This document shows, one piece after another, positions 1 through 64,000 of a DNA stretch of 64,000 nt (within the stretch, counting starts at the first letter, position 1; every line of letters starts with the position of its first letter). The DNA comes from Winogradskya humida (lineage in GTDB: Bacteria; Actinomycetota; Actinomycetes; Mycobacteriales; Micromonosporaceae), in assembly GCF_016862215.1 (NCBI RefSeq), contig NZ_BOMN01000080.1, positions 1 through 64,000 on the forward strand, given 5' to 3'. The notes beneath the pieces are model-generated. The model made no database searches. It worked only from the letters and a program-made list of their open reading frames with translations, and was not told the origin of the DNA. Made by a program: the position numbers and the translations under genes.

Positions 1-97
1 GAGCAACCAGAAACCAGAGCAACCAGAAACCAGAGCAAGCAGAGACCGAGCAAGCAGAGACCGCGGCAGGCGGCGGCAGGCGGCAGGCGGCGGGGAA
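1..97. repeat. Short tandem repeats at the window edge, 3' of glpK1
   Basis: Two copies of a 16-17 bp unit (gagcaaccagaaacca) are followed by two copies of gagcaagcagagaccg and then GGCAGGCGGC-type 7-10 bp repeats, up to the glpK1 stop codon. No gene or clear terminator hairpin is visible. It is one of several different repeat fields that fill intergenic gaps in this window, and it may continue beyond the left edge. Confidence 0.7.
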
Positions 98-1603
98 CTA
101 GGCCGCGGGCTGGATCCAGTCGAAGGTGCGTTCGACGGCGCGGCGCCAGTTGGCGTATTCGGTGGTTCGCAGGGCTGGGTCCATGGCCGGGAGCCATTGG
201 CCGGCGCGGTGCCAGTTGTGGCGCAGGTCTTCCAGGTCGGGCCAGTAGCCGACTGCCAGGCCGGCCGCGTAGGCAGCTCCGAGACTGACTGTCTCAGAGG
301 CGAGCGGGCGGACGACCGGGACGTCGAGGACGTCGGCGACGTACTGCATCAACAGGTTGTCGGCGGTCATGCCGCCGTCGACCTTGAGGGTCTTGAGGGT
401 GAGGCCGGAGTTGACGTTCATGGCGTCGACGACCTCGCGGGTCTGCCAGGCCGTGGCTTCGAGGACGGCGCGGGCGAGGTGGCCCTTGGTGATGTACGAG
501 GTCAGGCCGACGATGACGCCGCGGGCCTCGGAGCGCCAGTGCGGGGCGTAGAGGCCGGAGAAGGCGGGGACGATGTAGCAGCCGCCGTTGTCCTTGACCG
601 TGCGGGCGAGGGTTTCGATCTCGGGGGCGCTGGCGATCAGTTCGAGCTGGTCGCGGAACCATTGGACCAGCGAGCCGGTGATCGCGATGGAGCCTTCGAG
701 TGCGTAGTGCGCCGGGGAGCCCTCGACCTGGTAGGCGACGGTGCTGAGCAGGCCGTTGTCCGAGCGTACGAGATCGGTGCCGGTGTTGAGGAGCAGGAAG
801 CTGCCGGTGCCGTACGTACATTTCGCCTCGCCGGGGGTGAAGCAGGTCTGGCCGAACAGAGCCGCCTGCTGGTCGCCGAGCGCGCCCCCGATGCGTACCC
901 CGGCAAAGGCCGCGACCGCCGTCCCGAAGCTGCCGACCGACGGTTTGACCTCGGGGAGCATGGCCCGGGGGATGCCGAAGAACGCGAGCGACTCCGGGGA
1001 CCAGTCGAGGGTGTGCACGTCGAGCAGATTGGTCCGGCTGGCGTTGGTGACGTCGGTGTAGTGCTTGCCGCCGGTGAGGTTCCAGATCAGCCAGGTCTCC
1101 ATGGTGCCGAACAGGATCTCGCCGCGCTCGGCGCGTTCCTGCAGGCCAGGGGTGTGGTCGAGCATCCAGCGCAGGCGAGGCCCGGAGAAGTACGTCGCCA
1201 GCGGCAGCGCCGAGCGTTCCTGCACCGCCGCCGCCCCCGGGGCGTCGCGTAACGCCGTGACCAGCGCGTCGGTACGCGTGTCCTGCCAGACCAGCGCGCG
1301 GCTGACCGGGACGCCGGTGCGCCGGTCCCAGACGACCGTGGTCTCGCGCTGGTTCGCGATGCCGACGGCGGCGACCTGGTCGAGGGTGATGCCGGCGCGG
1401 CGCAGGGCGAGCGGGGCGAGGCGTTCGACGTTGCGCCAGATCTCCGCGGCGTCGTGCTCGACCCAGCCCGGGCGGGGGAAGTACTGCTTGTGCTCCTGCT
1501 GCGCGAGGGAAACGAGCTGGCCGCGGCGGTCGAAGACGATGCACCGGGTCGACGTGGTGCCCTGGTCGATGGCGACGACGAAACGTTCGGTCGGTGAGGT
1601 CAT
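98..1603 (-). CDS. glpK: Glycerol kinase (first copy)
   Basis: Phosphorylates glycerol to sn-glycerol 3-phosphate with ATP in the cytoplasm. The protein is 501 aa, the usual length. It begins with the FGGY-kinase phosphate loop ([13 protein letters not shown]), carries [10 protein letters not shown] and WQDTRTD in the N-terminal half, and has the ATP-binding [22 protein letters not shown] and VDGGMTADN motifs in the C-terminal half. Its ATG overlaps the stop codon of the upstream IclR gene by 4 bp, so the two are one transcription unit. A second full kinase lies in the divergent operon at 3300-4817. This copy sits with the regulator rather than with glpF and glpD. Family assignment is firm. 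Whether glycerol is its main substrate is inferred. Confidence 0.95.
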
Positions 1604-2349
1604 CGGGTGGCTCCCAGGTCCCGGGAGACCGCGCGGGCGGCGTCCCGGACGTAGCCGACGAGGCGCGGGTGCGGGCGGTAGTGGCTGTCGCAGATGCGTT
1701 CGACGAGGCCGGAGACGCCGATCGCACCGACGACGAGGCCGCCGTACCCGCGGATCGGGGCGGCGACGGCGGCCTGGCCGACCGTCAGTTCCTCGATGTC
1801 GGCGGCCCAGCCCGCTTCGCGGACCCCGGCCAGGTCGGTGGTGAGCCGGGCGGGTGACGTCACGGTCCGGTGGGTGAAGCGCTCCAAGTCAGGAAGAGGA
1901 GCCGTCCGGTACGCGAGGAGCACCTTGCCGAGAGCAGTGGCATGAAGTGGGAGCAGTGTTCCGATGTCGAGAGTCTGGAAAGTGTCGTCGGGACGGAACA
2001 CGTGATGCACCACCAGGACCTTCCCTTCCAGCACGGTGCCGATCCGGACCGCCTCGCCGGAGCGGGCAGCGAGCGGGTCCGCCCAGTTGATCGAGCGGGA
2101 CCGGAGCTCGTTGATGTCGAGGTAGCTGGTGCCGAGGTGCAGCAGGGCCGCGCCGAGCTGGTAGTGCCCCGAGGACCGGTCCTGCTCGACGAAGCCGACG
2201 CCCTGCAGGGTGCGCAGGATGCCGTGCACCGTTCCCTTCGCCAGATCGAGCGACCGGGCGATCTCCGCTAGCCCGAGATGGCCGGGCCCACCGGCGAGCA
2301 TCCGCAGGATCGCAGCGGCTCTCTCGATCGACTGGACGGTTCCAGGCAC
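1600..2349 (-). CDS. IclR-family regulator of glycerol genes (GylR-like)
   Basis: Likely the local transcription factor for both divergent glycerol operons. The N-terminus has a winged helix-turn-helix ([20 protein letters not shown], about residues 25-45), followed by the IclR effector-binding domain. The longest frame starts at 2403, but the family pattern begins [18 protein letters not shown], which fits a GTG start at 2349 and gives 249 aa. The extra upstream residues would also overlap the candidate operator at 2395-2411. Known family example: GylR of Streptomyces, which controls glycerol genes. The inducer is probably glycerol or glycerol 3-phosphate (inference). glpK1 follows with an ATGA overlap. 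Confidence 0.85.
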
Positions 2350-2394
2350 GTTACGGATGTTATGCCAGATGATTACGTAGGGAAACCAGTCGAT

Positions 2395-2411
2395 GTTCGA
2401 CAATGCCGAAC
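2395..2411. promoter_or_regulatory. Candidate IclR/GylR operator between the divergent glp operons
   Basis: GTTCGACAATGCCGAAC is an inverted repeat with 5-bp arms GTTCG/CGAAC and a 7-bp spacer. It lies in the 106-bp gap between the iclR GTG (2349) and the glpF ATG (2456), and a third GTTC half-site follows at 2415-2418. Position and symmetry suggest the regulator's binding site. This is not proven. Confidence 0.5.
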
Positions 2412-2455
2412 GGTGTTCATTGTGTGGCCCCGGTCACCTTCATAGCGTCGTGGTC

Positions 2456-3299
2456 ATGGCAGCACGATGGAAAGTTCCCGGAGGCCTCGCGGGCGAACTG
2501 GCCGCGGAGTTCGCCGGGACCATGATCCTCATCCTCTTCGGAGTCGGTGTCGTCGCGCAGGTGGCGGGCGGCGGCATCGGCGACCACGACAGCATCGCCT
2601 GGGCGTGGGGCCTGGGCGTCATGCTCGGCGTCTACGTCGCGGGCCGCGTCAGCGGCGCCCACCTCAACCCCGCGGTCACCATCGCGCTCGCGGCCTTCAA
2701 GGGCTTCTCGTGGCGCAAGGTGCTCCCCTACTCCCTGGCGCAGTTCCTCGGCGCCTTCGTCGCCGCGCTGATCGTGCGGTGGAACTACACCGAGGTCCTG
2801 CACGCCGCCGACCCCGGCCTGACCATCAAGACCCAGGGCGTCTTCTCGACGCTGCCGGGCAACGGGACCCTCCCGGTCGGCGAGTGGGGAGCGTTCCGCG
2901 ACCAGATCATCGGTACGGCGATCCTGCTCTTCCTGATCCTGGCCATCACCGACGCGGCCGGCACTCCCCCGGCGGCCAACCTCGCCCCGGTCGTCATCGG
3001 CCTGCTGATCGTCGGGATCGGCATGGCGTGGGGCACCGACGCCGGCTACGCGATCAACCCCGCCCGTGACTTCGGGCCGCGACTGGCAAGCTATTTCACC
3101 GGGTACGGCGGGGCGTTCCGAGATCAGACCGGTTACCTGTATTTCTGGATACCGATCGTGGCGCCGGTCCTCGGTGGCCTGCTCGGTGCCGGGCTGTACC
3201 AGGCGCTGGTCGGCCGGTTCCTCCCGAAGGAGCCGGGCGAGCCCGAGGAGCCGGGCCGCATCCCGCAGAATGAGACACCCGAGACCGTGGAGGCAGGCC

Positions 3300-3307
<8 letters not shown>
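2456..3307 (+). CDS. glpF: Glycerol uptake facilitator (aquaglyceroporin)
   Basis: Membrane channel of the MIP family for passive glycerol entry. Both pore motifs are present: HLNPAVT with NPA at residues 71-73, and NPARD at 201-205. The Asp after the second motif is the usual mark of glycerol facilitators rather than water channels. Six hydrophobic segments and a charged Pro/Glu-rich C-terminal tail are visible, with 283 aa in total. The start is ATG at 2456. The longer frame back to 2393 has no family similarity and would run over the operator. The stop overlaps the GTG of the next kinase by 8 bp, so glpF-glpK-glpD are translationally coupled. Confidence 0.93.
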
Positions 3308-4809
<1,502 letters not shown>

Positions 4810-4817
<8 letters not shown>

Positions 4818-6519
4818 CACGACGCTCTCCCCCAGCAGCCGTGGAGCCGCCCTCACCTACCTGGAGCAGCACGAGGTCGACGTGCTCGTCATCGGCGGCG
4901 GCGTGGTCGGCGCGGGATCGGCCCTCGACGCCGTCACCCGCGGCCTGTCCGTCGGGCTGGTCGAGGCCCGCGACTTCGCCTCCGGCACGTCCAGCCGGTC
5001 CAGCAAGCTGATCCACGGCGGCCTGCGCTACCTGGAGATGCTGGACTTCGCCCTCGTCCGCGAGGCCCTGCGCGAACGCGGCCTGATCCTTCAGCGCCTC
5101 GCCCCGCACCTGGCCCGCCCGGTCCCGTTCCTCTACCCCCTCAAACACCGGTTCTGGGAGCGGCTGTACGCGGGCACCGGCGTGCAGCTCTACGACCTGA
5201 TGGCCACTACGCACGGCGGCCTGCCCCGGCACCGCAACCTGACCCGCCGGCAGGCGCTGCGTGTCTGCCCGGCGCTCAAGAAGGACTCGCTGGTCGGGGC
5301 GCTGCAGTACTACGACGCCCAGGTCGACGACGCCCGGCACACCATGTTCCTGGCCCGCACGGCCGCGGCGTACGGCGCCCACGTCGCCAACCGCACCGAG
5401 GTCGTCGGCTTCCTGCGCGAGGGCGCCCGGGTCACCGGCGTCCGCGTCCACGATCTCGAACACGACCGCACGTTCGAGATCCGCGCCCAGCAGGTCGTCA
5501 ACGCGACCGGTGTCTGGACGGACGACACCCAGGCCCTGGTCGGTGAGCGGGGACAGTTCCACGTCCGCGCCAGCAAGGGGATCCACCTGGTGGTGCCGCG
5601 CGACCGGATCCAGTCGTCCACGGGCCTTATCCTCCGTACGCCCAAAAGCGTGCTCTTCGTTATCCCCTGGGGCCGGCACTGGATCATCGGCACCACGGAC
5701 ACCGACTGGGCTCTCGACAAGGCTCACCCCGCGGCTTCCAGTACCGACATCGACTACTTGTTGTCGCAGGTCAACACGGTGCTGGCGACGCCACTGGACC
5801 GCAGTGACGTGCAGGGCGTCTACGCCGGCCTGCGCCCCCTGCTCTCCGGCGAGTCGGAGTCGACCTCGCAGCTGTCCCGCGAGCACACGGTGGCCAGCCC
5901 GACCCCCGGGCTGATCGTGGTCGCGGGCGGCAAGTACACGACCTACCGCGTCATGGCCCGCGACGCCATCGACGCCGCGGTGCACGGGCTCGGCAGATCG
6001 GTGCCGCGTTCGTGCACGGAACGCGTACCCCTGTTAGGTGCCGAAGGCTATGCCGCCCTGTGGAACCGCCGCCGGGTCCTGGCCGACGAGTCCGGCCTGC
6101 ACGTGGCCCGGGTGGAACATCTTCTCGGACGGTACGGCTCCCTGGTGCACGAGGTCCTCGCCCTGATCCGCGAGAACCCGGAACTGGGCAGGCCCCTCGA
6201 AGGCGCGGAGGACCACCTGCGCGCGGAGATCGCCTACGCCGCCGGCCACGAGGGCGCCCGCCACCTCGAGGACGCCCTCACCCGCCGCACCAGAATCTCC
6301 ATCGAAACCTTCGACCGCGGCATCGCCGCCGCCCCGATGACCGCCGACCTCATGGGCGACATCCTCGACTGGTCCAACGAACAACGCGAACGCGAGGTCG
6401 AGAACTACCGCCTCCGAGTGGAAGCCGAACGAGCCTCCCAGGAACAACCCGACGACGAAACCGCCGACGCAGCCCGCCTCGGCGCCCCCGACGTCCTCCC
6501 CCTGCGCGTCACCTCCTGA
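4810..6519 (+). CDS. glpD: Glycerol-3-phosphate dehydrogenase, FAD-dependent
   Basis: Oxidises glycerol 3-phosphate to dihydroxyacetone phosphate at the membrane and passes electrons to quinone, completing glycerol entry into glycolysis. The 569-aa protein has an N-terminal dinucleotide-binding motif ([21 protein letters not shown]), then [22 protein letters not shown] with the conserved Glp[12 protein letters not shown], the [10 protein letters not shown] segment, [10 protein letters not shown] and GGKYTTYR. The C-terminal helical DAO cap domain ([21 protein letters not shown]) is present. The TTG start overlaps the glpK stop by 8 bp. The gene is last in the operon and is followed by a strong hairpin. 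Confidence 0.94.
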
Positions 6520-6530
6520 CGTCACCGCCA

Positions 6531-6567
6531 CGACGGCCCGGCCCCGCACCCGCGGTCCGGGCCGTCG
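6531..6567 (+). terminator. Terminator hairpin after glpD
   Basis: Perfect 11-bp stem CGACGGCCCGG (6531-6541) / CCGGGCCGTCG (6557-6567) with a 15-nt loop, starting 11 nt after the glpD stop. There is no U-tract, as is common in high-GC actinobacteria. Confidence 0.65.
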
Positions 6568-6640
6568 CCGCGCATGCCGGACCGTCGCCGCATGCCGGAC
6601 CGTCGCCGCGCGGTTCGCACCGTCGCCGCGCGTGCCACCA
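6563..6640. repeat. CCGTCGCCGC tandem repeats between glpD and the S16 protease gene
   Basis: Four copies of a unit containing CCGTCGCCGC, spaced about 18-22 bp and separated by GCATGCCGGA-type spacers, fill the gap after the glpD terminator. The rest of the gap up to 6724 shows no gene. Confidence 0.6.
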
Positions 6641-6724
6641 CGGCCATGATCAGCTCGCCTGTTCCCGCTCGGTCATCAGGGGTGAGGTCCAGCTTCCGGC
6701 TGCCAGCAGGGGCCGTCCCCGCTG

Positions 6725-7474
6725 TCAGCAGGGGGCGGGGGTGCCGCCGGAGGTGTAGGTCTTCAGGGCCGTGAGGGCGTCGTCGATCGTGGCGACCTTG
6801 GCCATGGGCAGCCCCGGCACGGCGTTCTTGAGGGCCTCGTCGCAGTTGCCCTCGGGCACCAGGAAGATCTGCGCACCGTCGTGCTTGGCGCCGACGAGCT
6901 TCTGCGGGATGCCGCCGATCTTCCCGACCGTCCCGGCGTCGTCGATGGTGCCGGTGCCGGCGATGATCTTCCCGCCGGTCAGGTCCTCCGGGGTGGCCTT
7001 GTCGATGATCCCGAGGGTGAACATCAGCCCGGCGCTGGGGCCGCCGATCTTGTCCAGGTCGATGGCGACCTCGAACGGATGCCCGACCTTCTTCTTGGCC
7101 ACGACCACCGCACTGCTCTCGGACGTCTGGAACGCCTCGGTGTTGACCTGCTGAACTTCCTTGGTGGTCTGCCCGGGCGGATAGACGACGTCCCGCGGCG
7201 CGACCGCGTCGTCGCCGTTGAACCAGCTGCTGAACGCCTGCGAGAACGAGATGTCACTGCGTACCTGGATGGTGGTGAGCCGCAGCTGACCCGCGGAGAC
7301 CGACGCGGGCGTCCCGGTCACCGTGATCACTTCCTTGCCGTCCCGGCTGCCCAGCGTGTCCACGGTCGGCCCCGGCTGCAGCACCACGTAGGGCAGCGGG
7401 AACGTCAGCACCCCCACTGCTAGCAGCGCAGCCACCACGACGCCGGCGATGAGCAGGATGCCACGACGTTTCAT
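6725..7474 (-). CDS. Secreted/membrane-anchored S16 (Lon-type) serine protease lacking a PDZ domain
   Basis: One N-terminal membrane segment (MKRRGILLIAGVVVAALLAV) is followed by the LPYVVLQPGPTVDTLG signature of the actinobacterial YlbL-type 'PDZ domain-containing' family. The C-terminal half is the Lon catalytic domain: GGPSAGL gives nucleophile Ser147 and GIPQKLVGAK gives Lys192. Their 45-residue spacing fits the Ser-Lys dyad of peptidase family S16. Family members I know have about 340-350 aa with a PDZ domain between these parts. Here SSAVVVAKKKVGHPFEVAIDL joins them directly and the protein is only 249 aa. The start is the ATG at 7474. The reading frame continues upstream to 7639 without family-like sequence. 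Confidence 0.8.
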   Translation of the reverse strand: MKRRGILLIAGVVVAALLAVGVLTFPLPYVVLQPGPTVDTLGSRDGKEVITVTGTPASVSAGQLRLTTIQVRSDISFSQAFSSWFNGDDAVAPRDVVYPPGQTTKEVQQVNTEAFQTSESSAVVVAKKKVGHPFEVAIDLDKIGGPSAGLMFTLGIIDKATPEDLTGGKIIAGTGTIDDAGTVGKIGGIPQKLVGAKHDGAQIFLVPEGNCDEALKNAVPGLPMAKVATIDDALTALKTYTSGGTPAPC

Positions 7475-7554
7475 GCGAGGAAGCGTACCGATCACGGCCT
7501 CCTCGCCTTCATCCACCGCCGTAGCCAGCGCGTCCGGGCCGCGAAGCGGTCCTG

Positions 7555-8067
7555 TCACGTCGACAGACCGCGGAAGACGACCGCCAGGGTTCGCTCCCGC
7601 AGGGCCGGATCCCAGCCGCTGTGCAGGGCGCCCTGGCACAGGCTGGTGAGCAGCGCCATCACCTCGGGCAGCAGGACATCCTTACGTACGGCCCCGGCTT
7701 CCTGTGCCTGGCGGAGCAGCTCCGCCACCGCGTTGTCGAGCGCGCCCGTCGCCGCGCCGATGTCGACGCCGGCGAGGGTGATGACCGAGCGCTGCTGTCC
7801 CGCGCTCGCCACCACGTTGAGGAAGAAGGTGAACAGGCCGGCCGGGCCGGACAGCTCGCCGGCCTGCTCGACCAGGCTGCCCAGCAGACGTTTCATGATC
7901 GCCGTGACCAGGTCTTCTTTACTCGGGAAGTGCCGGAACACGGTCCCGATGGCGACCCCGGCGCGCCGGGCGACCTCCTCGGTCGACGCCGCCGCGCCCC
8001 GGGTCGCGAAGACCTCCTCGGCGGCGTCGAGGATGCGGGCGCGGTTGCGCTGCGCGTCAGCCCGCAC
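7555..8067 (-). CDS. TetR-family transcriptional repressor
   Basis: The N-terminal TetR helix-turn-helix is clear (ARILDAAEEVFATRG, then EEVARRAGVAIGTVFRHFPSKEDL, residues about 10-55), followed by a variable helical ligand domain. The chosen start is the GTG at 8067, preceded by AGGGGGG about 8 nt away, giving 170 aa. The longer frame to 8130 would cover the operator. It is divergent from an NTF2-like gene, with a palindrome between them, so it probably represses itself and that gene. The ligand is unknown. Confidence 0.87.
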   Translation of the reverse strand: MRADAQRNRARILDAAEEVFATRGAAASTEEVARRAGVAIGTVFRHFPSKEDLVTAIMKRLLGSLVEQAGELSGPAGLFTFFLNVVASAGQQRSVITLAGVDIGAATGALDNAVAELLRQAQEAGAVRKDVLLPEVMALLTSLCQGALHSGWDPALRERTLAVVFRGLST

Positions 8068-8086
8068 GGGCGAACCCCCCTTGGAA

Positions 8087-8133
8087 AATGAGTCCCGACT
8101 CATTATCGTCGAGCAAAGTCGAGTCGTCACTCA
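8087..8133. promoter_or_regulatory. TetR operator region (palindrome plus partial second site)
   Basis: AATGAGTC-CC-GACTCATT at 8087-8104 has perfect 8-bp arms around a CC centre. A weaker related site, GAGT-CGTC-ACTC, lies at 8121-8132. Both are in the gap between the divergent TetR and NTF2-like genes, the classic place for a TetR autoregulatory operator. Confidence 0.7.
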
Positions 8134-8151
8134 TCTTACCGGAGGCCCGCG

Positions 8152-8562
8152 ATGACCCCACGAGACATGTACGAGCGCATGCGGCAGAACTGGATCAGCA
8201 ACGCCCCCGCGTTCGACGAGGAGATGCTCGCCGACGACATGGTGCTGGAGACGCCGTTCGCGATGCCCGGCCGCCCGGTCACCACCACGGGCCGGGCCGA
8301 CGTTCTCGCCTACGTCAGGGCGGGCCACGCCTCGGTCCCGTTCCGCTTCGACGACTGCCGCTCCCTCGCCGTCCACGACACGGCCGCCCCGGAGACCATC
8401 GTGGTCGAGTACGAGCTCGCCGCCACGATGATCGCGACCGGCTTCTCCGCCAGCGCCCCGTTCATCGGCGTCCTGACCGTCCGCGACGGCCGGATCACCC
8501 GCTGGCGCGAATACCAGAACCAGGCCGCCATCGCCGCAGCGATGAACGACCCGGCCCGGTAA
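8152..8562 (+). CDS. NTF2-like / SnoaL-type protein (ketosteroid isomerase fold)
   Basis: A 136-aa protein of the nuclear-transport-factor-2-like superfamily. Features are an N-terminal helix pair (MYERMRQNWISNAP), then the cone-shaped fold pattern with FAMPGRPVTTTGRADVLAYVRAG and the closing strand ISGxVxDGRITRWREYQNQ-like segment (VRDGRITRWREYQN). Such proteins are small hydrolases, isomerases or binders, and the substrate cannot be read from sequence. The start is ATG with GGAGG 8 nt upstream. It is probably controlled by the divergent TetR protein. Confidence 0.8.
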   Translation: MTPRDMYERMRQNWISNAPAFDEEMLADDMVLETPFAMPGRPVTTTGRADVLAYVRAGHASVPFRFDDCRSLAVHDTAAPETIVVEYELAATMIATGFSASAPFIGVLTVRDGRITRWREYQNQAAIAAAMNDPAR

Positions 8563-8571
8563 GCGCTGTCG

Positions 8572-8816
8572 ACGTAAGCGCCCTTGCCCCAGAAGGCACC
8601 TTGTCTCAGTGAGCGCCCTTGTCTCAGAAAGCGCGCCGCCGCAGCAAGCGCCCTTGCCTCAGAAGGCGCGCTACCGCAGCAAGCGCCCTTGTCTCAGAAG
8701 GTGCGCCGCCGCAGCAAGCACCCCTGCCCCAGAAGGCGCGCTACCGCAGTGAGCGCACTTGCCTCAAAGGCGCCGCCTCAGTGAGAGCCCTTGTCTCAGA
8801 AGGCGCGCTGTCTCAG
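8572..8816. repeat. 35-bp tandem repeat array between convergent genes
   Basis: About seven copies of a 35-bp unit (consensus begins agcgcccttgtctcagaagg, then cgcgc(c/t)(g/a)ccgcagca) fill the whole gap between the convergent NTF2-like and SDR genes. The last copies are degenerate or shortened. The unit length is not a multiple of three and no convincing coding frame runs through it. The small reading frames here are by-products of the repeat. Confidence 0.85.
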
Positions 8817-9457
8817 TAGGCGACGGAGAAGTGGGCGCGGTGGTGCTTCGGGTTCTGGACCTCGTCGACGACGGCCTTGGCGAAGTCGGCGCCGGAGACC
8901 GCGGATTTCCCCGCCTCGTCGAAGAACGCGACGTCGCTGCCCAGCCGGTAGCTGCCGGTGGCCTCGCCGGGGGCGTACGAGCCGTACTCAGCGGCGGGGC
9001 TGACGAAGAACCAGTCGAGTGACTCCGGCGCGGCGGTGAGGGCGTCGGCGATGTCGGCCATCTCCTTCGCCTCGGCGGCGAACTGCGGCGGGACCTCGCC
9101 GCTCTCGGTGAAGCGCGGTGCGCCGGCCTGCGGGCGCAGCGAGCTGAAACCGCCGATCACCCCGAACCGGACGCCGGAGAGCCCGGCCAGTTCAGCGAGG
9201 TGCGCGTCGACGTCGCCCAGTTTCCCTTCGAGGTCGCCGCGCGGGGAAAGTGCGGAGATGATGACCTCGCCCGTGCCGACCGCCTTGACCCGGGAGGCCT
9301 CGTCGAGCATGGAACCCTGCTCGTAGCGCACACCGGGGACGGGCTCGGTCGGTTCGGACCGGCTGTACGCGGTGACCTCGAACCCGCGCGCGGCCGCCTC
9401 CCGGACGATCGCCGCGCCTGTGTACCCGGTTCCGCCGATAACGGTTAAACGTGTCAT
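8813..9457 (-). CDS. NAD(P)-binding Rossmann-fold protein (NmrA/atypical SDR-like)
   Basis: A 214-aa protein starting with the nucleotide-binding motif GGTGYTGAAI (residues 8-17). Next comes VTAYSRS, where the Arg may contact the NADP ribose phosphate, and then VIISALSPRG. It lacks a YxxxK catalytic pair, which is typical of atypical SDRs that reduce or sense NAD(P)H. The last residues are followed at once by the 35-bp repeat array. The substrate is unknown. Confidence 0.75.
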   Translation of the reverse strand: MTRLTVIGGTGYTGAAIVREAAARGFEVTAYSRSEPTEPVPGVRYEQGSMLDEASRVKAVGTGEVIISALSPRGDLEGKLGDVDAHLAELAGLSGVRFGVIGGFSSLRPQAGAPRFTESGEVPPQFAAEAKEMADIADALTAAPESLDWFFVSPAAEYGSYAPGEATGSYRLGSDVAFFDEAGKSAVSGADFAKAVVDEVQNPKHHRAHFSVAY

Positions 9458-9512
9458 GCCTTCTGCTTACCCCGCGGCGGGGCGTGCAGACCGGAACTCG
9501 CCGGAGAACACG

Positions 9513-9546
9513 TCGGGCGTGACCAGCCGGAGCCGGTCACGCCCGA
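9513..9546 (-). terminator. Terminator hairpin after the three-repeat protein gene
   Basis: Perfect 12-bp stem TCGGGCGTGACC (9513-9524) / GGTCACGCCCGA (9535-9546) with a 10-nt loop, 21 nt beyond the stop codon at 9567. It is placed to end transcription of the minus-strand gene at 9567-10721. Confidence 0.65.
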
Positions 9547-9566
9547 AGTATCGTGCGGGGTGGTGC

Positions 9567-10721
9567 TTACTGGTTGAGCGTGCAGACCGCGAACTTCTCG
9601 AGGCCCTCGGGCTTGGCGGCGTGCCGGCCGATGGCGGTTTCGATGCGGTTGAGGGTGGCGACGCGCTTGTCGGCCAGGGGGCCGAGGATCGCGTTCTGGA
9701 TGAAGTTGGCGCCGCCCTGGCCCTGGCTGGTGATCAGGCGCTGGTTTGCCTCGGCGATCTGGGTGTCGAGCAGGGTGAGGTTGCGCACGACCTCGTCCTT
9801 CGCCTCCGCCGGGATCGACGGGAGGCCGACGACGGCCGGGCAGTTGACGGTCGGGGCCGTGCCGGCCTCGGTGCCGGGGGTGCTGGTCTCGACCGCCGTG
9901 GGCTCGGGCGTGGCAGCCGCGCCGCCGCCCTCGTTCAGGCTGCAGGTGGCGAGGGTGTCGACGTCGAGGACCGGCTTCGCGGCGTTACGGCCGATCGCCG
10001 TCGCCATCCGGTTGATCGTGGCGACGCGCTTGTCCTTCAGCGGGCCGAGGATCGCGTTCTGGATGAAGTTCGCGCCGCCCTCGCCCTGGCTGGTGATCAG
10101 GCGCTTGTTCGCCTCGGCGATCTGCGTGTTGAGCAGCGCGAGGTTGCGCTCGATCTCGGCCTGGGCCTGCGCCGGGATCGCACCGAGCGAGCCGGCGACG
10201 GCTGGGCAGTTCACCGTGGGCGCGGTGCCGGAGCCGGCGTCGCCGTCGGCGTCGCCACCGGTGGCCGGTGCGGCGGACTCGACTGCGGTGGGCTCGGGAG
10301 CTGCGACGCCACCACCGTCGGCGTTGAGCGTGCAGGTCGCGAGCGCCTGCTCGTCCAGCTTCGGCGCCGTGGTGTGCCGGCCGATCGAGATCACCATCCG
10401 GTCGATGGTGGACACCCGCTTGTCCTTCAGCGGGCCGAGGATCGCGTTCTGGATGAAGTTCGGGCCACCCTCACCCTTGCTGGTCACGAGGCGCTTGTTC
10501 GCCTCGGCGATCTGGGTGTTGAGCAGAGCGAGGTTCCGCTCGATCTCCGCCTGCGACTGCGCGGGAATGGTGCCGAGCGCGCCGGCGACCGACGGGCAGT
10601 TCACCGTCGGGGTGTTCTCGGCGGCCGAGGCGACCCCGAGACCGACGCCGACCAGAGCCACGGCGACCGCGCCGACACCGGCGATCTGCCAGCGACGAGC
10701 GGAACTACGGGTGATGTGCAT
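9567..10721 (-). CDS. Secreted protein of three tandem ~96-aa repeats, unknown function
   Basis: After a signal peptide (positive ARRW, hydrophobic core, cleavage near ASA|AEN) come three highly similar domains at about residues 38-133, 168-263 and 290-384. Each starts PTVNCP, contains NLALLNTQIAEANKR and FIQNAILGPLKDKRV, and ends ATCTLN, with one Cys at each end that could form a disulphide. The linkers are Gly/Ala/Pro/Thr-rich (PEPTAVE). I recognise no family. The predicted helices and paired Cys suggest a small extracellular helical domain multiplied by duplication. The ATG at 10721 follows GGAAGG by 11 nt. A TTG at 10730 is an alternative. Confidence 0.8.
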   Translation of the reverse strand: MHITRSSARRWQIAGVGAVAVALVGVGLGVASAAENTPTVNCPSVAGALGTIPAQSQAEIERNLALLNTQIAEANKRLVTSKGEGGPNFIQNAILGPLKDKRVSTIDRMVISIGRHTTAPKLDEQALATCTLNADGGGVAAPEPTAVESAAPATGGDADGDAGSGTAPTVNCPAVAGSLGAIPAQAQAEIERNLALLNTQIAEANKRLITSQGEGGANFIQNAILGPLKDKRVATINRMATAIGRNAAKPVLDVDTLATCSLNEGGGAAATPEPTAVETSTPGTEAGTAPTVNCPAVVGLPSIPAEAKDEVVRNLTLLDTQIAEANQRLITSQGQGGANFIQNAILGPLADKRVATLNRIETAIGRHAAKPEGLEKFAVCTLNQ

Positions 10722-10812
10722 GTTCGCCAAAGCCTTCCTGTCAAAGGACCTCGGCGATCAATACGGGAGCGCTTCCACACCGGATCAGCGCTCCCGAGAG
10801 GTTAAGGGATTC

Positions 10813-13800
10813 TTAAAGAACCGCCCCGTTGAACCTCAACTGAGCAAGCACCTCCGGCGGCACTCCGACCACGCCGGTGAAGTTCGCTCCGCGCACGTTG
10901 CGGCTCAGCGTGAACTCGTCGACCAGCGCGCCGGTCCCGAGATCGAAGGCCGCGACCCGCCCGTAGGCGTTCGCGACGACGAGCAGCTCCACTCCTCGCA
11001 GGATCAGGAAGTTCGTGACCCGCGGCAGGTCCACGACGAACCTGGGGCGGCTCATGTCCGCGAGGGCGAAGACCCGCACGACGTTGCCGGAGACGACGGC
11101 CGCCACAGTGCCCGCCTCGTTGACGGAGCAGATACGACGCTCCGAGACCGGATAGGGGGGACCGCCCCACGTGACGTCGGAGGGAAACACGAAGTCACGC
11201 CGGCCGGTCCACTCCCGTTCGAACAGGGAGAGGTGCAATTGCCCCTTGTGCTCCCCTTGGACGAGCGCCGTGCGACCGGCACCGAGGAACGACACCTCCC
11301 GCACAGGAGCCGGGGCATCGGCCAGACTGTCGATGATCTCGTATTCGAGGGTTCCGGAATCCGACAGGGTGAGCTCGACGACGGCCTTGTCCGAGGGATC
11401 GCTTCCCAGAAGATCAGTGTCGACGAGACCTACCACGCGGCCGGTGCCGTCAGAGACGAAAGAGCCGTACCGGTAGTGAGGAATCGACACCCTGGCGATC
11501 TCCTGGAAGTCATCACACCCCAGAACGGCGATCCGCATCGAGTCGTTGTGCGACAGGTGACTGAGCAGGAGCGGACGATCCCGCAGCACGACAGCCACCA
11601 CCTGGTAGGAGAAGACGCCGAAGGTCCGGCGTGCCCCAGAACCCGGTTCCAGCAGGTAGCTGACGACACCGTTGTCTTTCGCTTCGCTGGTGACCACGAC
11701 GATTCTGCCGTCGGGGAACCGCGACAGCGACGCCACCCTGGAGTTCGCCTCGAGAAGCGACGCCGGTGCCTCGCCGGCGGTCCAGGTGAAGATCCGGTTC
11801 TGCCGATCGGAGAACAGCACAGCTTCGCCGGAGATCTGAAGAAGGCGCGCTACCGCCCGCCGTTCGAAACCGAGGAAGGACGACTCCGCCAGGACCGCAC
11901 CGGACAGGTCGGCGTCAACGAGAACGACATCCTCGAGATCCGTACCGGCGAGGTCCGCGCGCCTGAGAGAGCAACCACTGAGATCCAGGCCGCCGCCGTC
12001 ACGATCGAGGATGGCGCTCGGCAGCACGGCGTCGTCCAGGTGGGCGCCGCGAAGGCTGGTCACGTCGGTTTCCGCGATGACCCGCACGAGGGATGCGCCG
12101 ATCGTCCGGTCCGCGTCCGGCCCCAGGTGGCGAGTGCCGGCGAGCATCCGCACCAGGTCAGCTCCGGCTTCTGCCGTGAACATCGAAACGGTGAGGCGGA
12201 GCAGTTCCTCGGAGACGTTGTCCGTGGCGAACAACGCGGTGATCGTCTCCATCGGCTCGGGCCGCCAGCCGAATGCGGTCCGGCGCTGGTCCGATGTCGT
12301 CCGTACCACCTCGGACCAGGCGAAGGAGGGCGCCTCAGCCGGCTCCGTGGCGCCGATGAGGGCCATGAAGTCGGCGTCCATCAGGCCCAGTTCGGCGGCG
12401 AACTTGTAGGCGGCGAAGAACTCCAGCAGGGAGCGGTGGGCCGGGGTGTAGTTGCCGTCGGCGTCGCGGACCAGCATCGTCTGGCCCATCATGTCGTAGT
12501 GCCAGTGGTCGAGGTCGCGTTGTTCCTGGACCACGTCCTTGAAGCAGGCGCGGATCCGGTCGGGGATCTCGCGGTAGTTGATGGTCAGGACCGATTCGGC
12601 GAGCATGTGCCAGGACAGTTCGCAGAGGAAGAAGACCTTGTCCGCGAGCGAGGTGAACGTACGCTCCGCCTTGATGTCCGCGTCGATCTTGTGCTGGACC
12701 GCGTAGAGGTAGACCCGGGCGAGGTCCACCTTGGCGCCGGCCTCGATGGCGGGCAGGGCGGCCAGGGCCAGTTCGGACATGACCGGCCGGCGCATGAGCT
12801 CCATCAGCTCCTCGTTGCCGAGGACCAGGTTCCGGGTGGGGGTGTCGGTGATCCGGGACAGCAGTTCCCCGATCTGCTCGTCCGCGAAGGGCTGCAGCTC
12901 GACGACCTCGAACTGCGGCGGCGCGCCGGTCAGTGCCGACGTCGAGGCCACCAGCCGCGCGCCCAGCACGTCGCGGCCCTGCTGGGCTTCGGGGAAGTGC
13001 TCGGTGCGGCAGGTCAGCAGGACCTTGGAGCCGGGTACGACCGCCCGGGCCAGCTCCCAGAAGTTGTTGATCATTGCCTGACGGTCGACGCGGGCGGCCA
13101 TCTCGTCGAAGCCGTCGAAGATGAGCAGCAGCCGGCCGAGCCGGTTGAGGGTTTCGAAGACGCGGTAGCCGTCGGGCAGGATCTCGTGCTTGCGGAAGAA
13201 GAACTCGGAGAACAGCGACTCGACGGTGACGGCCTTGGCGTAGTCGCGCAGCGGGACCACGAGCGGCAGCCGGGGGCGCTTGCGCCCGGCGGCCTTGGCG
13301 GCGCGCCATTCCTGGGCGAGGGTCCACGCGTAGTGCAGGCAGAACCAGCTCTTGCCCATCCCGAACTCACCCAGCACCGACAGGTGTTCCTTGGTGTCGT
13401 CCTCCAGCCAGCCGCCGACGTAGTCGTCGAGGCCGCCTCCCGTCCATGGATAGACACTGGTGCCGCCGACCTTCCCGGAGCGCCGGTCGATGTCGTCCTT
13501 GGCGCAGGTCAGCGGGACATAGCAGGTGTCGATGTGGCGGGTGCGGACCTCCTCCTCAAGCCATTGCAGGTACGGCTCGAAGTCCGCCCGTTCGTCGATC
13601 AGCTCGTCGAGCGTGTAGCAGAAGATCTCGTCGAGCTCCTCATCGGCGATCCGGGCCGCCTGGCTGACGCGTTGCGGGGCGATGACCCACCCCTCCTTGG
13701 CCCGGTGCTCCCCGACAAGCGAGGCCGCGCGCAGGACGTCCGGGCGGCTCATCTCGGCACCGATGCCCAGGACGACCACCGGGTCGTAGCCGCGGCGGGC

Positions 13801-14448
13801 CGGGACCCGGACCAGCCAGACGAACTCGTCCGGCCCGTTCAGGATCTCCGCGGTGATCTTGTACTCGACCGCGGCGAACCACTCGCGCAGCTCACCGGCG
13901 AGCACCTCCGCCGGGGAGTGGTTGCGGACCATGTAGCGGACGATCTCTTCCGGCGTGCTCATCCGGTCGATGCGGTCCACGAGGTCGCTGACGCTCTGGT
14001 GGACGTCGCCGACCTTGCGCTCCAGCCGGGCCTGCGCGGCGCTGCGGGTCCTGTCGACGAGCTGCTCGAAGACCGCCTGGAAGCCGGTCAGTTCCAGCGC
14101 GAGGTTGTAGTCGATCCGGCCCAGGCCACCGGTCTCGTCGTTCCACTGCAGAACGAGGTCGACCTCACGGCGCAGGTGGCGTTCGTCGCCCGACTCGAAG
14201 GACTTCCGGAAGGCCGCCATGACGAACTCGTTGCGGAAGAGCAGGATCACCGGCTCCGGCTTGCCGTAGCAGAACTCCACGATGGCGTACGTGTAGACGC
14301 CGTCGAAATCGGCCGGCGGGCGATCCGGTGCGAGATGGACCTTTTTCAGGGCCGCGACCACGGCCTCTTTGCGCTTCAGTCGCTCCAGCGCCGGCTTGGC
14401 ACCCAGCGTGAGCATCTTGACGAGGGCCGAGGTCTCCACAACTGCCAC
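10813..14448 (-). CDS. NACHT-domain STAND NTPase with pentapeptide repeats; candidate anti-phage sensor
   Basis: A 1211-aa cytoplasmic protein. Residues 1-150 form an unassigned helical N-terminal region. Residues about 165-290 look like a restriction-endonuclease-like alpha/beta domain (ending DEIFCYTLDELID) without obvious catalytic residues. The NACHT NTPase follows: Walker A GEFGMGKS at 360-367, Walker B LLLIFDGFDE at about 440-449, and sensor LLTCRTEHF at about 477-485. A helical region with HRSLLEFFAAYKF follows. Pentapeptide-like repeats (SLRGAHLDDAVL...LRRADLAGTDLEDV) lie at about 815-885, and a beta-rich propeller-like C-terminus completes the protein. Bacterial NACHT proteins are known anti-phage STAND sensors, so a defence role is inferred. 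The GTG start is 8 nt after AGGG. The gene lies just after the thaumatin-like gene on the same strand. Confidence 0.85.
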   Translation of the reverse strand: MAVVETSALVKMLTLGAKPALERLKRKEAVVAALKKVHLAPDRPPADFDGVYTYAIVEFCYGKPEPVILLFRNEFVMAAFRKSFESGDERHLRREVDLVLQWNDETGGLGRIDYNLALELTGFQAVFEQLVDRTRSAAQARLERKVGDVHQSVSDLVDRIDRMSTPEEIVRYMVRNHSPAEVLAGELREWFAAVEYKITAEILNGPDEFVWLVRVPARRGYDPVVVLGIGAEMSRPDVLRAASLVGEHRAKEGWVIAPQRVSQAARIADEELDEIFCYTLDELIDERADFEPYLQWLEEEVRTRHIDTCYVPLTCAKDDIDRRSGKVGGTSVYPWTGGGLDDYVGGWLEDDTKEHLSVLGEFGMGKSWFCLHYAWTLAQEWRAAKAAGRKRPRLPLVVPLRDYAKAVTVESLFSEFFFRKHEILPDGYRVFETLNRLGRLLLIFDGFDEMAARVDRQAMINNFWELARAVVPGSKVLLTCRTEHFPEAQQGRDVLGARLVASTSALTGAPPQFEVVELQPFADEQIGELLSRITDTPTRNLVLGNEELMELMRRPVMSELALAALPAIEAGAKVDLARVYLYAVQHKIDADIKAERTFTSLADKVFFLCELSWHMLAESVLTINYREIPDRIRACFKDVVQEQRDLDHWHYDMMGQTMLVRDADGNYTPAHRSLLEFFAAYKFAAELGLMDADFMALIGATEPAEAPSFAWSEVVRTTSDQRRTAFGWRPEPMETITALFATDNVSEELLRLTVSMFTAEAGADLVRMLAGTRHLGPDADRTIGASLVRVIAETDVTSLRGAHLDDAVLPSAILDRDGGGLDLSGCSLRRADLAGTDLEDVVLVDADLSGAVLAESSFLGFERRAVARLLQISGEAVLFSDRQNRIFTWTAGEAPASLLEANSRVASLSRFPDGRIVVVTSEAKDNGVVSYLLEPGSGARRTFGVFSYQVVAVVLRDRPLLLSHLSHNDSMRIAVLGCDDFQEIARVSIPHYRYGSFVSDGTGRVVGLVDTDLLGSDPSDKAVVELTLSDSGTLEYEIIDSLADAPAPVREVSFLGAGRTALVQGEHKGQLHLSLFEREWTGRRDFVFPSDVTWGGPPYPVSERRICSVNEAGTVAAVVSGNVVRVFALADMSRPRFVVDLPRVTNFLILRGVELLVVANAYGRVAAFDLGTGALVDEFTLSRNVRGANFTGVVGVPPEVLAQLRFNGAVL

Positions 14449-15752
14449 CGCGGCACCCTACCGCCACGTGAAGTGATCATGAGATCACCCGGGGGCGGGG
14501 GCGGGGTCCCGGCGGCGGAGGCGGCGGGGGTGCCTGACCCCCGGCGAGGGTGACCAGGGCGCGGTGCCATTTCTGGTTGGCGAAGCCGTTGCAGGTCCAG
14601 ATGTTGAGGGGGGGCGCCGTTGGCGGGGTTCCAGCCGCCGATGTCGAGGCATTTGTTCGACGCGGTGTTGACGATGTCGCCGGCGGCGGTGATCCGCCAT
14701 TGCTGGGCGCCGGTGCCGTTGCAGGTGTAGAGCTGGACCCAGCCGCCGTCCGCGGTGGAGCCGTCCGCGACGTCGACGCATTTGCCGCCGATGCGGATCG
14801 TGGTGTCGGGGGCGAAGGTGAAGCGCTGGCCCTGGGCGTTCCAGCAGTCCCAGACGCCGAGCCGGACGCGGTCGGAGTATTCGCCGTTGGGGACGTCGAC
14901 GCATTTACCGTTCCAGTCGCTGATGATCTGCGTTTCGGCGCCGGTGGGCGGCGGCGTGGCCGGTGGTGGCGTGACCCCGTCGTTGGCGTGGAAGGTGACC
15001 GTGAAGCCGGTGCACTCCTTGCAGTTGTACATGACCTGGTTGCCGGGCTCGGTGTCGTGCTTCGACCAGCTGTACGCCCGCGGGCACGCCGCCTTGATCG
15101 CCTGGCTGTAGTCCGTGACCGCGTCGCGGTTGGGATTCACGCAGAGCAGCGGCCTGCCCTGGCCGTCGCGGCGCAGGTATGCCGCCGGGCACGCACTGAG
15201 CAGTGGTTTCGCGCAGCCGGCCTCGGCGCAGTACTGCGATCCGGGAGCGGGTGCCGGCGCACCGTACGGCGTGATGGTGATCGGCAGCGACACGGCGTTG
15301 ACATAGCTGACGTTGTACCAGGGCGCGCCCCACGGGTCGGACGGGTCGAAGTTGAACTCGGCGAGGCTGGCGTCCTGCTCATAATTGATCGCGCAGTGGT
15401 CGGCGGCGTTCCCGCAGTCCCCGACCTCGCAGTGGAACGTGCTGCCGGTCTCACCCGCGCAGCGTTGCCGGGCGAAGAACTTGCCGCGCCAGTGCCCGGG
15501 GGTGGTGTTCTCCGGGATGACGATGGTCGCGGACGCGCCGGGTTCGAGGATCGGCAGCCGGGTGAAGTTGACCGACTCGTCGGCGTTGACCGTGCTGCCG
15601 ACCCACACCTTCTCACCGCTGGCGTTGACGAACGTCACCGTGTGCTCGCCGGCCGCCCGCGCCGCCCGTCCCCCGGCTATCAGCCCGCCGGTGATCAGGG
15701 CGAGGATCACGACGACGGCGAGCAGAACGCGGCGTAAGGCGACAATCGACAC
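14376..15752 (-). CDS. Secreted thaumatin-like protein with ricin-type lectin domain, frameshifted C-terminus
   Basis: A GTG start and a signal peptide (RRVLLAVVVILALITGGLIAGG, ending ARA) are followed by a thaumatin-like domain (residues about 35-255) with many Cys and the family-like CPRAYSW motif. A Pro-rich linker leads to a ricin B-type beta-trefoil (about 275-400; KCVDVPNGEYSDRVRLGVWDC, QQWRI). At the G7 run 14608-14614 the frame is shifted. Removing one base restores NIWTCNGFANQKW, including the last QxW, then a Pro/Arg tail ending at 14477. As written, the frame reads through unrelated sequence to 14376 and overlaps the NACHT gene by 73 bp. It likely binds or attacks cell-wall glucans (inference). 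Confidence 0.8.
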   Translation of the reverse strand: MSIVALRRVLLAVVVILALITGGLIAGGRAARAAGEHTVTFVNASGEKVWVGSTVNADESVNFTRLPILEPGASATIVIPENTTPGHWRGKFFARQRCAGETGSTFHCEVGDCGNAADHCAINYEQDASLAEFNFDPSDPWGAPWYNVSYVNAVSLPITITPYGAPAPAPGSQYCAEAGCAKPLLSACPAAYLRRDGQGRPLLCVNPNRDAVTDYSQAIKAACPRAYSWSKHDTEPGNQVMYNCKECTGFTVTFHANDGVTPPPATPPPTGAETQIISDWNGKCVDVPNGEYSDRVRLGVWDCWNAQGQRFTFAPDTTIRIGGKCVDVADGSTADGGWVQLYTCNGTGAQQWRITAAGDIVNTASNKCLDIGGWNPANGAPPQHLDLQRLRQPEMAPRPGHPRRGSGTPAASAAGTPPPPPGDLMITSRGGRVPRWQLWRPRPSSRCSRWVPSRRWSD

Positions 15753-15834
15753 GTACCCATCATGGCCCTAGGGGTTGATGGTTGTCGATATGAACCGGGC
15801 CGGCGACAGCGCGTCGCCGGCCCGTGAGAAGAGA

Positions 15835-16524
15835 TCAGACCCGGGACAGGGCCCGATCGCTGACCACGCACTGCATGCCGAACTGGTGGGCACGGCGGAC
15901 CGCGAAGTCCGTCAGGCCCGGGGTGTCCGCGTAGTCGAGGGCGTACAGGTCAAGTTGCAGTTGCAGTAACTGCTCCGCGATCTGCGCGTGGAACTCGAGC
16001 ACGTCCGCGGGCCAGGGCGCGTACCCGTCGTCGGTCCAGCGGGCCGAGAACGACTCGAAGACCACCCCGTCGACCAGCTCGGCGAGCCGCGGCAGCATGC
16101 CGAAACCCCGGTTGGCCAGCATGTACGCGGGCTTCGCCTCGGCCCGGATCGCCGCCACCAGGGTCAGCAGGTGCGGCACGTCCTCCGGGTAGGTCAGCTC
16201 GACGTTCAGCGTGTCGAGGAACAGCCCGTCGAACCCGGCGGCCATCGCGTCGCGGGCCTGGCCGACCACGTGCGCCACCCACTCTGGGTGTCCGACGTGG
16301 ACGAAGGAGCCGCCCCAGTCCGGGTTCTTCTCGGCGCGCTGCCAGACGGCCGGTGGGCCCTGGTCCTCCGACAGCGTGAGGTAGCCGAGGGTCTGCACAC
16401 CGCGCTCCTTGAGGAACGCGATCTCCTCGGGTTTGTAGAACTCCGGCTGGAGCACCACCCGCGGATAGCCGGCGAGCTCGGTGAGTTTGCCGTTGCCGTA
16501 GTAGAAGCAGATCGGGTCGGTCAT
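15835..16524 (-). CDS. GH114-like TIM-barrel protein without signal peptide
   Basis: A 229-aa protein resembling endo-alpha-1,4-polygalactosaminidase (GH114/TM1410 superfamily). Visible features are an LGYLTLSEDQG strand, GFDGLFLDTLN with the acidic pair expected at the barrel's catalytic face, and VDGVVFESFSARWTDDGY with a second Glu. No signal peptide or lipobox is seen, so it should be cytoplasmic, unlike the lipoprotein GH114 at 18841-19869. Its ATG overlaps the stop of the epimerase gene by 4 bp (ATGA). It is the last gene of the exopolysaccharide operon. Confidence 0.65.
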   Translation of the reverse strand: MTDPICFYYGNGKLTELAGYPRVVLQPEFYKPEEIAFLKERGVQTLGYLTLSEDQGPPAVWQRAEKNPDWGGSFVHVGHPEWVAHVVGQARDAMAAGFDGLFLDTLNVELTYPEDVPHLLTLVAAIRAEAKPAYMLANRGFGMLPRLAELVDGVVFESFSARWTDDGYAPWPADVLEFHAQIAEQLLQLQLDLYALDYADTPGLTDFAVRRAHQFGMQCVVSDRALSRV

Positions 16525-17489
16525 GACGGTCTCCCGTGCTCGGCGTACCAGGCGTACGTCGATCGCACGCCCTCCTCGAGCGACACCTTCGGCTCGTAGC
16601 CGGTCAGCGACCGCAGCCGGGTGAGGTCCGGGCAGCGCCGGCGCACCGAGCCGGGCGGGGCCGGGGTGGCCGCGACCACGGGGTTCGCCCCGGCCACGCG
16701 CAGCACCAGCTTCGCCAGGTCGCCGATGTTGGCCTCCTCGCGGTCGTTGCCGATGTGCACGATCTGACCGGCCGCCTCGGGCGTGGTCATCAGCCGCACC
16801 ATCGCCTCGACGGCGTCGTCGACGTGGCAGAACGCGCGGAACTGGTCGGCGCCGGGCACCAGGAACGGGTCCTCGCCGGCCTGCGCGCGCAGCGACATCT
16901 CGGGGATGACGTGGTCGGCGCCCATCCGCGGGCCGTACACGTTGTGGAAGCGGCCCACCACCGTCTCGAAGCCCTTGGCCCGCGCGGTGTGCAGGAACGC
17001 GGCTTCGCCGAGGAGCTTGCTGGCCGCGTACGCGAACCGCGGCGCCGTGATGTCCGAGATCATCACCGGGATGTCCTCGGCGGTCGGCACGCTGACGACC
17101 CCGGCGTCGACGCCGCCCGCGTACACCTCGCTGGTGGAGGCGAAGAAGACCCGCTCACCGGGCGCCACCCAGTCGAGCAGGTGCATCGCCGCGAGGGTGT
17201 TGACGCGGACCACACGCGCCGGGTCCTGCTCCACGTTGCGCACCCCGACGACGGCGGCGAGCAGGTAGATCTGGTCCCAGCCGTGCGCCAGCCCCGCATA
17301 GGCGGACGGGTCGGTCAGATCCGCCGAGATCACCTTCACGCCGGGACGGGCGATCAGCTCGTCGAGGTCGGCGTCCTTGCGGCCGCGGGAGAAGTCGTCG
17401 ACGATCGTGACCTCGTACCCCTCGGTGGACAGGCGGCGGGCGAGGTGCAGGCCGATGAACCCGGCGCCGCCGAGCAGTAGCGCCCTCAT
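16521..17489 (-). CDS. NAD-dependent sugar epimerase/dehydratase (extended SDR)
   Basis: A 322-aa extended SDR for nucleotide sugars. GGAGFIGLHLARRL is the NAD-binding motif and FFASTSEVYAG carries the catalytic Ser/Thr. AYAASKLLGE supplies the YxxxK pair and VVGRFHNVYGPRMG is the substrate-loop pattern of GalE/RmlB-type enzymes. The longest frame begins far upstream (18032) in the wrong frame of the dehydrogenase gene. The real ATG is at 17489 and overlaps the dehydrogenase stop by 4 bp. In this cluster a UDP-Glc(NAc) 4-epimerase role, supplying GalNAc/Gal units, would fit (inference). Confidence 0.85.
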   Translation of the reverse strand: MRALLLGGAGFIGLHLARRLSTEGYEVTIVDDFSRGRKDADLDELIARPGVKVISADLTDPSAYAGLAHGWDQIYLLAAVVGVRNVEQDPARVVRVNTLAAMHLLDWVAPGERVFFASTSEVYAGGVDAGVVSVPTAEDIPVMISDITAPRFAYAASKLLGEAAFLHTARAKGFETVVGRFHNVYGPRMGADHVIPEMSLRAQAGEDPFLVPGADQFRAFCHVDDAVEAMVRLMTTPEAAGQIVHIGNDREEANIGDLAKLVLRVAGANPVVAATPAPPGSVRRRCPDLTRLRSLTGYEPKVSLEEGVRSTYAWYAEHGRPS

Positions 17490-18799
17490 GCCGAAACCGC
17501 CGAGACCGACGGGAGGTAGCCGAGACCGGCGTAGCGGATGCCGAGCGCTTCCACGGCGGAGCTGTCGAGGATGCGCCACGAGTCGAAGATCAGCGCCGGG
17601 CGGCTGTCGCCGAGCAGCTCCGTCACCTCGATCGACCGGTAGTCCGGGTGGTCGTTGATGACGAGGATCGCGTCCGCGTCGGTGAACGCCTTGTCGAGGC
17701 TGACCGGGTCGCCGCCGTACTGCCGGATGACGTCCTCGGTGACCATCGGGTCGTGGCCGGTCACGGTGATGCCGGCGGCCGAGAAGATCGGCATCATGTC
17801 GGCGATCGGCGTGCCCCGCATGTCGTCGGTGGGAGGCCAGCCCTTGTACGCCCACCCGAGCACCGCGAGCCGCAGCCCCCGCGTCTCCCCGCGCGCCTCG
17901 GCCAGCAGCCGCACGACGGTCTCGGCCACGTGCTTGGGCAGGAACTCGTTGAGCGCCCGCGCCTGACCGACCAGGTACGGCTCGTAGTCCCCCGCGCTGT
18001 CCAGCATGATGTACGGGTCCTTCGACAGGCACCCGCCGCCGACGTACCCGGGCTTGGCCAGGTCAGGGCGCGGGTAGCCGACGTTCGCCGCCCGCAGGAC
18101 CTCCAGGGGGTCGAGGCCGTGCTGCTCGGCGATCAGCGCGATCTCGTTGCCGAACGAGTAGATGAGGTCGGTGTGGCAGTTGTTGGACAGCTTCACCATC
18201 TCGGCGGTCTCCAGATCGGAGACCTCGACGACGGTCTGCGCCAGACCGCTGAAGAACTCCACACCGGCCCGCAGGCTCGCCTCGTCCAGGCCGCCGACGA
18301 CCTGCGGCAGCTCGACGAGCTCGCGCAGCGCCTGACCCTGGATCGTGCGTTCCGGGGCCATCACCAGCTTGACGTCGTCGCCCCACGCGGCCCGCAGCTC
18401 GGGCAGCACGACCTTGCGGCTGGTGCCGACCGGCACGGTGCTGCGCACGACGACGAGCGTGCCCGGGCGGCACGTCGCGGCGACGCTGCGCGCGGCGCTC
18501 GCCAGGTTGGCGAGGTTGGGCCGGCGGGTGCTCTCGTCGACCGGCGTGGAGACGCTGATGACGGCGACGTCGACGGTGTCGCGCGGCAGTTCGGCGGCGA
18601 CGTGGACGCCGTTGCCGACCCGGGCGGCGAAGATCTCCTCCACCCCGGGCTCGAAGATGTGCGACCGGCCCTGCGACAGGGTGTCGATCACCGTGGGCGA
18701 CACGTCAGCGCCGTGCACGATGAATCCCTTGTCGGCCAGAGCCGCGGTCAGGGTGAGCCCGACGTAGCCGAGCCCGACGACCCCGATCGTCATAGGCAT
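17486..18799 (-). CDS. Nucleotide-sugar (UDP-glucose/UDP-HexNAc type) dehydrogenase
   Basis: A 437-aa member of the UDP-glucose/GDP-mannose dehydrogenase family, which oxidises C6 of a nucleotide sugar to a uronate with two NAD+. It shows GVVGLGYVGLTLTAALADKG at the N-terminus, STPVDESTRRPNL, VVRSTVPVGTSR, the MVKLSNNCHTDLIYSFGNE helix, and GGGCLSKDPY with catalytic Cys257. The C-terminal UDP-binding domain has GWAYKGWPPTDDMRGTP. The sequence style is nearer WecC/WbpA enzymes than Ugd. The ATG at 18799 has GGAGGGG 7-8 nt upstream. It ends in an ATGA overlap with the epimerase. Confidence 0.88.
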   Translation of the reverse strand: MPMTIGVVGLGYVGLTLTAALADKGFIVHGADVSPTVIDTLSQGRSHIFEPGVEEIFAARVGNGVHVAAELPRDTVDVAVISVSTPVDESTRRPNLANLASAARSVAATCRPGTLVVVRSTVPVGTSRKVVLPELRAAWGDDVKLVMAPERTIQGQALRELVELPQVVGGLDEASLRAGVEFFSGLAQTVVEVSDLETAEMVKLSNNCHTDLIYSFGNEIALIAEQHGLDPLEVLRAANVGYPRPDLAKPGYVGGGCLSKDPYIMLDSAGDYEPYLVGQARALNEFLPKHVAETVVRLLAEARGETRGLRLAVLGWAYKGWPPTDDMRGTPIADMMPIFSAAGITVTGHDPMVTEDVIRQYGGDPVSLDKAFTDADAILVINDHPDYRSIEVTELLGDSRPALIFDSWRILDSSAVEALGIRYAGLGYLPSVSAVSA

Positions 18800-18840
18800 G
18801 TGGTTCCCCTCCAGTACTTCGGTGTGTGTCGGCCGCCGCG

Positions 18841-19869
18841 TCACGGACACGGCGGGCTGGGCCGATCCAGGTCCAGCACGGTGACCGTGCCGGCGAAACG
18901 TTCGGTCCGGTACCGCGCGCAGGCGCTGCGCACGTCCGCGGCCCGGGTCGCGTAGTCGACGCTGAGCACGAACTTGCCGGCGTCCCGCAACGCCCGCGTC
19001 TCGCTCAGGTTCTCCGCGCAGTAGTCCTCGGTGCACCGTTCGTCGGTCGCCTGGTAGAACAGCTCCTCCATGGCGATGCCGTCGACGGCCGCGGTGTATC
19101 CGGGCTGGTGCCGCAGTTCCGGCGAGTTCTGCGGGACGATCAGAAAATCCTTACTGCGGCCCTTGGCGTACGCGGAGATGCGCGCGATCAGCCCCGCCAT
19201 GTCCCGGGCCAGCCGCTGCCGGTCCCTGCCCTGCACCGAGCCGAGATCGATCTCCTCGTACGCCAGGGGCGTGTCCAGGTAGACGCCGTCGAACCCGGCC
19301 CGCAGAGCCTGGTCGACCCGGGGCCGCACGACCCGCTGCCACCACCGTTCGTCGTAGTAGCGCACGAAGTACTCGCCGGGCCAGTCCCCCCACTCGTTGG
19401 CGATCAGCTCGGGCGCGTCGCGTCGCAGCCCCGGATACTCCGGCCGGAAGTCCTCGATGCTGCCGATCTCGAAGTACGCCAGCACGCGCTTACCGGTCGA
19501 CCGCACCTTCGCGATCTCGGCGGCGGTGAAGTAGTCCTCGTGCGCGTCCCGCGCGAGATCCACCACGACCACCTGCCACGGCCCGGCCGCCAGCTGATCA
19601 AGCTTCCCGCCGTCGTAGTCCTGCAACTGGTACGCCCACGAGCGGAACTCCACCGGCGTGGTCGACCCGGGCGTGGCCGGCACCGGCGCGGTCGATCCCG
19701 GCGCGGAAGCCGGTCCCGGCGCGGAAGTCGGTCCCGGCGCGACGGTAGGCGCCGGGGACAAACCGGACGTCGAAGGAGCGGGCGGCTGCGGAGAGGAGTC
19801 CTCCGAGCAGGCCGCCATGAGGAAGAGCACGGCGGCCACGCAGAGGATGCGGTGGCCGTGGAGTCTCAC
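18841..19869 (-). CDS. Lipoprotein endo-alpha-1,4-polygalactosaminidase (GH114)
   Basis: Signal peptide with lipobox LMAAC (Cys21), then a Pro/Ala/Ser/Thr linker with repeated GPxSAPG units (about 22-70), then a TIM barrel (about 72-342). The barrel has WAYQLQDYDGG, RVLAYFEIGSIEDFRPEY, GFDGVYLDTPLAYEE, FLIVPQNSP and GIAMEELFYQ, all typical of GH114 (TM1410), with Asp and Glu at the strand ends. GH114 enzymes cleave galactosamine-containing polymers. Fungal Ega3 is one and belongs to the galactosaminogalactan pathway. The extracytoplasmic anchoring fits trimming of the exported polymer. The ATG overlaps the SDR stop by 4 bp. Confidence 0.82.
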   Translation of the reverse strand: MRLHGHRILCVAAVLFLMAACSEDSSPQPPAPSTSGLSPAPTVAPGPTSAPGPASAPGSTAPVPATPGSTTPVEFRSWAYQLQDYDGGKLDQLAAGPWQVVVVDLARDAHEDYFTAAEIAKVRSTGKRVLAYFEIGSIEDFRPEYPGLRRDAPELIANEWGDWPGEYFVRYYDERWWQRVVRPRVDQALRAGFDGVYLDTPLAYEEIDLGSVQGRDRQRLARDMAGLIARISAYAKGRSKDFLIVPQNSPELRHQPGYTAAVDGIAMEELFYQATDERCTEDYCAENLSETRALRDAGKFVLSVDYATRAADVRSACARYRTERFAGTVTVLDLDRPSPPCP

Positions 19870-20744
19870 CCGGGCGCCCCCGCCCAGATGTTCGCGATGG
19901 ACGTCTCCAGGTCGTGCTGCGGTTTCCAGCCGAGCTCGTCGCGGGCCCGGCTGATGTCGGCCTGGATCCAGTCGACCGCGGCGGAGCGCTGCGGCCCGGT
20001 CCCGGCCTCCCGGACGGCCCCCTTCCAGCCGGCCCGCTCGGCGAGCAGGCCGACCGCGGCGCGTACGGTGACCGCCCGCCCGCTGCCCGCGTTGTAGACC
20101 CGGCTGCGCAGCCGTGGCTCGGTGACGACCGCCCGCAGCAGCGACGCGATGTCCTGGACGTCGACGAAGTCCCGGTAGGCGCCCAGCGGCCCCAGCGTGA
20201 TCTCCGTCGAGCCGTCCGCGAGCGCTTCCCTGATCCGCTGCGCGGCCCGGCCCAGGACGTTCTCCGCCGGTTGCCCCGCGCCGATCGGGTTGAACACGCG
20301 TACGGACACGGCATCCAGCCCGGACAGCGTGAACAATCGCGTGCCGGCGACGTGGCTGACACCGTACGCGCCGACCGGTTCTGTCCTCGCGTCCTCACCC
20401 ACGGCCTGGCCGTGCGGCACGACCCCGTATTCCCCGGCCGAGCCGAGCCGGACCAGCCGCGCGAACGGCACCGCCTCGGCCGCCGCCTCGAGCAGTTTCG
20501 CCGCGACGAGGGTGTTGGCCCGCACGAGGTCCTCGCCGGAGCCGCCGAGCGCCCCGACGCAGCTCACCACCGTGTCCGGGCGTTCGGCGCGCAGCAGTTC
20601 CGCGAGCTCGGTCACGTCCCCGGCGATCAGGTCGTGGCGGTCCCGCCCGGGACAGATCAGGTCCCCGACCCGGTCGTCGGCGGTCAGCGCCGCCCGGACA
20701 TGTCCTCCGATGAACCCGGACGACCCGAAGAGCAGCACCCTCAT
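19866..20744 (-). CDS. SDR-family sugar epimerase/reductase with altered active site (YxxxH)
   Basis: A 292-aa extended SDR with [11 protein letters not shown] at the N-terminus, [19 protein letters not shown] and [11 protein letters not shown]. The position of the catalytic YxxxK reads AYGVSHVAG: Tyr127 is kept, but the Lys is His131. [12 protein letters not shown] and [11 protein letters not shown] are normal substrate-loop patterns. The substitution suggests a changed or weakened catalytic mechanism, or a structural role. It is coupled by ATGA overlaps to the nucleotidyltransferase upstream and the GH114 lipoprotein downstream. Confidence 0.82.
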
Positions 20745-21469
20745 ACCGGCTCACCCAGCCGTTCGCGCAGGATCAGCGGCCGGATCCGCTCGAAGCTGCG
20801 GTTGGCCTCGTCGTAGTCCTCGGGCCGCCCGATGTCCAGCCAGAACCCCTTGAACGGGTACGTCGCCGGGTTGTCGCCGCGGGCCAGCAGGTCGAGCACC
20901 AGCTGGTCGAACCCGAAGGACAGACCCGCCGGGTACGGCGCCAGCGTGTGCCGCGACATGCCGTACACGCCCATGCTGACCTGGTAGTGCAGCTCGGGCT
21001 TCTCGCGGAACCCGACGATCCGCGAGGCCTCGACGTCGAGCACGCCGAACTCCACCTTGTGGGTGCGCTCGGCGATCGCGACGGTCAGCCCCCCGGCCGA
21101 CAACGCGTGCTGGTGCAGCAGGTCGGCGTAGTCGAGGTCGGTCAGGATGTCGCCGTTCATCACCAGGAAGTGCTCCGGCAGCGACTCCTTCAGGCCGAAC
21201 AGCGGCCCGACCGTCGACAGTGGCCGGTCCTCCTCGATGTAGTCGACGCGCAGCCCCCAGCGGTCCCCGTCGCCGACGAACGCCCGGATCAGCGGGCCGA
21301 GATGGTTGATCGCGAGGGTGACCGACGTGAAGCCGCACCCCGCGAGCTGCTCGAGGACGATCTCCAGGATCGCGTGCTTGTCACCGATGGGCATCAGCGG
21401 CTTGGGCAAGGTCGTGGTGTACGGCCGCAGCCGCACGCCCTTGCCGCCGGCAAGAATCACCGCATGCAT
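20741..21469 (-). CDS. Sugar-phosphate nucleotidyltransferase
   Basis: A 242-aa NTP_transferase protein that would form an NDP-sugar from a sugar 1-phosphate. [16 protein letters not shown] is the nucleotide-binding signature with the catalytic Arg, [10 protein letters not shown] follows, [13 protein letters not shown] holds the metal-binding Asp, and [19 protein letters not shown] and [12 protein letters not shown] are typical of GMP/dTMP/UMP transferases. The length is that of a lone catalytic domain without a left-handed beta-helix. The base and sugar specificity cannot be read. Its stop overlaps the SDR start by 4 bp. Confidence 0.88.
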
Positions 21470-21497
21470 AGCAGTTCTGCCTCCCCATGGTCGTGAT

Positions 21498-23258
21498 CTA
21501 CCGGAAGTGGCGGACCTGGCCCGCGAACGGGGACAGGCCGTACAGGAACAGGCCCTGCAGCGCGACGACGCTGCCGAGATAGAGCAGGGTGTCGGTCAGC
21601 GGATGCGCCGTCCGACCCAGCAGGGGCGCGGCGCCGAGGGCGGCACCGATCCCGATGTGCACCGCGAGCGCGGCCAGCATCGACCAGCAGAGCCAGCCGA
21701 AACGTTCGAAGCCGGCCAGCAGGAACGCGGAGTAGTAGGCGCCGCCCAGCACGACGTGCGCGGCGATCATCACCACGCCGGGTGCCGAGAGCCACCCGGT
21801 CAGGGCCAGCCCGGCCACCAGCACCAGGCCCAGACCCGCCGGGACGGCCAGGCAGAGCAAGGTCTCCCGGGCGATGAGTACGCGCATCGCGCGCTGGAAG
21901 TCCTCGGGCCGGTGACTGAGCCGGGTGATCCGGACCGCGGCGGCCCGGAATCCCTCGGCGCGCCACTCGACGAACCCCATGGCAAGGATCAGCGGGGCCA
22001 CCGCGGCCGCGATGTCGAGCCTGTTCAGCAGGTACGGCGCCTCGGCGTGCAGGAGCAGGGCGGCCGAGCACAGGCCGTACCACGTGACCCCGGCCAGACC
22101 GGGCAGCTGCAGGCGCAGCAACGGCAACCCGGACGCCTCCGCCACGTCGCCCCGGTTCCGGGTGAGCAGCAGCGCGGCGACGTAGGCGGCGGTCACCCCG
22201 GCAGCCGCGGTGACGAGCGCCGGGGTCCGCAGGGCCGGGCCGGCCAGGAGGTACGCGCAGCCGAAGACGACCGCCGGCACCATGGTCAGCGCCTGGACGC
22301 CCTCGCGGCGGTAGAACACCAGCACCGTGCCGGCCAGCTGATAGCCGAGCTGGCACATGGCGAGCACGACCAGCCCCCAGCCACCGCCGGTGACCGCCAC
22401 CACGAGGAACCCGCACGCCGCACCTGCGAACGGCGCACCCACGGTCGCGAAGCGCAGGAGCCGGGCGGCGGCCCGCGGGCGGTTGCCTCCGAGCAGCTTG
22501 TACGCGGCGAACGCGGCCGTCCCGGCGTACAGCCAGCCGAGCGCGCTGGCCAGGGTCAGCGCGAGCACCACCGACCGCTGCCCGAGCACGCCGAGCACCG
22601 CGGGGAACACCGCGCTGGGCAGGGCGTACAGCGGGCCGTGTGCGAGGACCCGGAGCCCGGCCCGCCACGTCCGCGGGGTGTCCGCCGCCGCCGGTTGTTC
22701 GAGGGGCGGGCCGAGCCGGCGGTAGACCTCGACGGCGAGGGCGAACACGTCGGCGAAGCCGTACTCGACCTTGGCGCCGCGGTCGGTGAAGCCGTCCGAT
22801 TCGAGGGCGGCGGCGACCTGCAGGGCGTCGACGGCGCGGGCCAGCTTGGGCCGCATCCGGTCGACGAGCTCCTCCAGGGGATCGTCGGAGATCCGGGGAA
22901 GAACGACGGTGTGGATCGGCGGGCCGCCCGCTGCCTTGTCCGCGCCGGCGGAGGTGCCGTCCGGCCGTGCGGGGCCCGCGGGGGCGCGGCGGGTCCGGCG
23001 TGACTGCGGCGGGATCGGGGGCCGGATCACCTGGGTGTCGGAGTTGTCGGTCCGGTGCGCCCCGGCGGTGTTCGGCGCGGGCATGCGTACGGTCCGGTCG
23101 CCGACGTCCATGCGGACGGTCTCGTCCGGGAGCACGATGCGGGGGGTCTCGTCCGGAAGCTCGATGCGGGTGGTCTCGTCCGGAAGCTCGATGCGGACGG
23201 TCTTGTCGCCGATGTCGATCCGCACGGTCTCGGTGCCGGCCTCGTCGTTCACTGTCAC
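21498..23258 (-). CDS. PelG-like polysaccharide flippase/synthase subunit with N-terminal repeats
   Basis: A 586-aa membrane protein. Residues about 11-59 are five to six copies of a 9-10 aa unit (VRIELPDET), followed by a Pro-rich linker and a soluble helical stretch ([21 protein letters not shown]). From about residue 150 there are about 12 membrane helices, in the MATE/oligosaccharide-flippase style of PelG ([55 protein letters not shown]). PelG pairs with the glycosyltransferase PelF. Here the PelF-like gene is directly upstream with a GTGA overlap (23255-23258). The GTG at 23258 was chosen because the frame upstream lies inside the pelF-like gene. Confidence 0.75.
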
Positions 23259-24808
23259 AGCTGCCCACCCGTGTAGAGACCCGAGGTGGCGGCGGAACGC
23301 TGCCGCGGCGGCCTGGCCCGGCCCTGCGCCGTGCCGCGCAGGTGCTCCGGCTGCTCGGCGGCACCGATCGGCGTCGCGAGTCCTTCGTAGACGTTGCGGT
23401 ACATCTGCAGCGACTGGCTGAGGGTGAAGTGCTCGAGGACCCGGGCGCGTGCGGCGACGCCGAGCCGGAACCTCAGCTCGTCGTCGCGCAGCAGCTTGAC
23501 GCAGGCCTCGGCGACGGCGGCGTGGTCGCGCGGGGCCACCACGATGCCGGTCTCCCCCACCGCCTCGGACACCCCGCCGACGTTCGTGCAGACCGTGGGC
23601 CGCCCGCAGGCCATGGCTTCGACCACGGTGTACGGGAAGCCCTCGGAGATGCTGGTCAGCGCGACGATGCTGCCCGCGTGGTACGCGTCGACGGCGTTCC
23701 CGATGCGCCCCTCCAGCACCGCCGAGCCGGTGAGCCCGAGCTCCTCGATGAGCAGCTCGCAGGACTCGTGGTAGATCCGGTTCACGGCGGGCGTACCCCC
23801 GAAGATGCGCAACCGGGCCGCCGGGATCTCCTTCTTCACCAGAGCGAATGCCCTGATCAGCGTGTGCAGGTCCTTGAGCGGGTCGATCCGGCCCATGAAC
23901 GAGATCGTCGGCACCCCGGGCTCGCTGGTCGCCGCGGGGAACTCGGCCGGCTCGACGCCGTTGTACATGGTCCACATCCGGTCCGGGTCCGCGCCGTTGT
24001 GCAGCTGCCAGCGGCGGTTGTACGCCGAGTGCGGCGCGAGCACGTCGGTGATGAGGTACGCCGCCCCCGCGAGGGACCGGAAAAAGCTCAGCGCCAGCAC
24101 GCGCACCGCGTGCGAGGCGTCGTCGTCCAGGTACGAGATGTAACGCTCCCGCAGGTAGATGCCGTGTTCGCTCATGACGATCGGGGTGCCGTAGCGCCAC
24201 TTGGCCGCCATGGCCACGAGCGTGGACAACCCGTTCATCGAGCAGTGGATGATGTCGGCCTGGACGACCGGGGCGCTCAGCGGCCGCAGCATGTGCTCGA
24301 TCAGCCAGGCGGCCTGGATCGCGTCCGCCACGGTCGGCGCCGGGGACGTCTGCTCGACGCGCAGCTCACGCCACGCGTCGAGCATCATGCCCAGGGCCTC
24401 GTTCGACACGAGCGCGGCGCTGAGGTCCCCGCCGTCCGCGGCGTACTCGTAGAGCCCGCGCAGGGCGAGCAGGAACATGCTGCGGCTGACCGCGCCCTGC
24501 TCGGACAGCGTCGTCTCCAGCGGGGTGACCAGGGCGCGCAGGAACACCGCGTACGACTCGGTGAAAGCGGCCCCGGGTTGCTGGTTGTTGCGCCTGGGGT
24601 TGTCCGGCCCGCTCCCCCAGAGGGGGATCGAGTGGACGTTGTCCAGGTTCACGGGCGGGGCGAAGACGGATTCCTCGCTGCCGTCCACGGTGAGCGCGAC
24701 GACCTCCCAGCGGTAGTCCGGGATGCCTCGGATGAGCTGCTCACACCAGATGCTCACCCCGCCCATCGCGTAGGGGTACGTCCCCTCCGACACGAGTGCG
24801 ACACGCAC
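23255..24808 (-). CDS. PelF-like GT4 glycosyltransferase
   Basis: A 517-aa GT-B glycosyltransferase with the characteristic PelF start VALVSEGTYPYAMGGVSIWCEQLIRG and the PelF-type middle region (HCSMNGLSTLVAMAAKWRYGTPIVMSEHG, then ERYISYL). The C-terminal GT4 domain has ISFMGRIDPLKDLHTLIRAF and the EX7E motif in SEGFPYTVVEAMACGRPTV. PelF is the cytosolic polymerase of Pel, using UDP-sugars such as UDP-GalNAc/GlcNAc. It is coupled to the PelG-like gene. The ATG start matches the family N-terminus exactly. Confidence 0.87.
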   Translation of the reverse strand: MRVALVSEGTYPYAMGGVSIWCEQLIRGIPDYRWEVVALTVDGSEESVFAPPVNLDNVHSIPLWGSGPDNPRRNNQQPGAAFTESYAVFLRALVTPLETTLSEQGAVSRSMFLLALRGLYEYAADGGDLSAALVSNEALGMMLDAWRELRVEQTSPAPTVADAIQAAWLIEHMLRPLSAPVVQADIIHCSMNGLSTLVAMAAKWRYGTPIVMSEHGIYLRERYISYLDDDASHAVRVLALSFFRSLAGAAYLITDVLAPHSAYNRRWQLHNGADPDRMWTMYNGVEPAEFPAATSEPGVPTISFMGRIDPLKDLHTLIRAFALVKKEIPAARLRIFGGTPAVNRIYHESCELLIEELGLTGSAVLEGRIGNAVDAYHAGSIVALTSISEGFPYTVVEAMACGRPTVCTNVGGVSEAVGETGIVVAPRDHAAVAEACVKLLRDDELRFRLGVAARARVLEHFTLSQSLQMYRNVYEGLATPIGAAEQPEHLRGTAQGRARPPRQRSAATSGLYTGGQL

Positions 24809-24839
24809 TGGATTTCCGCCTTCCCCCCGTCCGCCGCGA

Positions 24840-27065
24840 TCAGGCCCGCGGAGCCGCGGTCACCGTCACGGCCGTGTTCGCCACGAGGGCGATCGGCGCC
24901 GAGACATCGCTGCCGTACGTGCTCGACGTCGCCGCCGTCACGCCGCTGAGCTGCACCGTGCCGGTCAGCGGCGAGGTCACCGTGACCGTGCCGGTGGACC
25001 GGTCGTAGACCGGGTCGGCCCCGGCGGCCCGCTGCGCGAAGTGCGCGTTACGAACCGTCGTGTACGCGCCGAGCGAGGACCAGTCGAGGTTGATCAGCGG
25101 CGTCGCGTAGAGCGAGTCGTACTTGCCGACAACGCTCTCGGTCCAGTCCGTGAGCAGCGACTTACCGGCGTTGTAGTCCTTCACGTTCGCGATGTGGAAG
25201 GTGTGCGTGTTGATGCCACCCGACGCCACGTGCTGCAGCGCCACGCCGGCCTCGTAATCCACGATCTGCGCGTACGTGCGGTCGGTCGGCCAGTACGGGA
25301 AGCGGCCGTTCGGGCCGTAGAAGGAGTTGTAGAACGCGGTCTCCTCCTCCGGCGTGGTGACGTGGTACGCGATGTTGGTCGGCCAGTCCGGCACCACCGA
25401 CAGGCTCGTCTCCAGGGGGTGCACGATGCTGGTGTTGAAGTTCGCCGGCACGTGGCTCGCGAACGAGAAGTTGCCGTGCAGGTACTTCACCCCGAGGTCC
25501 TTGGCCGCCTGCAGCAGGTTCGGGTTCGAGCCTGCCAGGCCGTGATCGACGGGTACGCCGGTGTCGTCGTCGGGGTCGGTCGTGTAGACGCCGAGCCCGG
25601 AGTACTCCGGGGTCTTCAGCACGTCGTTCGGCGTCGAGATGCCCGCGGCGGTGGCAGCCGTACGGTTATCGTTGATCTCGCCGTAGGTCGTGGCGTAGTT
25701 GGTGGTGTTCAGCTCGTAGTGGTTGAGCGTGTGGTTCAGCCACCGGAAGTCGTTCTTGAGGCACTTGCTGGTCGCCGTCAGCTCGGTCGCCCCGCCGTTC
25801 GGGCTGCACGTGCTGCCCGCGAACGGGTCGATGTCCGCGCCGTTGAGGGCCAGGTTGTAGGTGAACCCGGACGCCTGCGGGTGCGCGGTGCGCAGCGCGG
25901 CCTGCTTGTCCTTGAGGTTGACCATGTCGTGCGCGGAGACCTGGTAGCCCGGCGTGTACTCGACGTGACCGTCCGGGTAGTAGTGGTCCGAGGTGTTGAA
26001 CCAGTCGTCGACGTCGACGTTGAGGTAGTGCCGCTGCTCGCCGAGGAACATGCCCTTGGTCGCCCACCGCACCACGCCGTAGACCAGCAGGTCCGACTGC
26101 AGCAGGTACTGGTTCAGCGTGAACGTCAGCGCGAGCCGCTCCCGGCCGTCGGTCGACGTCGTCCGCACCCCGAGCACGTTCGTGCCGTCGGTCAGCGTGG
26201 AGTCGGCGCTGCAACCCGCGGCGATCGAGGTCTTGTAGACGTACGACTGCACCACCGGGATCGTGGCGCTCGCCTTCAGGTAGTCGAACACCCCGGCACC
26301 CGCCGCGGTGAAGTTCACGTTCAGCGGGGTGTCACCGACCGAGGTCTCCCCGGCGGAGCGCAGGCAGTAGTCCTCGGGCCAGGTGCCGTAGCTGGTGTAG
26401 AGCGCGGCCTGGCGGACACCGAAGTTCCGCTCGTACGCCCAGAGGATGTTCCACTCGCCGCTCTCGAGGCCGTTGAGGTAGGCACCCCCGGACGAGTAGA
26501 CCAGCATGCTGTTGGTCAGCAGGACCGCGTTGTACTTGCCGACGCCGTCCGCGCGCACCAGCGTGCCGGTGGTCAGCGTCGTGTCGGCCGAGTAGAGCAC
26601 GTCGTAGGCCGCACCGAGTCGGTCCAATGTGGCCTTGTAGGTGGCGACACCGAAGTCGTTGGTGTCGGTGGCGATGATCAGCGAGCGCAGGGCGACCTGG
26701 TCGTTGACGCCTGCCACCGCGGCAGCCTTCGCCGGGGCCTTGCCGGGCGTGGTCACGGCGACCTTGCCGGTGCGCTTCGGCAGCGGCGCGGGCGGGGTGA
26801 CCCGCGGCTGGGCGACCTGGCCGTAACCCGGGACGCTGGGCGCGGTTCCGGCGGGAGCGCGCAACTCGGCCTGGGTTTGAGCGCGCAGTGCGGCCTGGGT
26901 TTGAGCGCGCAGTGCGGCCTGGGTTTGAGTGTGCTGGGCCGGCTGGGCGCCGGCCGGTGTCGGCGCGGCGGCCACGAGGGCACCGGCGCACAGCACGGCG
27001 AAGAGGGAGCGGATCCCCCGTCGTTGGACGATCACTCGTCGTTGGACGAGACGAGCAGGAGCCAT
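24840..27065 (-). CDS. Secreted Agd3/CE18-like polysaccharide deacetylase
   Basis: A 741-aa secreted protein. An N-terminal signal sequence (IRSLFAVLCAGALVAAAPTPAGA) is followed by three copies of an 8-aa unit (QTQAALRA) and a Pro/Lys linker. The middle part (SLIIATDTNDFGVATYKATLDRLG, WNILWAYERNFGVRQAALYTSYG) matches my memory of Agd3, the fungal galactosaminogalactan deacetylase that founded CE18. NodB-like metal motifs are visible: NVDVDDWF at about residues 348-355 and NHTLNH at about 444-449. A C-terminal beta domain (TVTSPLTGTVQLSGV) follows. The frame upstream of the ATG at 27065 is not family-like. It would deacetylate hexosamines to make the polymer cationic. Confidence 0.72.
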   Translation of the reverse strand: MAPARLVQRRVIVQRRGIRSLFAVLCAGALVAAAPTPAGAQPAQHTQTQAALRAQTQAALRAQTQAELRAPAGTAPSVPGYGQVAQPRVTPPAPLPKRTGKVAVTTPGKAPAKAAAVAGVNDQVALRSLIIATDTNDFGVATYKATLDRLGAAYDVLYSADTTLTTGTLVRADGVGKYNAVLLTNSMLVYSSGGAYLNGLESGEWNILWAYERNFGVRQAALYTSYGTWPEDYCLRSAGETSVGDTPLNVNFTAAGAGVFDYLKASATIPVVQSYVYKTSIAAGCSADSTLTDGTNVLGVRTTSTDGRERLALTFTLNQYLLQSDLLVYGVVRWATKGMFLGEQRHYLNVDVDDWFNTSDHYYPDGHVEYTPGYQVSAHDMVNLKDKQAALRTAHPQASGFTYNLALNGADIDPFAGSTCSPNGGATELTATSKCLKNDFRWLNHTLNHYELNTTNYATTYGEINDNRTAATAAGISTPNDVLKTPEYSGLGVYTTDPDDDTGVPVDHGLAGSNPNLLQAAKDLGVKYLHGNFSFASHVPANFNTSIVHPLETSLSVVPDWPTNIAYHVTTPEEETAFYNSFYGPNGRFPYWPTDRTYAQIVDYEAGVALQHVASGGINTHTFHIANVKDYNAGKSLLTDWTESVVGKYDSLYATPLINLDWSSLGAYTTVRNAHFAQRAAGADPVYDRSTGTVTVTSPLTGTVQLSGVTAATSSTYGSDVSAPIALVANTAVTVTAAPRA

Positions 27066-27691
27066 CGAGCGTCCTCCACAGCAGAGACGACAGAAACGTA
27101 AGAACGGTGCGGTGCATGCTCGCGAGGCCGGCGAGGATGGCGGGCCGACGGCGAGTCTAAGCAAGATTTAAGGATCACCGAGGCCGCATTCGGGTGTCCC
27201 CAGATTGACTATTGGTGCGGTTGACTCTGGATCGTCCCTGGTGATAGCACCCGAAACCCCGGAGCGCCGTAACACCGTCCGCAAAGTCGTCCCCATGGAC
27301 CTGACTTGCGAATCTCCTATGCCTTTCGTAATGCGCCATTAACATTCGGCCGGGCCGCCGGTACGACATCGGAGATCATCACTGTGTGTGATCCGCTGCC
27401 CTAATGTCCACATAGGGCACGGTTCACACGAAGCGACGGATCTGCGAGGTTACCTCCGGGCAGCACAAACAGTCCGAAGTGGATTGCGGGCGCAACACGA
27501 CCGTAAATCGCGGGTTCAGCCCGGGAACGGGAACCATTTCCCCAAGGTTCTCCGGACCACCCCGAATGGATCATCGCGTTACCCGCAAGAAATCTCCACC
27601 GAACGGCCACAATTATCGGCCACACGGCGGTTTACCGCCACTCGTGACGCATTCGCAGGACAGTTATCAGTCAACGTTGTTCGATGAGACC
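27066..27691. promoter_or_regulatory. 626-bp divergent regulatory gap (deacetylase / nitronate monooxygenase)
   Basis: No credible gene is found here, and the small reading frames lack family similarity and RBS support. The stretch is less GC-rich than its surroundings. It should carry the promoter of the exopolysaccharide operon on the minus strand and that of the gene at 27692 on the plus strand. A small hairpin GGCGG-TTTA-CCGCC lies at 27626-27639. Most of the structure is in the 27181-27315 part, listed separately. Confidence 0.5.
27181..27315 (-). ncRNA. Possible structured 5' leader of the exopolysaccharide operon
   Basis: On the minus strand, 115-250 nt upstream of the deacetylase ATG, three foldable blocks follow each other. 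A compound hairpin has TTCGCAAGTC pairing imperfectly with GACTTTGCGGA around GTCC-ATGG-GGAC. A GGTG...CACC-closed hairpin contains GGCGCTCC/GGGTGCT, with wobble pairs. A CCAGA...TCTGG hairpin encloses two AGTCAA boxes. It matches no riboswitch class I know (checked by eye against c-di-GMP-I and c-di-AMP patterns). It may be a leader RNA or chance structure. Confidence 0.3.
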
Positions 27692-28717
27692 ATGACGCTG
27701 ACAACCGCGTTCACGCGGATGACCGGAGCGCGCCACCCCATCGCCCTCGCCCCGATGGGCGGAACGGCGGGCGGCGCACTCGCCGCCGCCGTCGCCCGCG
27801 GAGGCGGCCTCGGACTGCTGGGCGCGGGCGGCGGGGAGCGGGAGTGGCTCGCCCGCGAACTCCCCCTCGCAGCCGCCGGCCCCGGCCCCTGGGGCGCCGG
27901 CTTCCTGACCTGGGCGACCGGCACCGCGGCGGTCGAGCACGTCCTCTCGTTCCGGCCGGGGGCGGTGATGTTCTCCTTCGGCGACCCCACCCCGTTCACC
28001 AGCCTCGTCCACACCGCCGGTGCCGTGCTCATGATCCAGGTGACCGGCCTGGACGAGGCCCGCCGAGCCAGAGACCTCGGCGCCGCCATCATCGTGGCCC
28101 AGGGCACCGAGAGCGGCGGCCACGGCGCCCGGCACGGACGCTCGACCCTCCCGTTCGTCCCGGCGGTGGTCGACCTCGTGGCACCGGTCCCGGTGCTGGC
28201 CGCCGGCGGCATAGCGGACGGCCGCGGCGTCGCCGCGGCCCTGGCCCTCGGCGCGGCGGGCGCCCTCCTCGGCACCCGCTTCCAGGCGACCCGGGAGAGC
28301 CTGGCCGACCCGTCAGCCGTCGCGGCGATCATCGCGGGCCGCGCGGAGGACACCGAGCGAAGCCGCATCCTGGACATCGCCCGGGACTCCCCCTGGCCGT
28401 CCGCCTACACAGCCCGGACCCTCGGCCACCCGCTCCTCGACCATTGGCGCGACCGCGAGGCCGCCCTCACCGCCGACCCGCACGCCAAACAGTCCTACCG
28501 CGACGCCGTCGACCGAGGCGAGCTACCCGCCCAGCCAATCTGGGCCGGCGAGTCCACCGACCTCATCACCGACCACCCATCCGCCGCCGACCTCGTCGAG
28601 TCCCTGGCCGCCCAGGCCGAGACCGCCCTCCGCCAGGCCGCTCCCCAGCCCGACGGCCCTCCGGCCAAGGCCGGCCGCGAGCCCACACAGGGCACGGACG
28701 ATCCCGCCCCGGCCTGA
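27692..28717 (+). CDS. Nitronate monooxygenase (2-nitropropane dioxygenase family)
   Basis: A 341-aa FMN-dependent TIM-barrel enzyme that oxidises alkyl nitronates or related toxic nitro compounds. The FMN-binding pattern is clear: PIALAPMGGTAGGALAAAVARGGGLGLLG at the start, VAQGTESGGHG with the family His, and VLAAGGIADGRGVAAALALGAAGALLGTRF, which binds the phosphate. The start is the ATG at 27692 (MTLTTAFTRMTGARHP). The reading frame runs on upstream to 27479 through the regulatory gap without family similarity. The C-terminus ends in a Pro/Ala-rich tail next to a repeat field. Confidence 0.88.
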   Translation: MTLTTAFTRMTGARHPIALAPMGGTAGGALAAAVARGGGLGLLGAGGGEREWLARELPLAAAGPGPWGAGFLTWATGTAAVEHVLSFRPGAVMFSFGDPTPFTSLVHTAGAVLMIQVTGLDEARRARDLGAAIIVAQGTESGGHGARHGRSTLPFVPAVVDLVAPVPVLAAGGIADGRGVAAALALGAAGALLGTRFQATRESLADPSAVAAIIAGRAEDTERSRILDIARDSPWPSAYTARTLGHPLLDHWRDREAALTADPHAKQSYRDAVDRGELPAQPIWAGESTDLITDHPSAADLVESLAAQAETALRQAAPQPDGPPAKAGREPTQGTDDPAPA

Positions 28718-28749
28718 ATACCGGCCGCCCCGGGGGTCGGTGCTCGCCC

Positions 28750-29040
28750 TGAAGAGCAGCGCTCACCGCAGAGAGCAACGCACCCTCCCAGAACCGCCAT
28801 CCTCCAGCCCCGGAGAGCAGCGCTCACCTCGGAGAGCAACGCACTGCCTCAGAACCAGCGCCCCCATCCCAGAGAGCAGTGCTCACCGCAGAGAGCAACG
28901 CACTGCCTCAGAACCAGCGCCCCCACCCCAGAGAGCAGCGCTCACCGCAGAGAGCAACGCACCCTTCCAGGAACGGCACACCCCGCCCGCCGAGAGCAGC
29001 GCTCATTCCGGGAATCACCGCCCACCTTGGAGAGCAGTGT
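28750..29040. repeat. ~60-bp tandem repeat field
   Basis: Copies of a 59-61 bp unit start at 28754, 28815, 28874, 28933 and 28994, each opening with GAGCAG(C/T)GCTCA and carrying GAGAGCAACGCAC at about +20. A shortened copy begins near 29032. The field lies between nitronate monooxygenase and the remnant of a metallophosphoesterase gene. Small reading frames here are repeat by-products. Confidence 0.85.
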
Positions 29041-29366
29041 CAGTAGGCGAGGACGGCGCCCGCTCCGGAGACGGCGACCGAGTGCGTCGCCCAGCCGTCG
29101 CCGGCGGGGGCGTTGTGCAGGAAGGTGGCCGGCTCGATCAGGTAGCCCGGCGGTTGCGCGTCGTGCAGGCGCAGCGCGGTCTGGCGGTAGGTCGCCGGGG
29201 CGACGCTGACCAGCGTCCCCGCCCAAGGCACCGCGATGGTCCGGTGGACGTGCCCGGCCAGGACCCGCGGTGCAGGGCGGTCGCCGGAGCCGCGGCGAGC
29301 GGGGCGGCAGGCAGGTGCGGGTCACTCAGAAGGCAGGTGCGGGTCACTCAGATGCGCGATGAGCAT
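29040..29366 (-). pseudogene. Metallophosphoesterase remnant with its middle deleted
   Basis: The first 12 codons read MLIAHLSDPHLP, the start of a calcineurin-like phosphoesterase (CpdA/Icc type, metal motif DPH). A stop follows within three codons. In another frame the last part reads VLAGHVHRTIAVPWAGTLVSVAP, with the terminal GHVH metal motif, and runs on to a normal C-terminus ending at 29040. The roughly 150-200 residues between motifs DxH and GHxH, including the GDxxD and GNHD motifs, are missing. The junction is a perfect 22-bp tandem duplication (29309-29352) that includes the DPHLP codons. This is deletion plus frameshift, so the gene is dead. Confidence 0.82.
29309..29352. repeat. 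Perfect 22-bp tandem duplication inside the phosphoesterase remnant
   Basis: The 22 bases 29309-29330 are repeated exactly at 29331-29352. The unit contains the DPHLP codons of the remnant. It sits at the deletion junction and may record a slippage or recombination event. Confidence 0.9.
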
Positions 29367-29452
29367 GGCCCGATGGCAGGGACGGGTGAAACCGTTCCCG
29401 CCGAGCGCGGATCGGACACCCGGCGGGAACGGTGGCTCAGGCGGGCGGTGGG

Positions 29453-29770
29453 TCAGGCGGGCGGTGGGTCCGCGAGGGGCCAGCCGCCGGCGGCGAGGTG
29501 GGCGGAGACGCGTACGACGTCCTCGGGGGTGGCGTCCTGCAGCACCGAGCCGGAGATCATCGCCTCGATGTCCTCGGCGGTGATGGGGTCGGCGCCTTCC
29601 GGGGATTGCTTGGCGAGGTCGATGGCGATCTGGCGTACCTCGTCCTCGGTGAGCTTGCGGCGCAGGACGCCGAGCAGGGCGACGTAGTCCTGCCGCGGGA
29701 CGCCCGTCGGGTAGCCCGCGCGCAGCCACTCGACGGCGCGGGTCATGAAATTCGACCGTGATTCGGTCAT
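29453..29770 (-). CDS. DUF3349-family small protein
   Basis: A 105-aa, all-helical cytoplasmic protein. The pattern AVEWLRAGYPTGVPRQDYVALLGVLRRKLTEDEVRQIA and GADPITAEDIEAMI matches DUF3349, an actinobacterial family of unknown function. It is last in a three-gene run after the phosphate transporter and a small membrane protein, separated by only 4 bp from the latter, so the three are probably co-transcribed. Confidence 0.8.
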   Translation of the reverse strand: MTESRSNFMTRAVEWLRAGYPTGVPRQDYVALLGVLRRKLTEDEVRQIAIDLAKQSPEGADPITAEDIEAMISGSVLQDATPEDVVRVSAHLAAGGWPLADPPPA

Positions 29771-29774
29771 GGCC

Positions 29775-30074
29775 TCACTTGTCCACGATCGTCGGGAACA
29801 CGTGCTCGAAGCTCAGCGCCTTGCCGAGGCCGCTGGCCACGATGAACGTGATACCCAGGACGACGCCGAGCAACACGATCGCGAACAGGACCCAGCCGAG
29901 AACCTTGCCCAGCGCGTGCGGAGCCGCTCCGGCGGTTGCCTCGGCGCTGCCGCCGTCACCCCAGGCGAGGGTGCGGATGCCGAGGGCGAACAGGGCCGGC
30001 AGGCCGGCACCGAGGATCAGACCCGCCGCCAGGACCTTCCACGCGCCCTCGAGGGCGAAACCCAGGTTGTGCAT
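29775..30074 (-). CDS. Small membrane protein next to PitA
   Basis: A 99-aa protein with two hydrophobic segments (about residues 12-35 and 58-82) joined by a Gly/Ala-rich loop. I do not recognise a named family. It lies 12 bp after the Pit gene and just before the DUF3349 gene on the same strand, which suggests an accessory role in the phosphate-transport operon (inference). Confidence 0.7.
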   Translation of the reverse strand: MHNLGFALEGAWKVLAAGLILGAGLPALFALGIRTLAWGDGGSAEATAGAAPHALGKVLGWVLFAIVLLGVVLGITFIVASGLGKALSFEHVFPTIVDK

Positions 30075-30086
30075 CTCGTACGCCTC

Positions 30087-31310
30087 TCAGCTCGCCACGC
30101 CGGCGGGCTCGCGCTCGGCGGGCCGGGCGTCCTCCCACTCGTCGTTGACGTTGTTGTGGTCGACCGGGGTGCGGCGCGACCGCAGGAACATGTACGTGGC
30201 GAAGGCCAGCAGGATGACGAAGACCGCGATGGAGCCGCCGAGCCCGTCGCCGAGCAGGTGGCCGATCCACCACATGACCGCGCCGACGACCGCCGCGGCG
30301 GGCAGGGTGATCAGCCAGGCCGCGACCATGCGGCCGGCGACCCGCCATCGGACCTGGGCGCCGGGCTTGCCGACGCCGGAGCCGAGGATCGAGCCGGTGG
30401 CGACGTGCGTGGTGCTCAGCGCGAAGCCGAGGTGGCTGGAGGCCAGGATGACGGCGGCCGACGCGGACTCGGCGGCCATGCCCTGCGGCGGGGAGATCTC
30501 GACCAGGCCCTTGCCCAGGGTCCGGATGATGCGCCACCCGCCGAGGTAGGTGCCCGCCGCGATGGCGAGGGCGCAGGCGGCCTTCACCCAGAACGGGATG
30601 CTCTTGGTGTCGGTCCAGTCCCCGGCGGCGATCAGGGCGAGGGTGATCACACCCATGGTCTTCTGCGCGTCGTTGGTGCCGTGCGCGAGCGAGACAAGCG
30701 AGGCGCTGCCGATCTGGCCCCACCGGAACCCGTTGTCGGTGAAGCGTTTCGCGACGCCGACGGTGATCCGGTAGATCAGCCAGGTGCCGGCCGCGGCGAC
30801 GACGCCGGCGATCACGGGCGACAGCAGCGCGGGCAGGATCACCTTGCCGACGACGCCGTCCAGCTTGCTGCCGTCGCCGTTCCAGTTGACGCCGGTCCAG
30901 CCGAGCCCGGCGATGGTGGCGCCGATCAGCCCGCCGAACAGCGCGTGCGAGGAGCTGGACGGCAGCCCGAGCAGCCAGGTCAGCAGGTTCCAGACGATCC
31001 CGCCGACCAGGCCGGCGAGCACGATGAGCAGCAACGCGGAGCCGCCGTCGGCGAGCAGTTCGGGCTTGGGGGCACCGTTCGAGCTCTGAATCTTCACCAC
31101 GGCGTTGCTGACGGTGAGCGCGACCTCGACGGAGAGGAACGCACCAACAAGATTGAGGATGCCGGAGAGCGCCACGGCCACCTTGGGCCGCAGCGCCTTC
31201 GTCGCGATGGAGGTGGCCATCGCATTGGCGGTGTCGTGGAACCCGTTCGTGAAGTCGAAACCGAGCGCGGTCACGACCACGAGTGCGAGAATCACGGAAG
31301 TCTCTGTCAC
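30087..31310 (-). CDS. pit: Low-affinity inorganic phosphate transporter (PiT family)
   Basis: A 407-aa membrane protein with about ten helices and the duplicated PiT signatures. The N-terminal copy is GFDFTNGFHDTANAMATSIATKAL and the C-terminal copy is SLVSLAHGTNDAQKTMGVITLAL. PiT carriers import phosphate as a metal-phosphate complex with protons. It starts a three-gene operon with a small membrane protein and a DUF3349 protein. A PHO-box-like direct repeat lies upstream at 31404-31421. Confidence 0.92.
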   Translation of the reverse strand: MTETSVILALVVVTALGFDFTNGFHDTANAMATSIATKALRPKVAVALSGILNLVGAFLSVEVALTVSNAVVKIQSSNGAPKPELLADGGSALLLIVLAGLVGGIVWNLLTWLLGLPSSSSHALFGGLIGATIAGLGWTGVNWNGDGSKLDGVVGKVILPALLSPVIAGVVAAAGTWLIYRITVGVAKRFTDNGFRWGQIGSASLVSLAHGTNDAQKTMGVITLALIAAGDWTDTKSIPFWVKAACALAIAAGTYLGGWRIIRTLGKGLVEISPPQGMAAESASAAVILASSHLGFALSTTHVATGSILGSGVGKPGAQVRWRVAGRMVAAWLITLPAAAVVGAVMWWIGHLLGDGLGGSIAVFVILLAFATYMFLRSRRTPVDHNNVNDEWEDARPAEREPAGVAS

Positions 31311-31403
31311 ATGCAGATAGTCTCCCCCCAGGTCAGCGCACTGAAGACCCTGGCGGCAGCTAAAACATAATTCTGCTCACGTTGGACAGCGGGTGGCCTC
31401 GAT

Positions 31404-31421
31404 GTCACCCATTGGTCACCC
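31404..31421. promoter_or_regulatory. PHO-box-like direct repeat upstream of pit
   Basis: GTCACCC occurs at 31404-31410 and again at 31415-31421, an exact 11-bp period. PhoP boxes in Streptomyces are 11-bp direct repeats of GTTCACC type, so this could be a PhoP site 94-111 bp before the pit start. The match is one base off the consensus in each copy and the orientation is opposite to the gene. Confidence 0.4.
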
Positions 31422-31475
31422 TGGCTCGGGTTTATGTGATCAACGAGAGGGAGACAACGGGCCACCCGGCTCCCG

Positions 31476-32774
31476 TCAGCCGTGCGACTCGGCGGTGCGG
31501 ATCGCCGCGACGAGGATGGCGAGGCCTTCGCGGGCCTCGTCCTCGGTCAGGGTGAGCGGCGGGCCCATGCGCAGGACGTTGCCGTAGAGGCCGCCCTTGC
31601 CGACCAGCAGCCCGCCCTTGCGGCACTCGTCGAAGACCGCGAGCGTGGCGGCGGTGTCCGGCTCGGTGGTGCCCGGACGGCAGAACTCGAGGCCGATCAT
31701 CAGCCCGCGGCCGCGTACCTCGGCCAGGATCTTGGAATCTGCCGCGACCTCGCGCAGACCGGAGAGCAGGATCTCGCCGGTACGCCGGGCGTTGGCCTGC
31801 AGGTCGTGATCGAGCACGTAGTCCAGGACCGCGTTGCCGGCCGCCGTCGAGATCGGGTTACCGCCGAACGTCGAGAAGCTGGTGGCGGGCACGGCGTTGA
31901 CGAGGTCCGCGCGGCCGACGACACCGGCCAGCGCGAAGCCGTTGCCGATGCCCTTCGCGAAGGTGATGAGGTCGGGCTGGACGTCGTGCGCCTGGTAGCC
32001 CCAGAAGTGCTCACCCGTACGCCCCCAGCCGGTCTGGACCTCGTCGGCGATGAGCAGGATGCCGTGGTTGTCGAGCTCCTTCTTGAACGCCCCGAGCAGC
32101 CCGTCCGGCGCGTGCACGAAGCCGCCGACACCCTGGATCGGCTCGGCGATCAGCGCCGCCACGTCACCGGCCGTGGTGGTGGCCAGCACCTCGCGCAGGT
32201 CCTCGACCGCCGCGTCGATGTGGTCGCCGTCGGACAGTCCCGCCATCCGGCCGCGCAGCTTGTCCCCCGAGTGCAGCCAGCTGACCTGCAGCGGGCTGAG
32301 ACCGCTCGCCGACCAGCTGCGGTGCCCGGTGACGGCCATCGCGGCGAACGTACGGCCGTGGTAGCTGTTGCGGATCGCCAGGATCTGGTTGGAACGGCGG
32401 TGGTTCGTGGCGAACAGCAGCGCCGCCTCGTTGGCCTCGGTACCGGAGTTGGTGAAGAAGACCCGCGCGTCGGGGATGCCGGAGACCCGCGCGATCTTCT
32501 CCGCGAGGTCGACCTGCTGCCGGATCAGATACAGCGTCGAGCTGTGCACGATGCCGGTGGCGAGCTGGCGTTCGACGGCCTCGCGCACCTCGGCCACGTC
32601 GTAGCCGAGCATGTTGGTGAGCACACCACCGAAGAAGTCGAGATAGGTACGCCCGGACGCGTCGGTCACGCGCCGCCCGGAGCCGGAGACGAGCTCGATC
32701 GCGTCGTTGCCGTAGTACGTCGTCACCCAGGAGGGCAGCACGGCCTGGTGCCGGGCGAGCAGGTCATCGGTCAT
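31476..32774 (-). CDS. Class III aminotransferase, probably beta-alanine transaminase
   Basis: A 432-aa PLP enzyme of the acetylornithine/GABA transaminase class. Features are FFTNSGTEANEAALL, SYHGRTFAAMAVTG, LIADEVQTGWGRTGEHFWGYQ with the PLP-ring Asp, TFAKGIGNG with the Schiff-base Lys at about 274, and STFGGNPIS. In this setting it most likely moves the amino group of beta-alanine (or 3-aminoisobutyrate), the end product of dihydropyrimidine hydrolysis, to give malonate semialdehyde for the dehydrogenase at 36655-38139. It is co-oriented with the MocR regulator 22 bp upstream. Confidence 0.87.
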   Translation of the reverse strand: MTDDLLARHQAVLPSWVTTYYGNDAIELVSGSGRRVTDASGRTYLDFFGGVLTNMLGYDVAEVREAVERQLATGIVHSSTLYLIRQQVDLAEKIARVSGIPDARVFFTNSGTEANEAALLFATNHRRSNQILAIRNSYHGRTFAAMAVTGHRSWSASGLSPLQVSWLHSGDKLRGRMAGLSDGDHIDAAVEDLREVLATTTAGDVAALIAEPIQGVGGFVHAPDGLLGAFKKELDNHGILLIADEVQTGWGRTGEHFWGYQAHDVQPDLITFAKGIGNGFALAGVVGRADLVNAVPATSFSTFGGNPISTAAGNAVLDYVLDHDLQANARRTGEILLSGLREVAADSKILAEVRGRGLMIGLEFCRPGTTEPDTAATLAVFDECRKGGLLVGKGGLYGNVLRMGPPLTLTEDEAREGLAILVAAIRTAESHG

Positions 32775-32796
32775 GGGTGTCCTCCAGGAGTGGGCG

Positions 32797-34173
32797 TCAG
32801 CGCCAGCCGCGCGGGTGCGGCTGGCTCCGGGAACCGCTGCCGCGGGCGTCGGCCCCGGCGGCGGAAGCGAAGATGTCGGCGAGGGCGGGCACGCCGTCGC
32901 GGATCAGGCCGACCGTGATCCGGACGTGGTCGGCGCCGAGCGTGGACACCTCGAACGGCGCGCCCGGGGCGACCGCGATGCCGTGCCCGGCGAGGCTGAG
33001 CATCGCCATCTGCTGGTCCTCGACCCGCATCCACAGGTTGATGCCGTCGTCCGACGTCGCGGACACACCCCGCTCGGCGAGCGCCGTCAGCATGGCGGCG
33101 CGGCGGTCCGCGTAGACCTGGCGCGCCTCGGCCACCTGCACGATCGCGTCCACGGAGGTGAGCAGGTCGAGCAGGACGGCCTGCAGCAGGCGGCTGGACC
33201 AGCCGGGCCCGAGCAGCCGCCGGTCGGCGATCGCGGTGACCAGCGGCGCGGGCCCGCCGAGCGCGGCGAGCCGCAGGTCCGGGCCGTGGCTCTTGGAGAA
33301 ACCGGCGACGTGCACGGTCCGGTGCGGCAGCCGGGTGCCCAGGCTCACCGGGGGCGCGGTGGCGATGTCCCCCGCATGATCGTCTTCGACGATGGTGACC
33401 TGGGGGTACGCGGCCAGCGCGTCAGCCAGCTCCTCCACGCGCCGGGCGCTGAGGCTGGCCCCGGCCGGGTTGTGCGCGCGAGGCTGCAGATAGACCGCGA
33501 CCGGGTCGTACGCCCGCAGCGCACTCGCCAGCGCGTCCGGCCGCATCCCGTGCTCGTCCAGCGCCACGCCGACGACGGTGGCGCCGACGGCTTCGAGCAG
33601 GTCGAGCACCGGGGGGAACGCGGGGTTCTCGACGAGGACGTGGTCGCCGTACCGGACGATCGCGGCGGTGATCCGGTCGAGGGCGTCGAGCGCACCGTCG
33701 ACGACGGTCAGCCGATCCACCGGGTACGCCCACCGCGCCCGCAGCACCGTCTCCAGGGGCGGCAGCACGGCGGCCTCGAGGTAACTCGTCGTGAGGCGCG
33801 CGTCCCCGACCCGCTTGAGCGACTCGGTGATACTCGGTAACAGATCGTAGTCGGGCACGCCGGTGGAGAAGTCCTGGGTGACGCCGGGGAACGTGCCGCC
33901 GAGCTGGGCGTACCGGAGGCGTTGCCGGGGCTGGCCGGGTGACGTGACGAACGAGCCGGACCGGCCGCGGGTCTGGATCGCCCCGGCCCGCGCGAGGCTG
34001 CGCCAGGCCTCGCTCACCGTGGTCGGGCTGACGCCCAGGGCCGCGGCGACGTCGCGCACGGTCGGCAGGCGCGCCCCGCTCGGCAGGTCACCCGCCGTGA
34101 CGAGACGGCTCACCGCCGCGGCGATGCCCCGGGCACTGCGGTCGTCGACCGCCCCCGTGATGAGCCTGAGCAA
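32797..34173 (-). CDS. MocR/GntR-type PLP-dependent transcriptional regulator
   Basis: An N-terminal GntR winged helix (LPSGARLPTVRDVAAALGVSPTTVSEAWRSL, residues about 30-60) is fused to a class I aminotransferase-like domain containing VEDDHAGD and VAGFSKSHGPDLRLAALGG (PLP Lys). MocR proteins sense amines or amino acids through PLP. Here beta-alanine or a related amine is a reasonable effector (inference). The start is TTG at 34173 with AGGAGG 9 nt upstream, giving 458 aa. The frame upstream to 34224 has no such support. It is divergent from the pyrimidine-degradation operon and likely controls it. Confidence 0.88.
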   Translation of the reverse strand: MLRLITGAVDDRSARGIAAAVSRLVTAGDLPSGARLPTVRDVAAALGVSPTTVSEAWRSLARAGAIQTRGRSGSFVTSPGQPRQRLRYAQLGGTFPGVTQDFSTGVPDYDLLPSITESLKRVGDARLTTSYLEAAVLPPLETVLRARWAYPVDRLTVVDGALDALDRITAAIVRYGDHVLVENPAFPPVLDLLEAVGATVVGVALDEHGMRPDALASALRAYDPVAVYLQPRAHNPAGASLSARRVEELADALAAYPQVTIVEDDHAGDIATAPPVSLGTRLPHRTVHVAGFSKSHGPDLRLAALGGPAPLVTAIADRRLLGPGWSSRLLQAVLLDLLTSVDAIVQVAEARQVYADRRAAMLTALAERGVSATSDDGINLWMRVEDQQMAMLSLAGHGIAVAPGAPFEVSTLGADHVRITVGLIRDGVPALADIFASAAGADARGSGSRSQPHPRGWR

Positions 34174-34257
34174 GCCCCGCCCCCTCCTTGCACTTCCCGG
34201 CCGCCCCGCCCCTGGTCGGGCCAAAGCAAATTACCGGCGCGAAACATTTGGTAACAA

Positions 34258-34273
34258 GCGAGCAATTGTTCGC
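34258..34273. promoter_or_regulatory. Candidate operator in the MocR / pyrimidine-degradation gap
   Basis: GCGAGCAATTGTTCGC is a near-perfect 16-bp palindrome (one mismatched pair) in the 234-bp divergent gap 34174-34407. An AACA...TGTT symmetry overlaps it. A second feature of the gap is an imperfect inverted repeat, AGGGGAACAC...GTGTTCCCCT-like at about 34290. Its position suits control of both operons by the MocR protein. Confidence 0.45.
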
Positions 34274-34407
34274 CTCCGCCTGTGTCATTAGTGTTCCCCT
34301 GCATGGGCCCCGGATGTCAAGCAGAGCAGGGGCCATGACAGGTGGTGCCGAGGCGATCACAATCAACACGTGACTCATGCCACCATAAAGAGAGAGGGGC
34401 AGCACCG

Positions 34408-35247
34408 ATGAGCAGTATCGTGCGAGCCGCCCTCGTCCAGACCACCTGGACGGGCGACAAAGAGACGATGATCAAGGCTCACGAGGACTACGCCCGCCAG
34501 GCCGCCGCCCAGGGCGCCAAGGTGATCTGCTTCCAGGAGCTCTTCTACGGCCCCTACTTCTGCCAGGTCCAGGACGCCGCGTACTACGAGTACGCCGAGT
34601 CGATCCCCGGCCCCACCACCGAGCGCTTCCAGGCCCTCGCCGCCGAGCTGGGCATGGTGATGGTCCTGCCGATGTACGAGCAGGAGCAGCCCGGCGTCCT
34701 CTACAACACCGCCGCCGTGGTCGACGCGGACGGCAGCTACCTCGGCAAGTACCGCAAGCACCACATCCCGCAGGTCAAGGGCTTCTGGGAGAAGTTCTAC
34801 TTCCGCCCGGGCAACCTCGGCTACCCGGTCTTCGACACCGCGGTCGGCAAGGTCGGCGTCTACATCTGCTACGACCGGCACTTCCCCGAGGGCTGGCGCG
34901 CGCTCGGCCTCAACGGTGCCCAGATCGTGTTCAACCCGTCCGCCACGAGCCGTGGCCTCTCGTCGTACCTGTGGCAGCTGGAACAGCCGGCAGGCGCCGT
35001 CGCCAACGAGTACTTCATCGGCGCCATCAACCGCGTCGGCATCGAGCCCCTCGGCGACGACGACTTCTACGGCCAGTCCTACTTCGTCGACCCCGAGGGC
35101 AAGTTCGTCGGCGACGTCGGCGACACCAACAACCCCGAGCTCATCATCCGCGACCTCGACCTCGACCTGCTCTCCACCGTCCGCGACCGCTGGCAGTTCT
35201 ACCGCGACCGCCGCCCCGACAGCTACGACGGGCTGGTCACCCCATGA
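34408..35247 (+). CDS. Beta-ureidopropionase / N-carbamoyl amidase (nitrilase superfamily)
   Basis: Hydrolyses N-carbamoyl-beta-alanine to beta-alanine, CO2 and ammonia, the third step of reductive pyrimidine breakdown. The 279-aa protein has the nitrilase triad: Glu44 in CFQELFYGPYF, Lys117 in KYRKHHIP and Cys154 in GVYICYDRHFPEGWR. The start is ATG at 34408 with a GAGAGGGG ribosome site. The frame further upstream lies in the regulatory gap. It ends in an ATGA overlap with dihydropyrimidinase, which fixes its pathway role better than sequence alone, since nitrilases vary in substrate. Confidence 0.88.
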   Translation: MSSIVRAALVQTTWTGDKETMIKAHEDYARQAAAQGAKVICFQELFYGPYFCQVQDAAYYEYAESIPGPTTERFQALAAELGMVMVLPMYEQEQPGVLYNTAAVVDADGSYLGKYRKHHIPQVKGFWEKFYFRPGNLGYPVFDTAVGKVGVYICYDRHFPEGWRALGLNGAQIVFNPSATSRGLSSYLWQLEQPAGAVANEYFIGAINRVGIEPLGDDDFYGQSYFVDPEGKFVGDVGDTNNPELIIRDLDLDLLSTVRDRWQFYRDRRPDSYDGLVTP

Positions 35248-36644
35248 GCTTCCTGATCAAGAACGGGACCGTCGTAGGCCCGCAGGGGCCCAACGCCGCC
35301 GACGTGCTCGTGGACGGGGAACGGATCGTCGCGCTCTACGCCCCGGGCACCGCTCCTGACGTGCCGGACACCATCGACGCGACCGGGAAGTACGTCATTC
35401 CCGGCGGCGTGGACGCGCACACCCACATGCAGATGCCGTTCGGCGGCACCGAGGCCAGCGACACCTTCGACACGGGTACGCGGGCCGCGGCGTTCGGCGG
35501 CACCACCACGATCATCGACTTCGCGATCCAGCGCACCGGCGAGGTCGTGCAGGACGGGCTGGCGGCCTGGCACGAGAAGACCGCCGGCAACTGCCACGTC
35601 GACTACGGCTTCCACATGATCCTCGGCGGGGTGGACGACGAGTCGCTCAAGGCTATGGACCAGCTCGTCGCCACCGAGGGCATCTCGAGCTTCAAGCTGT
35701 TCATGGCGTACCCCGGCGTCTTCTACAGCGACGACGGCCAGATCCTGCGCGCGATGCAGAAGGCCCGCGACAACGGCGCCCTGATCATGATGCACGCGGA
35801 GAACGGGCCCGCGATCGACGTCCTCGTCAAGCAGGCCCTGGAACGCGGCGAGACCGACCCGTACTACCACGGCGTCACCCGCCCGCAGGAGCTCGAGGCC
35901 GAGGCGACGAGCCGGGCGATCTGGCTGGCCGAGGTCGCCGCGGACTGCCCGCTCTACATCGTGCACCTGTCCGCCTCGAAGGCCCTGGAGCAGGTCGCCG
36001 CGGCCCGCGACCGCGGACGCAACGTCTTCGCCGAGACGTGCCCGCAGTACCTGTACCTCACCCTGGAGGACCAGCTCGGCGCGCCCGGCTTCGAGGGCGC
36101 CAAGTGGGTCTGCTCGACGCCACTGCGCAGCAAGCACGAGAGCCACCAGGCCGACCTGTGGAAGGGCCTGAAGACCAACGACCTCGCCGTCGTGTCGACC
36201 GACCACTGCCCGTTCTGCATGAAGGACCAGAAGGAGATGGGGATCGGCGACTTCTCGAAGATCCCCAACGGCATCGGCAGCGTCGAGCACCGCGTCGACC
36301 TGCTCTACCAAGGTGTCGTCGACGGCAAGCTGTCCCTGGGCCGCTGGGTGGAGACGGTCGCGACGACGCCGGCGCGGATGTTCGGCATGTACCCGAAGAA
36401 GGGCGTCATCGCCCCCGGCTCGGACGCCGACATCGTGCTGTACGACCCCGCCGGGCGTACCCGGATCTCGGTCGACACGCACCACATGAACATGGACTAC
36501 TCCGCGTGGGAGGGCTGGGAGATCGCCGGCAAGGTCGACACGGTCATCTCCCGCGGCGCGGTCATCGTGCAGGGCGGCGAGTACAAGGGCCACGCCGGGC
36601 ACGGGAAGTACGTACCGCGCGGCCTCTCCGAGTACCTGGTCTAG
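35244..36644 (+). CDS. hydA: Dihydropyrimidinase (D-hydantoinase)
   Basis: Opens the ring of dihydrouracil/dihydrothymine to the N-carbamoyl beta-amino acid. The 466-aa amidohydrolase has the HxH metal motif DAHTHMQMPFGG (His59, His61), carboxylated Lys151 in SSFKLFMAYPG, MMHAENG, YIVHLSASKALE, CSTPLRSKHE and the catalytic Asp in VVSTDHCPF. The ATG overlaps the beta-ureidopropionase stop. The long frame from 34971 is in the wrong frame of that gene until this ATG. Family and length are exact for HydA/PydB. Confidence 0.94.
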   Translation: MSFLIKNGTVVGPQGPNAADVLVDGERIVALYAPGTAPDVPDTIDATGKYVIPGGVDAHTHMQMPFGGTEASDTFDTGTRAAAFGGTTTIIDFAIQRTGEVVQDGLAAWHEKTAGNCHVDYGFHMILGGVDDESLKAMDQLVATEGISSFKLFMAYPGVFYSDDGQILRAMQKARDNGALIMMHAENGPAIDVLVKQALERGETDPYYHGVTRPQELEAEATSRAIWLAEVAADCPLYIVHLSASKALEQVAAARDRGRNVFAETCPQYLYLTLEDQLGAPGFEGAKWVCSTPLRSKHESHQADLWKGLKTNDLAVVSTDHCPFCMKDQKEMGIGDFSKIPNGIGSVEHRVDLLYQGVVDGKLSLGRWVETVATTPARMFGMYPKKGVIAPGSDADIVLYDPAGRTRISVDTHHMNMDYSAWEGWEIAGKVDTVISRGAVIVQGGEYKGHAGHGKYVPRGLSEYLV

Positions 36645-36654
36645 GGGCGCGGCG

Positions 36655-38139
36655 ATGCGTGAGATCAAACATTGGATCGACGGTACGGCGACCGCGGGCA
36701 CGAGCGGCCACCAGCTCCCCGTCTGGGATCCGGCGACCGGCGAGCAGCAGGCGTACATCGTGGCGGCGACCGCGGCCGAGACCGCAGCGGCCGTCGCGTC
36801 GGCGAAGAAGGCCTTCCCCGCCTGGCGGGCGGCGTCGCTGTCCCGCCGGGCCGAGGTGATGTTCCGCTTCCGGGAACTCGTCGACGCCAACCGCAAGGAG
36901 ATCGCGACGCTGGTCAGCGCCGAGCACGGCAAGACCGTGGCCGACGCGGGCGGCGAGCTGGCCCGGGGCCTGGAGAACATCGAGTTCGCCGCGGGCGCCC
37001 CGCACCTGCTCAAGGGCGGCTACAGCGAGCAGGCCTCGACCGGGGTGGACGTCTACTCGATCCGCCAGCCGCTCGGGGTCGTCGCGGGGATCACGCCGTT
37101 CAACTTCCCGGCCATGGTCCCGATGTGGATGTTCTGCAACGCCCTGGTCTGCGGCAACACGTTCGTCCTCAAGCCCAGCGAGAAGGACCCGTCGGTGGCG
37201 CTGCTGCTCGCGGACCTGCTGCGCCAGGCCGGGCTGCCGGACGGCGCGTTCAACGTCGTGCAGGGCGACCGGCTCGCGGTCGAGACCCTCATCGACAGTC
37301 CGGACGTACAGGCCATCTCGTTCGTAGGTTCGACGCCGATCGCCCGGGCGATCTATCAGCGCGCGACGGCGCAGGGCAAACGGGTGCAGGCGCTCGGCGG
37401 GGCCAAGAACCACATGGTGGTGCTCCCGGACGCGGACATCGGCTCGGCCGCCGACGCGGCAGTCAGCGCGGGGTACGGCTCCGCCGGCGAACGCTGCATG
37501 GCCGTCTCGGTCGTCGTGGCCGTGGGCGCCAGCGCCGACCCGCTCGTGGACGCGATCAAGGAGCGGATCGGCCGGATCGCCGTCGGACCGGCCAGCGACC
37601 CGAACGCCGAGATGGGTCCCCTGATCAGCCGCGAGCACCGCGACAAGGTGGCCGGTTACCTCGCCGACGCGGGCAGCGCCGAGGTCGTCGTCGACGGCCG
37701 CGACGCCCCGATCACCGACGGGCCGGGGTTCTTCCTCGGCGCCTCGCTGGTCGACAAGGTGCCGACGGACTCGCCGCTCTACACCGACGAGATCTTCGGG
37801 CCGGTGCTGTCGGTGGTCCGGGTCGACACGTACGAGCAGGCCCTGGACCTGGTCAACAGCAACGAGTATGGCAACGGCACCGCCATCTTCACGCGCGACG
37901 GCGGCGCGGCACGGCAGTTCCAGTACGACGTCGTGTGCGGGATGGTCGGCGTCAACGTGCCGGTGCCCGTACCCGTCGCCTATTACAGCTTCGGCGGCTG
38001 GAAGTCGTCGCTCTTCGGCGACCTGCACATGTACGGCCCGGAGGGGCTGCAGTTCTACACCCGCAGCAAGGTCGTCACCTCGCGCTGGCCGGACCCGGCC
38101 ACCTCCGAGGTCGACCTCGGCTTCCCGAAGGTGAGGTGA
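36655..38139 (+). CDS. mmsA: CoA-acylating (methyl)malonate-semialdehyde dehydrogenase
   Basis: Converts malonate semialdehyde or methylmalonate semialdehyde to acetyl-CoA or propionyl-CoA with CoA and NAD+. The 494-aa aldehyde dehydrogenase shows MmsA-type features: ITPFNFPAMVPMWM, FVLKPSEKDPSVAL, FVGSTPIARAIYQ, the catalytic Cys281 in GSAGERCMAVSV and NVPVPVPVAYYSFGGWK. In this operon it would finish beta-alanine catabolism after the transaminase. The ATG is 10 bp after the hydantoinase stop. Confidence 0.93.
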   Translation: MREIKHWIDGTATAGTSGHQLPVWDPATGEQQAYIVAATAAETAAAVASAKKAFPAWRAASLSRRAEVMFRFRELVDANRKEIATLVSAEHGKTVADAGGELARGLENIEFAAGAPHLLKGGYSEQASTGVDVYSIRQPLGVVAGITPFNFPAMVPMWMFCNALVCGNTFVLKPSEKDPSVALLLADLLRQAGLPDGAFNVVQGDRLAVETLIDSPDVQAISFVGSTPIARAIYQRATAQGKRVQALGGAKNHMVVLPDADIGSAADAAVSAGYGSAGERCMAVSVVVAVGASADPLVDAIKERIGRIAVGPASDPNAEMGPLISREHRDKVAGYLADAGSAEVVVDGRDAPITDGPGFFLGASLVDKVPTDSPLYTDEIFGPVLSVVRVDTYEQALDLVNSNEYGNGTAIFTRDGGAARQFQYDVVCGMVGVNVPVPVPVAYYSFGGWKSSLFGDLHMYGPEGLQFYTRSKVVTSRWPDPATSEVDLGFPKVR

Positions 38140-38144
38140 AGACG

Positions 38145-39224
38145 ATGGACATCGGCGTCGTCCTGCAGTGCGACCCACCCTCGAGCGAGCTCGTCGAGCT
38201 CGCGAAGAAGGCGGAGGACCTCGGCTACAGCCACGTGTGGACGTTCGACTCGCACGTGCTGTGGCAGGAGCCGTTCGTCATCTACTCGAAGATCCTCGCC
38301 GAGACGTCCCGCGTCATCGTCGGCCCGATGGTGACGAACCCGGGCACCCGCGACTGGACGGTCATCGCGTCCCAGTTCGCCACCCTCAACGAGATGTACG
38401 GCAACCGCACGATCTGCGGCATCGGCCGGGGCGACTCGGCGCTGCGGGTCCTCGGACTGCAGCCGAACACGCTCGCTCAGCTGCGCGAGAGCATCGGCGT
38501 GATCCGGGGCCTGGCCAGCGGCGAGACGGTGGAGCTGCGCGGCAAGCAGCTCCAGTTCGCGTGGGCGCCGGACAGCAGGCTCGACGTCTGGGTCGCCGCG
38601 TACGGTCCCAAGGCCCTCGCCCTGACCGGCGAGGTGGGCGACGGCTACATCCTGCAGCTCGCCGACCCCGACATCGCCGCCTGGATGATCAAGGCCGTCC
38701 GGGACGCCGCCGAGAAGGCCGGCCGGGACCCGCTGGCGATCAAGTTCTGCGTGGCCGCCCCGGCGTACGTCGGCGACGACCTCGCGCACCAGCGGGACCA
38801 GACCCGGTGGTTCGGCGGCATGGTCGGCAACCACGTCGCGGACATCGTGTCCCGCTACGGCTCCGCGGGCGCGGTCCCGAAGGCCCTGACCGACTACATC
38901 GAGGCCCGGCAGGGCTACGACTACGCGGAGCACGGCCGCGCCGGCAACTCGCACACCGCGTTCGTGCCCGACGAGGTCGTCGACCGGTTCTGCATCCTCG
39001 GCCCGGTCGAGGACCACCTCGCCCGGCTCGAGCAGCTCCGCGAGCTCGGCGTCGACCAGTTCGCGCTCTACCTGCAGCACGACGACAAGGAAGCCACGCT
39101 CGAGGCCTACGGCAAGAGCATCATCCCGGCCATGTCGACCGGCCAGGGCACGCCCGGAGATGGTCGTGGCCCGGACCGCATCGAGCTGACCGGCCCGGCG
39201 CCGGCTGAATCCGCGGCCTCATGA
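38145..39224 (+). CDS. Luciferase-like F420-dependent oxidoreductase (TIGR03842-type)
   Basis: A 359-aa LLM-family TIM barrel with GVVLQCDPPSSELVELAKKAEDLGYSHVWTFDSHVL, a GPMVTNPGTRD strand, ICGIGRGDSALRVLGL and VAAYGPKALALTGEVGDGY, the F420-type pattern. As far as I recall, the family occurs with hydantoinase and ABC transport genes in actinobacteria. The reaction is not established from sequence. No dihydropyrimidine dehydrogenase (PreT/PreA) is seen in the cluster, so a redox step on the pyrimidine ring is a possible job (inference). The ATG at 38145 has AGGTGAAG upstream. It ends in an ATGA overlap with the permease. Confidence 0.85.
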   Translation: MDIGVVLQCDPPSSELVELAKKAEDLGYSHVWTFDSHVLWQEPFVIYSKILAETSRVIVGPMVTNPGTRDWTVIASQFATLNEMYGNRTICGIGRGDSALRVLGLQPNTLAQLRESIGVIRGLASGETVELRGKQLQFAWAPDSRLDVWVAAYGPKALALTGEVGDGYILQLADPDIAAWMIKAVRDAAEKAGRDPLAIKFCVAAPAYVGDDLAHQRDQTRWFGGMVGNHVADIVSRYGSAGAVPKALTDYIEARQGYDYAEHGRAGNSHTAFVPDEVVDRFCILGPVEDHLARLEQLRELGVDQFALYLQHDDKEATLEAYGKSIIPAMSTGQGTPGDGRGPDRIELTGPAPAESAAS

Positions 39225-40081
39225 GGCGTGCCCTCAGCGTCGTGATCGGACTGGTCGTCATGGTCGCCCTCTGGGAGGGCTACAAGGCGGTCGGTAACCC
39301 GGACGGCACGGTGCTGTTCGGCACCCGCGTCCTGCCGCGCGCCGACGACCTGTCCATGCCGCACGTGTGGGACATGCTGTCCCGGTTCGGCCGCCCGGAA
39401 CTCACGGGCGGCCGGCCGGTCTGGCAGGCCGTACTCAGCGCAACACTGTTCACACTTGGTATCACCGCTCTCGGTTTCGTCGCCGGCGCGGTGGTCGGGC
39501 TCGTCCTCGCCATCGCCATGCAGCGCTTCCGTATCGTCGAGCGCGGCCTGCTCCCCTACGTCATCCTGTCGCAGACCGTGCCCCTGGTCGCCCTCGCGCC
39601 GCTGATCGCCGGGTGGAGCGGCAACCTGTCGTTCGGCGCGTACCCGTGGCAGGACTGGATGACGGTCGCGGTCATCTCCGCGTACCTGAGCTTCTTCCCC
39701 GTCGCGGTCGGCATGCTCCGCGGCCTGCAGTCCCCGCACGTGAGCGGGGTCGAGCTGATGCGCAGCTACGCCGCCGGCTGGTGGCGCACCCTGGTCAAGC
39801 TCCGCCTCCCGGCCTCGCTGCCCTACCTGTTCCCCGCGCTGCGGCTGGCCGGTGCCGCCGCCGTCGTGGGTGCGGTCGTCGGCGAGATCTCCACAGGCAC
39901 GCGCGGCGGCATCGGCCGGCTGATCCTCGAGTACTCCCGCGAGGCCACCTCCGACCCCGCGAAGGTCTACACGGCCATGGTCGGCGCGGCCCTGCTCGGG
40001 CTCGTCGTCGCCGGCCTGGTCAGCCTCCTCGAACTGCCGCTCATGCGGCACCGGCGCCGAGTAACGGTGGTGACGATGTGA
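39221..40081 (+). CDS. ABC transporter permease (pyrimidine-type importer)
   Basis: A 286-aa BPD-type permease of the SsuC/TauC/ThiX-like group with about six membrane helices. It has the EAA-loop pattern LMRSYAAGWWRTLVKLRLPASLPYLFPALR. It is coupled by 4-bp overlaps to the LLM enzyme before it and the ATPase after it. With the second permease at 40842 it would form a heterodimeric channel for uracil, thymine, dihydropyrimidines or hydantoins (inference from context). Confidence 0.88.
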   Translation: MRRALSVVIGLVVMVALWEGYKAVGNPDGTVLFGTRVLPRADDLSMPHVWDMLSRFGRPELTGGRPVWQAVLSATLFTLGITALGFVAGAVVGLVLAIAMQRFRIVERGLLPYVILSQTVPLVALAPLIAGWSGNLSFGAYPWQDWMTVAVISAYLSFFPVAVGMLRGLQSPHVSGVELMRSYAAGWWRTLVKLRLPASLPYLFPALRLAGAAAVVGAVVGEISTGTRGGIGRLILEYSREATSDPAKVYTAMVGAALLGLVVAGLVSLLELPLMRHRRRVTVVTM

Positions 40082-40845
40082 CCGCAGTTTCGGTACAAGC
40101 TGTCTCACAGATCTTCAACCAGGGGCACACCGACGAGGTGACCGCCCTGTCCGACGTGGACCTGACGGTCGCCCCCGGCGAGTTCGTCTCCCTGATCGGC
40201 CCGTCCGGCTGCGGCAAGAGCACCCTGCTGCGGCTGATCGCCGACCTCATCACCCCCACGAGCGGCACGGTCGAGGTCAACGGCAAGCCCGCGGAGAAGG
40301 CCCGCCTCGACCAGGAGTACGGCATCGCGTTCCAGCAGGCCGGCCTCTTCGAATGGCGCACGGTCCAGCGCAATGTCGAGTTGCCACTCGAGTTGCGCGG
40401 CCAGTCCCGGGCCGAACGCCGCTCCCGCACCGCCGAGATGCTCGAACTCGTCGGCCTCACCGACTTCGCCCGGCACTACCCCGCCCAACTCTCCGGCGGC
40501 ATGCAGCAACGCGTCGCCATCGCCCGCGCCCTCGCCGTGCACCCGCCGCTGCTGCTCATGGACGAGCCGTTCGGCGCCCTCGACGAGATGACCCGCGAAC
40601 GCCTCCAGACCGAGCTCCTCGCCATCTGCGCGAAGACCGGCACCAGCACCATCTTCGTCACCCACTCCATCTCCGAGGCGGTCTTCCTCTCGAACCGGGT
40701 CGTCGTCATGTCACCCCGCCCCGGCCGGATCACCGCAACCGCCGACATCGACCTCCCCAGCCCCCGCGACGAAGCCGTACGCCAGTCCCCCGCGTTCTTC
40801 GACGCCGTGACCACCGTCCGCAAAGCCCTCCGGGCGGCAGCGTGA
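40078..40845 (+). CDS. ABC transporter ATP-binding protein
   Basis: A 255-aa nitrate/taurine-type ATPase: Walker A GPSGCGKST, Q-loop AFQQAGLFEW, signature LSGGMQQR, Walker B LLLMDEPFGALDE and switch His in FVTHSISEA. The GTG start overlaps the permease stop (GTGA). The longer frame from 39367 lies within the permease gene. It ends with a GTGA overlap into the second permease gene. Confidence 0.93.
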   Translation: MTAVSVQAVSQIFNQGHTDEVTALSDVDLTVAPGEFVSLIGPSGCGKSTLLRLIADLITPTSGTVEVNGKPAEKARLDQEYGIAFQQAGLFEWRTVQRNVELPLELRGQSRAERRSRTAEMLELVGLTDFARHYPAQLSGGMQQRVAIARALAVHPPLLLMDEPFGALDEMTRERLQTELLAICAKTGTSTIFVTHSISEAVFLSNRVVVMSPRPGRITATADIDLPSPRDEAVRQSPAFFDAVTTVRKALRAAA

Positions 40846-41801
40846 AACCCGGCACCGGCGGCACAGGACCAGACCCCGCCGCCAGCGGCACACCAAGACC
40901 CACCGCAGGCGGTATGAGACAAGGCGTCTCAGTCGGCGTGAGCCGAAGCACCACAACCGGCATGAGCCGGAGCACCACGACCAGCATGAGCCGGAGCACC
41001 ACAACCGGCATGAGCCGGAGCACCACGACCAGCATGAGCCGGCGCACCGCTACCGGCATTAGACGCGTCCTCCCGCCATTGGTCCTGGGCATCGCCGCCC
41101 TGGCCGCCTGGGAGCTGACCGTCTCGCTAGGCCGCATCGCCCCGTTCGTCCTCCCGGCACCCTCCGCCATCTGGCACGAGCTCATCGCACAGCGCGGCAA
41201 CATCTGGGACGCCGCCCTGGCCAGCGGCCTGAACGCACTGATCGGCCTGCTCTGGGGCACCGCCGCCGCCGTCCTGCTGGCCATGGTGGCCAGCCGCTTC
41301 CGCTTCCTCGCCGACCTGTCCCTGCCCCTGGCCGCGGTGCTGAACGCGCTGCCGATCATCGCCCTCGCCCCGATCCTCAACAACATGTTCGAGTCGACGT
41401 CCAGCCTCCCCCGCCGCCTGGTAGCCGGGATCATCGTGTTCTTCCCGGTCTTCATCAACACCCTGCGCGGGCTGCGCGAGGTGAACCCGGTCCACCGCGA
41501 GCTGATGACCAGCTACGCGGCCGGCGGCTGGACGTTCACCCGCCTCGTCCGGCTGCCCGGGGCGCTGCCCTTCGTCTTCACCGGCCTGCGACAGGCGTCC
41601 TCGCTGGCCGTGATCGCCGCCGTCGTCGCCGAGTACTTCGGCGGGCTGCAGAACGGTCTCGGGTCCCGGATCACCTCCGCGGCCGCGTTCACCGCGTACC
41701 CCCGCGCCTGGGCCTTCGTGGCCGGCGCCTGCCTGCTCGGCCTCGTCTTCTACCTAGCAACGCTCCTGCTGGAGCGGATCGCCATGCCCTACCGCAATTA
41801 A
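40842..41801 (+). CDS. Second ABC transporter permease, with N-terminal MSRSTTT repeats
   Basis: A 319-aa protein. The C-terminal about 250 residues are a normal permease (six helices; EAA loop ELMTSYAAGGWTFTRLVRLPGALPFVFTGLR). The N-terminus is unusual: after a Gly/Pro-rich start come five copies of an 8-aa unit (MSRSTTTG/S) encoded by a 24-bp repeat, residues about 36-70, then RRTATGIRRVLPP. The GTG at 40842 overlaps the ATPase stop. Each repeat contains ATG, so translation could also start at a later copy. Its partner permease is the gene at 39221. Confidence 0.85.
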   Translation: MKPGTGGTGPDPAASGTPRPTAGGMRQGVSVGVSRSTTTGMSRSTTTSMSRSTTTGMSRSTTTSMSRRTATGIRRVLPPLVLGIAALAAWELTVSLGRIAPFVLPAPSAIWHELIAQRGNIWDAALASGLNALIGLLWGTAAAVLLAMVASRFRFLADLSLPLAAVLNALPIIALAPILNNMFESTSSLPRRLVAGIIVFFPVFINTLRGLREVNPVHRELMTSYAAGGWTFTRLVRLPGALPFVFTGLRQASSLAVIAAVVAEYFGGLQNGLGSRITSAAAFTAYPRAWAFVAGACLLGLVFYLATLLLERIAMPYRN

Positions 41802-41811
41802 AGGAGCCCGT

Positions 41812-42936
41812 GTGCGCCGATATCTAGTCGCCGCTTCCCTACTCCTCCTCCTCACCGCCTGCGGCACCGCCGACACCCCCGCAACCCCTGCCGCCTCCGG
41901 CGGAGTGACCCCCATCAAGCTGCAACTCCAATGGTTCTTCCAAGCCCAGTTCGCCGGCTACATCGCCGCCGTGGACCAGGGCTTCTACAAAGAACAGGGC
42001 CTCGACGTCCAGCTGCTCGAGGGCGGCGTCGACATCGTCCCGCAGACCGTCCTCGCCCAGGGGAAGGCCGACTACGCCGTCGCCTGGGTCCCCAAGGCCC
42101 TGGCGTCCCGCGAGCAGGGCGCCGGCATCACCGACGTCGGCCAGATCTTCGCCCGGTCCGGCACCTACCAGGTGGCCTGGAAGGACAGTGGCATCACGAC
42201 CCCCGCCGACTTCAAGGGCAAGAAAGTCGGCAACTGGGGCTTCGGCAACGAGTTCGAGCTGTTCGCCGGCATGACGAAGGCCGGCCTCGACGCCGGCAAG
42301 GACGTCACCCTCGTCCAGCAGCAGTTCGACATGCAGGCGCTGCTCAAGAAGGAGATCGACGTCGCCCAGGCGATGTCCTACAACGAGTACGCCCAGCTGC
42401 TCGAAGCCACGAACCCCGCCACCGGCAAGCTCTACACCCCCGGCGACTTCCAGATCATCGACTGGAAGACGAACGGGTCCGCCATGCTCCAGGACGCCGT
42501 CTGGGCCAACACGGAAAAGCTCAACGATCCCGCGTACCAGCAACAGACCGTGAAGTTCCTGGCCGCCACCGTCAAGGGCTGGGCCTACTGCCGCGACAAC
42601 CCGGAGGCCTGCCGCGACCTCGTCGTGGCGAAGGGCTCCAAACTCGGCAAGAGCCACCAGCTCTGGCAGATGAACGAGATCAACAAACTCGTCTGGCCCG
42701 CCACCACGGCCGGCGTAGGCATGATCGACGAGGCAGCCTGGAAGCAGACGGTCGACATCTCCCTGACCGCCAAGAACCAGACCGGCGACACGGTCCTCAC
42801 CAAGCAACCGACCGGCCTCGCCTACACCAACGACTACATCAAACAGGCACTCGACCAGGTCAAGGCCGCAGGCACCGACGTCACCGGCACAGCCTTCCAG
42901 CCCCAGACCGTCACCCTCACCGCCGGCGGCGCCTGA
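41812..42936 (+). CDS. Substrate-binding lipoprotein of the pyrimidine-type ABC importer (NMT1/THI5-like)
   Basis: A 374-aa lipoprotein: signal peptide with lipobox LLTAC (Cys17), then IKLQLQWFFQAQFAGYIAAVDQGFYKEQGLDVQLLEGG, the NMT1/THI5-like start that binds pyrimidine-type ligands in relatives. PQTVLAQGKADYAVAWVPKAL and KKVGNWGFGNEFELFAGM follow. The start is GTG with AAAGGAG 7 nt upstream. It is the last gene of the operon. Ligand candidates are uracil, thymine, dihydrouracil or hydantoin. Confidence 0.9.
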   Translation: MRRYLVAASLLLLLTACGTADTPATPAASGGVTPIKLQLQWFFQAQFAGYIAAVDQGFYKEQGLDVQLLEGGVDIVPQTVLAQGKADYAVAWVPKALASREQGAGITDVGQIFARSGTYQVAWKDSGITTPADFKGKKVGNWGFGNEFELFAGMTKAGLDAGKDVTLVQQQFDMQALLKKEIDVAQAMSYNEYAQLLEATNPATGKLYTPGDFQIIDWKTNGSAMLQDAVWANTEKLNDPAYQQQTVKFLAATVKGWAYCRDNPEACRDLVVAKGSKLGKSHQLWQMNEINKLVWPATTAGVGMIDEAAWKQTVDISLTAKNQTGDTVLTKQPTGLAYTNDYIKQALDQVKAAGTDVTGTAFQPQTVTLTAGGA

Positions 42937-42964
42937 CCGGACGGAACCTTCCCGCCTGCCGCTG

Positions 42965-42994
42965 CCTTTGAGGAGGGTGACACCTTCCTTCAAG
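42965..42994 (+). terminator. Weak hairpin after the importer operon
   Basis: CCTTTGAGGAGG...CCTTCCTTCAAGG forms an imperfect stem with a 6-nt loop between the binding-protein stop and the next gene. It may end the pyrimidine operon. GGAACC at 42943-42948 could be an ECF-type -35 box for the next operon, but no matching -10 box stands out. Confidence 0.35.
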
Positions 42995-43011
42995 GACTCC
43001 GGGGGTACGCA

Positions 43012-44088
43012 ATGAGCGAACGAATAAGAGAACTGCTCGACGACGCGGTGGCCGGAATCACCCCGGACAACCCCGACCCGGTCACCGCCGTCATCACCCG
43101 CGGCCGCGCAGCCCGCCGCCGCACCCTGACCACCGCGGCCCTCGCAGCCGCCCTCCTCGGCACCGGCACCGCGGTCGCCGTGACCACCCACGTCGCAGGC
43201 ACCGATGCACCACCCGCTGCCTCCTTCGCTCCCCCGACCCCTCGTGTCCTCAACGGCGAGGTCGTCGCCGGAGCCCTGCACCTCCCGATCCCGGCAGGCT
43301 GGACCGTCGCCACCCCGGTCGCGGACGCCCCCTGTGAGACACTCAGTACCACAGTCCTCATCTCCGGCCCGCAGAAGATCGGCTGCCAGACCGCCGAGAT
43401 CGAGGTGACCGGCACCGCGAGCACCTGGCCCGCCGGCCGGGCTCTCCTTCCCAAGGACGTCGCTCCGTCCGCCGACGGACAGCCGCGGGCCGATCCGTCC
43501 GCCCGCACCGATCTCCCACTGATCGTGCTCCCCCCGGAATCCGTCACCCTGCCGGGCGGTGAACCCGCCTGGATGACCGACGCCCTGGACTCCGAGGCAC
43601 TCGCACCGGACCACGCTCCCGGCTACAGCTACTACAACGTCCTGTACCTCCCCTGGTCCCACGTCTCGATCACCCTCCGCGTCGACGGCGCCGCCTCCCG
43701 GACGATCATCGACTCCATCCGCACCGAGCCGGCCGCCCTCGGCGCACTCGTGCTGCCCGTGGACGCCCTCTCCGTCGAGCTGACCACATCGGACATCACC
43801 GCCTCCGACCCGTGGACCGGCCACGCCGAGACCACCGACCCGGCAACGATCACCGCTGTGACGAGGCTGCTGGGGAGCCAGCCGGCGGTGCTCACCGGCG
43901 CCTGCGCGGGCTCCTCCCACAAGGCCCTCCGCCTCACCCTCGCCGGTGACTCCCCGGACCCGACCAGCGTGATCATCACGCTCGGCGACCGCTGCCAGGA
44001 GGCGGTCTCGTCCGCCGGCGGCCGGGTACGCCTCACCGACGCCACGGTCACCGAACTCAAGCACCTGCTCGGGCTGGCCGCCCGATGA
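43012..44088 (+). CDS. Membrane-anchored extracytoplasmic protein, likely anti-sigma partner of the ECF factor
   Basis: A 358-aa protein. A short cytoplasmic N-terminus (SERIRELLDDAVAGITPDNPDPVTAVITRGRAARRRT) precedes one membrane helix (about residues 41-60). The large outside part has two DAPCETL/IGCQTAEIEV-type Cys segments and a C-terminal Cys pair (GACAGSS...DRCQEA). I recognise no named domain. The ATGA overlap with the SigE-type sigma gene directly downstream and the N-in topology suggest it regulates that sigma factor. This is inference, since no ASD or zinc (HxxxCxxC) motif is seen. Confidence 0.7.
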   Translation: MSERIRELLDDAVAGITPDNPDPVTAVITRGRAARRRTLTTAALAAALLGTGTAVAVTTHVAGTDAPPAASFAPPTPRVLNGEVVAGALHLPIPAGWTVATPVADAPCETLSTTVLISGPQKIGCQTAEIEVTGTASTWPAGRALLPKDVAPSADGQPRADPSARTDLPLIVLPPESVTLPGGEPAWMTDALDSEALAPDHAPGYSYYNVLYLPWSHVSITLRVDGAASRTIIDSIRTEPAALGALVLPVDALSVELTTSDITASDPWTGHAETTDPATITAVTRLLGSQPAVLTGACAGSSHKALRLTLAGDSPDPTSVIITLGDRCQEAVSSAGGRVRLTDATVTELKHLLGLAAR

Positions 44089-44600
44089 CCGCACCGGACG
44101 GTTTCGCCGAATTCGTCGCCAACCGCTACCCGTCCCTGGTCCGCTACGGCACCCTCCTCACCGGCGACCGCGGCCACGGCGAGGACCTCACCCAGGACGC
44201 GCTCGTCAAGACGTACCGAAAATGGCCCAAACTCCACCCCCACGGCGACCCGGAGTCCTACACCCGCCGCATCATGGCCCGAGCCGCCTGGCGCGCCGCC
44301 CGCCGCCTCTGGCACCGCGAGATCCCCGCCGCCACCCTCCCGGACAAACCCACCGCGGACCCATACGCCCCACGCGACACCGCCCACGTGGTCCTGGAGG
44401 CACTGCGCCGACTCCCCGCAGCCCAGCGCGTCGTCCTGGTCCTGCGCTACTGGGCCGGCCTCACCGAACAGGAGATAGCCACCCAGCTCGGCTGCTCCCC
44501 CGGCACGGTCAAGAGCCGGGCCAGCCGCGCCCTCTCCACCCTCCGCAGCACCGACGGCCCGCTCGCCGACGCCTTCACCCTCCTGGACAGCCCGCACTGA
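44085..44600 (+). CDS. ECF RNA polymerase sigma factor, SigE family
   Basis: A 171-aa sigma-70 family ECF factor. Region 2 reads FVANRYPSLVRYGTLLTGDRGHGEDLTQDALVKTYRKWPKL (residues about 9-50). Region 4 reads ALRRLPAAQRVVLVLRYWAGLTEQEIATQLGCSPGTVKSRASRALSTL (about 105-155), with a clear helix-turn-helix. It is translationally coupled to the membrane protein upstream. The target promoters are unknown. Confidence 0.9.
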   Translation: MTAPDGFAEFVANRYPSLVRYGTLLTGDRGHGEDLTQDALVKTYRKWPKLHPHGDPESYTRRIMARAAWRAARRLWHREIPAATLPDKPTADPYAPRDTAHVVLEALRRLPAAQRVVLVLRYWAGLTEQEIATQLGCSPGTVKSRASRALSTLRSTDGPLADAFTLLDSPH

Positions 44601-44633
44601 ACATCCCAGAAACGCCCGGACCGGATCCGGCGG

Positions 44634-45410
44634 TCAGAGCGGGATCAGCCGGGCCGCCAAGGCGACCGCGTTGAGGTCCCCCTCGCGAAGGCGGCCGGCG
44701 GCTTCCGGCTCTCCCAGCCCGGCGAGGCGTTCCGCGGCCGTGTCGATCAGGCCTTCATTGCCGCTGAGGAGTTTGCGGGCGAGGTTGGCCTGGGTGGGGC
44801 TGAGCTCCGCGTAGGCGCAGCGATCCAGGGCCGCGATGGTCTCCTCGTCGAGGCTTCCCGCGAGGGCGCGTTCGGTGACGACGCGCAGCAGCCAGCCCGG
44901 CCACCAGCTGTAGCGGCCGAGGAGGTGGCCGGCCTGGATGGCCTGGGCGGGGGTCTGGCCGCCGTCGAGCAGGCGCAGGACCATCGGGATGTCGAAGCGT
45001 TCGAGGCGCAGGGCCGTGACGAAGAGGCGTTGCAGGCGGGCCGCTCCGACCAGGCGGGTGGCTGCGGCGGCCGCGGCGGCGTAGTTGCCGCGGGCGGCGG
45101 TGAGGAGGATGGCTGCCTCGTCGGTGGAGATGGCGGCGCCGGTGGAGCGTTCCTCGATGCGGTCGAGGGTGCGGGTGAGGCGGGCGGTGGCGTCCTGGGC
45201 GTGTTCGGCGCGGGTCTCGCTGGAGGGGCGTTCCAGGTAGCGGACGACCGTGTCCGTGGCGATCTTGACCTCGCGGCGCAGGAGCGGGGCCTGGATCTTG
45301 GGGGAGATCAGGTCACTGAGGCCTTCCAGTACGTAGGCGCGGTCGAATCGGTCCGATGCTTCGGGGAACTGCATCCACCATGATTCGTCGTGCGCGTCCA
45401 CACCTCTCAC
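44634..45410 (-). CDS. Helical protein of unknown function
   Basis: A 258-aa, all-helical, soluble protein rich in Ala, Leu and Arg, with no signal peptide or metal motif. Segments such as ERSTGAAISTDEAAILLTAARGNYAAAAAAATRLVG and LRLLDGGQTPAQAIQAGHLLGRYSWWPGWLLRVVTERAL look like repeated helix pairs (HEAT/TPR-like). I cannot name a family. It lies alone between the convergent sigma-factor gene and a strong terminator-like hairpin. Confidence 0.7.
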   Translation of the reverse strand: MRGVDAHDESWWMQFPEASDRFDRAYVLEGLSDLISPKIQAPLLRREVKIATDTVVRYLERPSSETRAEHAQDATARLTRTLDRIEERSTGAAISTDEAAILLTAARGNYAAAAAAATRLVGAARLQRLFVTALRLERFDIPMVLRLLDGGQTPAQAIQAGHLLGRYSWWPGWLLRVVTERALAGSLDEETIAALDRCAYAELSPTQANLARKLLSGNEGLIDTAAERLAGLGEPEAAGRLREGDLNAVALAARLIPL

Positions 45411-45457
45411 ATTGGCGTACCGGGGGCGTACTTGAGTGAATTTCCGGGAGAACCCTG

Positions 45458-45485
45458 CCGGACCCCCTGGTGGAAGGGGGTCCGG
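45458..45485 (-). terminator. Terminator hairpin after the sugar-dehydrogenase gene
   Basis: Perfect 11-bp stem CCGGACCCCCT (45458-45468) / AGGGGGTCCGG (45475-45485) with a 6-nt loop, 12 nt past the stop codon at 45498. It has no T-run. Confidence 0.65.
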
Positions 45486-45497
45486 AAGGGGCGGGTC

Positions 45498-47576
45498 TCA
45501 GTCGGTGGACGGGGTGAGGACGACCTGGTCCGAGCCGCTCTGCGGCGGCGTGCCGGTGTCGGTGTACTCGGCGACGAACACGGCGGTCAGGTTGTCCGCC
45601 CCGGCGTGGCCGGCGTCGAGGAACGTGGTGATCGAGCCGCTGCAGCCGGACGCCGTGGAGAGCGGGTGCCCGTGCTGGTCATGGCCGAGGATGTAGGTGA
45701 CGGTGACCCGGGCGCAGTCGACCGGCTGGTCGTCCTCGACCGTGACCTGGAAGTCGACCGTGTCGCCGAACGTGAAGGGCTGCCCCTCGACCGGGGCGAC
45801 GAGGGTGACGACCGGGGCGGCAGTGCCGACGGGCAGGATGACCTCGGCCGCGGCCCACCGGCCGGTCGGGTCGGTCACCTTCAGGGTCGGGCGATAATTC
45901 CCATTCTGCGTGTACGTGTAAACGGCGCTGGCCTGCCGTGAGTCGATCACGCCGTCGTTGTTGAAGTCCCACGCGTACCGCAGGCTGTCGCCGTCCGGGT
46001 CACTGGTCCCGGTGCTGGTGAACGTGACCGTGAGCGGCGGGGCACCACTGGCCGGGGTGGCCTGCACGGCGACGATCGGCGACCGGTTGCCGCGCACGTA
46101 GTCGATCCGGGCCAGCTGCGCCTCGGGGTTCTCGCTGAAGTAGCCGTCGCCGTACTCGAGGACGTAGAGCGCGCCGTCCGGGCCGAACTCGAGGTCCATC
46201 GGGTTGTCGAAGACGATCGACGGGAGCACCGCTTCGATCGCGGTCACCTGGTTGCGCCGGTCGAGGGTGATGCCCTTGACGTAGTCGCGGGTCCACTCGG
46301 CGAGCAGCGGCTTGCCGTCGTAGTACTTCGGCCACTTCGTCTGCGACCGGTTGGCGGCGCTGTACTCGTAGGCGGGGCCACCCATCGGCCCGATGCCCCC
46401 GGTGCCGAGCTCGGGGAATTCGGCGCTGGCACCGTACCCATAGATGATCTCGGCTTTTTCGACCGGCGGGAGGGCGCGCTTGCCGGTGTTGTTGGGTGAC
46501 TCGTTGACCGGGGCCGCGCAGTTGAAGGGCGCGCCCGAGGTCTTGGTGGCGAAGTCGTAGTCGACGTAGGGCTGGTCCGGGGCGACGCAGTAGGGCCAGC
46601 CGTAGTTGGCGGGCTTGTCGATCGCGGCCCAGCGTCCCTGCCCGGCCGGTCCGCGCGCGGGGTTGGCCGTGTTGGCGTCCGGCGAGTAGTCGCCGACGTA
46701 GACGACGCCCTCGGGCGAGACCGTGAAGCGGAACGGGTTGCGCAGGCCCATCGCGTAGATCTCGGGGCGGGTCTTCGCGGTGCCGGGCCTGAACAGGTTG
46801 CCCTTCGGGATCGTGTAGGCGCCGTTGCCGCCGACCTTGATGCGCAGGATCTTGCCGCGCAGGTCGTTGGTGTTGCCGGCGGTGCGCTGCGCGTCGAAGA
46901 CCGGGTTGCGGTTGGCGCGTTCGTCGATCGGCGCGTACCCGTCGGACTGGAACGGGTTGCTGTCGTCGCCGGTCGACAGGTACAGGTTGCCGGCGCCGTC
47001 GAAGTCGATCTTCCCTCCGACGTGGCAGCACATGCCGCGGTCGGTGGCGACGTCGAGGATCTTCTGCTCGGTGGTCAGCAAAAGTGAGTTGCCACTCAGC
47101 TTGAACCGGGAAAGTCTCATAACTCCTTTGAAGCGGGCGAAGTCGGCCGCGGTGCCGGTCTCGGGCGCGTCACCCTCGTTGACCGTCGGCGTCGCCGGGT
47201 CGTCGACGGGCGTGTTCAGCACCGGCGAGTAGTAGACGTAGACCCACTTGTTCGACGAGAAGTGCGGGTCGATCGCGATGCCCTGCACGCCCTCCTCGTC
47301 GTGCCTGTAGACCGGGATCGTGGCGGCCAGCACGTTCTCGCCGGTCCGCGGGTCGTTGACGCGGACCTCGCCCTTGCGCTCGGTGTGCAGGACCCGCTTG
47401 TCCGGCAGGACCGCGAGCGCGATCGGCTCGCCCGGGAAGTCGTTGAGGGTGACCTTCTGGAAGGACGAGTCGGGCGGTGGGGCGGCGGCTTGCGGGGCGG
47501 CTTGCGCCGAGGGGACCGTCAGGCCGGTGACGACCAGGGCCATGACGGGTACGGCGGTGAGCGAACGTCTCATCAA
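45498..47576 (-). CDS. Secreted PQQ-type glucose/sorbosone dehydrogenase with PKD domain
   Basis: A 692-aa exported protein. A signal peptide (RRSLTAVPVMALVVTGLTVPSAQA) is followed by a soluble-GDH/sorbosone dehydrogenase beta-propeller (EPIALAVLPDKRVLHTERKGEVRV, GVQGIAIDPHF, DRGMCCHVGGKIDFDGAGNLYLSTGDDSNP, MGLRNPFRFTVSPEGVVYVGDY). Then comes a PKD domain (PPLTVTFTSTGTSDPDGDSLRYAWDFNNDG, about residues 495-575) and a C-terminal beta domain. The gene 6 bp upstream encodes a Tat-exported TIM-barrel protein, so they form an operon. Such pairs act on extracellular sugars or polysaccharides; the substrate is unknown. Confidence 0.87.
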   Translation of the reverse strand: MMRRSLTAVPVMALVVTGLTVPSAQAAPQAAAPPPDSSFQKVTLNDFPGEPIALAVLPDKRVLHTERKGEVRVNDPRTGENVLAATIPVYRHDEEGVQGIAIDPHFSSNKWVYVYYSPVLNTPVDDPATPTVNEGDAPETGTAADFARFKGVMRLSRFKLSGNSLLLTTEQKILDVATDRGMCCHVGGKIDFDGAGNLYLSTGDDSNPFQSDGYAPIDERANRNPVFDAQRTAGNTNDLRGKILRIKVGGNGAYTIPKGNLFRPGTAKTRPEIYAMGLRNPFRFTVSPEGVVYVGDYSPDANTANPARGPAGQGRWAAIDKPANYGWPYCVAPDQPYVDYDFATKTSGAPFNCAAPVNESPNNTGKRALPPVEKAEIIYGYGASAEFPELGTGGIGPMGGPAYEYSAANRSQTKWPKYYDGKPLLAEWTRDYVKGITLDRRNQVTAIEAVLPSIVFDNPMDLEFGPDGALYVLEYGDGYFSENPEAQLARIDYVRGNRSPIVAVQATPASGAPPLTVTFTSTGTSDPDGDSLRYAWDFNNDGVIDSRQASAVYTYTQNGNYRPTLKVTDPTGRWAAAEVILPVGTAAPVVTLVAPVEGQPFTFGDTVDFQVTVEDDQPVDCARVTVTYILGHDQHGHPLSTASGCSGSITTFLDAGHAGADNLTAVFVAEYTDTGTPPQSGSDQVVLTPSTD

Positions 47577-47582
47577 CTCTCC

Positions 47583-48515
47583 TCAGAACCGCAGGGTGTC
47601 GAGGAACCGGAAACCGGCCTGCGCGGTGATCAGGGCGTCGGCGGGGGTGCGCGGCGGACTGCCGGCGTCGTCACGCTCCACGATGTACTCGACCAGTCCG
47701 GCCTCGCGGGAACGCTCGAAGATGCGGGCGAAGTCGATCAGCCCGTCACCGGGGTCGGCGAAGCTGCCGGAGGTGGCCAGGTCCTTCACGTGCACCTGGG
47801 TGATCCGGCCCCGGTTACGCCCGATCAGGTCGACCGGGTCGCTGGCCCCGCGGTACGCCCAGAACAGGTCGACCTCGAGGTGCACGAGCCCGGGGTCGGT
47901 CTCGCGGGTCAGCACGTCGTACCCGGTGAGCTTGCCGCCGTCCTGGCGGGCGAACTCGTTGTGGTGGTTGTGGTATCCGAAGCTCAGGCCGTGCTTACGG
48001 GCGAGCTTGCCGGCCTTGTTGAGATCCTTGGCGAACGCCTTCCAGACGGCGCTGTCGCGGATCGGCTCGCCCGTGGAGGTCGTCCCGAAGTAGGGATGCA
48101 CGATGTACTTGTTGCCGATGATCGCGGCGTCGGCGAGGGCTGCCTCCCAGGTGGCCGCGTTGAACGGCTGCGGGATGCCGACGTGACCCGAGGTGGCCCG
48201 CAGACCGGCCCGGTCGAGGGCGGCCCGGAATTCCGTGGCGGTGCGGCCCACGAAACCGGCGTGCTCGACGCGCTTGTAGCCGATCCGGGCAAGCTCGGCG
48301 AGGCTGGCGTCGAGGTCGATGGCGAGCTGGTTGCGCAGGGTGTAGAGCTGCACGCTGATCTGGTCACGCGGGACACGATGGAGCGAGCCGTGGCCGGAAC
48401 CGCCGGCCTGGGCGGGCGAGGCGAGCAGCGCCGAGCCCCCGACTGCGGCGGCACCGGCGGTCGCGGCCGCGGCGCCCAGGAGATTTCTGCGGCTGAGAGT
48501 GGAGTCGTTGTGCAT
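47583..48515 (-). CDS. Tat-exported sugar phosphate isomerase/epimerase-like TIM-barrel protein
   Basis: A 310-aa protein with a twin-arginine signal (SRRNLLGAAAATAGAAAVGGSALL, then ASPAQA) and an AP-endonuclease-2-like TIM barrel: ISVQLYTLRNQLAID, GYKRVEHAGFVG, SFGYHNHHNEFA, LVHLEVDLFWAYRG, ITQVHVKDLA and VEYIVERDDAG. The ATG at 48515 lies 10 nt after GGGAGG. An ATG at 48524 is possible but too close to that site. It leads the operon with the PQQ-type dehydrogenase. Known relatives handle inositol or hydroxypyruvate-type substrates, and secreted ones are poorly characterised. Confidence 0.85.
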   Translation of the reverse strand: MHNDSTLSRRNLLGAAAATAGAAAVGGSALLASPAQAGGSGHGSLHRVPRDQISVQLYTLRNQLAIDLDASLAELARIGYKRVEHAGFVGRTATEFRAALDRAGLRATSGHVGIPQPFNAATWEAALADAAIIGNKYIVHPYFGTTSTGEPIRDSAVWKAFAKDLNKAGKLARKHGLSFGYHNHHNEFARQDGGKLTGYDVLTRETDPGLVHLEVDLFWAYRGASDPVDLIGRNRGRITQVHVKDLATSGSFADPGDGLIDFARIFERSREAGLVEYIVERDDAGSPPRTPADALITAQAGFRFLDTLRF

Positions 48516-48626
48516 CGCTTGCATGCCTCCCGATCGGTGGTGCGGGATGGGCGCGGGCACGCGGAAGCGGCCGGTCAGAGGACTCACTGACCAGGCCACG
48601 TGCCACGCCGGAGCACTGTGGAACAT

Positions 48627-48638
48627 CGAACTTGTTCG
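48627..48638. promoter_or_regulatory. Small palindrome upstream of the TIM-barrel gene
   Basis: CGAAC-TT-GTTCG is a perfect 5-bp-arm inverted repeat 112-123 bp upstream of the ATG at 48515, in an unusually AT-rich stretch (48639-48715) that probably holds the promoters of the divergent genes. The half-sites match those of the glp operator, which may be coincidence. Confidence 0.35.
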
Positions 48639-48776
48639 CTAGCTGATGTTAATCACAGGTTTCGCCGCTGTGGCCAAAAGAATCTTCGAAAAATGCAAAA
48701 GTTTCTATCAGCCAACGCCTAAGTCCCCGTCAACACGGACAGGCCGGACATCGACGCGCTCTGTCACTGTGGAGGC

Positions 48777-49340
48777 ATGGTCCTGAGCCTGTCCTCTTTG
48801 GTGGTTTCGATCCTGGCCCTCGCGGTGTCCGGCGGCGTCGCCGTGCGCCAGCTCGTCCGGATGCGGCACAGCAACATGCTCCCCGTCGCCCTCGACCTGT
48901 TCCGCGAGTTCCGCACCCCGCACTTCCGGGACAACATGCGCTACATCGTCGAAGACCTGTGGACCGAGCACCCGCCCGGCGACGACACCGGCATCCTCGA
49001 CCTGCCCGACGACGACCGCGCCCGCGTCGTCCCGGTGGTCAGCTACTTCAACAACGTCGGCGTCCTCGTCGCCAACGGCGTGGTTGACGCGTCAACGGTC
49101 CGCAGCTTCATGGGCGGCTCGGTCCTGCGCGCCTGGGACCGCGCCGCGCCCTACCTCCGCACCGAACGCCGCCACCGCGCCGACCCGTCCTACAACGCCT
49201 ACTTCGAGCACCTCGCGGCCCGCTGCATCGCCACCCCGCCCGCCGCCAACCTCGAACGCGTCGCCCCCGACTGGACCTACGACGTCACCCCGTACGTACG
49301 CCCGTCCCGCCGCCCAACAGACCGCCCCGCCGCCCAGTGA
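48777..49340 (+). CDS. Membrane-anchored DUF4760-like protein
   Basis: A 187-aa protein with one N-terminal membrane helix (LSSLVVSILALAVSGGVAV), then a soluble helical part (HSNMLPVALDLFREFRTPHFRDNMRYI, PVVSYFNNVGVLVANGVVDASTV, LRAWDRAAPYLRTERR). The arrangement resembles DUF4760-type proteins (a recollection). No function is known. The C-terminal Pro/Arg tail runs into the repeat field that follows. Confidence 0.7.
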   Translation: MVLSLSSLVVSILALAVSGGVAVRQLVRMRHSNMLPVALDLFREFRTPHFRDNMRYIVEDLWTEHPPGDDTGILDLPDDDRARVVPVVSYFNNVGVLVANGVVDASTVRSFMGGSVLRAWDRAAPYLRTERRHRADPSYNAYFEHLAARCIATPPAANLERVAPDWTYDVTPYVRPSRRPTDRPAAQ

Positions 49341-49407
49341 GACCACCCCGACGAGCAATAGGAATGTCCTGCCACGCAATGACACTCCCCACCCGCACTG
49401 TGAGACA

Positions 49408-49675
49408 CCCTGCCCCACTGTGAGACCACCCGGCCACACCTCGCGGCCACCCTGCCCCACCGTGAAACCACCCGACCGCACCTCGCAGCCACCCTGCCCC
49501 ACCGTGAGACCACCCGACCGCACCTCGCGGCTACCCTGCCCCACTGTGAGACCACCCGACCGCACCTCGCAGCCGCCCTGCCCCACTGTGAGACCACCCG
49601 GCCGCACCTCGCGGCCACCCGGTCGCGCCGTGAGACCACCCGGTCGCGCCGTGAGACCACCCGGTCGCGGCTGCG
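49408..49675. repeat. 42-bp tandem repeats, then 21-bp half units
   Basis: Five 42-bp copies start at 49408, 49450, 49492, 49534 and 49576 (each opening CCCTGCCCCA(C/T)(C/T)GTGA), followed by about three 21-bp units of CACCCGGTCGCGCCGTGAGA type. Since 42 and 21 are multiples of three, long reading frames run through on both strands. These are repetitive (Pro/Arg/Thr or Gly/Arg/Val) and have no start context. The array lies at the convergent 3' ends of the DUF4760-like and GGDEF-EAL genes. Confidence 0.9.
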
Positions 49676-49682
49676 CCGGCAC

Positions 49683-52001
49683 TCAGGCCGTGCGCAGGGC
49701 CGTGCCGGTGGCCGTGACCTGGTCGCGCAGCAGTTCGGCCAGGGCGCCGGCAGGCATCGGCCGGGCGAGGTGGAACCCCTGGCCGAGCGTGTACCCCAGC
49801 GCCCGCAGCAGCTCGGCCTGCTCCTCGTTCTCGATCCCCTCGGCGACGGCGTCCAGCCGCAACGCCCCGGCGAGCTGAATCACGGCCCGGGCGACCGCCT
49901 GCCGGGCGTCACGCGCGGCCGGGTCGGCGTCGTCGATCTCGATGCCGTCCACGAACGACTTGTCCAGCTTCACAATCGCCGCAGGGAACGCCCGCAGCAG
50001 ACTCAGCGACGACTCCCCCGTGCCGAAGTCGTCCAGCGCGAGCTTGATGCCGAGCCCGTCGAGCTCCCGCAGCGCCAGCGACACCTGGGTGCCGCGCAGC
50101 ACCGCCGACTCGGTCAGCTCCAGCACCAGCCGGTCGGCCGGCAGCGCGTGCTCCTTCAGCGCCGCCAGCACGTCGCCGACAAAGCCGGGGTCGTGCAGCT
50201 GGCGTGCGGAGACGTTGACCGCGACCTTCTGCAGCGCCTGCGGACCGAGCTCGGCCAGCCACGCGGCGGCCTGCCGGCACGCCTCGTCCAAGACAAACTG
50301 TCCCAGTTCTACGATCAGCCCCGTACGCTCGGCGGCCGGGATGAACTCCACCGGCGGCACCATCCCCCGCACCGGATGCCGCCAGCGCACCAGCGCCTCG
50401 ACCCCGATCACCCGCCCGGATTCCAGAGCCATCACCGGCTGGTAGTGCAGCTCGAACTCCCCCTCGTCAAGCGCCCGGCGCAGTTCCCCGCCGAGCTGCA
50501 TGTGCGCGAGGACCGGCGCGGCCATCTCCGGCAGATACCGCACGTACGCCGCCTTGCCCCGCTGTTTCGCCGCGTACATGGCGACGTCGGCGGCCCGCAG
50601 CACGGTGTCCACGGTCGCACCCGGTTCCGCGGTCGCGATGCCGATGCTCGCCTGCACCAGCAGCAGGTGCGAGCTGATCGGCACGGTCAGGGCGTCGAGC
50701 ACACGCTGCGCGACGGCCTCGCCCACCGGCGCGCCGCCGGCCAGGAGCAGGGCGAACTCGTCACCACCTATGCGTACGGGCAGAGCGTCCTCGCCCGCCT
50801 GAACGCGCAGCATGTCCGCGAACGACACCAGCAGGTCGTCCCCGACGCCGTGCCCCAGCGAATCGTTCACCGTCTTGAAGTCGTCGAGATCCACCAGCAG
50901 CACCGTCGCGCCCCGGCCCTGACCGAGCGTGTCGTGCAGCAGATCGCGGAAACGTGCCCGGTTGGCGAGCCCGGTCAACCCGTCGTGACTCGCCTCGTGC
51001 AGCAGCCGCTCCTCCTGCGCGCGAAGACTGTCGAGCAGCCGGACGTGGTCCCGGAACGCCAGGTACTGCCGGACCGTGACGAGCACGCTCACCACCACGG
51101 CGGCGCCGACCGCCACCCGCCCCGGCCACTGCAACCGCCCCGCGGCAACAGCGATCAAAGGCAGATCAACAGCCGCAATCGCCACGTACGCGAGGACTGA
51201 CGACGACCGTCGCGAAGGCTGCCGCAGTCCGGCGGCGGCTCGCCACTGCGCGCGTACGGCAAGAGTCACCAGAACCGGAGCAACCGGAAGGACCACCGCC
51301 TGGGCCGGCGCCCCACCCGCGTCCCCGTAGGTCGCGGCGAGCACGGCCACCCCCGCCCCGGTCAGCCCGATCGCCGCGACCAGCCGCATCGCCGTCCGAT
51401 CGACCGGCCCGTCCCCGAGGTACGACACCTTCGTGATACCGGCGAGCGACATGAGCAACGCCAGTGCGATCAGGACCAGGGTCCGCCCGCTCCACCGCTC
51501 GGCCGCCGTGAGCATCGGCGCCAGCCCGAACTGCCACAGCAGCGTCGCACACCCCAGAAACGCGATCGCCCGATCGAGATACATCCTGCGCCGCTCCCGC
51601 GGCCCGGCAGGCCGCACCGGCACCCGTGCCACCGCCCACGTGATCATCGCGAACCCGAGCGCCACCGCGACTGCAGCGGAAACCGGCATGTCAGGCGGCA
51701 CATCCCCGACCGAGAACCGGAAAGCGTTGACGGCCATCAGCGTGAACCCCGCGGTCAGGAAAACCGCCCCGGCAATCAACCCCCGCCAGAACCGCCGCGC
51801 CACGACCTCGCCCCGGACCACACCCTCCAGCCGGACCAGCGCCACCACCGAGACCACCCCACCGAGGGGCACCGCCACATAGGCAACCCCCACCGGCCCG
51901 GCCCCGGAAACCGCCCAGACCCCGAACCAGACCCAGCTCACCAGCGCAAGCCCACCCGCCACCCACACATAACGCCACGGCGCCCGGCGATCATCGGCCA
52001 C
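49683..52001 (-). CDS. Membrane GGDEF-EAL protein (c-di-GMP synthesis/breakdown)
   Basis: About nine to ten membrane helices (residues about 8-330) are followed by a GGDEF domain (HDGLTGLANRARF, LLVDLDDFKTVNDSLGH, RIGGDEF at 410-416). An EAL domain comes last (ELHYQPVMALESGRVIGVEALVRW with EAL 535-537, AVNVSARQL, LELTESAVL, DDFGTGESSLSLL, AEGIENEEQ). Both active-site motifs are intact, so it could be bifunctional. The N-terminus is uncertain. The GTG at 52001 starts just before the first helix; an in-frame ATG at 52118 is an alternative, and the frame stays open to 52370 through repeats. Confidence 0.85.
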   Translation of the reverse strand: MADDRRAPWRYVWVAGGLALVSWVWFGVWAVSGAGPVGVAYVAVPLGGVVSVVALVRLEGVVRGEVVARRFWRGLIAGAVFLTAGFTLMAVNAFRFSVGDVPPDMPVSAAVAVALGFAMITWAVARVPVRPAGPRERRRMYLDRAIAFLGCATLLWQFGLAPMLTAAERWSGRTLVLIALALLMSLAGITKVSYLGDGPVDRTAMRLVAAIGLTGAGVAVLAATYGDAGGAPAQAVVLPVAPVLVTLAVRAQWRAAAGLRQPSRRSSSVLAYVAIAAVDLPLIAVAAGRLQWPGRVAVGAAVVVSVLVTVRQYLAFRDHVRLLDSLRAQEERLLHEASHDGLTGLANRARFRDLLHDTLGQGRGATVLLVDLDDFKTVNDSLGHGVGDDLLVSFADMLRVQAGEDALPVRIGGDEFALLLAGGAPVGEAVAQRVLDALTVPISSHLLLVQASIGIATAEPGATVDTVLRAADVAMYAAKQRGKAAYVRYLPEMAAPVLAHMQLGGELRRALDEGEFELHYQPVMALESGRVIGVEALVRWRHPVRGMVPPVEFIPAAERTGLIVELGQFVLDEACRQAAAWLAELGPQALQKVAVNVSARQLHDPGFVGDVLAALKEHALPADRLVLELTESAVLRGTQVSLALRELDGLGIKLALDDFGTGESSLSLLRAFPAAIVKLDKSFVDGIEIDDADPAARDARQAVARAVIQLAGALRLDAVAEGIENEEQAELLRALGYTLGQGFHLARPMPAGALAELLRDQVTATGTALRTA

Positions 52002-52284
52002 GCCCCCTGCATCGGCGCAACCACCCCCGCCCTGAGGAAAACCACCCCCAGCCCCGCCCCCGACAAGATCCCCACAAGTCACGAGCCCACGCTGCCGGAC
52101 CCACGCCCCCACGACCATCCAGAAAACGGACCAACGACTCACCAACCCCGATGACCCCTTACCCAGGACCGGTATTTCGCCGCGGCGGCAGGGGCGGGCC
52201 AGACCTGGCATGTCGCGCACGGCCGGGTGACAAACCTCCACCGGTCGGCCCGTCGCCCCAAATCCCGCCCGCCGGCCATGTCCC

Positions 52285-52378
52285 GGCCGCACCACACCGG
52301 GCCACACCGGGCCGGGCCGCACCGGGCCGGGCCGCACCAAGCCGGGCCGCACCAAGCTGGGCCGCACCAAGCCGGCTT
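52285..52378. repeat. 15-bp tandem repeats
   Basis: Six or so copies of a 15-bp unit (gccgggccgcaccaa and variants with accg or acac) lie in the gap upstream of the HAAS-domain gene. The remainder of 52002-52687 is Pro-codon-like low-complexity sequence with no gene that I can support. Confidence 0.75.
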
Positions 52379-52687
52379 CATGGACTCAGCCGCACTCACC
52401 CGCCCCGCCCGGTCCACGTCACCTCAGCTGCCCCGGCCCCGGCGTACCCGGCCCAACCAATTGCGCTCAGCTACCCGGCCCCGGTTAAGCCTCACTCTGC
52501 CGACTCCCCTCCCCGGGCCGGGCCCGCAGGACCAGCACCCCGCGACAACCCCGCCGGGCCGGTCTCGCCGGGTCGGCCGAAAGGTAGAGGTGGTGGCGGG
52601 AAGGCCGGTCCGTGGCTGGATGTGGGGGTGGTGGGCCGGCCGGGATGCTGGGTTCGTTGTCACCGGAGAGTTTGTCAGGGGGAAACG

Positions 52688-53302
52688 ATGATGCCCGGGT
52701 CCGATACCGCGCCGCTGGCGCAGGCGCAGGCCGACGTTCTTGTTCTGGACTACCTGGCCGCGTTGTGGGCCGCGACCGACGATCTCGAACCCGAGCTGCG
52801 CGACGAGCTGATGGCCGCCGTCGCCGACTTCATCGCCGTGCGTCGCCAGGGGCAGGGCGGCAGCATGGACGACGCCGCGCCTATTCTGCAGCGGCTCGGG
52901 CCGCCCGCGTCGCTGGCGGCCGCCGCGAGGCGCGGGCGGATGCCTGCCCACCTGCGGCGGCCCGCGGTCCCGGCACCTGTCCCGGCTTCGTCGGGCACGG
53001 ACTACGCGGCCCTCGCCCTCCTGACCGCCGGCTCCGTGATCCTGCCGGGCGCCGGGCCGCTGGCAGGACTGGTGCTCGCCACGACCTCGCCGCGCTGGGC
53101 CCCGGGCGTGAAGGCGGCAGCGTGGGTGCTCGCCGCCGGTCCCATGCTCATCGCCATGGTCGTCGTCCTCGGCTCGGTGATGTTCGGCGCCGGCCCCGAG
53201 GGCCTGTTCCTCGCCTACGCGCTCATGGTGATCGGCGGCTTCCTCGCCGCCATCACCCTGCTCCCGGGCCTCACCACCCGCCGTCAACCGCCCCGCGGCT
53301 GA
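52688..53302 (+). CDS. HAAS-domain membrane protein
   Basis: A 204-aa protein. The N-terminal part (VLVLDYLAALWAATDDLEPELRDELMAAVADFIAVRR, then APILQRLGPPASLAAAARRG, residues about 15-85) fits the HAAS (DUF1700-type) signalling domain that often pairs with a PadR regulator. The C-terminal half has three membrane helices. The ATG at 52688 follows GGGGGA by 6 nt. No PadR gene is adjacent, which is unusual for the family. Confidence 0.75.
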   Translation: MMPGSDTAPLAQAQADVLVLDYLAALWAATDDLEPELRDELMAAVADFIAVRRQGQGGSMDDAAPILQRLGPPASLAAAARRGRMPAHLRRPAVPAPVPASSGTDYAALALLTAGSVILPGAGPLAGLVLATTSPRWAPGVKAAAWVLAAGPMLIAMVVVLGSVMFGAGPEGLFLAYALMVIGGFLAAITLLPGLTTRRQPPRG

Positions 53303-53460
53303 GACGCTGGCCCCACCCCACCCACGGCCATTGACACAACGCAGGCCGAACAAAGCACGCCCAAATCACGGGTCGCCGAACAATGCATACCAACACAGTC
53401 ATCGACCGCGCAGAGCCAGTAGGACCACCAGCCCGCCAAGGCCGTGCCGACGCGGCCAGC

Positions 53461-53520
53461 CCGACGCAGCCCGCCCGACGCAGCCCGCCCGACGCAGCCC
53501 GCCCGACGCAGCCCGCCCGC
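53461..53520. repeat. 14-bp tandem repeats at the 3' end of the ROK gene
   Basis: Four adjacent copies of CCGACGCAGCCCGC lie between the convergent HAAS and ROK genes. The rest of the gap 53303-53537 contains no gene that I can see. CCGGC-TACT-GGCCGGC-type symmetry overlaps the ROK stop region. Confidence 0.8.
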
Positions 53521-53537
53521 CCGACCTGACTCGCCGG

Positions 53538-54812
53538 CTACTGGCCGGCGGGCTCAGCGGTCGGGTCGGCGGGGTCGGCTTCGGCCGGCGTGCTGGAGAG
53601 CAGCCCGGCAGCGGCGAGCGGATCCGTGAGCAACGGATCGAACGCAAGCTCCGCAGCCCCGATCAGTGCGGCCTCGTCCCCCAGCGCCGTGGCCCGCAGC
53701 TGCAGGTGTTCCCGGGACGCGGGCAGCGCCATCATGTCGAGGCGGCGGCGGATGGCCGGGGCGGTGGCCGGGTAGAGGTCGCCGAGGGTGCCGCCGAAGA
53801 TGACGATGTCCGGGTTGAAGACGTTGACCAGGTTGGCGACGCCGAAGCCGAGCCAGTCCCCGACCCGGTCCAGCGCCGCGAGGGCAGCGGCGTCGCCTCG
53901 CTCGGCTGCGCGTACGACGGGGAGGTGGCCTGAACCCGGCGGCAGGCCGGCGTGCCGGAGCAGTGCTTCCGTGCCGATCTCGGTTTCCCAGCAGCCTTTC
54001 GAGCCGCACCCGCAGCGCCGGCCGGACGGGTTGACGACCATGTGGCCGACCTTGCCGCTGTGGCCGCGGTGGCCGATGACGAGGCGGCCGCCGGTCACGA
54101 TGCCGGCGCTGACGCCGAGGTCGCCGTGCAGGTAGATGAGGTCGTCGATGCCGGCGGCGGCGCCCCGGGTGTGTTCGGCGAGGGCGGCGATGTCGGCCAG
54201 GTCGCCGACGAGGAAGCGGCCGGGGGCGTCGAGGGCTGCGTCGAGCGCGGCGGCCAGCCCTTCGTCCGCGCCGCCGACGTCGAGGGTGCCGTCGTCCGCG
54301 CGGGTGGTGTCGGCGACCGCGACCGCGCCGCCGGCGCAGAAGCCCTCCGGTTCGAGGGAGCGGACCAGGGCGGCGAGGGTGGGTACAACGTCGCCGGGCG
54401 GGCGGGGTGCCTCGCGCAGGTCGAGGATGCGGCCGCCGAGTCCGACGCGGGCGGCGCGGAGCCGGTCGGCCTCGATGCTCAGGGCGTCGGCGTAGACCGC
54501 TGCCGAGCGCGGGCTGACCAGGGGTGAGGGGCGGCCGGCCCGGCGTGCCGGGGGCGGGGCCTCCTCCGTGACGAGTCCGGAGGCGGCGAGGTCCGCGGCG
54601 AGGGCGCCGATCGTGCTGCGGTTCAGGCCGAGGCTGCTGGTCAGTTCCGCGCGGGAGGTCGGGCCGTGCACGTGCACATAACGAAGGACGGCGCCGAGGT
54701 TCTGGCGGCGGATCTCCTCCTGACCGGCGGCCGGGGAGGGCGGTGCGGGCGATTGCGGGTCGGCGGCGGCCGCGGATCCCGTACGCAGCCCGCGGCGCAG
54801 CGGGGTCACCAC
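53538..54812 (-). CDS. ROK-family transcriptional regulator (XylR/NagC type)
   Basis: A 424-aa protein. An N-terminal winged helix (LGAVLRYVHVHGPTSRAELTSSLGLNRSTIGALAADLAASGLV, about 38-82) is followed by a ROK sugar-kinase-like domain with the zinc motif CGCGSKGCWE (about residues 265-275), HGDLGVSAGIVTGG and FNPDIVIFGG. The catalytic ExGH pattern reads GKVGHM, so it is a sensor rather than a kinase (inference). The GTG start follows GGAAGGAG by 7 nt. It lies downstream of a sugar ABC operon, which it probably regulates. Confidence 0.88.
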   Translation of the reverse strand: MVTPLRRGLRTGSAAAADPQSPAPPSPAAGQEEIRRQNLGAVLRYVHVHGPTSRAELTSSLGLNRSTIGALAADLAASGLVTEEAPPPARRAGRPSPLVSPRSAAVYADALSIEADRLRAARVGLGGRILDLREAPRPPGDVVPTLAALVRSLEPEGFCAGGAVAVADTTRADDGTLDVGGADEGLAAALDAALDAPGRFLVGDLADIAALAEHTRGAAAGIDDLIYLHGDLGVSAGIVTGGRLVIGHRGHSGKVGHMVVNPSGRRCGCGSKGCWETEIGTEALLRHAGLPPGSGHLPVVRAAERGDAAALAALDRVGDWLGFGVANLVNVFNPDIVIFGGTLGDLYPATAPAIRRRLDMMALPASREHLQLRATALGDEAALIGAAELAFDPLLTDPLAAAGLLSSTPAEADPADPTAEPAGQ

Positions 54813-54841
54813 CAGCGGGCTCCTTCCGGGCCGGGAACGAC

Positions 54842-54961
54842 GAACGGGCCGTGGACCGATGAACGGGCCGTAGACCAGCGAACGGCCGTGGACCAGCGAA
54901 CGGCCGTGGACCGGCGAACGGTCATGGACCGGCGAACGGTCATGGACCGGCGAACGGTCAT
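54842..54961. repeat. 18-19 bp tandem repeats between the sugar-binding protein and ROK genes
   Basis: Seven copies of a unit opening GAACGG start at 54842, 54861, 54880, 54898, 54916, 54934 and 54952 (unit GAACGGcCGTGGACCrGC). They fill the gap between the terminator of the binding-protein gene and the ROK start, immediately upstream of the ROK ribosome site. Confidence 0.88.
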
Positions 54962-55029
54962 CGGGCCGGCGAGAGGGAAACGGGCCGATGACCTACAAAA
55001 CGGACATGGAGCTCGGGGGACACGGCAAA

Positions 55030-55058
55030 GGGTCCCCGGAGACGGACTCCGGGGACCC
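55030..55058 (-). terminator. Intrinsic terminator after the sugar-binding protein gene
   Basis: Perfect 12-bp stem GGGTCCCCGGAG (55030-55041) / CTCCGGGGACCC (55047-55058) with a 5-nt loop, followed on the minus strand by TTTGCC. It lies 16 nt after the stop codon at 55074 and probably separates the ABC operon from the ROK gene. Confidence 0.8.
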
Positions 55059-55073
55059 CAAGGGTGCTGCTGC

Positions 55074-56177
55074 TTACTTGGTGAGTGCCGCGAGCTTCGG
55101 GTCGTTCGCGTACGCCTCGGCCGCGTTGGCCTTGGTCACCGCGACCGGGGGAAGCAGGTAGGTGTCGACGACCTTGCTGCCGTTGTTGTACGACTTGGTG
55201 TCGTTGACCTCGGGGGCGTTACCGGCCTGCAGCGCCTTGACCATGGTGAGGGTCTGGGCGACGAGGGTACGGGTGTCCTTGTTGATGGTCATGTACTGCT
55301 CGCCGGCGACGATCGACTTGACCGACTCGACCTCGGAGTCCTGGCCGGTGACGACCGGGACAGCCTTGTTACGGCTCTTGACCGACTGGATGATGGCGCG
55401 GGCCAGCGTGTCGTTCGGGGAGAGGACGCCGTCCAGCTCCTTGCTGCCGTACGTGGAGGTCAGCAGCTGGTCCATGCGGGCCTGCGCACCCTCGGCCTTC
55501 CAGCCCTGGATGGCGATCTGCTTGAAGTCCTTCTGACCCGAGGTGACAACGACGTTGCCCTTGTCGATCTCCGGCTTGAGGACGTCCATCGCGCCGTTGA
55601 AGAACACGGTCGCGTTGTTGTCGTCGGGGGAACCGGCGAACAGCTCGATGTTGTACGGGCCGGTCGGCTTCTTGGCCTTCATGCCGTCCAGCAGGGCCTG
55701 GCCCTGGAGCTGGCCGACCTTGAAGTTGTCGAACGCGACGTAGTAGTCGACGTCCGGCGTACCGGTGATCAGGCGGTCGTACGCGATGACCTTGGCACCG
55801 GCGGCGTGGGCCGCGGTGACCTGGGTCGACAGCTGCGCGGCGTCGGTCGCGCCGATGACGATGACCTTCGCACCCTTGGTCACCATGGCGGTGATCTGGG
55901 CCTGCTGGTCGGCCACCGTGGTGGACGCGCCGGCGTACTGCACGTCGCTGGTGAAACCGGCCTCCTTGAGACCGTTGGTGAACAGGTCACCGGCGAGGAC
56001 CCAGTTCTCCGAGGTCTTCGCGGGGAGCGCCACACCGATGAGGGAGTTGGCGGCGAAGCCCTTGGCGCTGTCGCCACTGCCGCTGTCGGTGTCGCCGTCG
56101 CGGCCGGAGCCACAAGCCGTCAAGGCCAGCATCGCGATGGCGCCGACCGCCACCGTCTTGCCGAAGAAATTACGCAT
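55074..56177 (-). CDS. Sugar ABC transporter substrate-binding lipoprotein (ChvE/XylF type)
   Basis: A 367-aa lipoprotein: signal peptide with lipobox LTAC (Cys22), then a periplasmic-binding fold of the ribose/xylose/ChvE group. It shows IGVALPAKTSENWVLAGDLF, AKVIVIGATDAAQL, VIAYDRLITGTPDVDYYVAFDN (ligand Arg/Asp), GPYNIELFAGSPDDNNATVFFNGAMD and VVTGQDSEVESVKSIVAGEQYMTINKD. It is the last gene of a three-gene importer and is followed by a strong terminator. The ligand is probably an aldose such as xylose, arabinose or galactose (family inference). Confidence 0.9.
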   Translation of the reverse strand: MRNFFGKTVAVGAIAMLALTACGSGRDGDTDSGSGDSAKGFAANSLIGVALPAKTSENWVLAGDLFTNGLKEAGFTSDVQYAGASTTVADQQAQITAMVTKGAKVIVIGATDAAQLSTQVTAAHAAGAKVIAYDRLITGTPDVDYYVAFDNFKVGQLQGQALLDGMKAKKPTGPYNIELFAGSPDDNNATVFFNGAMDVLKPEIDKGNVVVTSGQKDFKQIAIQGWKAEGAQARMDQLLTSTYGSKELDGVLSPNDTLARAIIQSVKSRNKAVPVVTGQDSEVESVKSIVAGEQYMTINKDTRTLVAQTLTMVKALQAGNAPEVNDTKSYNNGSKVVDTYLLPPVAVTKANAAEAYANDPKLAALTK

Positions 56178-56236
56178 GCGGGGGTTAGCCCTTCTAGTGA
56201 GAGGTGTTGCGGGTGAGAGGGGGGTGGTGACCGGCG

Positions 56237-57562
56237 TCAGCCGGCCACCGTCGTCTTCGCGGGCTCGTTGCCCGTGTCCGACGTGGGTGCCGGTTTGGAT
56301 GGTTCGTCCCGGCGGAAGGGGCGCGTCAGGCTTCCGATGATGGAGAAGCGCCCCTGGCTCTTGTTGTAGACGTCCAGCGCCACCGCGAGCAGCAGCACCA
56401 GGCCCTTGATGATCTGCACCCGGTCGGAGCCGACACCGAGCAGCTGGAGGCCGTTGTTGAGCACGGCCATGACCAGGCCACCGACGATGGAGCCGGAGAT
56501 GGTGCCGATACCGCCGGAGACCGCGGCGCCACCGATGAACACGGCGGCGATCGCGTCGAGCTCCCAGCTCAGGCCGTCCTGCGGGCCGGAGGCGGCGGAG
56601 CGGGCCACGAAGATCATGCCGGCCAGCGAGGCCAGGATCGACATGTTCATCATGACGAAGAAGTTGACCCGCTTGAGCTTCACACCGGACAGTTCCGCGG
56701 CGCGTGAGTTGCCACCGACCGCGTAGATGTGCCGGCCGCCCGCGGTGTTGCGGGTGTAGAAGCCGTAGATCAGGACCAGGGCCACGAGGATCAGACCCGA
56801 GATCGGGAAGCTGGTGCCGACCCGGCCACCCGCGAAGCGCAGGGTCACGAAGATCAGCACGGCGACCATGACGGCCATCCGGAAGATCGAGACCCACAGC
56901 GGCGCCGGTTCGGCGTTCATGTCCTTGCGGGTCTTGCGGGCCTGCAGCTCCCGCCACACCACCGCGAGGCAGGCGGCGAGGCCGAGCAGCAGCGTCAGGT
57001 TGTTGTAGCCGGTGTCCGGGCCGACCTCGGGCAGGAAGCCCGCGCCGATGTCCTGGAACCCCTTGGGCACCGGGATGGTGTCCGCGTTACCGACGTACTG
57101 GTTGGCGCCGCGCCACAGCAGCATGCCGGCCAGGGTGACGATGAAGGCGGGGACGCCCACGTAGGCGACCCAGAAGCCCTGCCAGGCACCGATGACCGCA
57201 CCGATCGCGAGGCCGAAGAGGATGGCGACGGGCCAGGGGAGGCTCCAGTCCGCCATCGACTTGGCGACCAGGATGCCGGTGAACGCGGCGACCGAGCCGA
57301 CCGAGAGGTCGATGTGGCCGGCCACGATCACCATCAGCATGCCGATGGCCAGGATCAGGATGTACGAGTTCTGCTGGAACAGCGCGATCAGGTTGTCCGA
57401 CCGCAGCGTCAGGCCGTCCCCGAAGCCCACACCCAGGTTGTTGGCGGTGAGGAACTGGAACAGCAGGACGATCGCCACCAGGGTGAAGATCATCCCGAAC
57501 TGGCGGGCGTTGGAGGTCGTGCCTCCGAACAGGTTCTTCTGAAGGTCCTTGAATCGGCTCAT
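56237..57562 (-). CDS. Sugar ABC transporter permease (XylH/GguB/MmsB type)
   Basis: A 441-aa membrane protein with about ten helices and the family motifs [64 protein letters not shown] and [26 protein letters not shown]. Its ATG overlaps the ATPase stop by 4 bp. The charged C-terminal tail is cytoplasmic. Confidence 0.93.
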
Positions 57563-59109
57563 CGCGTCTGCATCTTCTTCGTCGAGGTCATCTGCTTCAT
57601 GAGGGTCTCCGGGTCCGCCTGTTCGCGGGCGAGCTCGCCCGTGATCTGGCCTTCGAACACGGTGTAGATGCGGTCGCAGAGGCCGATCAGCTCCGGCAGC
57701 TCCGAGGAGATGACGATGACGCCTTTGCCCTGGTCGGCGAGCCGCTGGATGATGCCGTAGATCTCGTACTTCGCGCCCACGTCGATACCGCGGGTGGGCT
57801 CGTCGAGGATCAGCAGGTCAGGGTCGGTGAACATCCACTTCGCCAGGACGACCTTCTGCTGGTTGCCGCCGGAGAGCTTGGAGACTCCCTCGTCGACCGT
57901 CGGAGCCTTGGTACGCAGCTCCTTGCGGTACGCCTCGGCGGCGTCGTACTCCTCGACCTCGTTCAGCACGCCGTGGTGCGAGATCTTGGAGAGCTTCGCG
58001 GCCACCGTCGAGGTCTTGATGTCGTCGAGCAGGTTGAGGCCGATCGCCTTGCGGTCCTCGCTGACGTACGCCAGGCCGTTGTCGATCGCGTCGGCGACCG
58101 ACTTCAGCTTGATCTCCTTGCCGTCCTTGAAGATCTGGCCGGACTCGAAGACGCCGTAGGAACGGCCGAAGATGCTCATCGCCAGCTCGGTGCGGCCGGC
58201 GCCCATCAGGCCCGCGAAGCCCACGATCTCGCCCTTGCGCACGTTGAAGCTCTCGTGCTTGCAGACCTGCCGGTCGGCGGAGATCGGGTGGCGCACGTTC
58301 CAGTCGCGGACCTCGAAGAAGACCTCGCCGATGTTCGGCGTGTGGTCGGGGAAGCGGCTGCTGAGCTCGCGGCCGACCATGCCCCGCACGATGCGGTCCT
58401 CGTCGACGCCGTCGCCCCGCACGTCCAGCGTCTCGACGGTCTTGCCGTCGCGCAGGATCGTGATCGAGTCGGAGATGGCCTCGATCTCGTTCAGCTTGTG
58501 CGAGATCATGATCGAGGTGACGCCGCGCTCGCGGAACCCGCGCAGCAGGTCGAGCAGGTGCTGGGAGTCAGCCTCGTTCAGCGCCGCGGTGGGCTCGTCG
58601 AGAATGAGCAGCTTGACGTCCTTGGCGAACGCCTTGGCGATCTCGACGAGCTGCTGCTTGCCGACGCCGATGTCCTTGATCAGGGTGTCCGGGTCCTCGG
58701 AGAGCCCGACGCGGGCCATCAGGTCGAGGGCCTGGCGCTGCGCGGACTTCCAGTCGATCGCGCCGCGCCTGCGCGGCTCGTTACCGAGGAAGATGTTCTC
58801 GGTGATCGACATGTCCGGGATGAGCGCGAGCTCCTGATGGATGATCACGATGCCGGCGTTCTCGCTCTGCCGGATGTCGGAGAACCGCGCCGGAGAGCCC
58901 TGGTAAACGATGTCACCGGAGTAGGTGCCGTAGGGGTAGACGCCACTGAGGACCTTCATCAGTGTCGACTTCCCGGCGCCGTTCTCGCCACAGATGGCGT
59001 GGATCTCGCCGGCCTTGACCACCAGGTTGACGTCGGAGAGAGCCTTGACTCCGGGGAACTCCTTGGTGATGTCACGCATCTCCAGGAGGATGGGGGCGTT
59101 TGTCGTCAT
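57559..59109 (-). CDS. Sugar ABC transporter ATP-binding protein, two domains (XylG/GguA/MmsA type)
   Basis: A 516-aa tandem ATPase. Domain 1 has Walker [24 protein letters not shown] and [11 protein letters not shown]. Domain 2 has the degenerate Walker [11 protein letters not shown] typical of monosaccharide importers, [14 protein letters not shown] and [16 protein letters not shown]. The start is ATG at 59109 with GAGGTG 9 nt upstream. The longer frame to 59226 would cross the candidate operator at 59172-59186. It is first in the operon. Confidence 0.93.
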
Positions 59110-59171
59110 CGCACGCACCACCTCACGAACGTCATGGCTGCCTCCGGAGGGGGATGGAGTTTCGCTGTTTT

Positions 59172-59186
59172 GTTGCCGTCGGCAAC
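59172..59186. promoter_or_regulatory. Candidate operator of the sugar ABC operon
   Basis: GTTGCCG-T-CGGCAAC is a perfect 7-bp-arm palindrome 63-77 bp upstream of the ATPase start, flanked by AT-rich sequence (TTCGCTGTTTT; ATTCCGATGAGAA). It is a plausible binding site for the ROK protein encoded at the end of the cluster. Confidence 0.55.
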
Positions 59187-59255
59187 CTATTCCGATGAGA
59201 AGATGATTCGCAAGTTTCGAGATCACCGTTCAGGTAACAATCCGGCAATGAAGAA

Positions 59256-59279
59256 CCGGGACGCCGAGGGGCGTCCCGG
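59256..59279 (-). terminator. Terminator after the MMPL transporter gene
   Basis: Perfect 10-bp stem CCGGGACGCC (59256-59265) / GGCGTCCCGG (59270-59279), loop of 4, followed on the minus strand by TTCTTCATT. It lies 22 nt beyond the MMPL stop at 59302 and separates it from the sugar operon's promoter. Confidence 0.75.
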
Positions 59280-59301
59280 ACTCCGTGTTAACTCAACCGG
59301 T

Positions 59302-61482
59302 TCAGACGGTGACCGGTTCCCGATCCTCGGGCGCCGCCAGCTCAGCGCGCAGCTTCTCGCCCTCGATGTCGACGTTGGGCAGTGCCCGGTCCAGCCAGCG
59401 CGGCAGCCACCAGGCAGAACGCCCGAGAAGTGACACGACGGCCGGGACGATCGTCATCCGTACGACGAACGCGTCGATCGCGACCCCGAGCGCCAGGGCG
59501 AAGCCCATCGACTTGATGATCGGATCGTCGATCAGGGTGAACCCGGCAAATACGCTGATCATGATCAGGGCGGCGGCGGTGACCACCCGGGCACCGTGCC
59601 CCATGCCGCTGACCGTGGCCTCCTGCGCCCCGGCACCGTGCACGAAGTCCTCGCGCATCCGCGACACGAGGAAGACCTCGTAGTCCATGGCGAGACCGAA
59701 AAGGATCCCGATCAGCAGGATCGGCAGGAAGCTGATCAGCGGCCCCGGGGTGTCGACGCCGAGCAGCCCGGCCAGGTGCCCCTCCTGGAAGATCAGCACG
59801 GTGATCCCGAACGTCGCGCCGACGGTCAGCAGGAAGCCCAGCGCGGCCTTGAGCGGCACCAGGATCGAGCGGAACACCAGCATGAGCAGCAGCACCGACA
59901 GGCCGACGACCAGTACCAGGTAGATCGGCATGGCGTCGGAGAGCTTCTCGGAGACATCGATGCCGACAGCGGTCTGCCCGGTCAGCGACACGTCCGCGCC
60001 GCCGATGCCGTGGGTCCGCTTCCGCACCTCCTGCACGAGCGTCTCGGTGCTCTCCGCGGTCGGCCCGTCCTTCGGGATGATCGCGAGCAGGGCGGTGCGC
60101 TTGTCCCGGCTGAAGTTCGGCGGGGTCACCGCGATCAGGTCCGGCGTGTCCTGCAGCGCGGGGAAGATCAGTTGCACGGCGGCGGCGGTCTTCTCCGGGG
60201 ACGCGCTCGACACGACCATGGCGAGCCGGCCGTTGAACCCCGGCCCGAACCCGGTGCTGATCAGGTCGGCGGCCTCACGTGCGGGCGTACCCTCCGCACT
60301 GGCACTGGGGTCCTGCAACGCGAGCCTCATGCCGGCGGCAGGCAGCGCCAGCGCGCCCAGGCCGAGGATTCCGACAATGATGACGGGTACGCGCAGACGG
60401 GTCACGATCCGCGCCCAGCGGAACCCGAAGCCCTCCTTCGCCGCCGCGGCGGCCCGATCGGCGGACCCGTCCCGCAGCTTGCGCGGCAGCACCTTGGCAC
60501 CCGCGAACCCGAGCAGCGCGGGCAGCAACGTCAGCGCGACCAGCACGGCCACGGCGACGGTCCCCGCGGCGGCCAGCCCCATGACGGTCAGGAACGGGAT
60601 GTTGACGACGGACAGCCCGGCCAGCGCGATGATCACCGTGATCCCGGCGAACAGCACGGCGGAACCAGCGGTCCCGACGGCGCGCGCGGCGGCCTCCTCC
60701 GGCTCCTCCCCCTCGGTCAGATGCTGCCGGTGCCGCGAGGTGATGAACAGCGAGTAGTCGATGCCGACCGCGAGCCCCAGCATCAGCGCGAGCACCGGAG
60801 CCGTGCTGGTCAGCGAGATGACACTGCTCAGCGCGAACAGCCCCGCCATACCCGCGGCCACCCCGATGAGCGCGTTGAGCATCGTCATCCCGGCGGCGAC
60901 CAGCGACCCGAACGTGACCACCAGCACCACGAGCGCGATGACCACGCCGATCCCCTCGGTGCCCCCGACCTCCGGCTCGGCGTTCATCACCTCCCCGCCA
61001 TGCTCCACCCGCAGGCCGGCCGCCCGGGCCGTCGCGCCGCTCTGCTCGTACTTACTGCGCTGATCCGCGGTGACCCCGTCGGCCCGCTCCGCGAACTGCA
61101 CCTGAACCAGCGCATACCGCCCGTCCGGAGAAAGCGCCTTCGCGGCGAACGGATCCACCGCCCCGACCACACCCGGCAGCGCCGAAGCCTCCTTGACCAG
61201 CCCCTGCACCGCCCCGGTCAGCGCCGGGTCGGCGAGCGTCCTCCCCTCGGGAGCCCGCACGACAATGACGCCCGTCGCGCCACTGGCCTCGGGAAACTCA
61301 TGCTTGAGCGCATCGATCGCACGCTGCGACTCCGTGCCGGGCATCGTGAAGTCACTCGACGTCGAGCCCTTGAACGCCAGAGCCGCGCCACCGACGGCAG
61401 CCAGCAGCACAAGCCACAGGACCACCACCATCCTGCGACGCCGGAACGAGGCCCGGCCGAGCCGGTACAGCAGGGTTGCCAT
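59302..61482 (-). CDS. MMPL-family (RND) exporter
   Basis: A 726-aa inner-membrane transporter with the two-half MMPL plan: helix 1 RRRMVVVLWLVLLAAVGGAAL, then an outside domain (ESQRAIDALKHEFPEASGATGVIVV). Five or six helices follow with VLALMLGLAVGIDYSLFITSRHRQHL, then the same in the second half (ILLIGILFGLAMDYEVFLVSRMREDFVHG). The GIDYSLF/AMDYEVF Asp-Tyr motifs carry the proton relay. The start is the ATG at 61482. It is downstream of a TetR gene with operators and is probably a drug or lipid exporter under that repressor. Confidence 0.92.
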   Translation of the reverse strand: MATLLYRLGRASFRRRRMVVVLWLVLLAAVGGAALAFKGSTSSDFTMPGTESQRAIDALKHEFPEASGATGVIVVRAPEGRTLADPALTGAVQGLVKEASALPGVVGAVDPFAAKALSPDGRYALVQVQFAERADGVTADQRSKYEQSGATARAAGLRVEHGGEVMNAEPEVGGTEGIGVVIALVVLVVTFGSLVAAGMTMLNALIGVAAGMAGLFALSSVISLTSTAPVLALMLGLAVGIDYSLFITSRHRQHLTEGEEPEEAAARAVGTAGSAVLFAGITVIIALAGLSVVNIPFLTVMGLAAAGTVAVAVLVALTLLPALLGFAGAKVLPRKLRDGSADRAAAAAKEGFGFRWARIVTRLRVPVIIVGILGLGALALPAAGMRLALQDPSASAEGTPAREAADLISTGFGPGFNGRLAMVVSSASPEKTAAAVQLIFPALQDTPDLIAVTPPNFSRDKRTALLAIIPKDGPTAESTETLVQEVRKRTHGIGGADVSLTGQTAVGIDVSEKLSDAMPIYLVLVVGLSVLLLMLVFRSILVPLKAALGFLLTVGATFGITVLIFQEGHLAGLLGVDTPGPLISFLPILLIGILFGLAMDYEVFLVSRMREDFVHGAGAQEATVSGMGHGARVVTAAALIMISVFAGFTLIDDPIIKSMGFALALGVAIDAFVVRMTIVPAVVSLLGRSAWWLPRWLDRALPNVDIEGEKLRAELAAPEDREPVTV

Positions 61483-61598
61483 GTCAATCCTTGTCAGATG
61501 AGGGGTACGCGAACCCGCGCGGGACTGACCCCGCACGGGGTGCGGTGATGCGGCCTTGCCACCGGCACGGATGCTCTTGCTCTTACCGAGCCGGGCTT

Positions 61599-61700
61599 TG
61601 TGTCAGATGAGGGGGATAACAAGAGCTCTTCTGTCCGGCCGGTCCTGTGTCAGATGCCGGGGAATACAAGAGCTCTTTTGTCCGGCCGGTCCTGTGTCAG
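61599..61700. repeat. 47-bp repeat between the TetR and MMPL genes
   Basis: Units starting TGTGTCAG at 61599, 61646 and 61693 (exact 47-bp period) each contain a palindromic AAGAGCTCTT and GTCCGGCCGGTCC. The third copy is partial and runs into the 3' end of the TetR gene. A related GTCAGATGAGGGG also occurs near 61493. The AAGAGCTCTT part could fold or bind a protein. The gap 61483-61696 has no gene. Confidence 0.85.
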
Positions 61701-62233
61701 TCAGCCGGGAGCAGGGCCCGCCGGGCGACACCGATCAGGGCGGGACGCAGCTCAGCCGCGTCCCGGTCGTCGTCGATGACCACACCGGCGATCCCACCCA
61801 GCAGCACCTCGGCGGCGATGCCGTTACCGGGATCCTCCATACGCCCGGCGAACGCCGCGCACAACTGATCCGTGAGAGGACGCACCGTGTCGAACGCCGG
61901 CTCCTGCAAGAACTGCGGGATGACGTCATAGATCAGGGCGACCTCGTGCCGGAACCGCAGCACCAGGTCGACGTACCCGTCGATGGCCGCGGCCTGCACG
62001 ACCGCGTCGTCGACGGTCTCCAGATGGGCGACGAGCCCGGCCAGCGCAAGCGCCGCGGGAGCGACCAGCGCGTGCAGGATCGCGTCCTTGCTGGCGAAGT
62101 GGTACAGCAGCGTCGCCTTCGAACACCCCACCGCAGCAGCGATCTCCTGCAGCGAGGTGCCCTTGTATCCGGAGTGGGTGAACTGCTCAGCCGCGACGCG
62201 CAGAATCTCGTCACGGGTATTGACGCGAACCAT
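61697..62233 (-). CDS. TetR-family repressor of the MMPL exporter
   Basis: A 178-aa TetR protein with the N-terminal helix-turn-helix TRDEILRVAAEQFTHSGYKGTSLQEIAAAVGCSKATLLYHFASKDAIL (residues about 6-53), followed by a helical ligand domain. It is upstream of and co-oriented with the MMPL gene. Two near-identical palindromes lie directly upstream, so it probably represses its own operon until a ligand is bound. Confidence 0.9.
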   Translation of the reverse strand: MVRVNTRDEILRVAAEQFTHSGYKGTSLQEIAAAVGCSKATLLYHFASKDAILHALVAPAALALAGLVAHLETVDDAVVQAAAIDGYVDLVLRFRHEVALIYDVIPQFLQEPAFDTVRPLTDQLCAAFAGRMEDPGNGIAAEVLLGGIAGVVIDDDRDAAELRPALIGVARRALLPAD

Positions 62234-62246
62234 TGCGCCATCCTGC

Positions 62247-62281
62247 CTGACCGATCGGTCAGAACCTGTCCGATCGGTCAG
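62247..62281. promoter_or_regulatory. Twin TetR operators
   Basis: CTGACCGATCGGTCAG (62247-62262) is a perfect 16-bp palindrome. CTGTCCGATCGGTCAG (62266-62281) repeats it with one mismatch, with centres 19 bp apart. They begin 14 bp upstream of the TetR start. The GACCGATCGGTC core is typical of TetR-type sites in actinobacteria. Confidence 0.85.
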
Positions 62282-62374
62282 CCAAGTGGTGCACCTAACA
62301 CCAAACCCCGCCGGGCCGATGTCCGAGCGCTACCTCGTGGGTCTCATCGGCGCCAGAAAGGGCCCCGACCCCGA

Positions 62375-62510
62375 CCCCTGCCACTGCCCGAGCTCCTGCC
62401 CGGGCCCCGACCCCGGCTCGGACCCCGACCCTGGCCCCGGCCCCGGCTCCGGCCCCCCGGTCCCGGCCCTGGCCCTGGCCCTTGGCCCTTGGCCCTTGGC
62501 AGCATCGTCA
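62375..62510. repeat. Degenerate CCCCGG/GGCCCT low-complexity tract
   Basis: Runs of 6-bp units (CCCCGA, CCCCGG, GGCCCT) fill the gap between the twin operators and the MarR gene. No gene is supported in 62282-62582. Confidence 0.7.
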
Positions 62511-62582
62511 GTCACGCAGAGCGAACCGTCCGCGTGACTCGCTGTCAGTCACGCGGGCGCACCTCACCGTGCGGGGCGGGCC

Positions 62583-62990
62583 TCAATCACGCAGGGTGCG
62601 CAGGATGCGGGTCAGCTCCGTACGGTCCACGGGGTCGAGGGAGCCGAAGAAGCGCTCCGCCTCCGCCTGCCTCGTCGCCTTGATCCGTTCGGCCGTCTCG
62701 CGGCCGGCCCTTGTCAGCGAGACCAGGGTGGCGCGCCGGTCGGCCGGGTCGTGGTCGCGCTCCACCAGGCCGCGCTCCTGGAGGTCGTCGACGACCTCGG
62801 TGGCCGAGCGGGCGGCGATGCGCAGGTGTTCGGCCAGCACGCCGGGGCGCATGGAGCCGTGCCGGGTGAGCTCGCCGATCGCACGCGCCTGGGACGGGGA
62901 GATGCCGAGGGGCTCGAGGGTCTCCTTGCCGAGGTGGCGCAGGCGGCGGGCGACGGACCAGAAGAGTTCGGAGAGTGTGCTGTCCTCCAC
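62583..62990 (-). CDS. MarR-family regulator
   Basis: A 135-aa winged-helix protein: LFWSVARRLRHLGKETLEPLGISPSQARAIGELTRHGSMRPGVLAEHLRIAARSATEVVDDLQERGLVERDHDPADRRATLVSLT, with the DPADRR wing typical of MarR. The GTG at 62990 aligns with the family start. The frame continues to an ATG at 63047, but that ATG lies inside the candidate operator and very close to the divergent gene. It is divergent from an ABC exporter and likely represses it. Confidence 0.85.
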   Translation of the reverse strand: MEDSTLSELFWSVARRLRHLGKETLEPLGISPSQARAIGELTRHGSMRPGVLAEHLRIAARSATEVVDDLQERGLVERDHDPADRRATLVSLTRAGRETAERIKATRQAEAERFFGSLDPVDRTELTRILRTLRD

Positions 62991-63026
62991 AGGGAATACC
63001 GTACCAGCGGTTGCTGTTGTTCCCTC

Positions 63027-63047
63027 ATGTTGAGGTAACCTCAGCAT
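63027..63047. promoter_or_regulatory. Candidate MarR operator
   Basis: A 21-bp imperfect palindrome centred on TGAGGT-A-ACCTCA (63031-63043 core) with outer ATG/CAT arms lies between the divergent MarR and ABC exporter genes, where it could control both. Confidence 0.65.
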
Positions 63048-63079
63048 GTTGACGTACCCGAACCGGAAGAAGGCTTCAT

Positions 63080-64000
63080 TTGGACAGCCCCCGCAAACCC
63101 AGGAAATTGACCGCCGCCGAGAAGAAGCAGGCGAAGGAAGTCTCCCTGCGCCGCATCGGCCGCCTGTTCACCGCCCACCGGGCCCAGCTCACCGTGGTCG
63201 TCGCGATCATCGTGGCGTCCTCGGTGATCTCCATGGCCTCGCCGTTCCTGCTCCGCGCCGTCATCGACGACGCCCTCCCCCACCAGGACCTCGCCCTGCT
63301 CGGCTGGCTCGTCGCCGGCATGGTCGCCGTCGCCGGGGTCACCTCCGCCCTCGGCGTGATCCAGACCTGGATCTCCACCACCGTCGGCCAGCAGGTCATG
63401 CACCGGCTGCGCACCGACGTCTTCACGCATCTGCACCGCCAGTCCGTGGGCTTCTTCACGCGCACGCGCACCGGTGAGGTGCAGTCCCGGATCACCAACG
63501 ACATCGGCGGCATGCAGTCGGTCGTCACGTCGACAGCCACCTCGATCGCCTCGAACCTCACCACCGTCGTCGCCACCGCCGTCGCGATGGCCGCGCTCTC
63601 CTGGCAGCTGTCGCTCGTCTCGCTGGTCGTGCTGCCGCCCGCGATCTACCTGACCCGCCGGGTCGCGCAGATGCGCCGCGAGATCACCGCCCAGCGCCAG
63701 CGCGAGCTCGCCGACCTCAACGTCACCGTCGAGGAGGGCCTGTCCATCAGCGGCATCCAGCTCTCCAAGACGATGGGTACGGGCGCCGCGCTCGTCAGCC
63801 GCTTCACCGAGTCCTCCCAGCGTCTGATCGACCTGGAGCTGCGCTCGGAGCTCGCGGGCCGCTGGCGGATGGCCTCGATGACCATCCTCTTCGCCGCGAT
63901 CCCGGCGGTCATCTACCTCAGCGCCGGCCTGCCCTTCACCGCCGGCAAGCTCAGCATCGGCACCCTGGTCGCGTTCACCGCGCTGCAGTCCGGCCTGTTC
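63080..64000 (+). CDS. ABC exporter (fused membrane and ATPase type), 5' part only
   Basis: The open frame runs off the right edge; 307 codons are visible. The start is a TTG with AAGAAGG 7 nt upstream. After a basic N-terminus (LDSPRKPRKLTAAEKKQAKEVSLRRIGRLFTAHR) comes the type-1 exporter transmembrane domain: SPFLLRAVIDDALPHQD, LGVIQTWISTTVGQQVMHRLRTDVFTHLHRQSVGFFTRTRTGEVQSRITNDIGGMQ and LSWQLSLVSLVVLPPAIYLTRRV, with four or five helices visible. The ATPase half must lie beyond 64000. It is probably a multidrug exporter regulated by the divergent MarR protein. Confidence 0.88.
   Translation, partial: MDSPRKPRKLTAAEKKQAKEVSLRRIGRLFTAHRAQLTVVVAIIVASSVISMASPFLLRAVIDDALPHQDLALLGWLVAGMVAVAGVTSALGVIQTWISTTVGQQVMHRLRTDVFTHLHRQSVGFFTRTRTGEVQSRITNDIGGMQSVVTSTATSIASNLTTVVATAVAMAALSWQLSLVSLVVLPPAIYLTRRVAQMRREITAQRQRELADLNVTVEEGLSISGIQLSKTMGTGAALVSRFTESSQRLIDLELRSELAGRWRMASMTILFAAIPAVIYLSAGLPFTAGKLSIGTLVAFTALQSGLF

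Follow-up and report, generated by a model that had tools for sequence, protein, structure and literature searches.

What does an actinobacterial operon that joins a PelF-type glycosyltransferase to an Agd3-like deacetylase make? The question is raised by nine minus-strand genes at positions 15835-27065 of the window, a 64,000-nucleotide stretch of the Winogradskya humida genome, which an earlier note had described as a mixture of bacterial Pel parts and fungal galactosaminogalactan (GAG)-type enzymes. We consider it likely that its product is a polymer of the Pel/GAG type, made here by a Gram-positive organism, and that this polymer is exported, trimmed and partly deacetylated; it is probably hexosamine-based.

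Layout and conservation of the operon

All nine open reading frames (ORFs) were found (Table 1), and the claim that most are joined by 4-bp overlaps was borne out at five of the eight junctions (PelF/exporter, NTT/SDR2, SDR2/GH191, NSDH/SDR1 and SDR1/GH166-like), the other three being short gaps of 31 bp, 28 bp and, between GH191 and NSDH, 41 bp. The NSDH gene starts with the ATG at 18799. A gene with a thaumatin/lectin domain lies 82 bp downstream of the operon, and four further GH114-profile proteins are encoded elsewhere in the same genome.

Table 1. Genes of the operon, with coordinates in the window and the basis of each assignment.
Feature	Coordinates	Strand	Length	Basis
Agd3-like secreted polysaccharide deacetylase, CE18 + CBM87	24840..27065	-	741 aa	Pfam, fold
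PelF-type GT4 glycosyltransferase, putative polymerase	23255..24808	-	517 aa	NCBIfam, Pfam
PelG-like membrane exporter, MOP fold	21498..23258	-	586 aa	AlphaFold model, Foldseek
Sugar-1-phosphate nucleotidyltransferase (NTT)	20741..21469	-	242 aa	PF00483, 119.2 bits
SDR2, extended SDR nearest GDP-6-deoxy-mannose reductase	19866..20744	-		PF01370, 95.4 bits
GH191-like endo-alpha-galactosaminidase	18841..19869	-	342 aa	orthologue profile
NDP-sugar 6-dehydrogenase (NSDH)	17486..18799	-	437 aa	TIGR03026, 303.2 bits (cut-off 189.8)
SDR1, extended SDR nearest UDP-glucuronate decarboxylase (UXS)	16521..17489	-	322 aa	PF01370, 152.4 bits
Stand-alone PelA-hydrolase-like (GH166-like) protein	15835..16524	-	229 aa	orthologue profile

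A neighbourhood search, which the earlier note had suggested, recovered the Agd3-PelF-exporter-NTT core in identical order and strand in all 20 loci compared, each from a different genome, mostly of Actinoplanes relatives and Micromonospora. The grouping is therefore not due to chance, and the core-unit proteins diverge in step across loci. SDR2 is present in 19 of the 20 loci, being absent from L040. Two contigs (L031 and L033) end after SDR2, and counts of the downstream genes rest on the other 18 loci, of which 18 carry the GH166-like gene, 17 NSDH, 17 SDR1 and 15 the GH191 gene; the Nonomuraea soli locus is without SDR2, NSDH and SDR1.

Outside this lineage, CE18 is clustered with genes for galactosaminidase-type enzymes, PelF and a membrane protein in five records, two from Deinococcus and one each from Thermus, Streptomyces and Kocuria. 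In two actinobacterial genomes CE18 directly adjoins both PelF and a true PelG; no PelF was found near CE18 in Burkholderia stagnalis (7 kb on each side) or in the L015 genome. The clusters of Streptomyces californicus, Kocuria rosea, the two Deinococcus and Thermus brockianus (L063-L067) share with the operon CE18, PelF and a MOP-type exporter, and in four of the five, judged by N-terminal hydropathy, one exported hydrolase likewise accompanies one that is signal-less. The N-terminus of the Kocuria GH114 protein, as annotated, is not hydrophobic either, and both Streptomyces and Kocuria carry a Spherulin4 (GH135) gene in place of the operon's GH166-like one.

PelF-type glycosyltransferase, exporter and hydrolases

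The PelF-like GT4 was correctly recognized in the earlier note, with 165.1 bits against NF038011 (cut-off 100), 161.4 bits for DUF3492 in Pfam and the motif SISEGFPYT[VI]VEAM in all 21 PelF orthologues. A second PelF homologue in the same genome scores above it (202.2 bits, NF038011), and the 19.9 kb around that gene hold no CE18, exporter or hydrolase of the operon's set, so the PelF label alone is no proof of a Pel polymer.

The membrane protein had been called PelG-like, a label that profile searches do not support: on its predicted structure it is a MOP-fold exporter, and it does not match the PelG profile. PF16933 (PelG) gave no match at E<=1 in this genome, and the same search gave 459 and 470.6 bits in two others. 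In the AlphaFold model (pLDDT 75.0), the N-terminus is disordered, residues 126-183 or thereabouts form a small helical domain, and there are 12 long membrane helices; the top Foldseek matches are to WzxE, with MATE and MurJ also matched, and VIA-align gave Z 21.4 with MATE1 and 18.4 with WzxE. No match was obtained in Pfam, PDB sequences or NCBIfam, the last queried with a longer 900-aa frame. Direct profile-profile comparison with true PelG gave 0.2%, or 0.7% when the lineage was combined with five outgroup exporters and 0.3% for six outgroup exporters alone; comparison through one pair of intermediates (L016 and L021) gave 95.9% over 367 columns. The exporter profile matches five of six exporters tested from other CE18 clusters (34-110 bits), and among L063-L067 it matches all but that of Thermus.

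Two genes had been read as GH114-like and PelA as having no homologue here, and orthologue profiles overturn both statements: the product of 15835-16524 appears better placed near GH166 and that of 18841-19869 near GH191. The profile of 19 GH166-like orthologues matches the PelA hydrolase of P. aeruginosa (5TCB, E 8.5e-21, 77.6 bits), with about 22 bits for TM1410 (GH191); D104 and E157, conserved in 19 of 19, fall on the two catalytic acids of PelA, and the position aligned with E157 is the one at which 5TCB and 5TSY differ. The profile of 16 GH191-like orthologues scores 337.1 bits with 9EP5 (Env-GH191), about 133 bits with TM1410 and 34.1 bits with Ega3, and its catalytic acids D199 and E268 are conserved throughout (16/16). 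The protein itself reaches 126.3 bits against PF03537 in Pfam and 171.3 bits against TIGR01370, just below the cut-off of 181.25. Studied members of GH166 and GH191 are described as cutting alpha-1,4-GalN/GalNAc polymers (PMC12054363). The N-terminus of the GH191-like protein contains a putative lipobox-like motif or membrane anchor. The GH166-like trimming enzyme, judged by hydropathy only, seems to stay inside the cell, its N-terminus being non-hydrophobic (at most 0.87) in all 19 orthologues.

Nucleotide sugars and the deacetylase active site

The nucleotidyltransferase and the nucleotide-sugar dehydrogenase belong to the families first assigned (Pfam/NCBIfam); the two supposed SDR epimerases are SDRs by PF01370, but neither is supported as an epimerase. 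The best NCBIfam models for NTT, mannose-1-phosphate guanylyltransferase (119.3 bits) and MurU (104.4 bits), both fall under cut-off, and it has orthologues in three other CE18 clusters (353-396 bits). NSDH is nearest, among solved proteins, to the UDP-ManNAcA dehydrogenase 4R16, Cap5O and CalS8, with the catalytic Cys in 18 of 18, and SDR1 to UDP-glucuronic acid decarboxylase 1 (4LK3, 129.9 bits), with STSEVY, RRxPDL and YAxSK conserved throughout (18/18 for each motif). The closest solved relative of SDR2 is 6X3B. Its catalytic YxxxK has become YxxxH in 20 of 20 members of the lineage, whereas the lysine is kept in all three of the L063-L067 clusters that have SDR2; this loss is apparently new and lineage-specific. 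The same appears to hold for the use of NSDH and a UXS-like SDR in place of the LegB-type 4,6-dehydratase of two outgroup clusters, Deinococcus aquaticus (478.1 bits with the LegB model, cut-off 475) and Streptomyces californicus (453.6), a model with which SDR1 scores 93.3 bits only.

These genes allow a tentative alternative in which the main sugar is a modified HexNAc and not plain GalNAc. In some Deinococcus and Streptomyces clusters, NTT, the LegB-type dehydratase and a 4-ketoreductase would yield an NDP-6-deoxy-HexNAc of FucNAc or QuiNAc type; in the operon's lineage, with LegB absent and the reductase without its lysine, NSDH and the UXS-like SDR would lead to a uronate or pentose. The LegB scores, the orthologous NTT and SDR2 in those clusters, the preference of SDR1 for UXS1, the fixed histidine and the presence of NSDH with SDR1 in 17 of the 18 loci not ended by a contig all fit this alternative. 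However, the hydrolase families have GalN/GalNAc as their known targets, and scores do not reveal nucleotide or sugar specificity. Moreover, the gene tables of the Kocuria and Thermus stretches, which are incomplete, list no NTT or SDR gene, and Nonomuraea soli lacks SDR2, NSDH and SDR1, so such genes are dispensable for the core polymer.

The Agd3/CE18-like deacetylase was confirmed, PF25115 (41.9 bits) and PF25116 (37.9 bits) both exceeding their curated cut-offs of 27.6. A profile of 21 orthologues has Agd3 (6NWZ) as its sole match up to E 1 (E 4.5e-22), and the model (residues 119-741) gives a three-domain match to that crystal structure (Z 30.3, rmsd 3.1, 560 aligned); the hydrophobic N-terminus is read as a putative signal peptide. 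Of the two non-matches that the earlier note took jointly to count against its reading, that of the exporter to PelG was thus found and that of this protein to CE18 was not. D353, D354, H445, H449 and H624 (CM1 Asp-Asp, CM2 HxxxH and CM4 His) are conserved in 21 of 21 orthologues. By contrast, the CM3 arginine, at the position of Agd3 R613, is lost in all 21 (Asp in 13, Cys in 7, Gly in 1) and retained in nine of ten outgroup CE18 proteins, among them those of L063-L067 except Thermus, which has Asp. This absence from 21 of 21 deacetylases is apparently new and specific to the lineage. In Agd3, R613 orients the catalytic base and is integral for activity, so deacetylation here may be weak, different or absent. 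According to the published description (PMC7229062), every fungal CE18 homologue has CM3 and so do most of the bacterial ones, and we retain the CE18 label because the published family has bacterial members without it. Activity of the protein as a deacetylase is putative; the cationic polymer proposed earlier is less certain than claimed, since an arginine that Agd3 requires is lacking here.

It is doubtful, though, that the lineage's CE18 protein is instead a binding protein or an enzyme on another acyl substrate, the polymer staying acetylated and being shaped by the hydrolases. Such a role would account for the lost arginine and for the Thr found in 21 of 21 at the position of Agd3 M666, whose mutation abrogates Agd3 activity. 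Nonetheless, the residues that bind the metal and those that serve as catalytic acid and base are all conserved, the M666 position varies in outgroups (Met in 5/10, Phe or Tyr in 5/10), CE4 enzymes are reported to have the arginine supplied from elsewhere (PMC7229062), and Thermus CE18 also carries Asp in its place, so the change may be tolerated. That the locus scavenges galactosamine polymers of fungi or other bacteria is highly improbable: two galactosaminidase-type enzymes, a CBM-bearing deacetylase, the GH114-profile genes elsewhere and the downstream thaumatin/lectin-domain gene would suit it, but the hydrolases are coupled in conserved order to PelF, a MOP exporter and nucleotide-sugar enzymes, one of them lacks a hydrophobic N-terminus throughout, and none of the nine genes was assigned by Pfam or NCBIfam as an importer or sugar-catabolic enzyme.

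Proposed pathway and comparison with known systems

On the observed gene content and order, protein families, folds and conserved catalytic residues, we favor a synthesis, with substrate, linkage, cell location and step order all putative, in which the PelF-type GT4 would build a chain in the cytosol from an NDP-HexNAc, probably UDP-GalNAc, and the MOP-fold protein would export it across the membrane. Some N-acetyl groups would be taken off by the secreted CE18 protein, the surface-anchored GH191-like protein would cleave deacetylated stretches outside, and the GH166-like protein, in which no signal peptide was seen, may cut or clear chain within the cell. A second nucleotide sugar, either a uronate or a pentose, would come from NTT, NSDH and SDR1 and would decorate or replace part of the chain in most, not all, members. 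If this model is correct, a Pel/GAG-like amino-sugar polymer is produced, with no PelD seen, by actinomycetes that form spores and mycelium; the known range of these adhesive polymers would then be wider, and two further galactosaminidases could be tried against biofilms. Which CE18 residues truly matter can be tested directly on the fixed active-site changes, and the signal-less hydrolase raises the question of trimming before export.

A broader proposal, which we regard as unlikely, is that CE18-type operons, except in the two genomes with CE18 beside a true PelG, are a second Pel-like architecture without PelG and apparently without PelD. Its marks would be a dedicated MOP exporter that carries a helical domain at its N-terminus and an outside/inside hydrolase pair, with a signal-less TIM-barrel galactosaminidase (GH166-like or Spherulin4/GH135) acting in the cytosol on nascent chain. 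Precursor pathway and deacetylase active site would have been rebuilt together in the Actinoplanes/Micromonospora branch, giving a new hexosamine copolymer that is neither Pel nor GAG.

The fungal galactosaminogalactan cluster comprises uge3, gt4c, agd3, ega3 and sph3, with the GT4 fused to a membrane part. It resembles the operon in its functions, namely a nucleotide-sugar enzyme, a GT4 and membrane part, an Agd3 deacetylase, an anchored endo-galactosaminidase and a second TIM-barrel hydrolase. In the operon, however, the GT4 and the membrane part are encoded separately, and the hydrolases are GH191-like and GH166-like, those of fungi being GH114 and GH135. The Bacillus cereus operon pelDEADAFG, as far as its published description extends here (PMC7112168), is similar in having PelF, a multi-spanning exporter, a deacetylase and a nearby stand-alone PelA-hydrolase-like gene. 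It differs in that its deacetylase is described as CE26 (PMC13254593) and not CE18-type, and its PelAH as having a signal sequence, whereas the GH166-like protein shows none. The exporter here does not match PelG, and no PelD was seen; the PelD model PF16963 gave no match in this genome, nor in any control genome. None of the nine genes was assigned as PelE.

Bamford et al. (2020) described bacterial operons, some of them actinobacterial, that combine GH114 genes and an agd3 homologue with genes for a glycosyltransferase and a multi-spanning membrane protein (PMC7229062). The portion of that paper drawn on here makes no mention of GH166-like, GH191, LegB-type or NSDH genes in agd3 operons, nor of a lineage with fixed CM3 arginine loss. 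The idea of a Pel/fungal hybrid is nevertheless not new, and the framing as a bacterial/fungal mixture misleads: this class of operon has been in print since 2020, which limits the surprise, and the present operon shares with it the CE18/CBM87 deacetylase, the cytoplasmic glycosyltransferase, the multi-spanning membrane protein and the GH114-type genes, sometimes several.

A conserved nine-gene operon

The operon is real and conserved. The earlier note had described nine minus-strand genes joined mostly by 4-bp overlaps, and this holds: 4-bp overlaps occur at five junctions, the remaining three being short gaps. The host genome measures 11.1 Mb in 182 contigs. Among the neighbors, the thaumatin/ricin-lectin gene also adjoins the operon in L023 (Winogradskya consettensis) and lies on its opposite side in locus L024; it was not found in the remaining loci searched, most of which have little downstream sequence. 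NLR-like NNH5/NACHT-type proteins, one of which lies nearby, are known from anti-phage defense. Seven flanking proteins searched in 24 loci, some of them short and most with only ~1 kb on the downstream side, were present only in L023 and L024, and the operon therefore sits mostly in other surroundings elsewhere.

Features of the operon, its surroundings and related loci
Feature	Record	Position	Strand	Remark
CE18 deacetylase	window	24840-27065	-	operon, in order of transcription
PelF	window	23255-24808	-	operon
Exporter	window	21498-23258	-	operon
Sugar-1-phosphate nucleotidyltransferase (NTT)	window	20741-21469	-	operon
SDR2	window	19866-20744	-	operon
GH191-like	window	18841-19869	-	operon
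NDP-sugar 6-dehydrogenase (NSDH)	window	17486-18799	-	operon
SDR1	window	16521-17489	-	operon
GH166-like	window	15835-16524	-	operon; 229 aa
Thaumatin-family protein with ricin-type lectin domain	window	14376-15752	-	82 bp downstream of operon
NLR-like protein	window	10813-14448	-	NNH5, NA-iREase1, NACHT, pentapeptide repeats
GGDEF-EAL protein (c-di-GMP turnover)	window	49683-52370	-	~23 kb away from operon
Three RIELPDET-type short repeats	window	23100-23210	-	disordered exporter N-terminus; only one in W. consettensis L023
Spherulin4 (GH135)	L066	17853-18515		CE18 cluster, Streptomyces californicus; no clear signal peptide
Spherulin4 (GH135)	L067	15067-15753		CE18 cluster, Kocuria rosea; no clear signal peptide
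Two CE18 in tandem	L063	6704-11269	+	Deinococcus aquaticus; 572 and 509 bits; second (8951-11269) scored, outside 10-protein outgroup motif count
Second PelF homologue of own genome	L084	7991-9778	+	202.2 bits; adjoins SDR

The closest named relative found was W. consettensis (an Actinoplanes relative), with a deacetylase identity of 96%. A scan of 84,980 species, one genome each, with a five-sequence deacetylase alignment as query, recovered 20 loci, a lower bound since two short peptide patterns underlie the scan. Eight come from Actinoplanes and the genera split from it, seven from Micromonospora, two from Asanoa, and one each from Mangrovihabitans, Catenuloplanes and Nonomuraea. Only these 20 are counted, and L011-L014, whose genomes overlap the set, were left out. 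Order and strand of the deacetylase, PelF, exporter and NTT genes are preserved in all 20, and SDR2 in 19. Leaving out L031 and L033, where the contig ends after SDR2, the GH166-like gene follows in 18/18 loci, NSDH and SDR1 in 17/18, and the GH191-like gene in 15/18; in Nonomuraea soli (L040) the set is smaller, lacking SDR2, NSDH and SDR1. The nine proteins correlate in their pairwise distances (Spearman 0.71-0.92); a unit passed on as a whole should show this, and shared species ancestry would equally give it. The CE18 family itself is rare, with PF25115 detected in 5/249 genomes of the order and 6/396 of the phylum (own genome included), and in 2/39 and 1/24 genomes of two other actinobacterial classes.

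The deacetylase and nucleotide-sugar supply

The assignment of the first gene as an Agd3/CE18 deacetylase was borne out by profile, with PF25115 and PF25116 both above their cut-offs, and by structure, the model (pLDDT 77.2; residues 1-118 below 50) superposing on Agd3 6NWZ with Z 30.3 and an rmsd of 3.1 over 560 residues. The second-best structural match was human NDST1 (Z 22.6), and a profile of 21 orthologues had 6NWZ as its single PDB match up to E 1. A short repeat, QTQAALRA, lies behind the signal peptide and resembles the exporter N-terminal repeats.

Metal ligands and the catalytic base and acid are retained in 21/21 deacetylases, a count that leaves out L007. In the text available for the Agd3 study, R613 is called "integral" to activity and M666 is likewise needed (PMC7229062). 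The R613-equivalent residue, located by counting in the profile alignment to Agd3 with the outgroup alignment concurring, is Asp in 13/21, Cys in 7/21 and Gly in 1/21; outgroup CE18 proteins carry Arg in 9/10, with Asp in Thermus brockianus. The M666 equivalent is Thr in 21/21, and Met (5/10) or Phe or Tyr (5/10) in the outgroup. That the CE18 protein of this lineage might be a dead enzyme, as the two exchanged positions could be read, is the less likely reading; the retained ligands and acid-base pair would fit an active deacetylase.

NSDH can be assigned with confidence as a predicted NDP-sugar dehydrogenase. SDR1 is closest to UDP-glucuronate decarboxylase (UXS1), SDR2 to GDP-6-deoxy-mannose reductase and NTT to guanylyl- and uridylyltransferases, and none of the three passed an equivalog cut-off. 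The SDR2 catalytic motif reads YxxxH in 20/20 members of the lineage and YxxxK in 3/3 outgroup orthologues. CE18 clusters of D. aquaticus and Streptomyces californicus encode a LegB-type 4,6-dehydratase (478.1 and 453.6 bits, respectively; cut-off 475), with no NSDH in the stretches examined, suggesting that those clusters use a 6-deoxy-HexNAc precursor and that the pathway was rebuilt in the window lineage.

The exporter and the two hydrolases

The protein at 21498-23258 had been labeled PelG-like, which the PelG profile did not support: it lacks a PF16933 match, while two other genomes in the same search gave 459 and 470.6 bits, and the profile exceeds its cut-off in 7/396 genomes of the phylum. 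No profile assigned a name in Pfam, NCBIfam or PDB sequences. Membership in PelG was likewise unsupported by Pfam, PDB sequences or profile-profile comparison, for which true PelG proteins were taken from four actinobacterial genomes and six plasmid records. These six were drawn from 19 plasmid records with a PelG match; for CE18, six of 13 matching plasmid records were examined. An intermediate pair was linked to PelG at 95.9%, in a comparison where L061 was poorly trimmed, and wider sets, also containing record L016, gave no link; homology is thus claimed no further than the MOP fold. The model (pLDDT 75.0, mostly below 50 up to residue 123) has a small helical domain followed by 12 long membrane helices, with structural matches to WzxE, MATE and MurJ proteins; in the exporter alignment underlying this model, rows L027, L028, L029, L031 and L033 start too early, inside the PelF gene, affecting the disordered N-terminus alone. 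Exporters of other CE18 clusters are related (Streptomyces, 109.9 bits; Kocuria, Deinococcus and one actinobacterium, 34-44 bits), although that of Thermus showed no detectable relation in the same search, and six outgroup exporters compared as a set gave 99.8%, with an alignable N-terminal domain in common. Based on this relationship and the missing PF16933 match, the protein is better called an exporter of CE18 clusters.

Both hydrolases had been labeled GH114-like, and both are reassigned. The GH166-like protein scored 23.9 against a GH114 cut-off of 27, with GH114 matching 11/19 members of its set at E<=0.1. Its profile is nearest the PelA hydrolase: built from 19 orthologues, it matched that of P. 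aeruginosa at E 8.5e-21 and GH191 structures at ~20-22 bits, and left Ega3 unmatched up to E 1. The GH191-like protein and its orthologues scored 337.1 bits against Env-GH191 (9EP5) versus 34.1 against Ega3.

A hydrophobic N-terminus is absent from the GH166-like protein in 19/19 (maximum 15-residue Kyte-Doolittle mean, 0.87), compared with values of >=0.91 in 20/21 deacetylases and >=1.08 in 16/16 GH191 proteins, on a crude scale where the signal-less and exported ranges nearly touch. One deacetylase at 0.15 probably has a badly chosen start, and the two Spherulin4 proteins scored 0.96 and 0.98. The two Deinococcus clusters and that of Thermus encode relatives of the GH166-like protein (136-199 bits) that likewise lack this N-terminus (0.13-0.55); in Streptomyces californicus and Kocuria rosea, the CE18 clusters have no GH166-like gene. 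Overall, 4/5 outgroup clusters combine one hydrolase with a hydrophobic N-terminus and one without, and Kocuria GH114, as annotated, has none. In contrast, PelAH of B. cereus Pel carries a signal sequence, according to the portion of PMC7112168 available.

Relation to known Pel and galactosaminogalactan loci

Of the other cluster parts (CE18, exporter, hydrolases), none lies in the 19.9 kb around the second PelF of the genome, where the sole hits were one SDR and two weak ones to GT4. In two other genomes (L017, L018), a CE18 deacetylase is contiguous with PelF and true PelG, which, judged from sequence, is a canonical Pel pair with a predicted Agd3-type deacetylase. A link to the Actinoplanes missouriensis sporangium-matrix cluster wps-3 was rejected, the genes in its available description being different (PMC13390465), and no related genes appear in the available description of the maltose-regulated region of Actinoplanes SE50/110 (PMC7567727).

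Searches of an open-access library listed no paper on this operon variant, a scope that takes in neither subscription journals nor the species lists supplementing PMC7229062. As far as could be seen, several points are new: both hydrolases are reassigned, the GH166-like protein is signal-less, SDR2 and CM3 (the CE18 motif with the base-orienting arginine) carry fixed changes, the lineage has an NSDH/SDR1 branch, and its exporter belongs to a separate family. None of these was found in the papers listed by those searches, which miss most subscription papers.

The available text of Bamford et al. 2020 (PMC7229062) reports Agd3 homologues in 45 bacterial species, 30 of them Terrabacteria; for 30 of the 35 bacterial species in its tree, the gene lies within or close to an operon of carbohydrate enzymes. 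The paper also describes operons in bacteria that combine CE18 with GH114 genes, so this kind of operon was already known. A fungal-bacterial chimera, the proposed mix of bacterial Pel parts with fungal galactosaminogalactan-type enzymes, was accordingly rejected as a novelty, both hydrolases also being nearer bacterial structures than Ega3. As a general mechanism, the operon probably serves a Pel/galactosaminogalactan-like hexosamine polymer, and it represents a variant of an operon kind already published.
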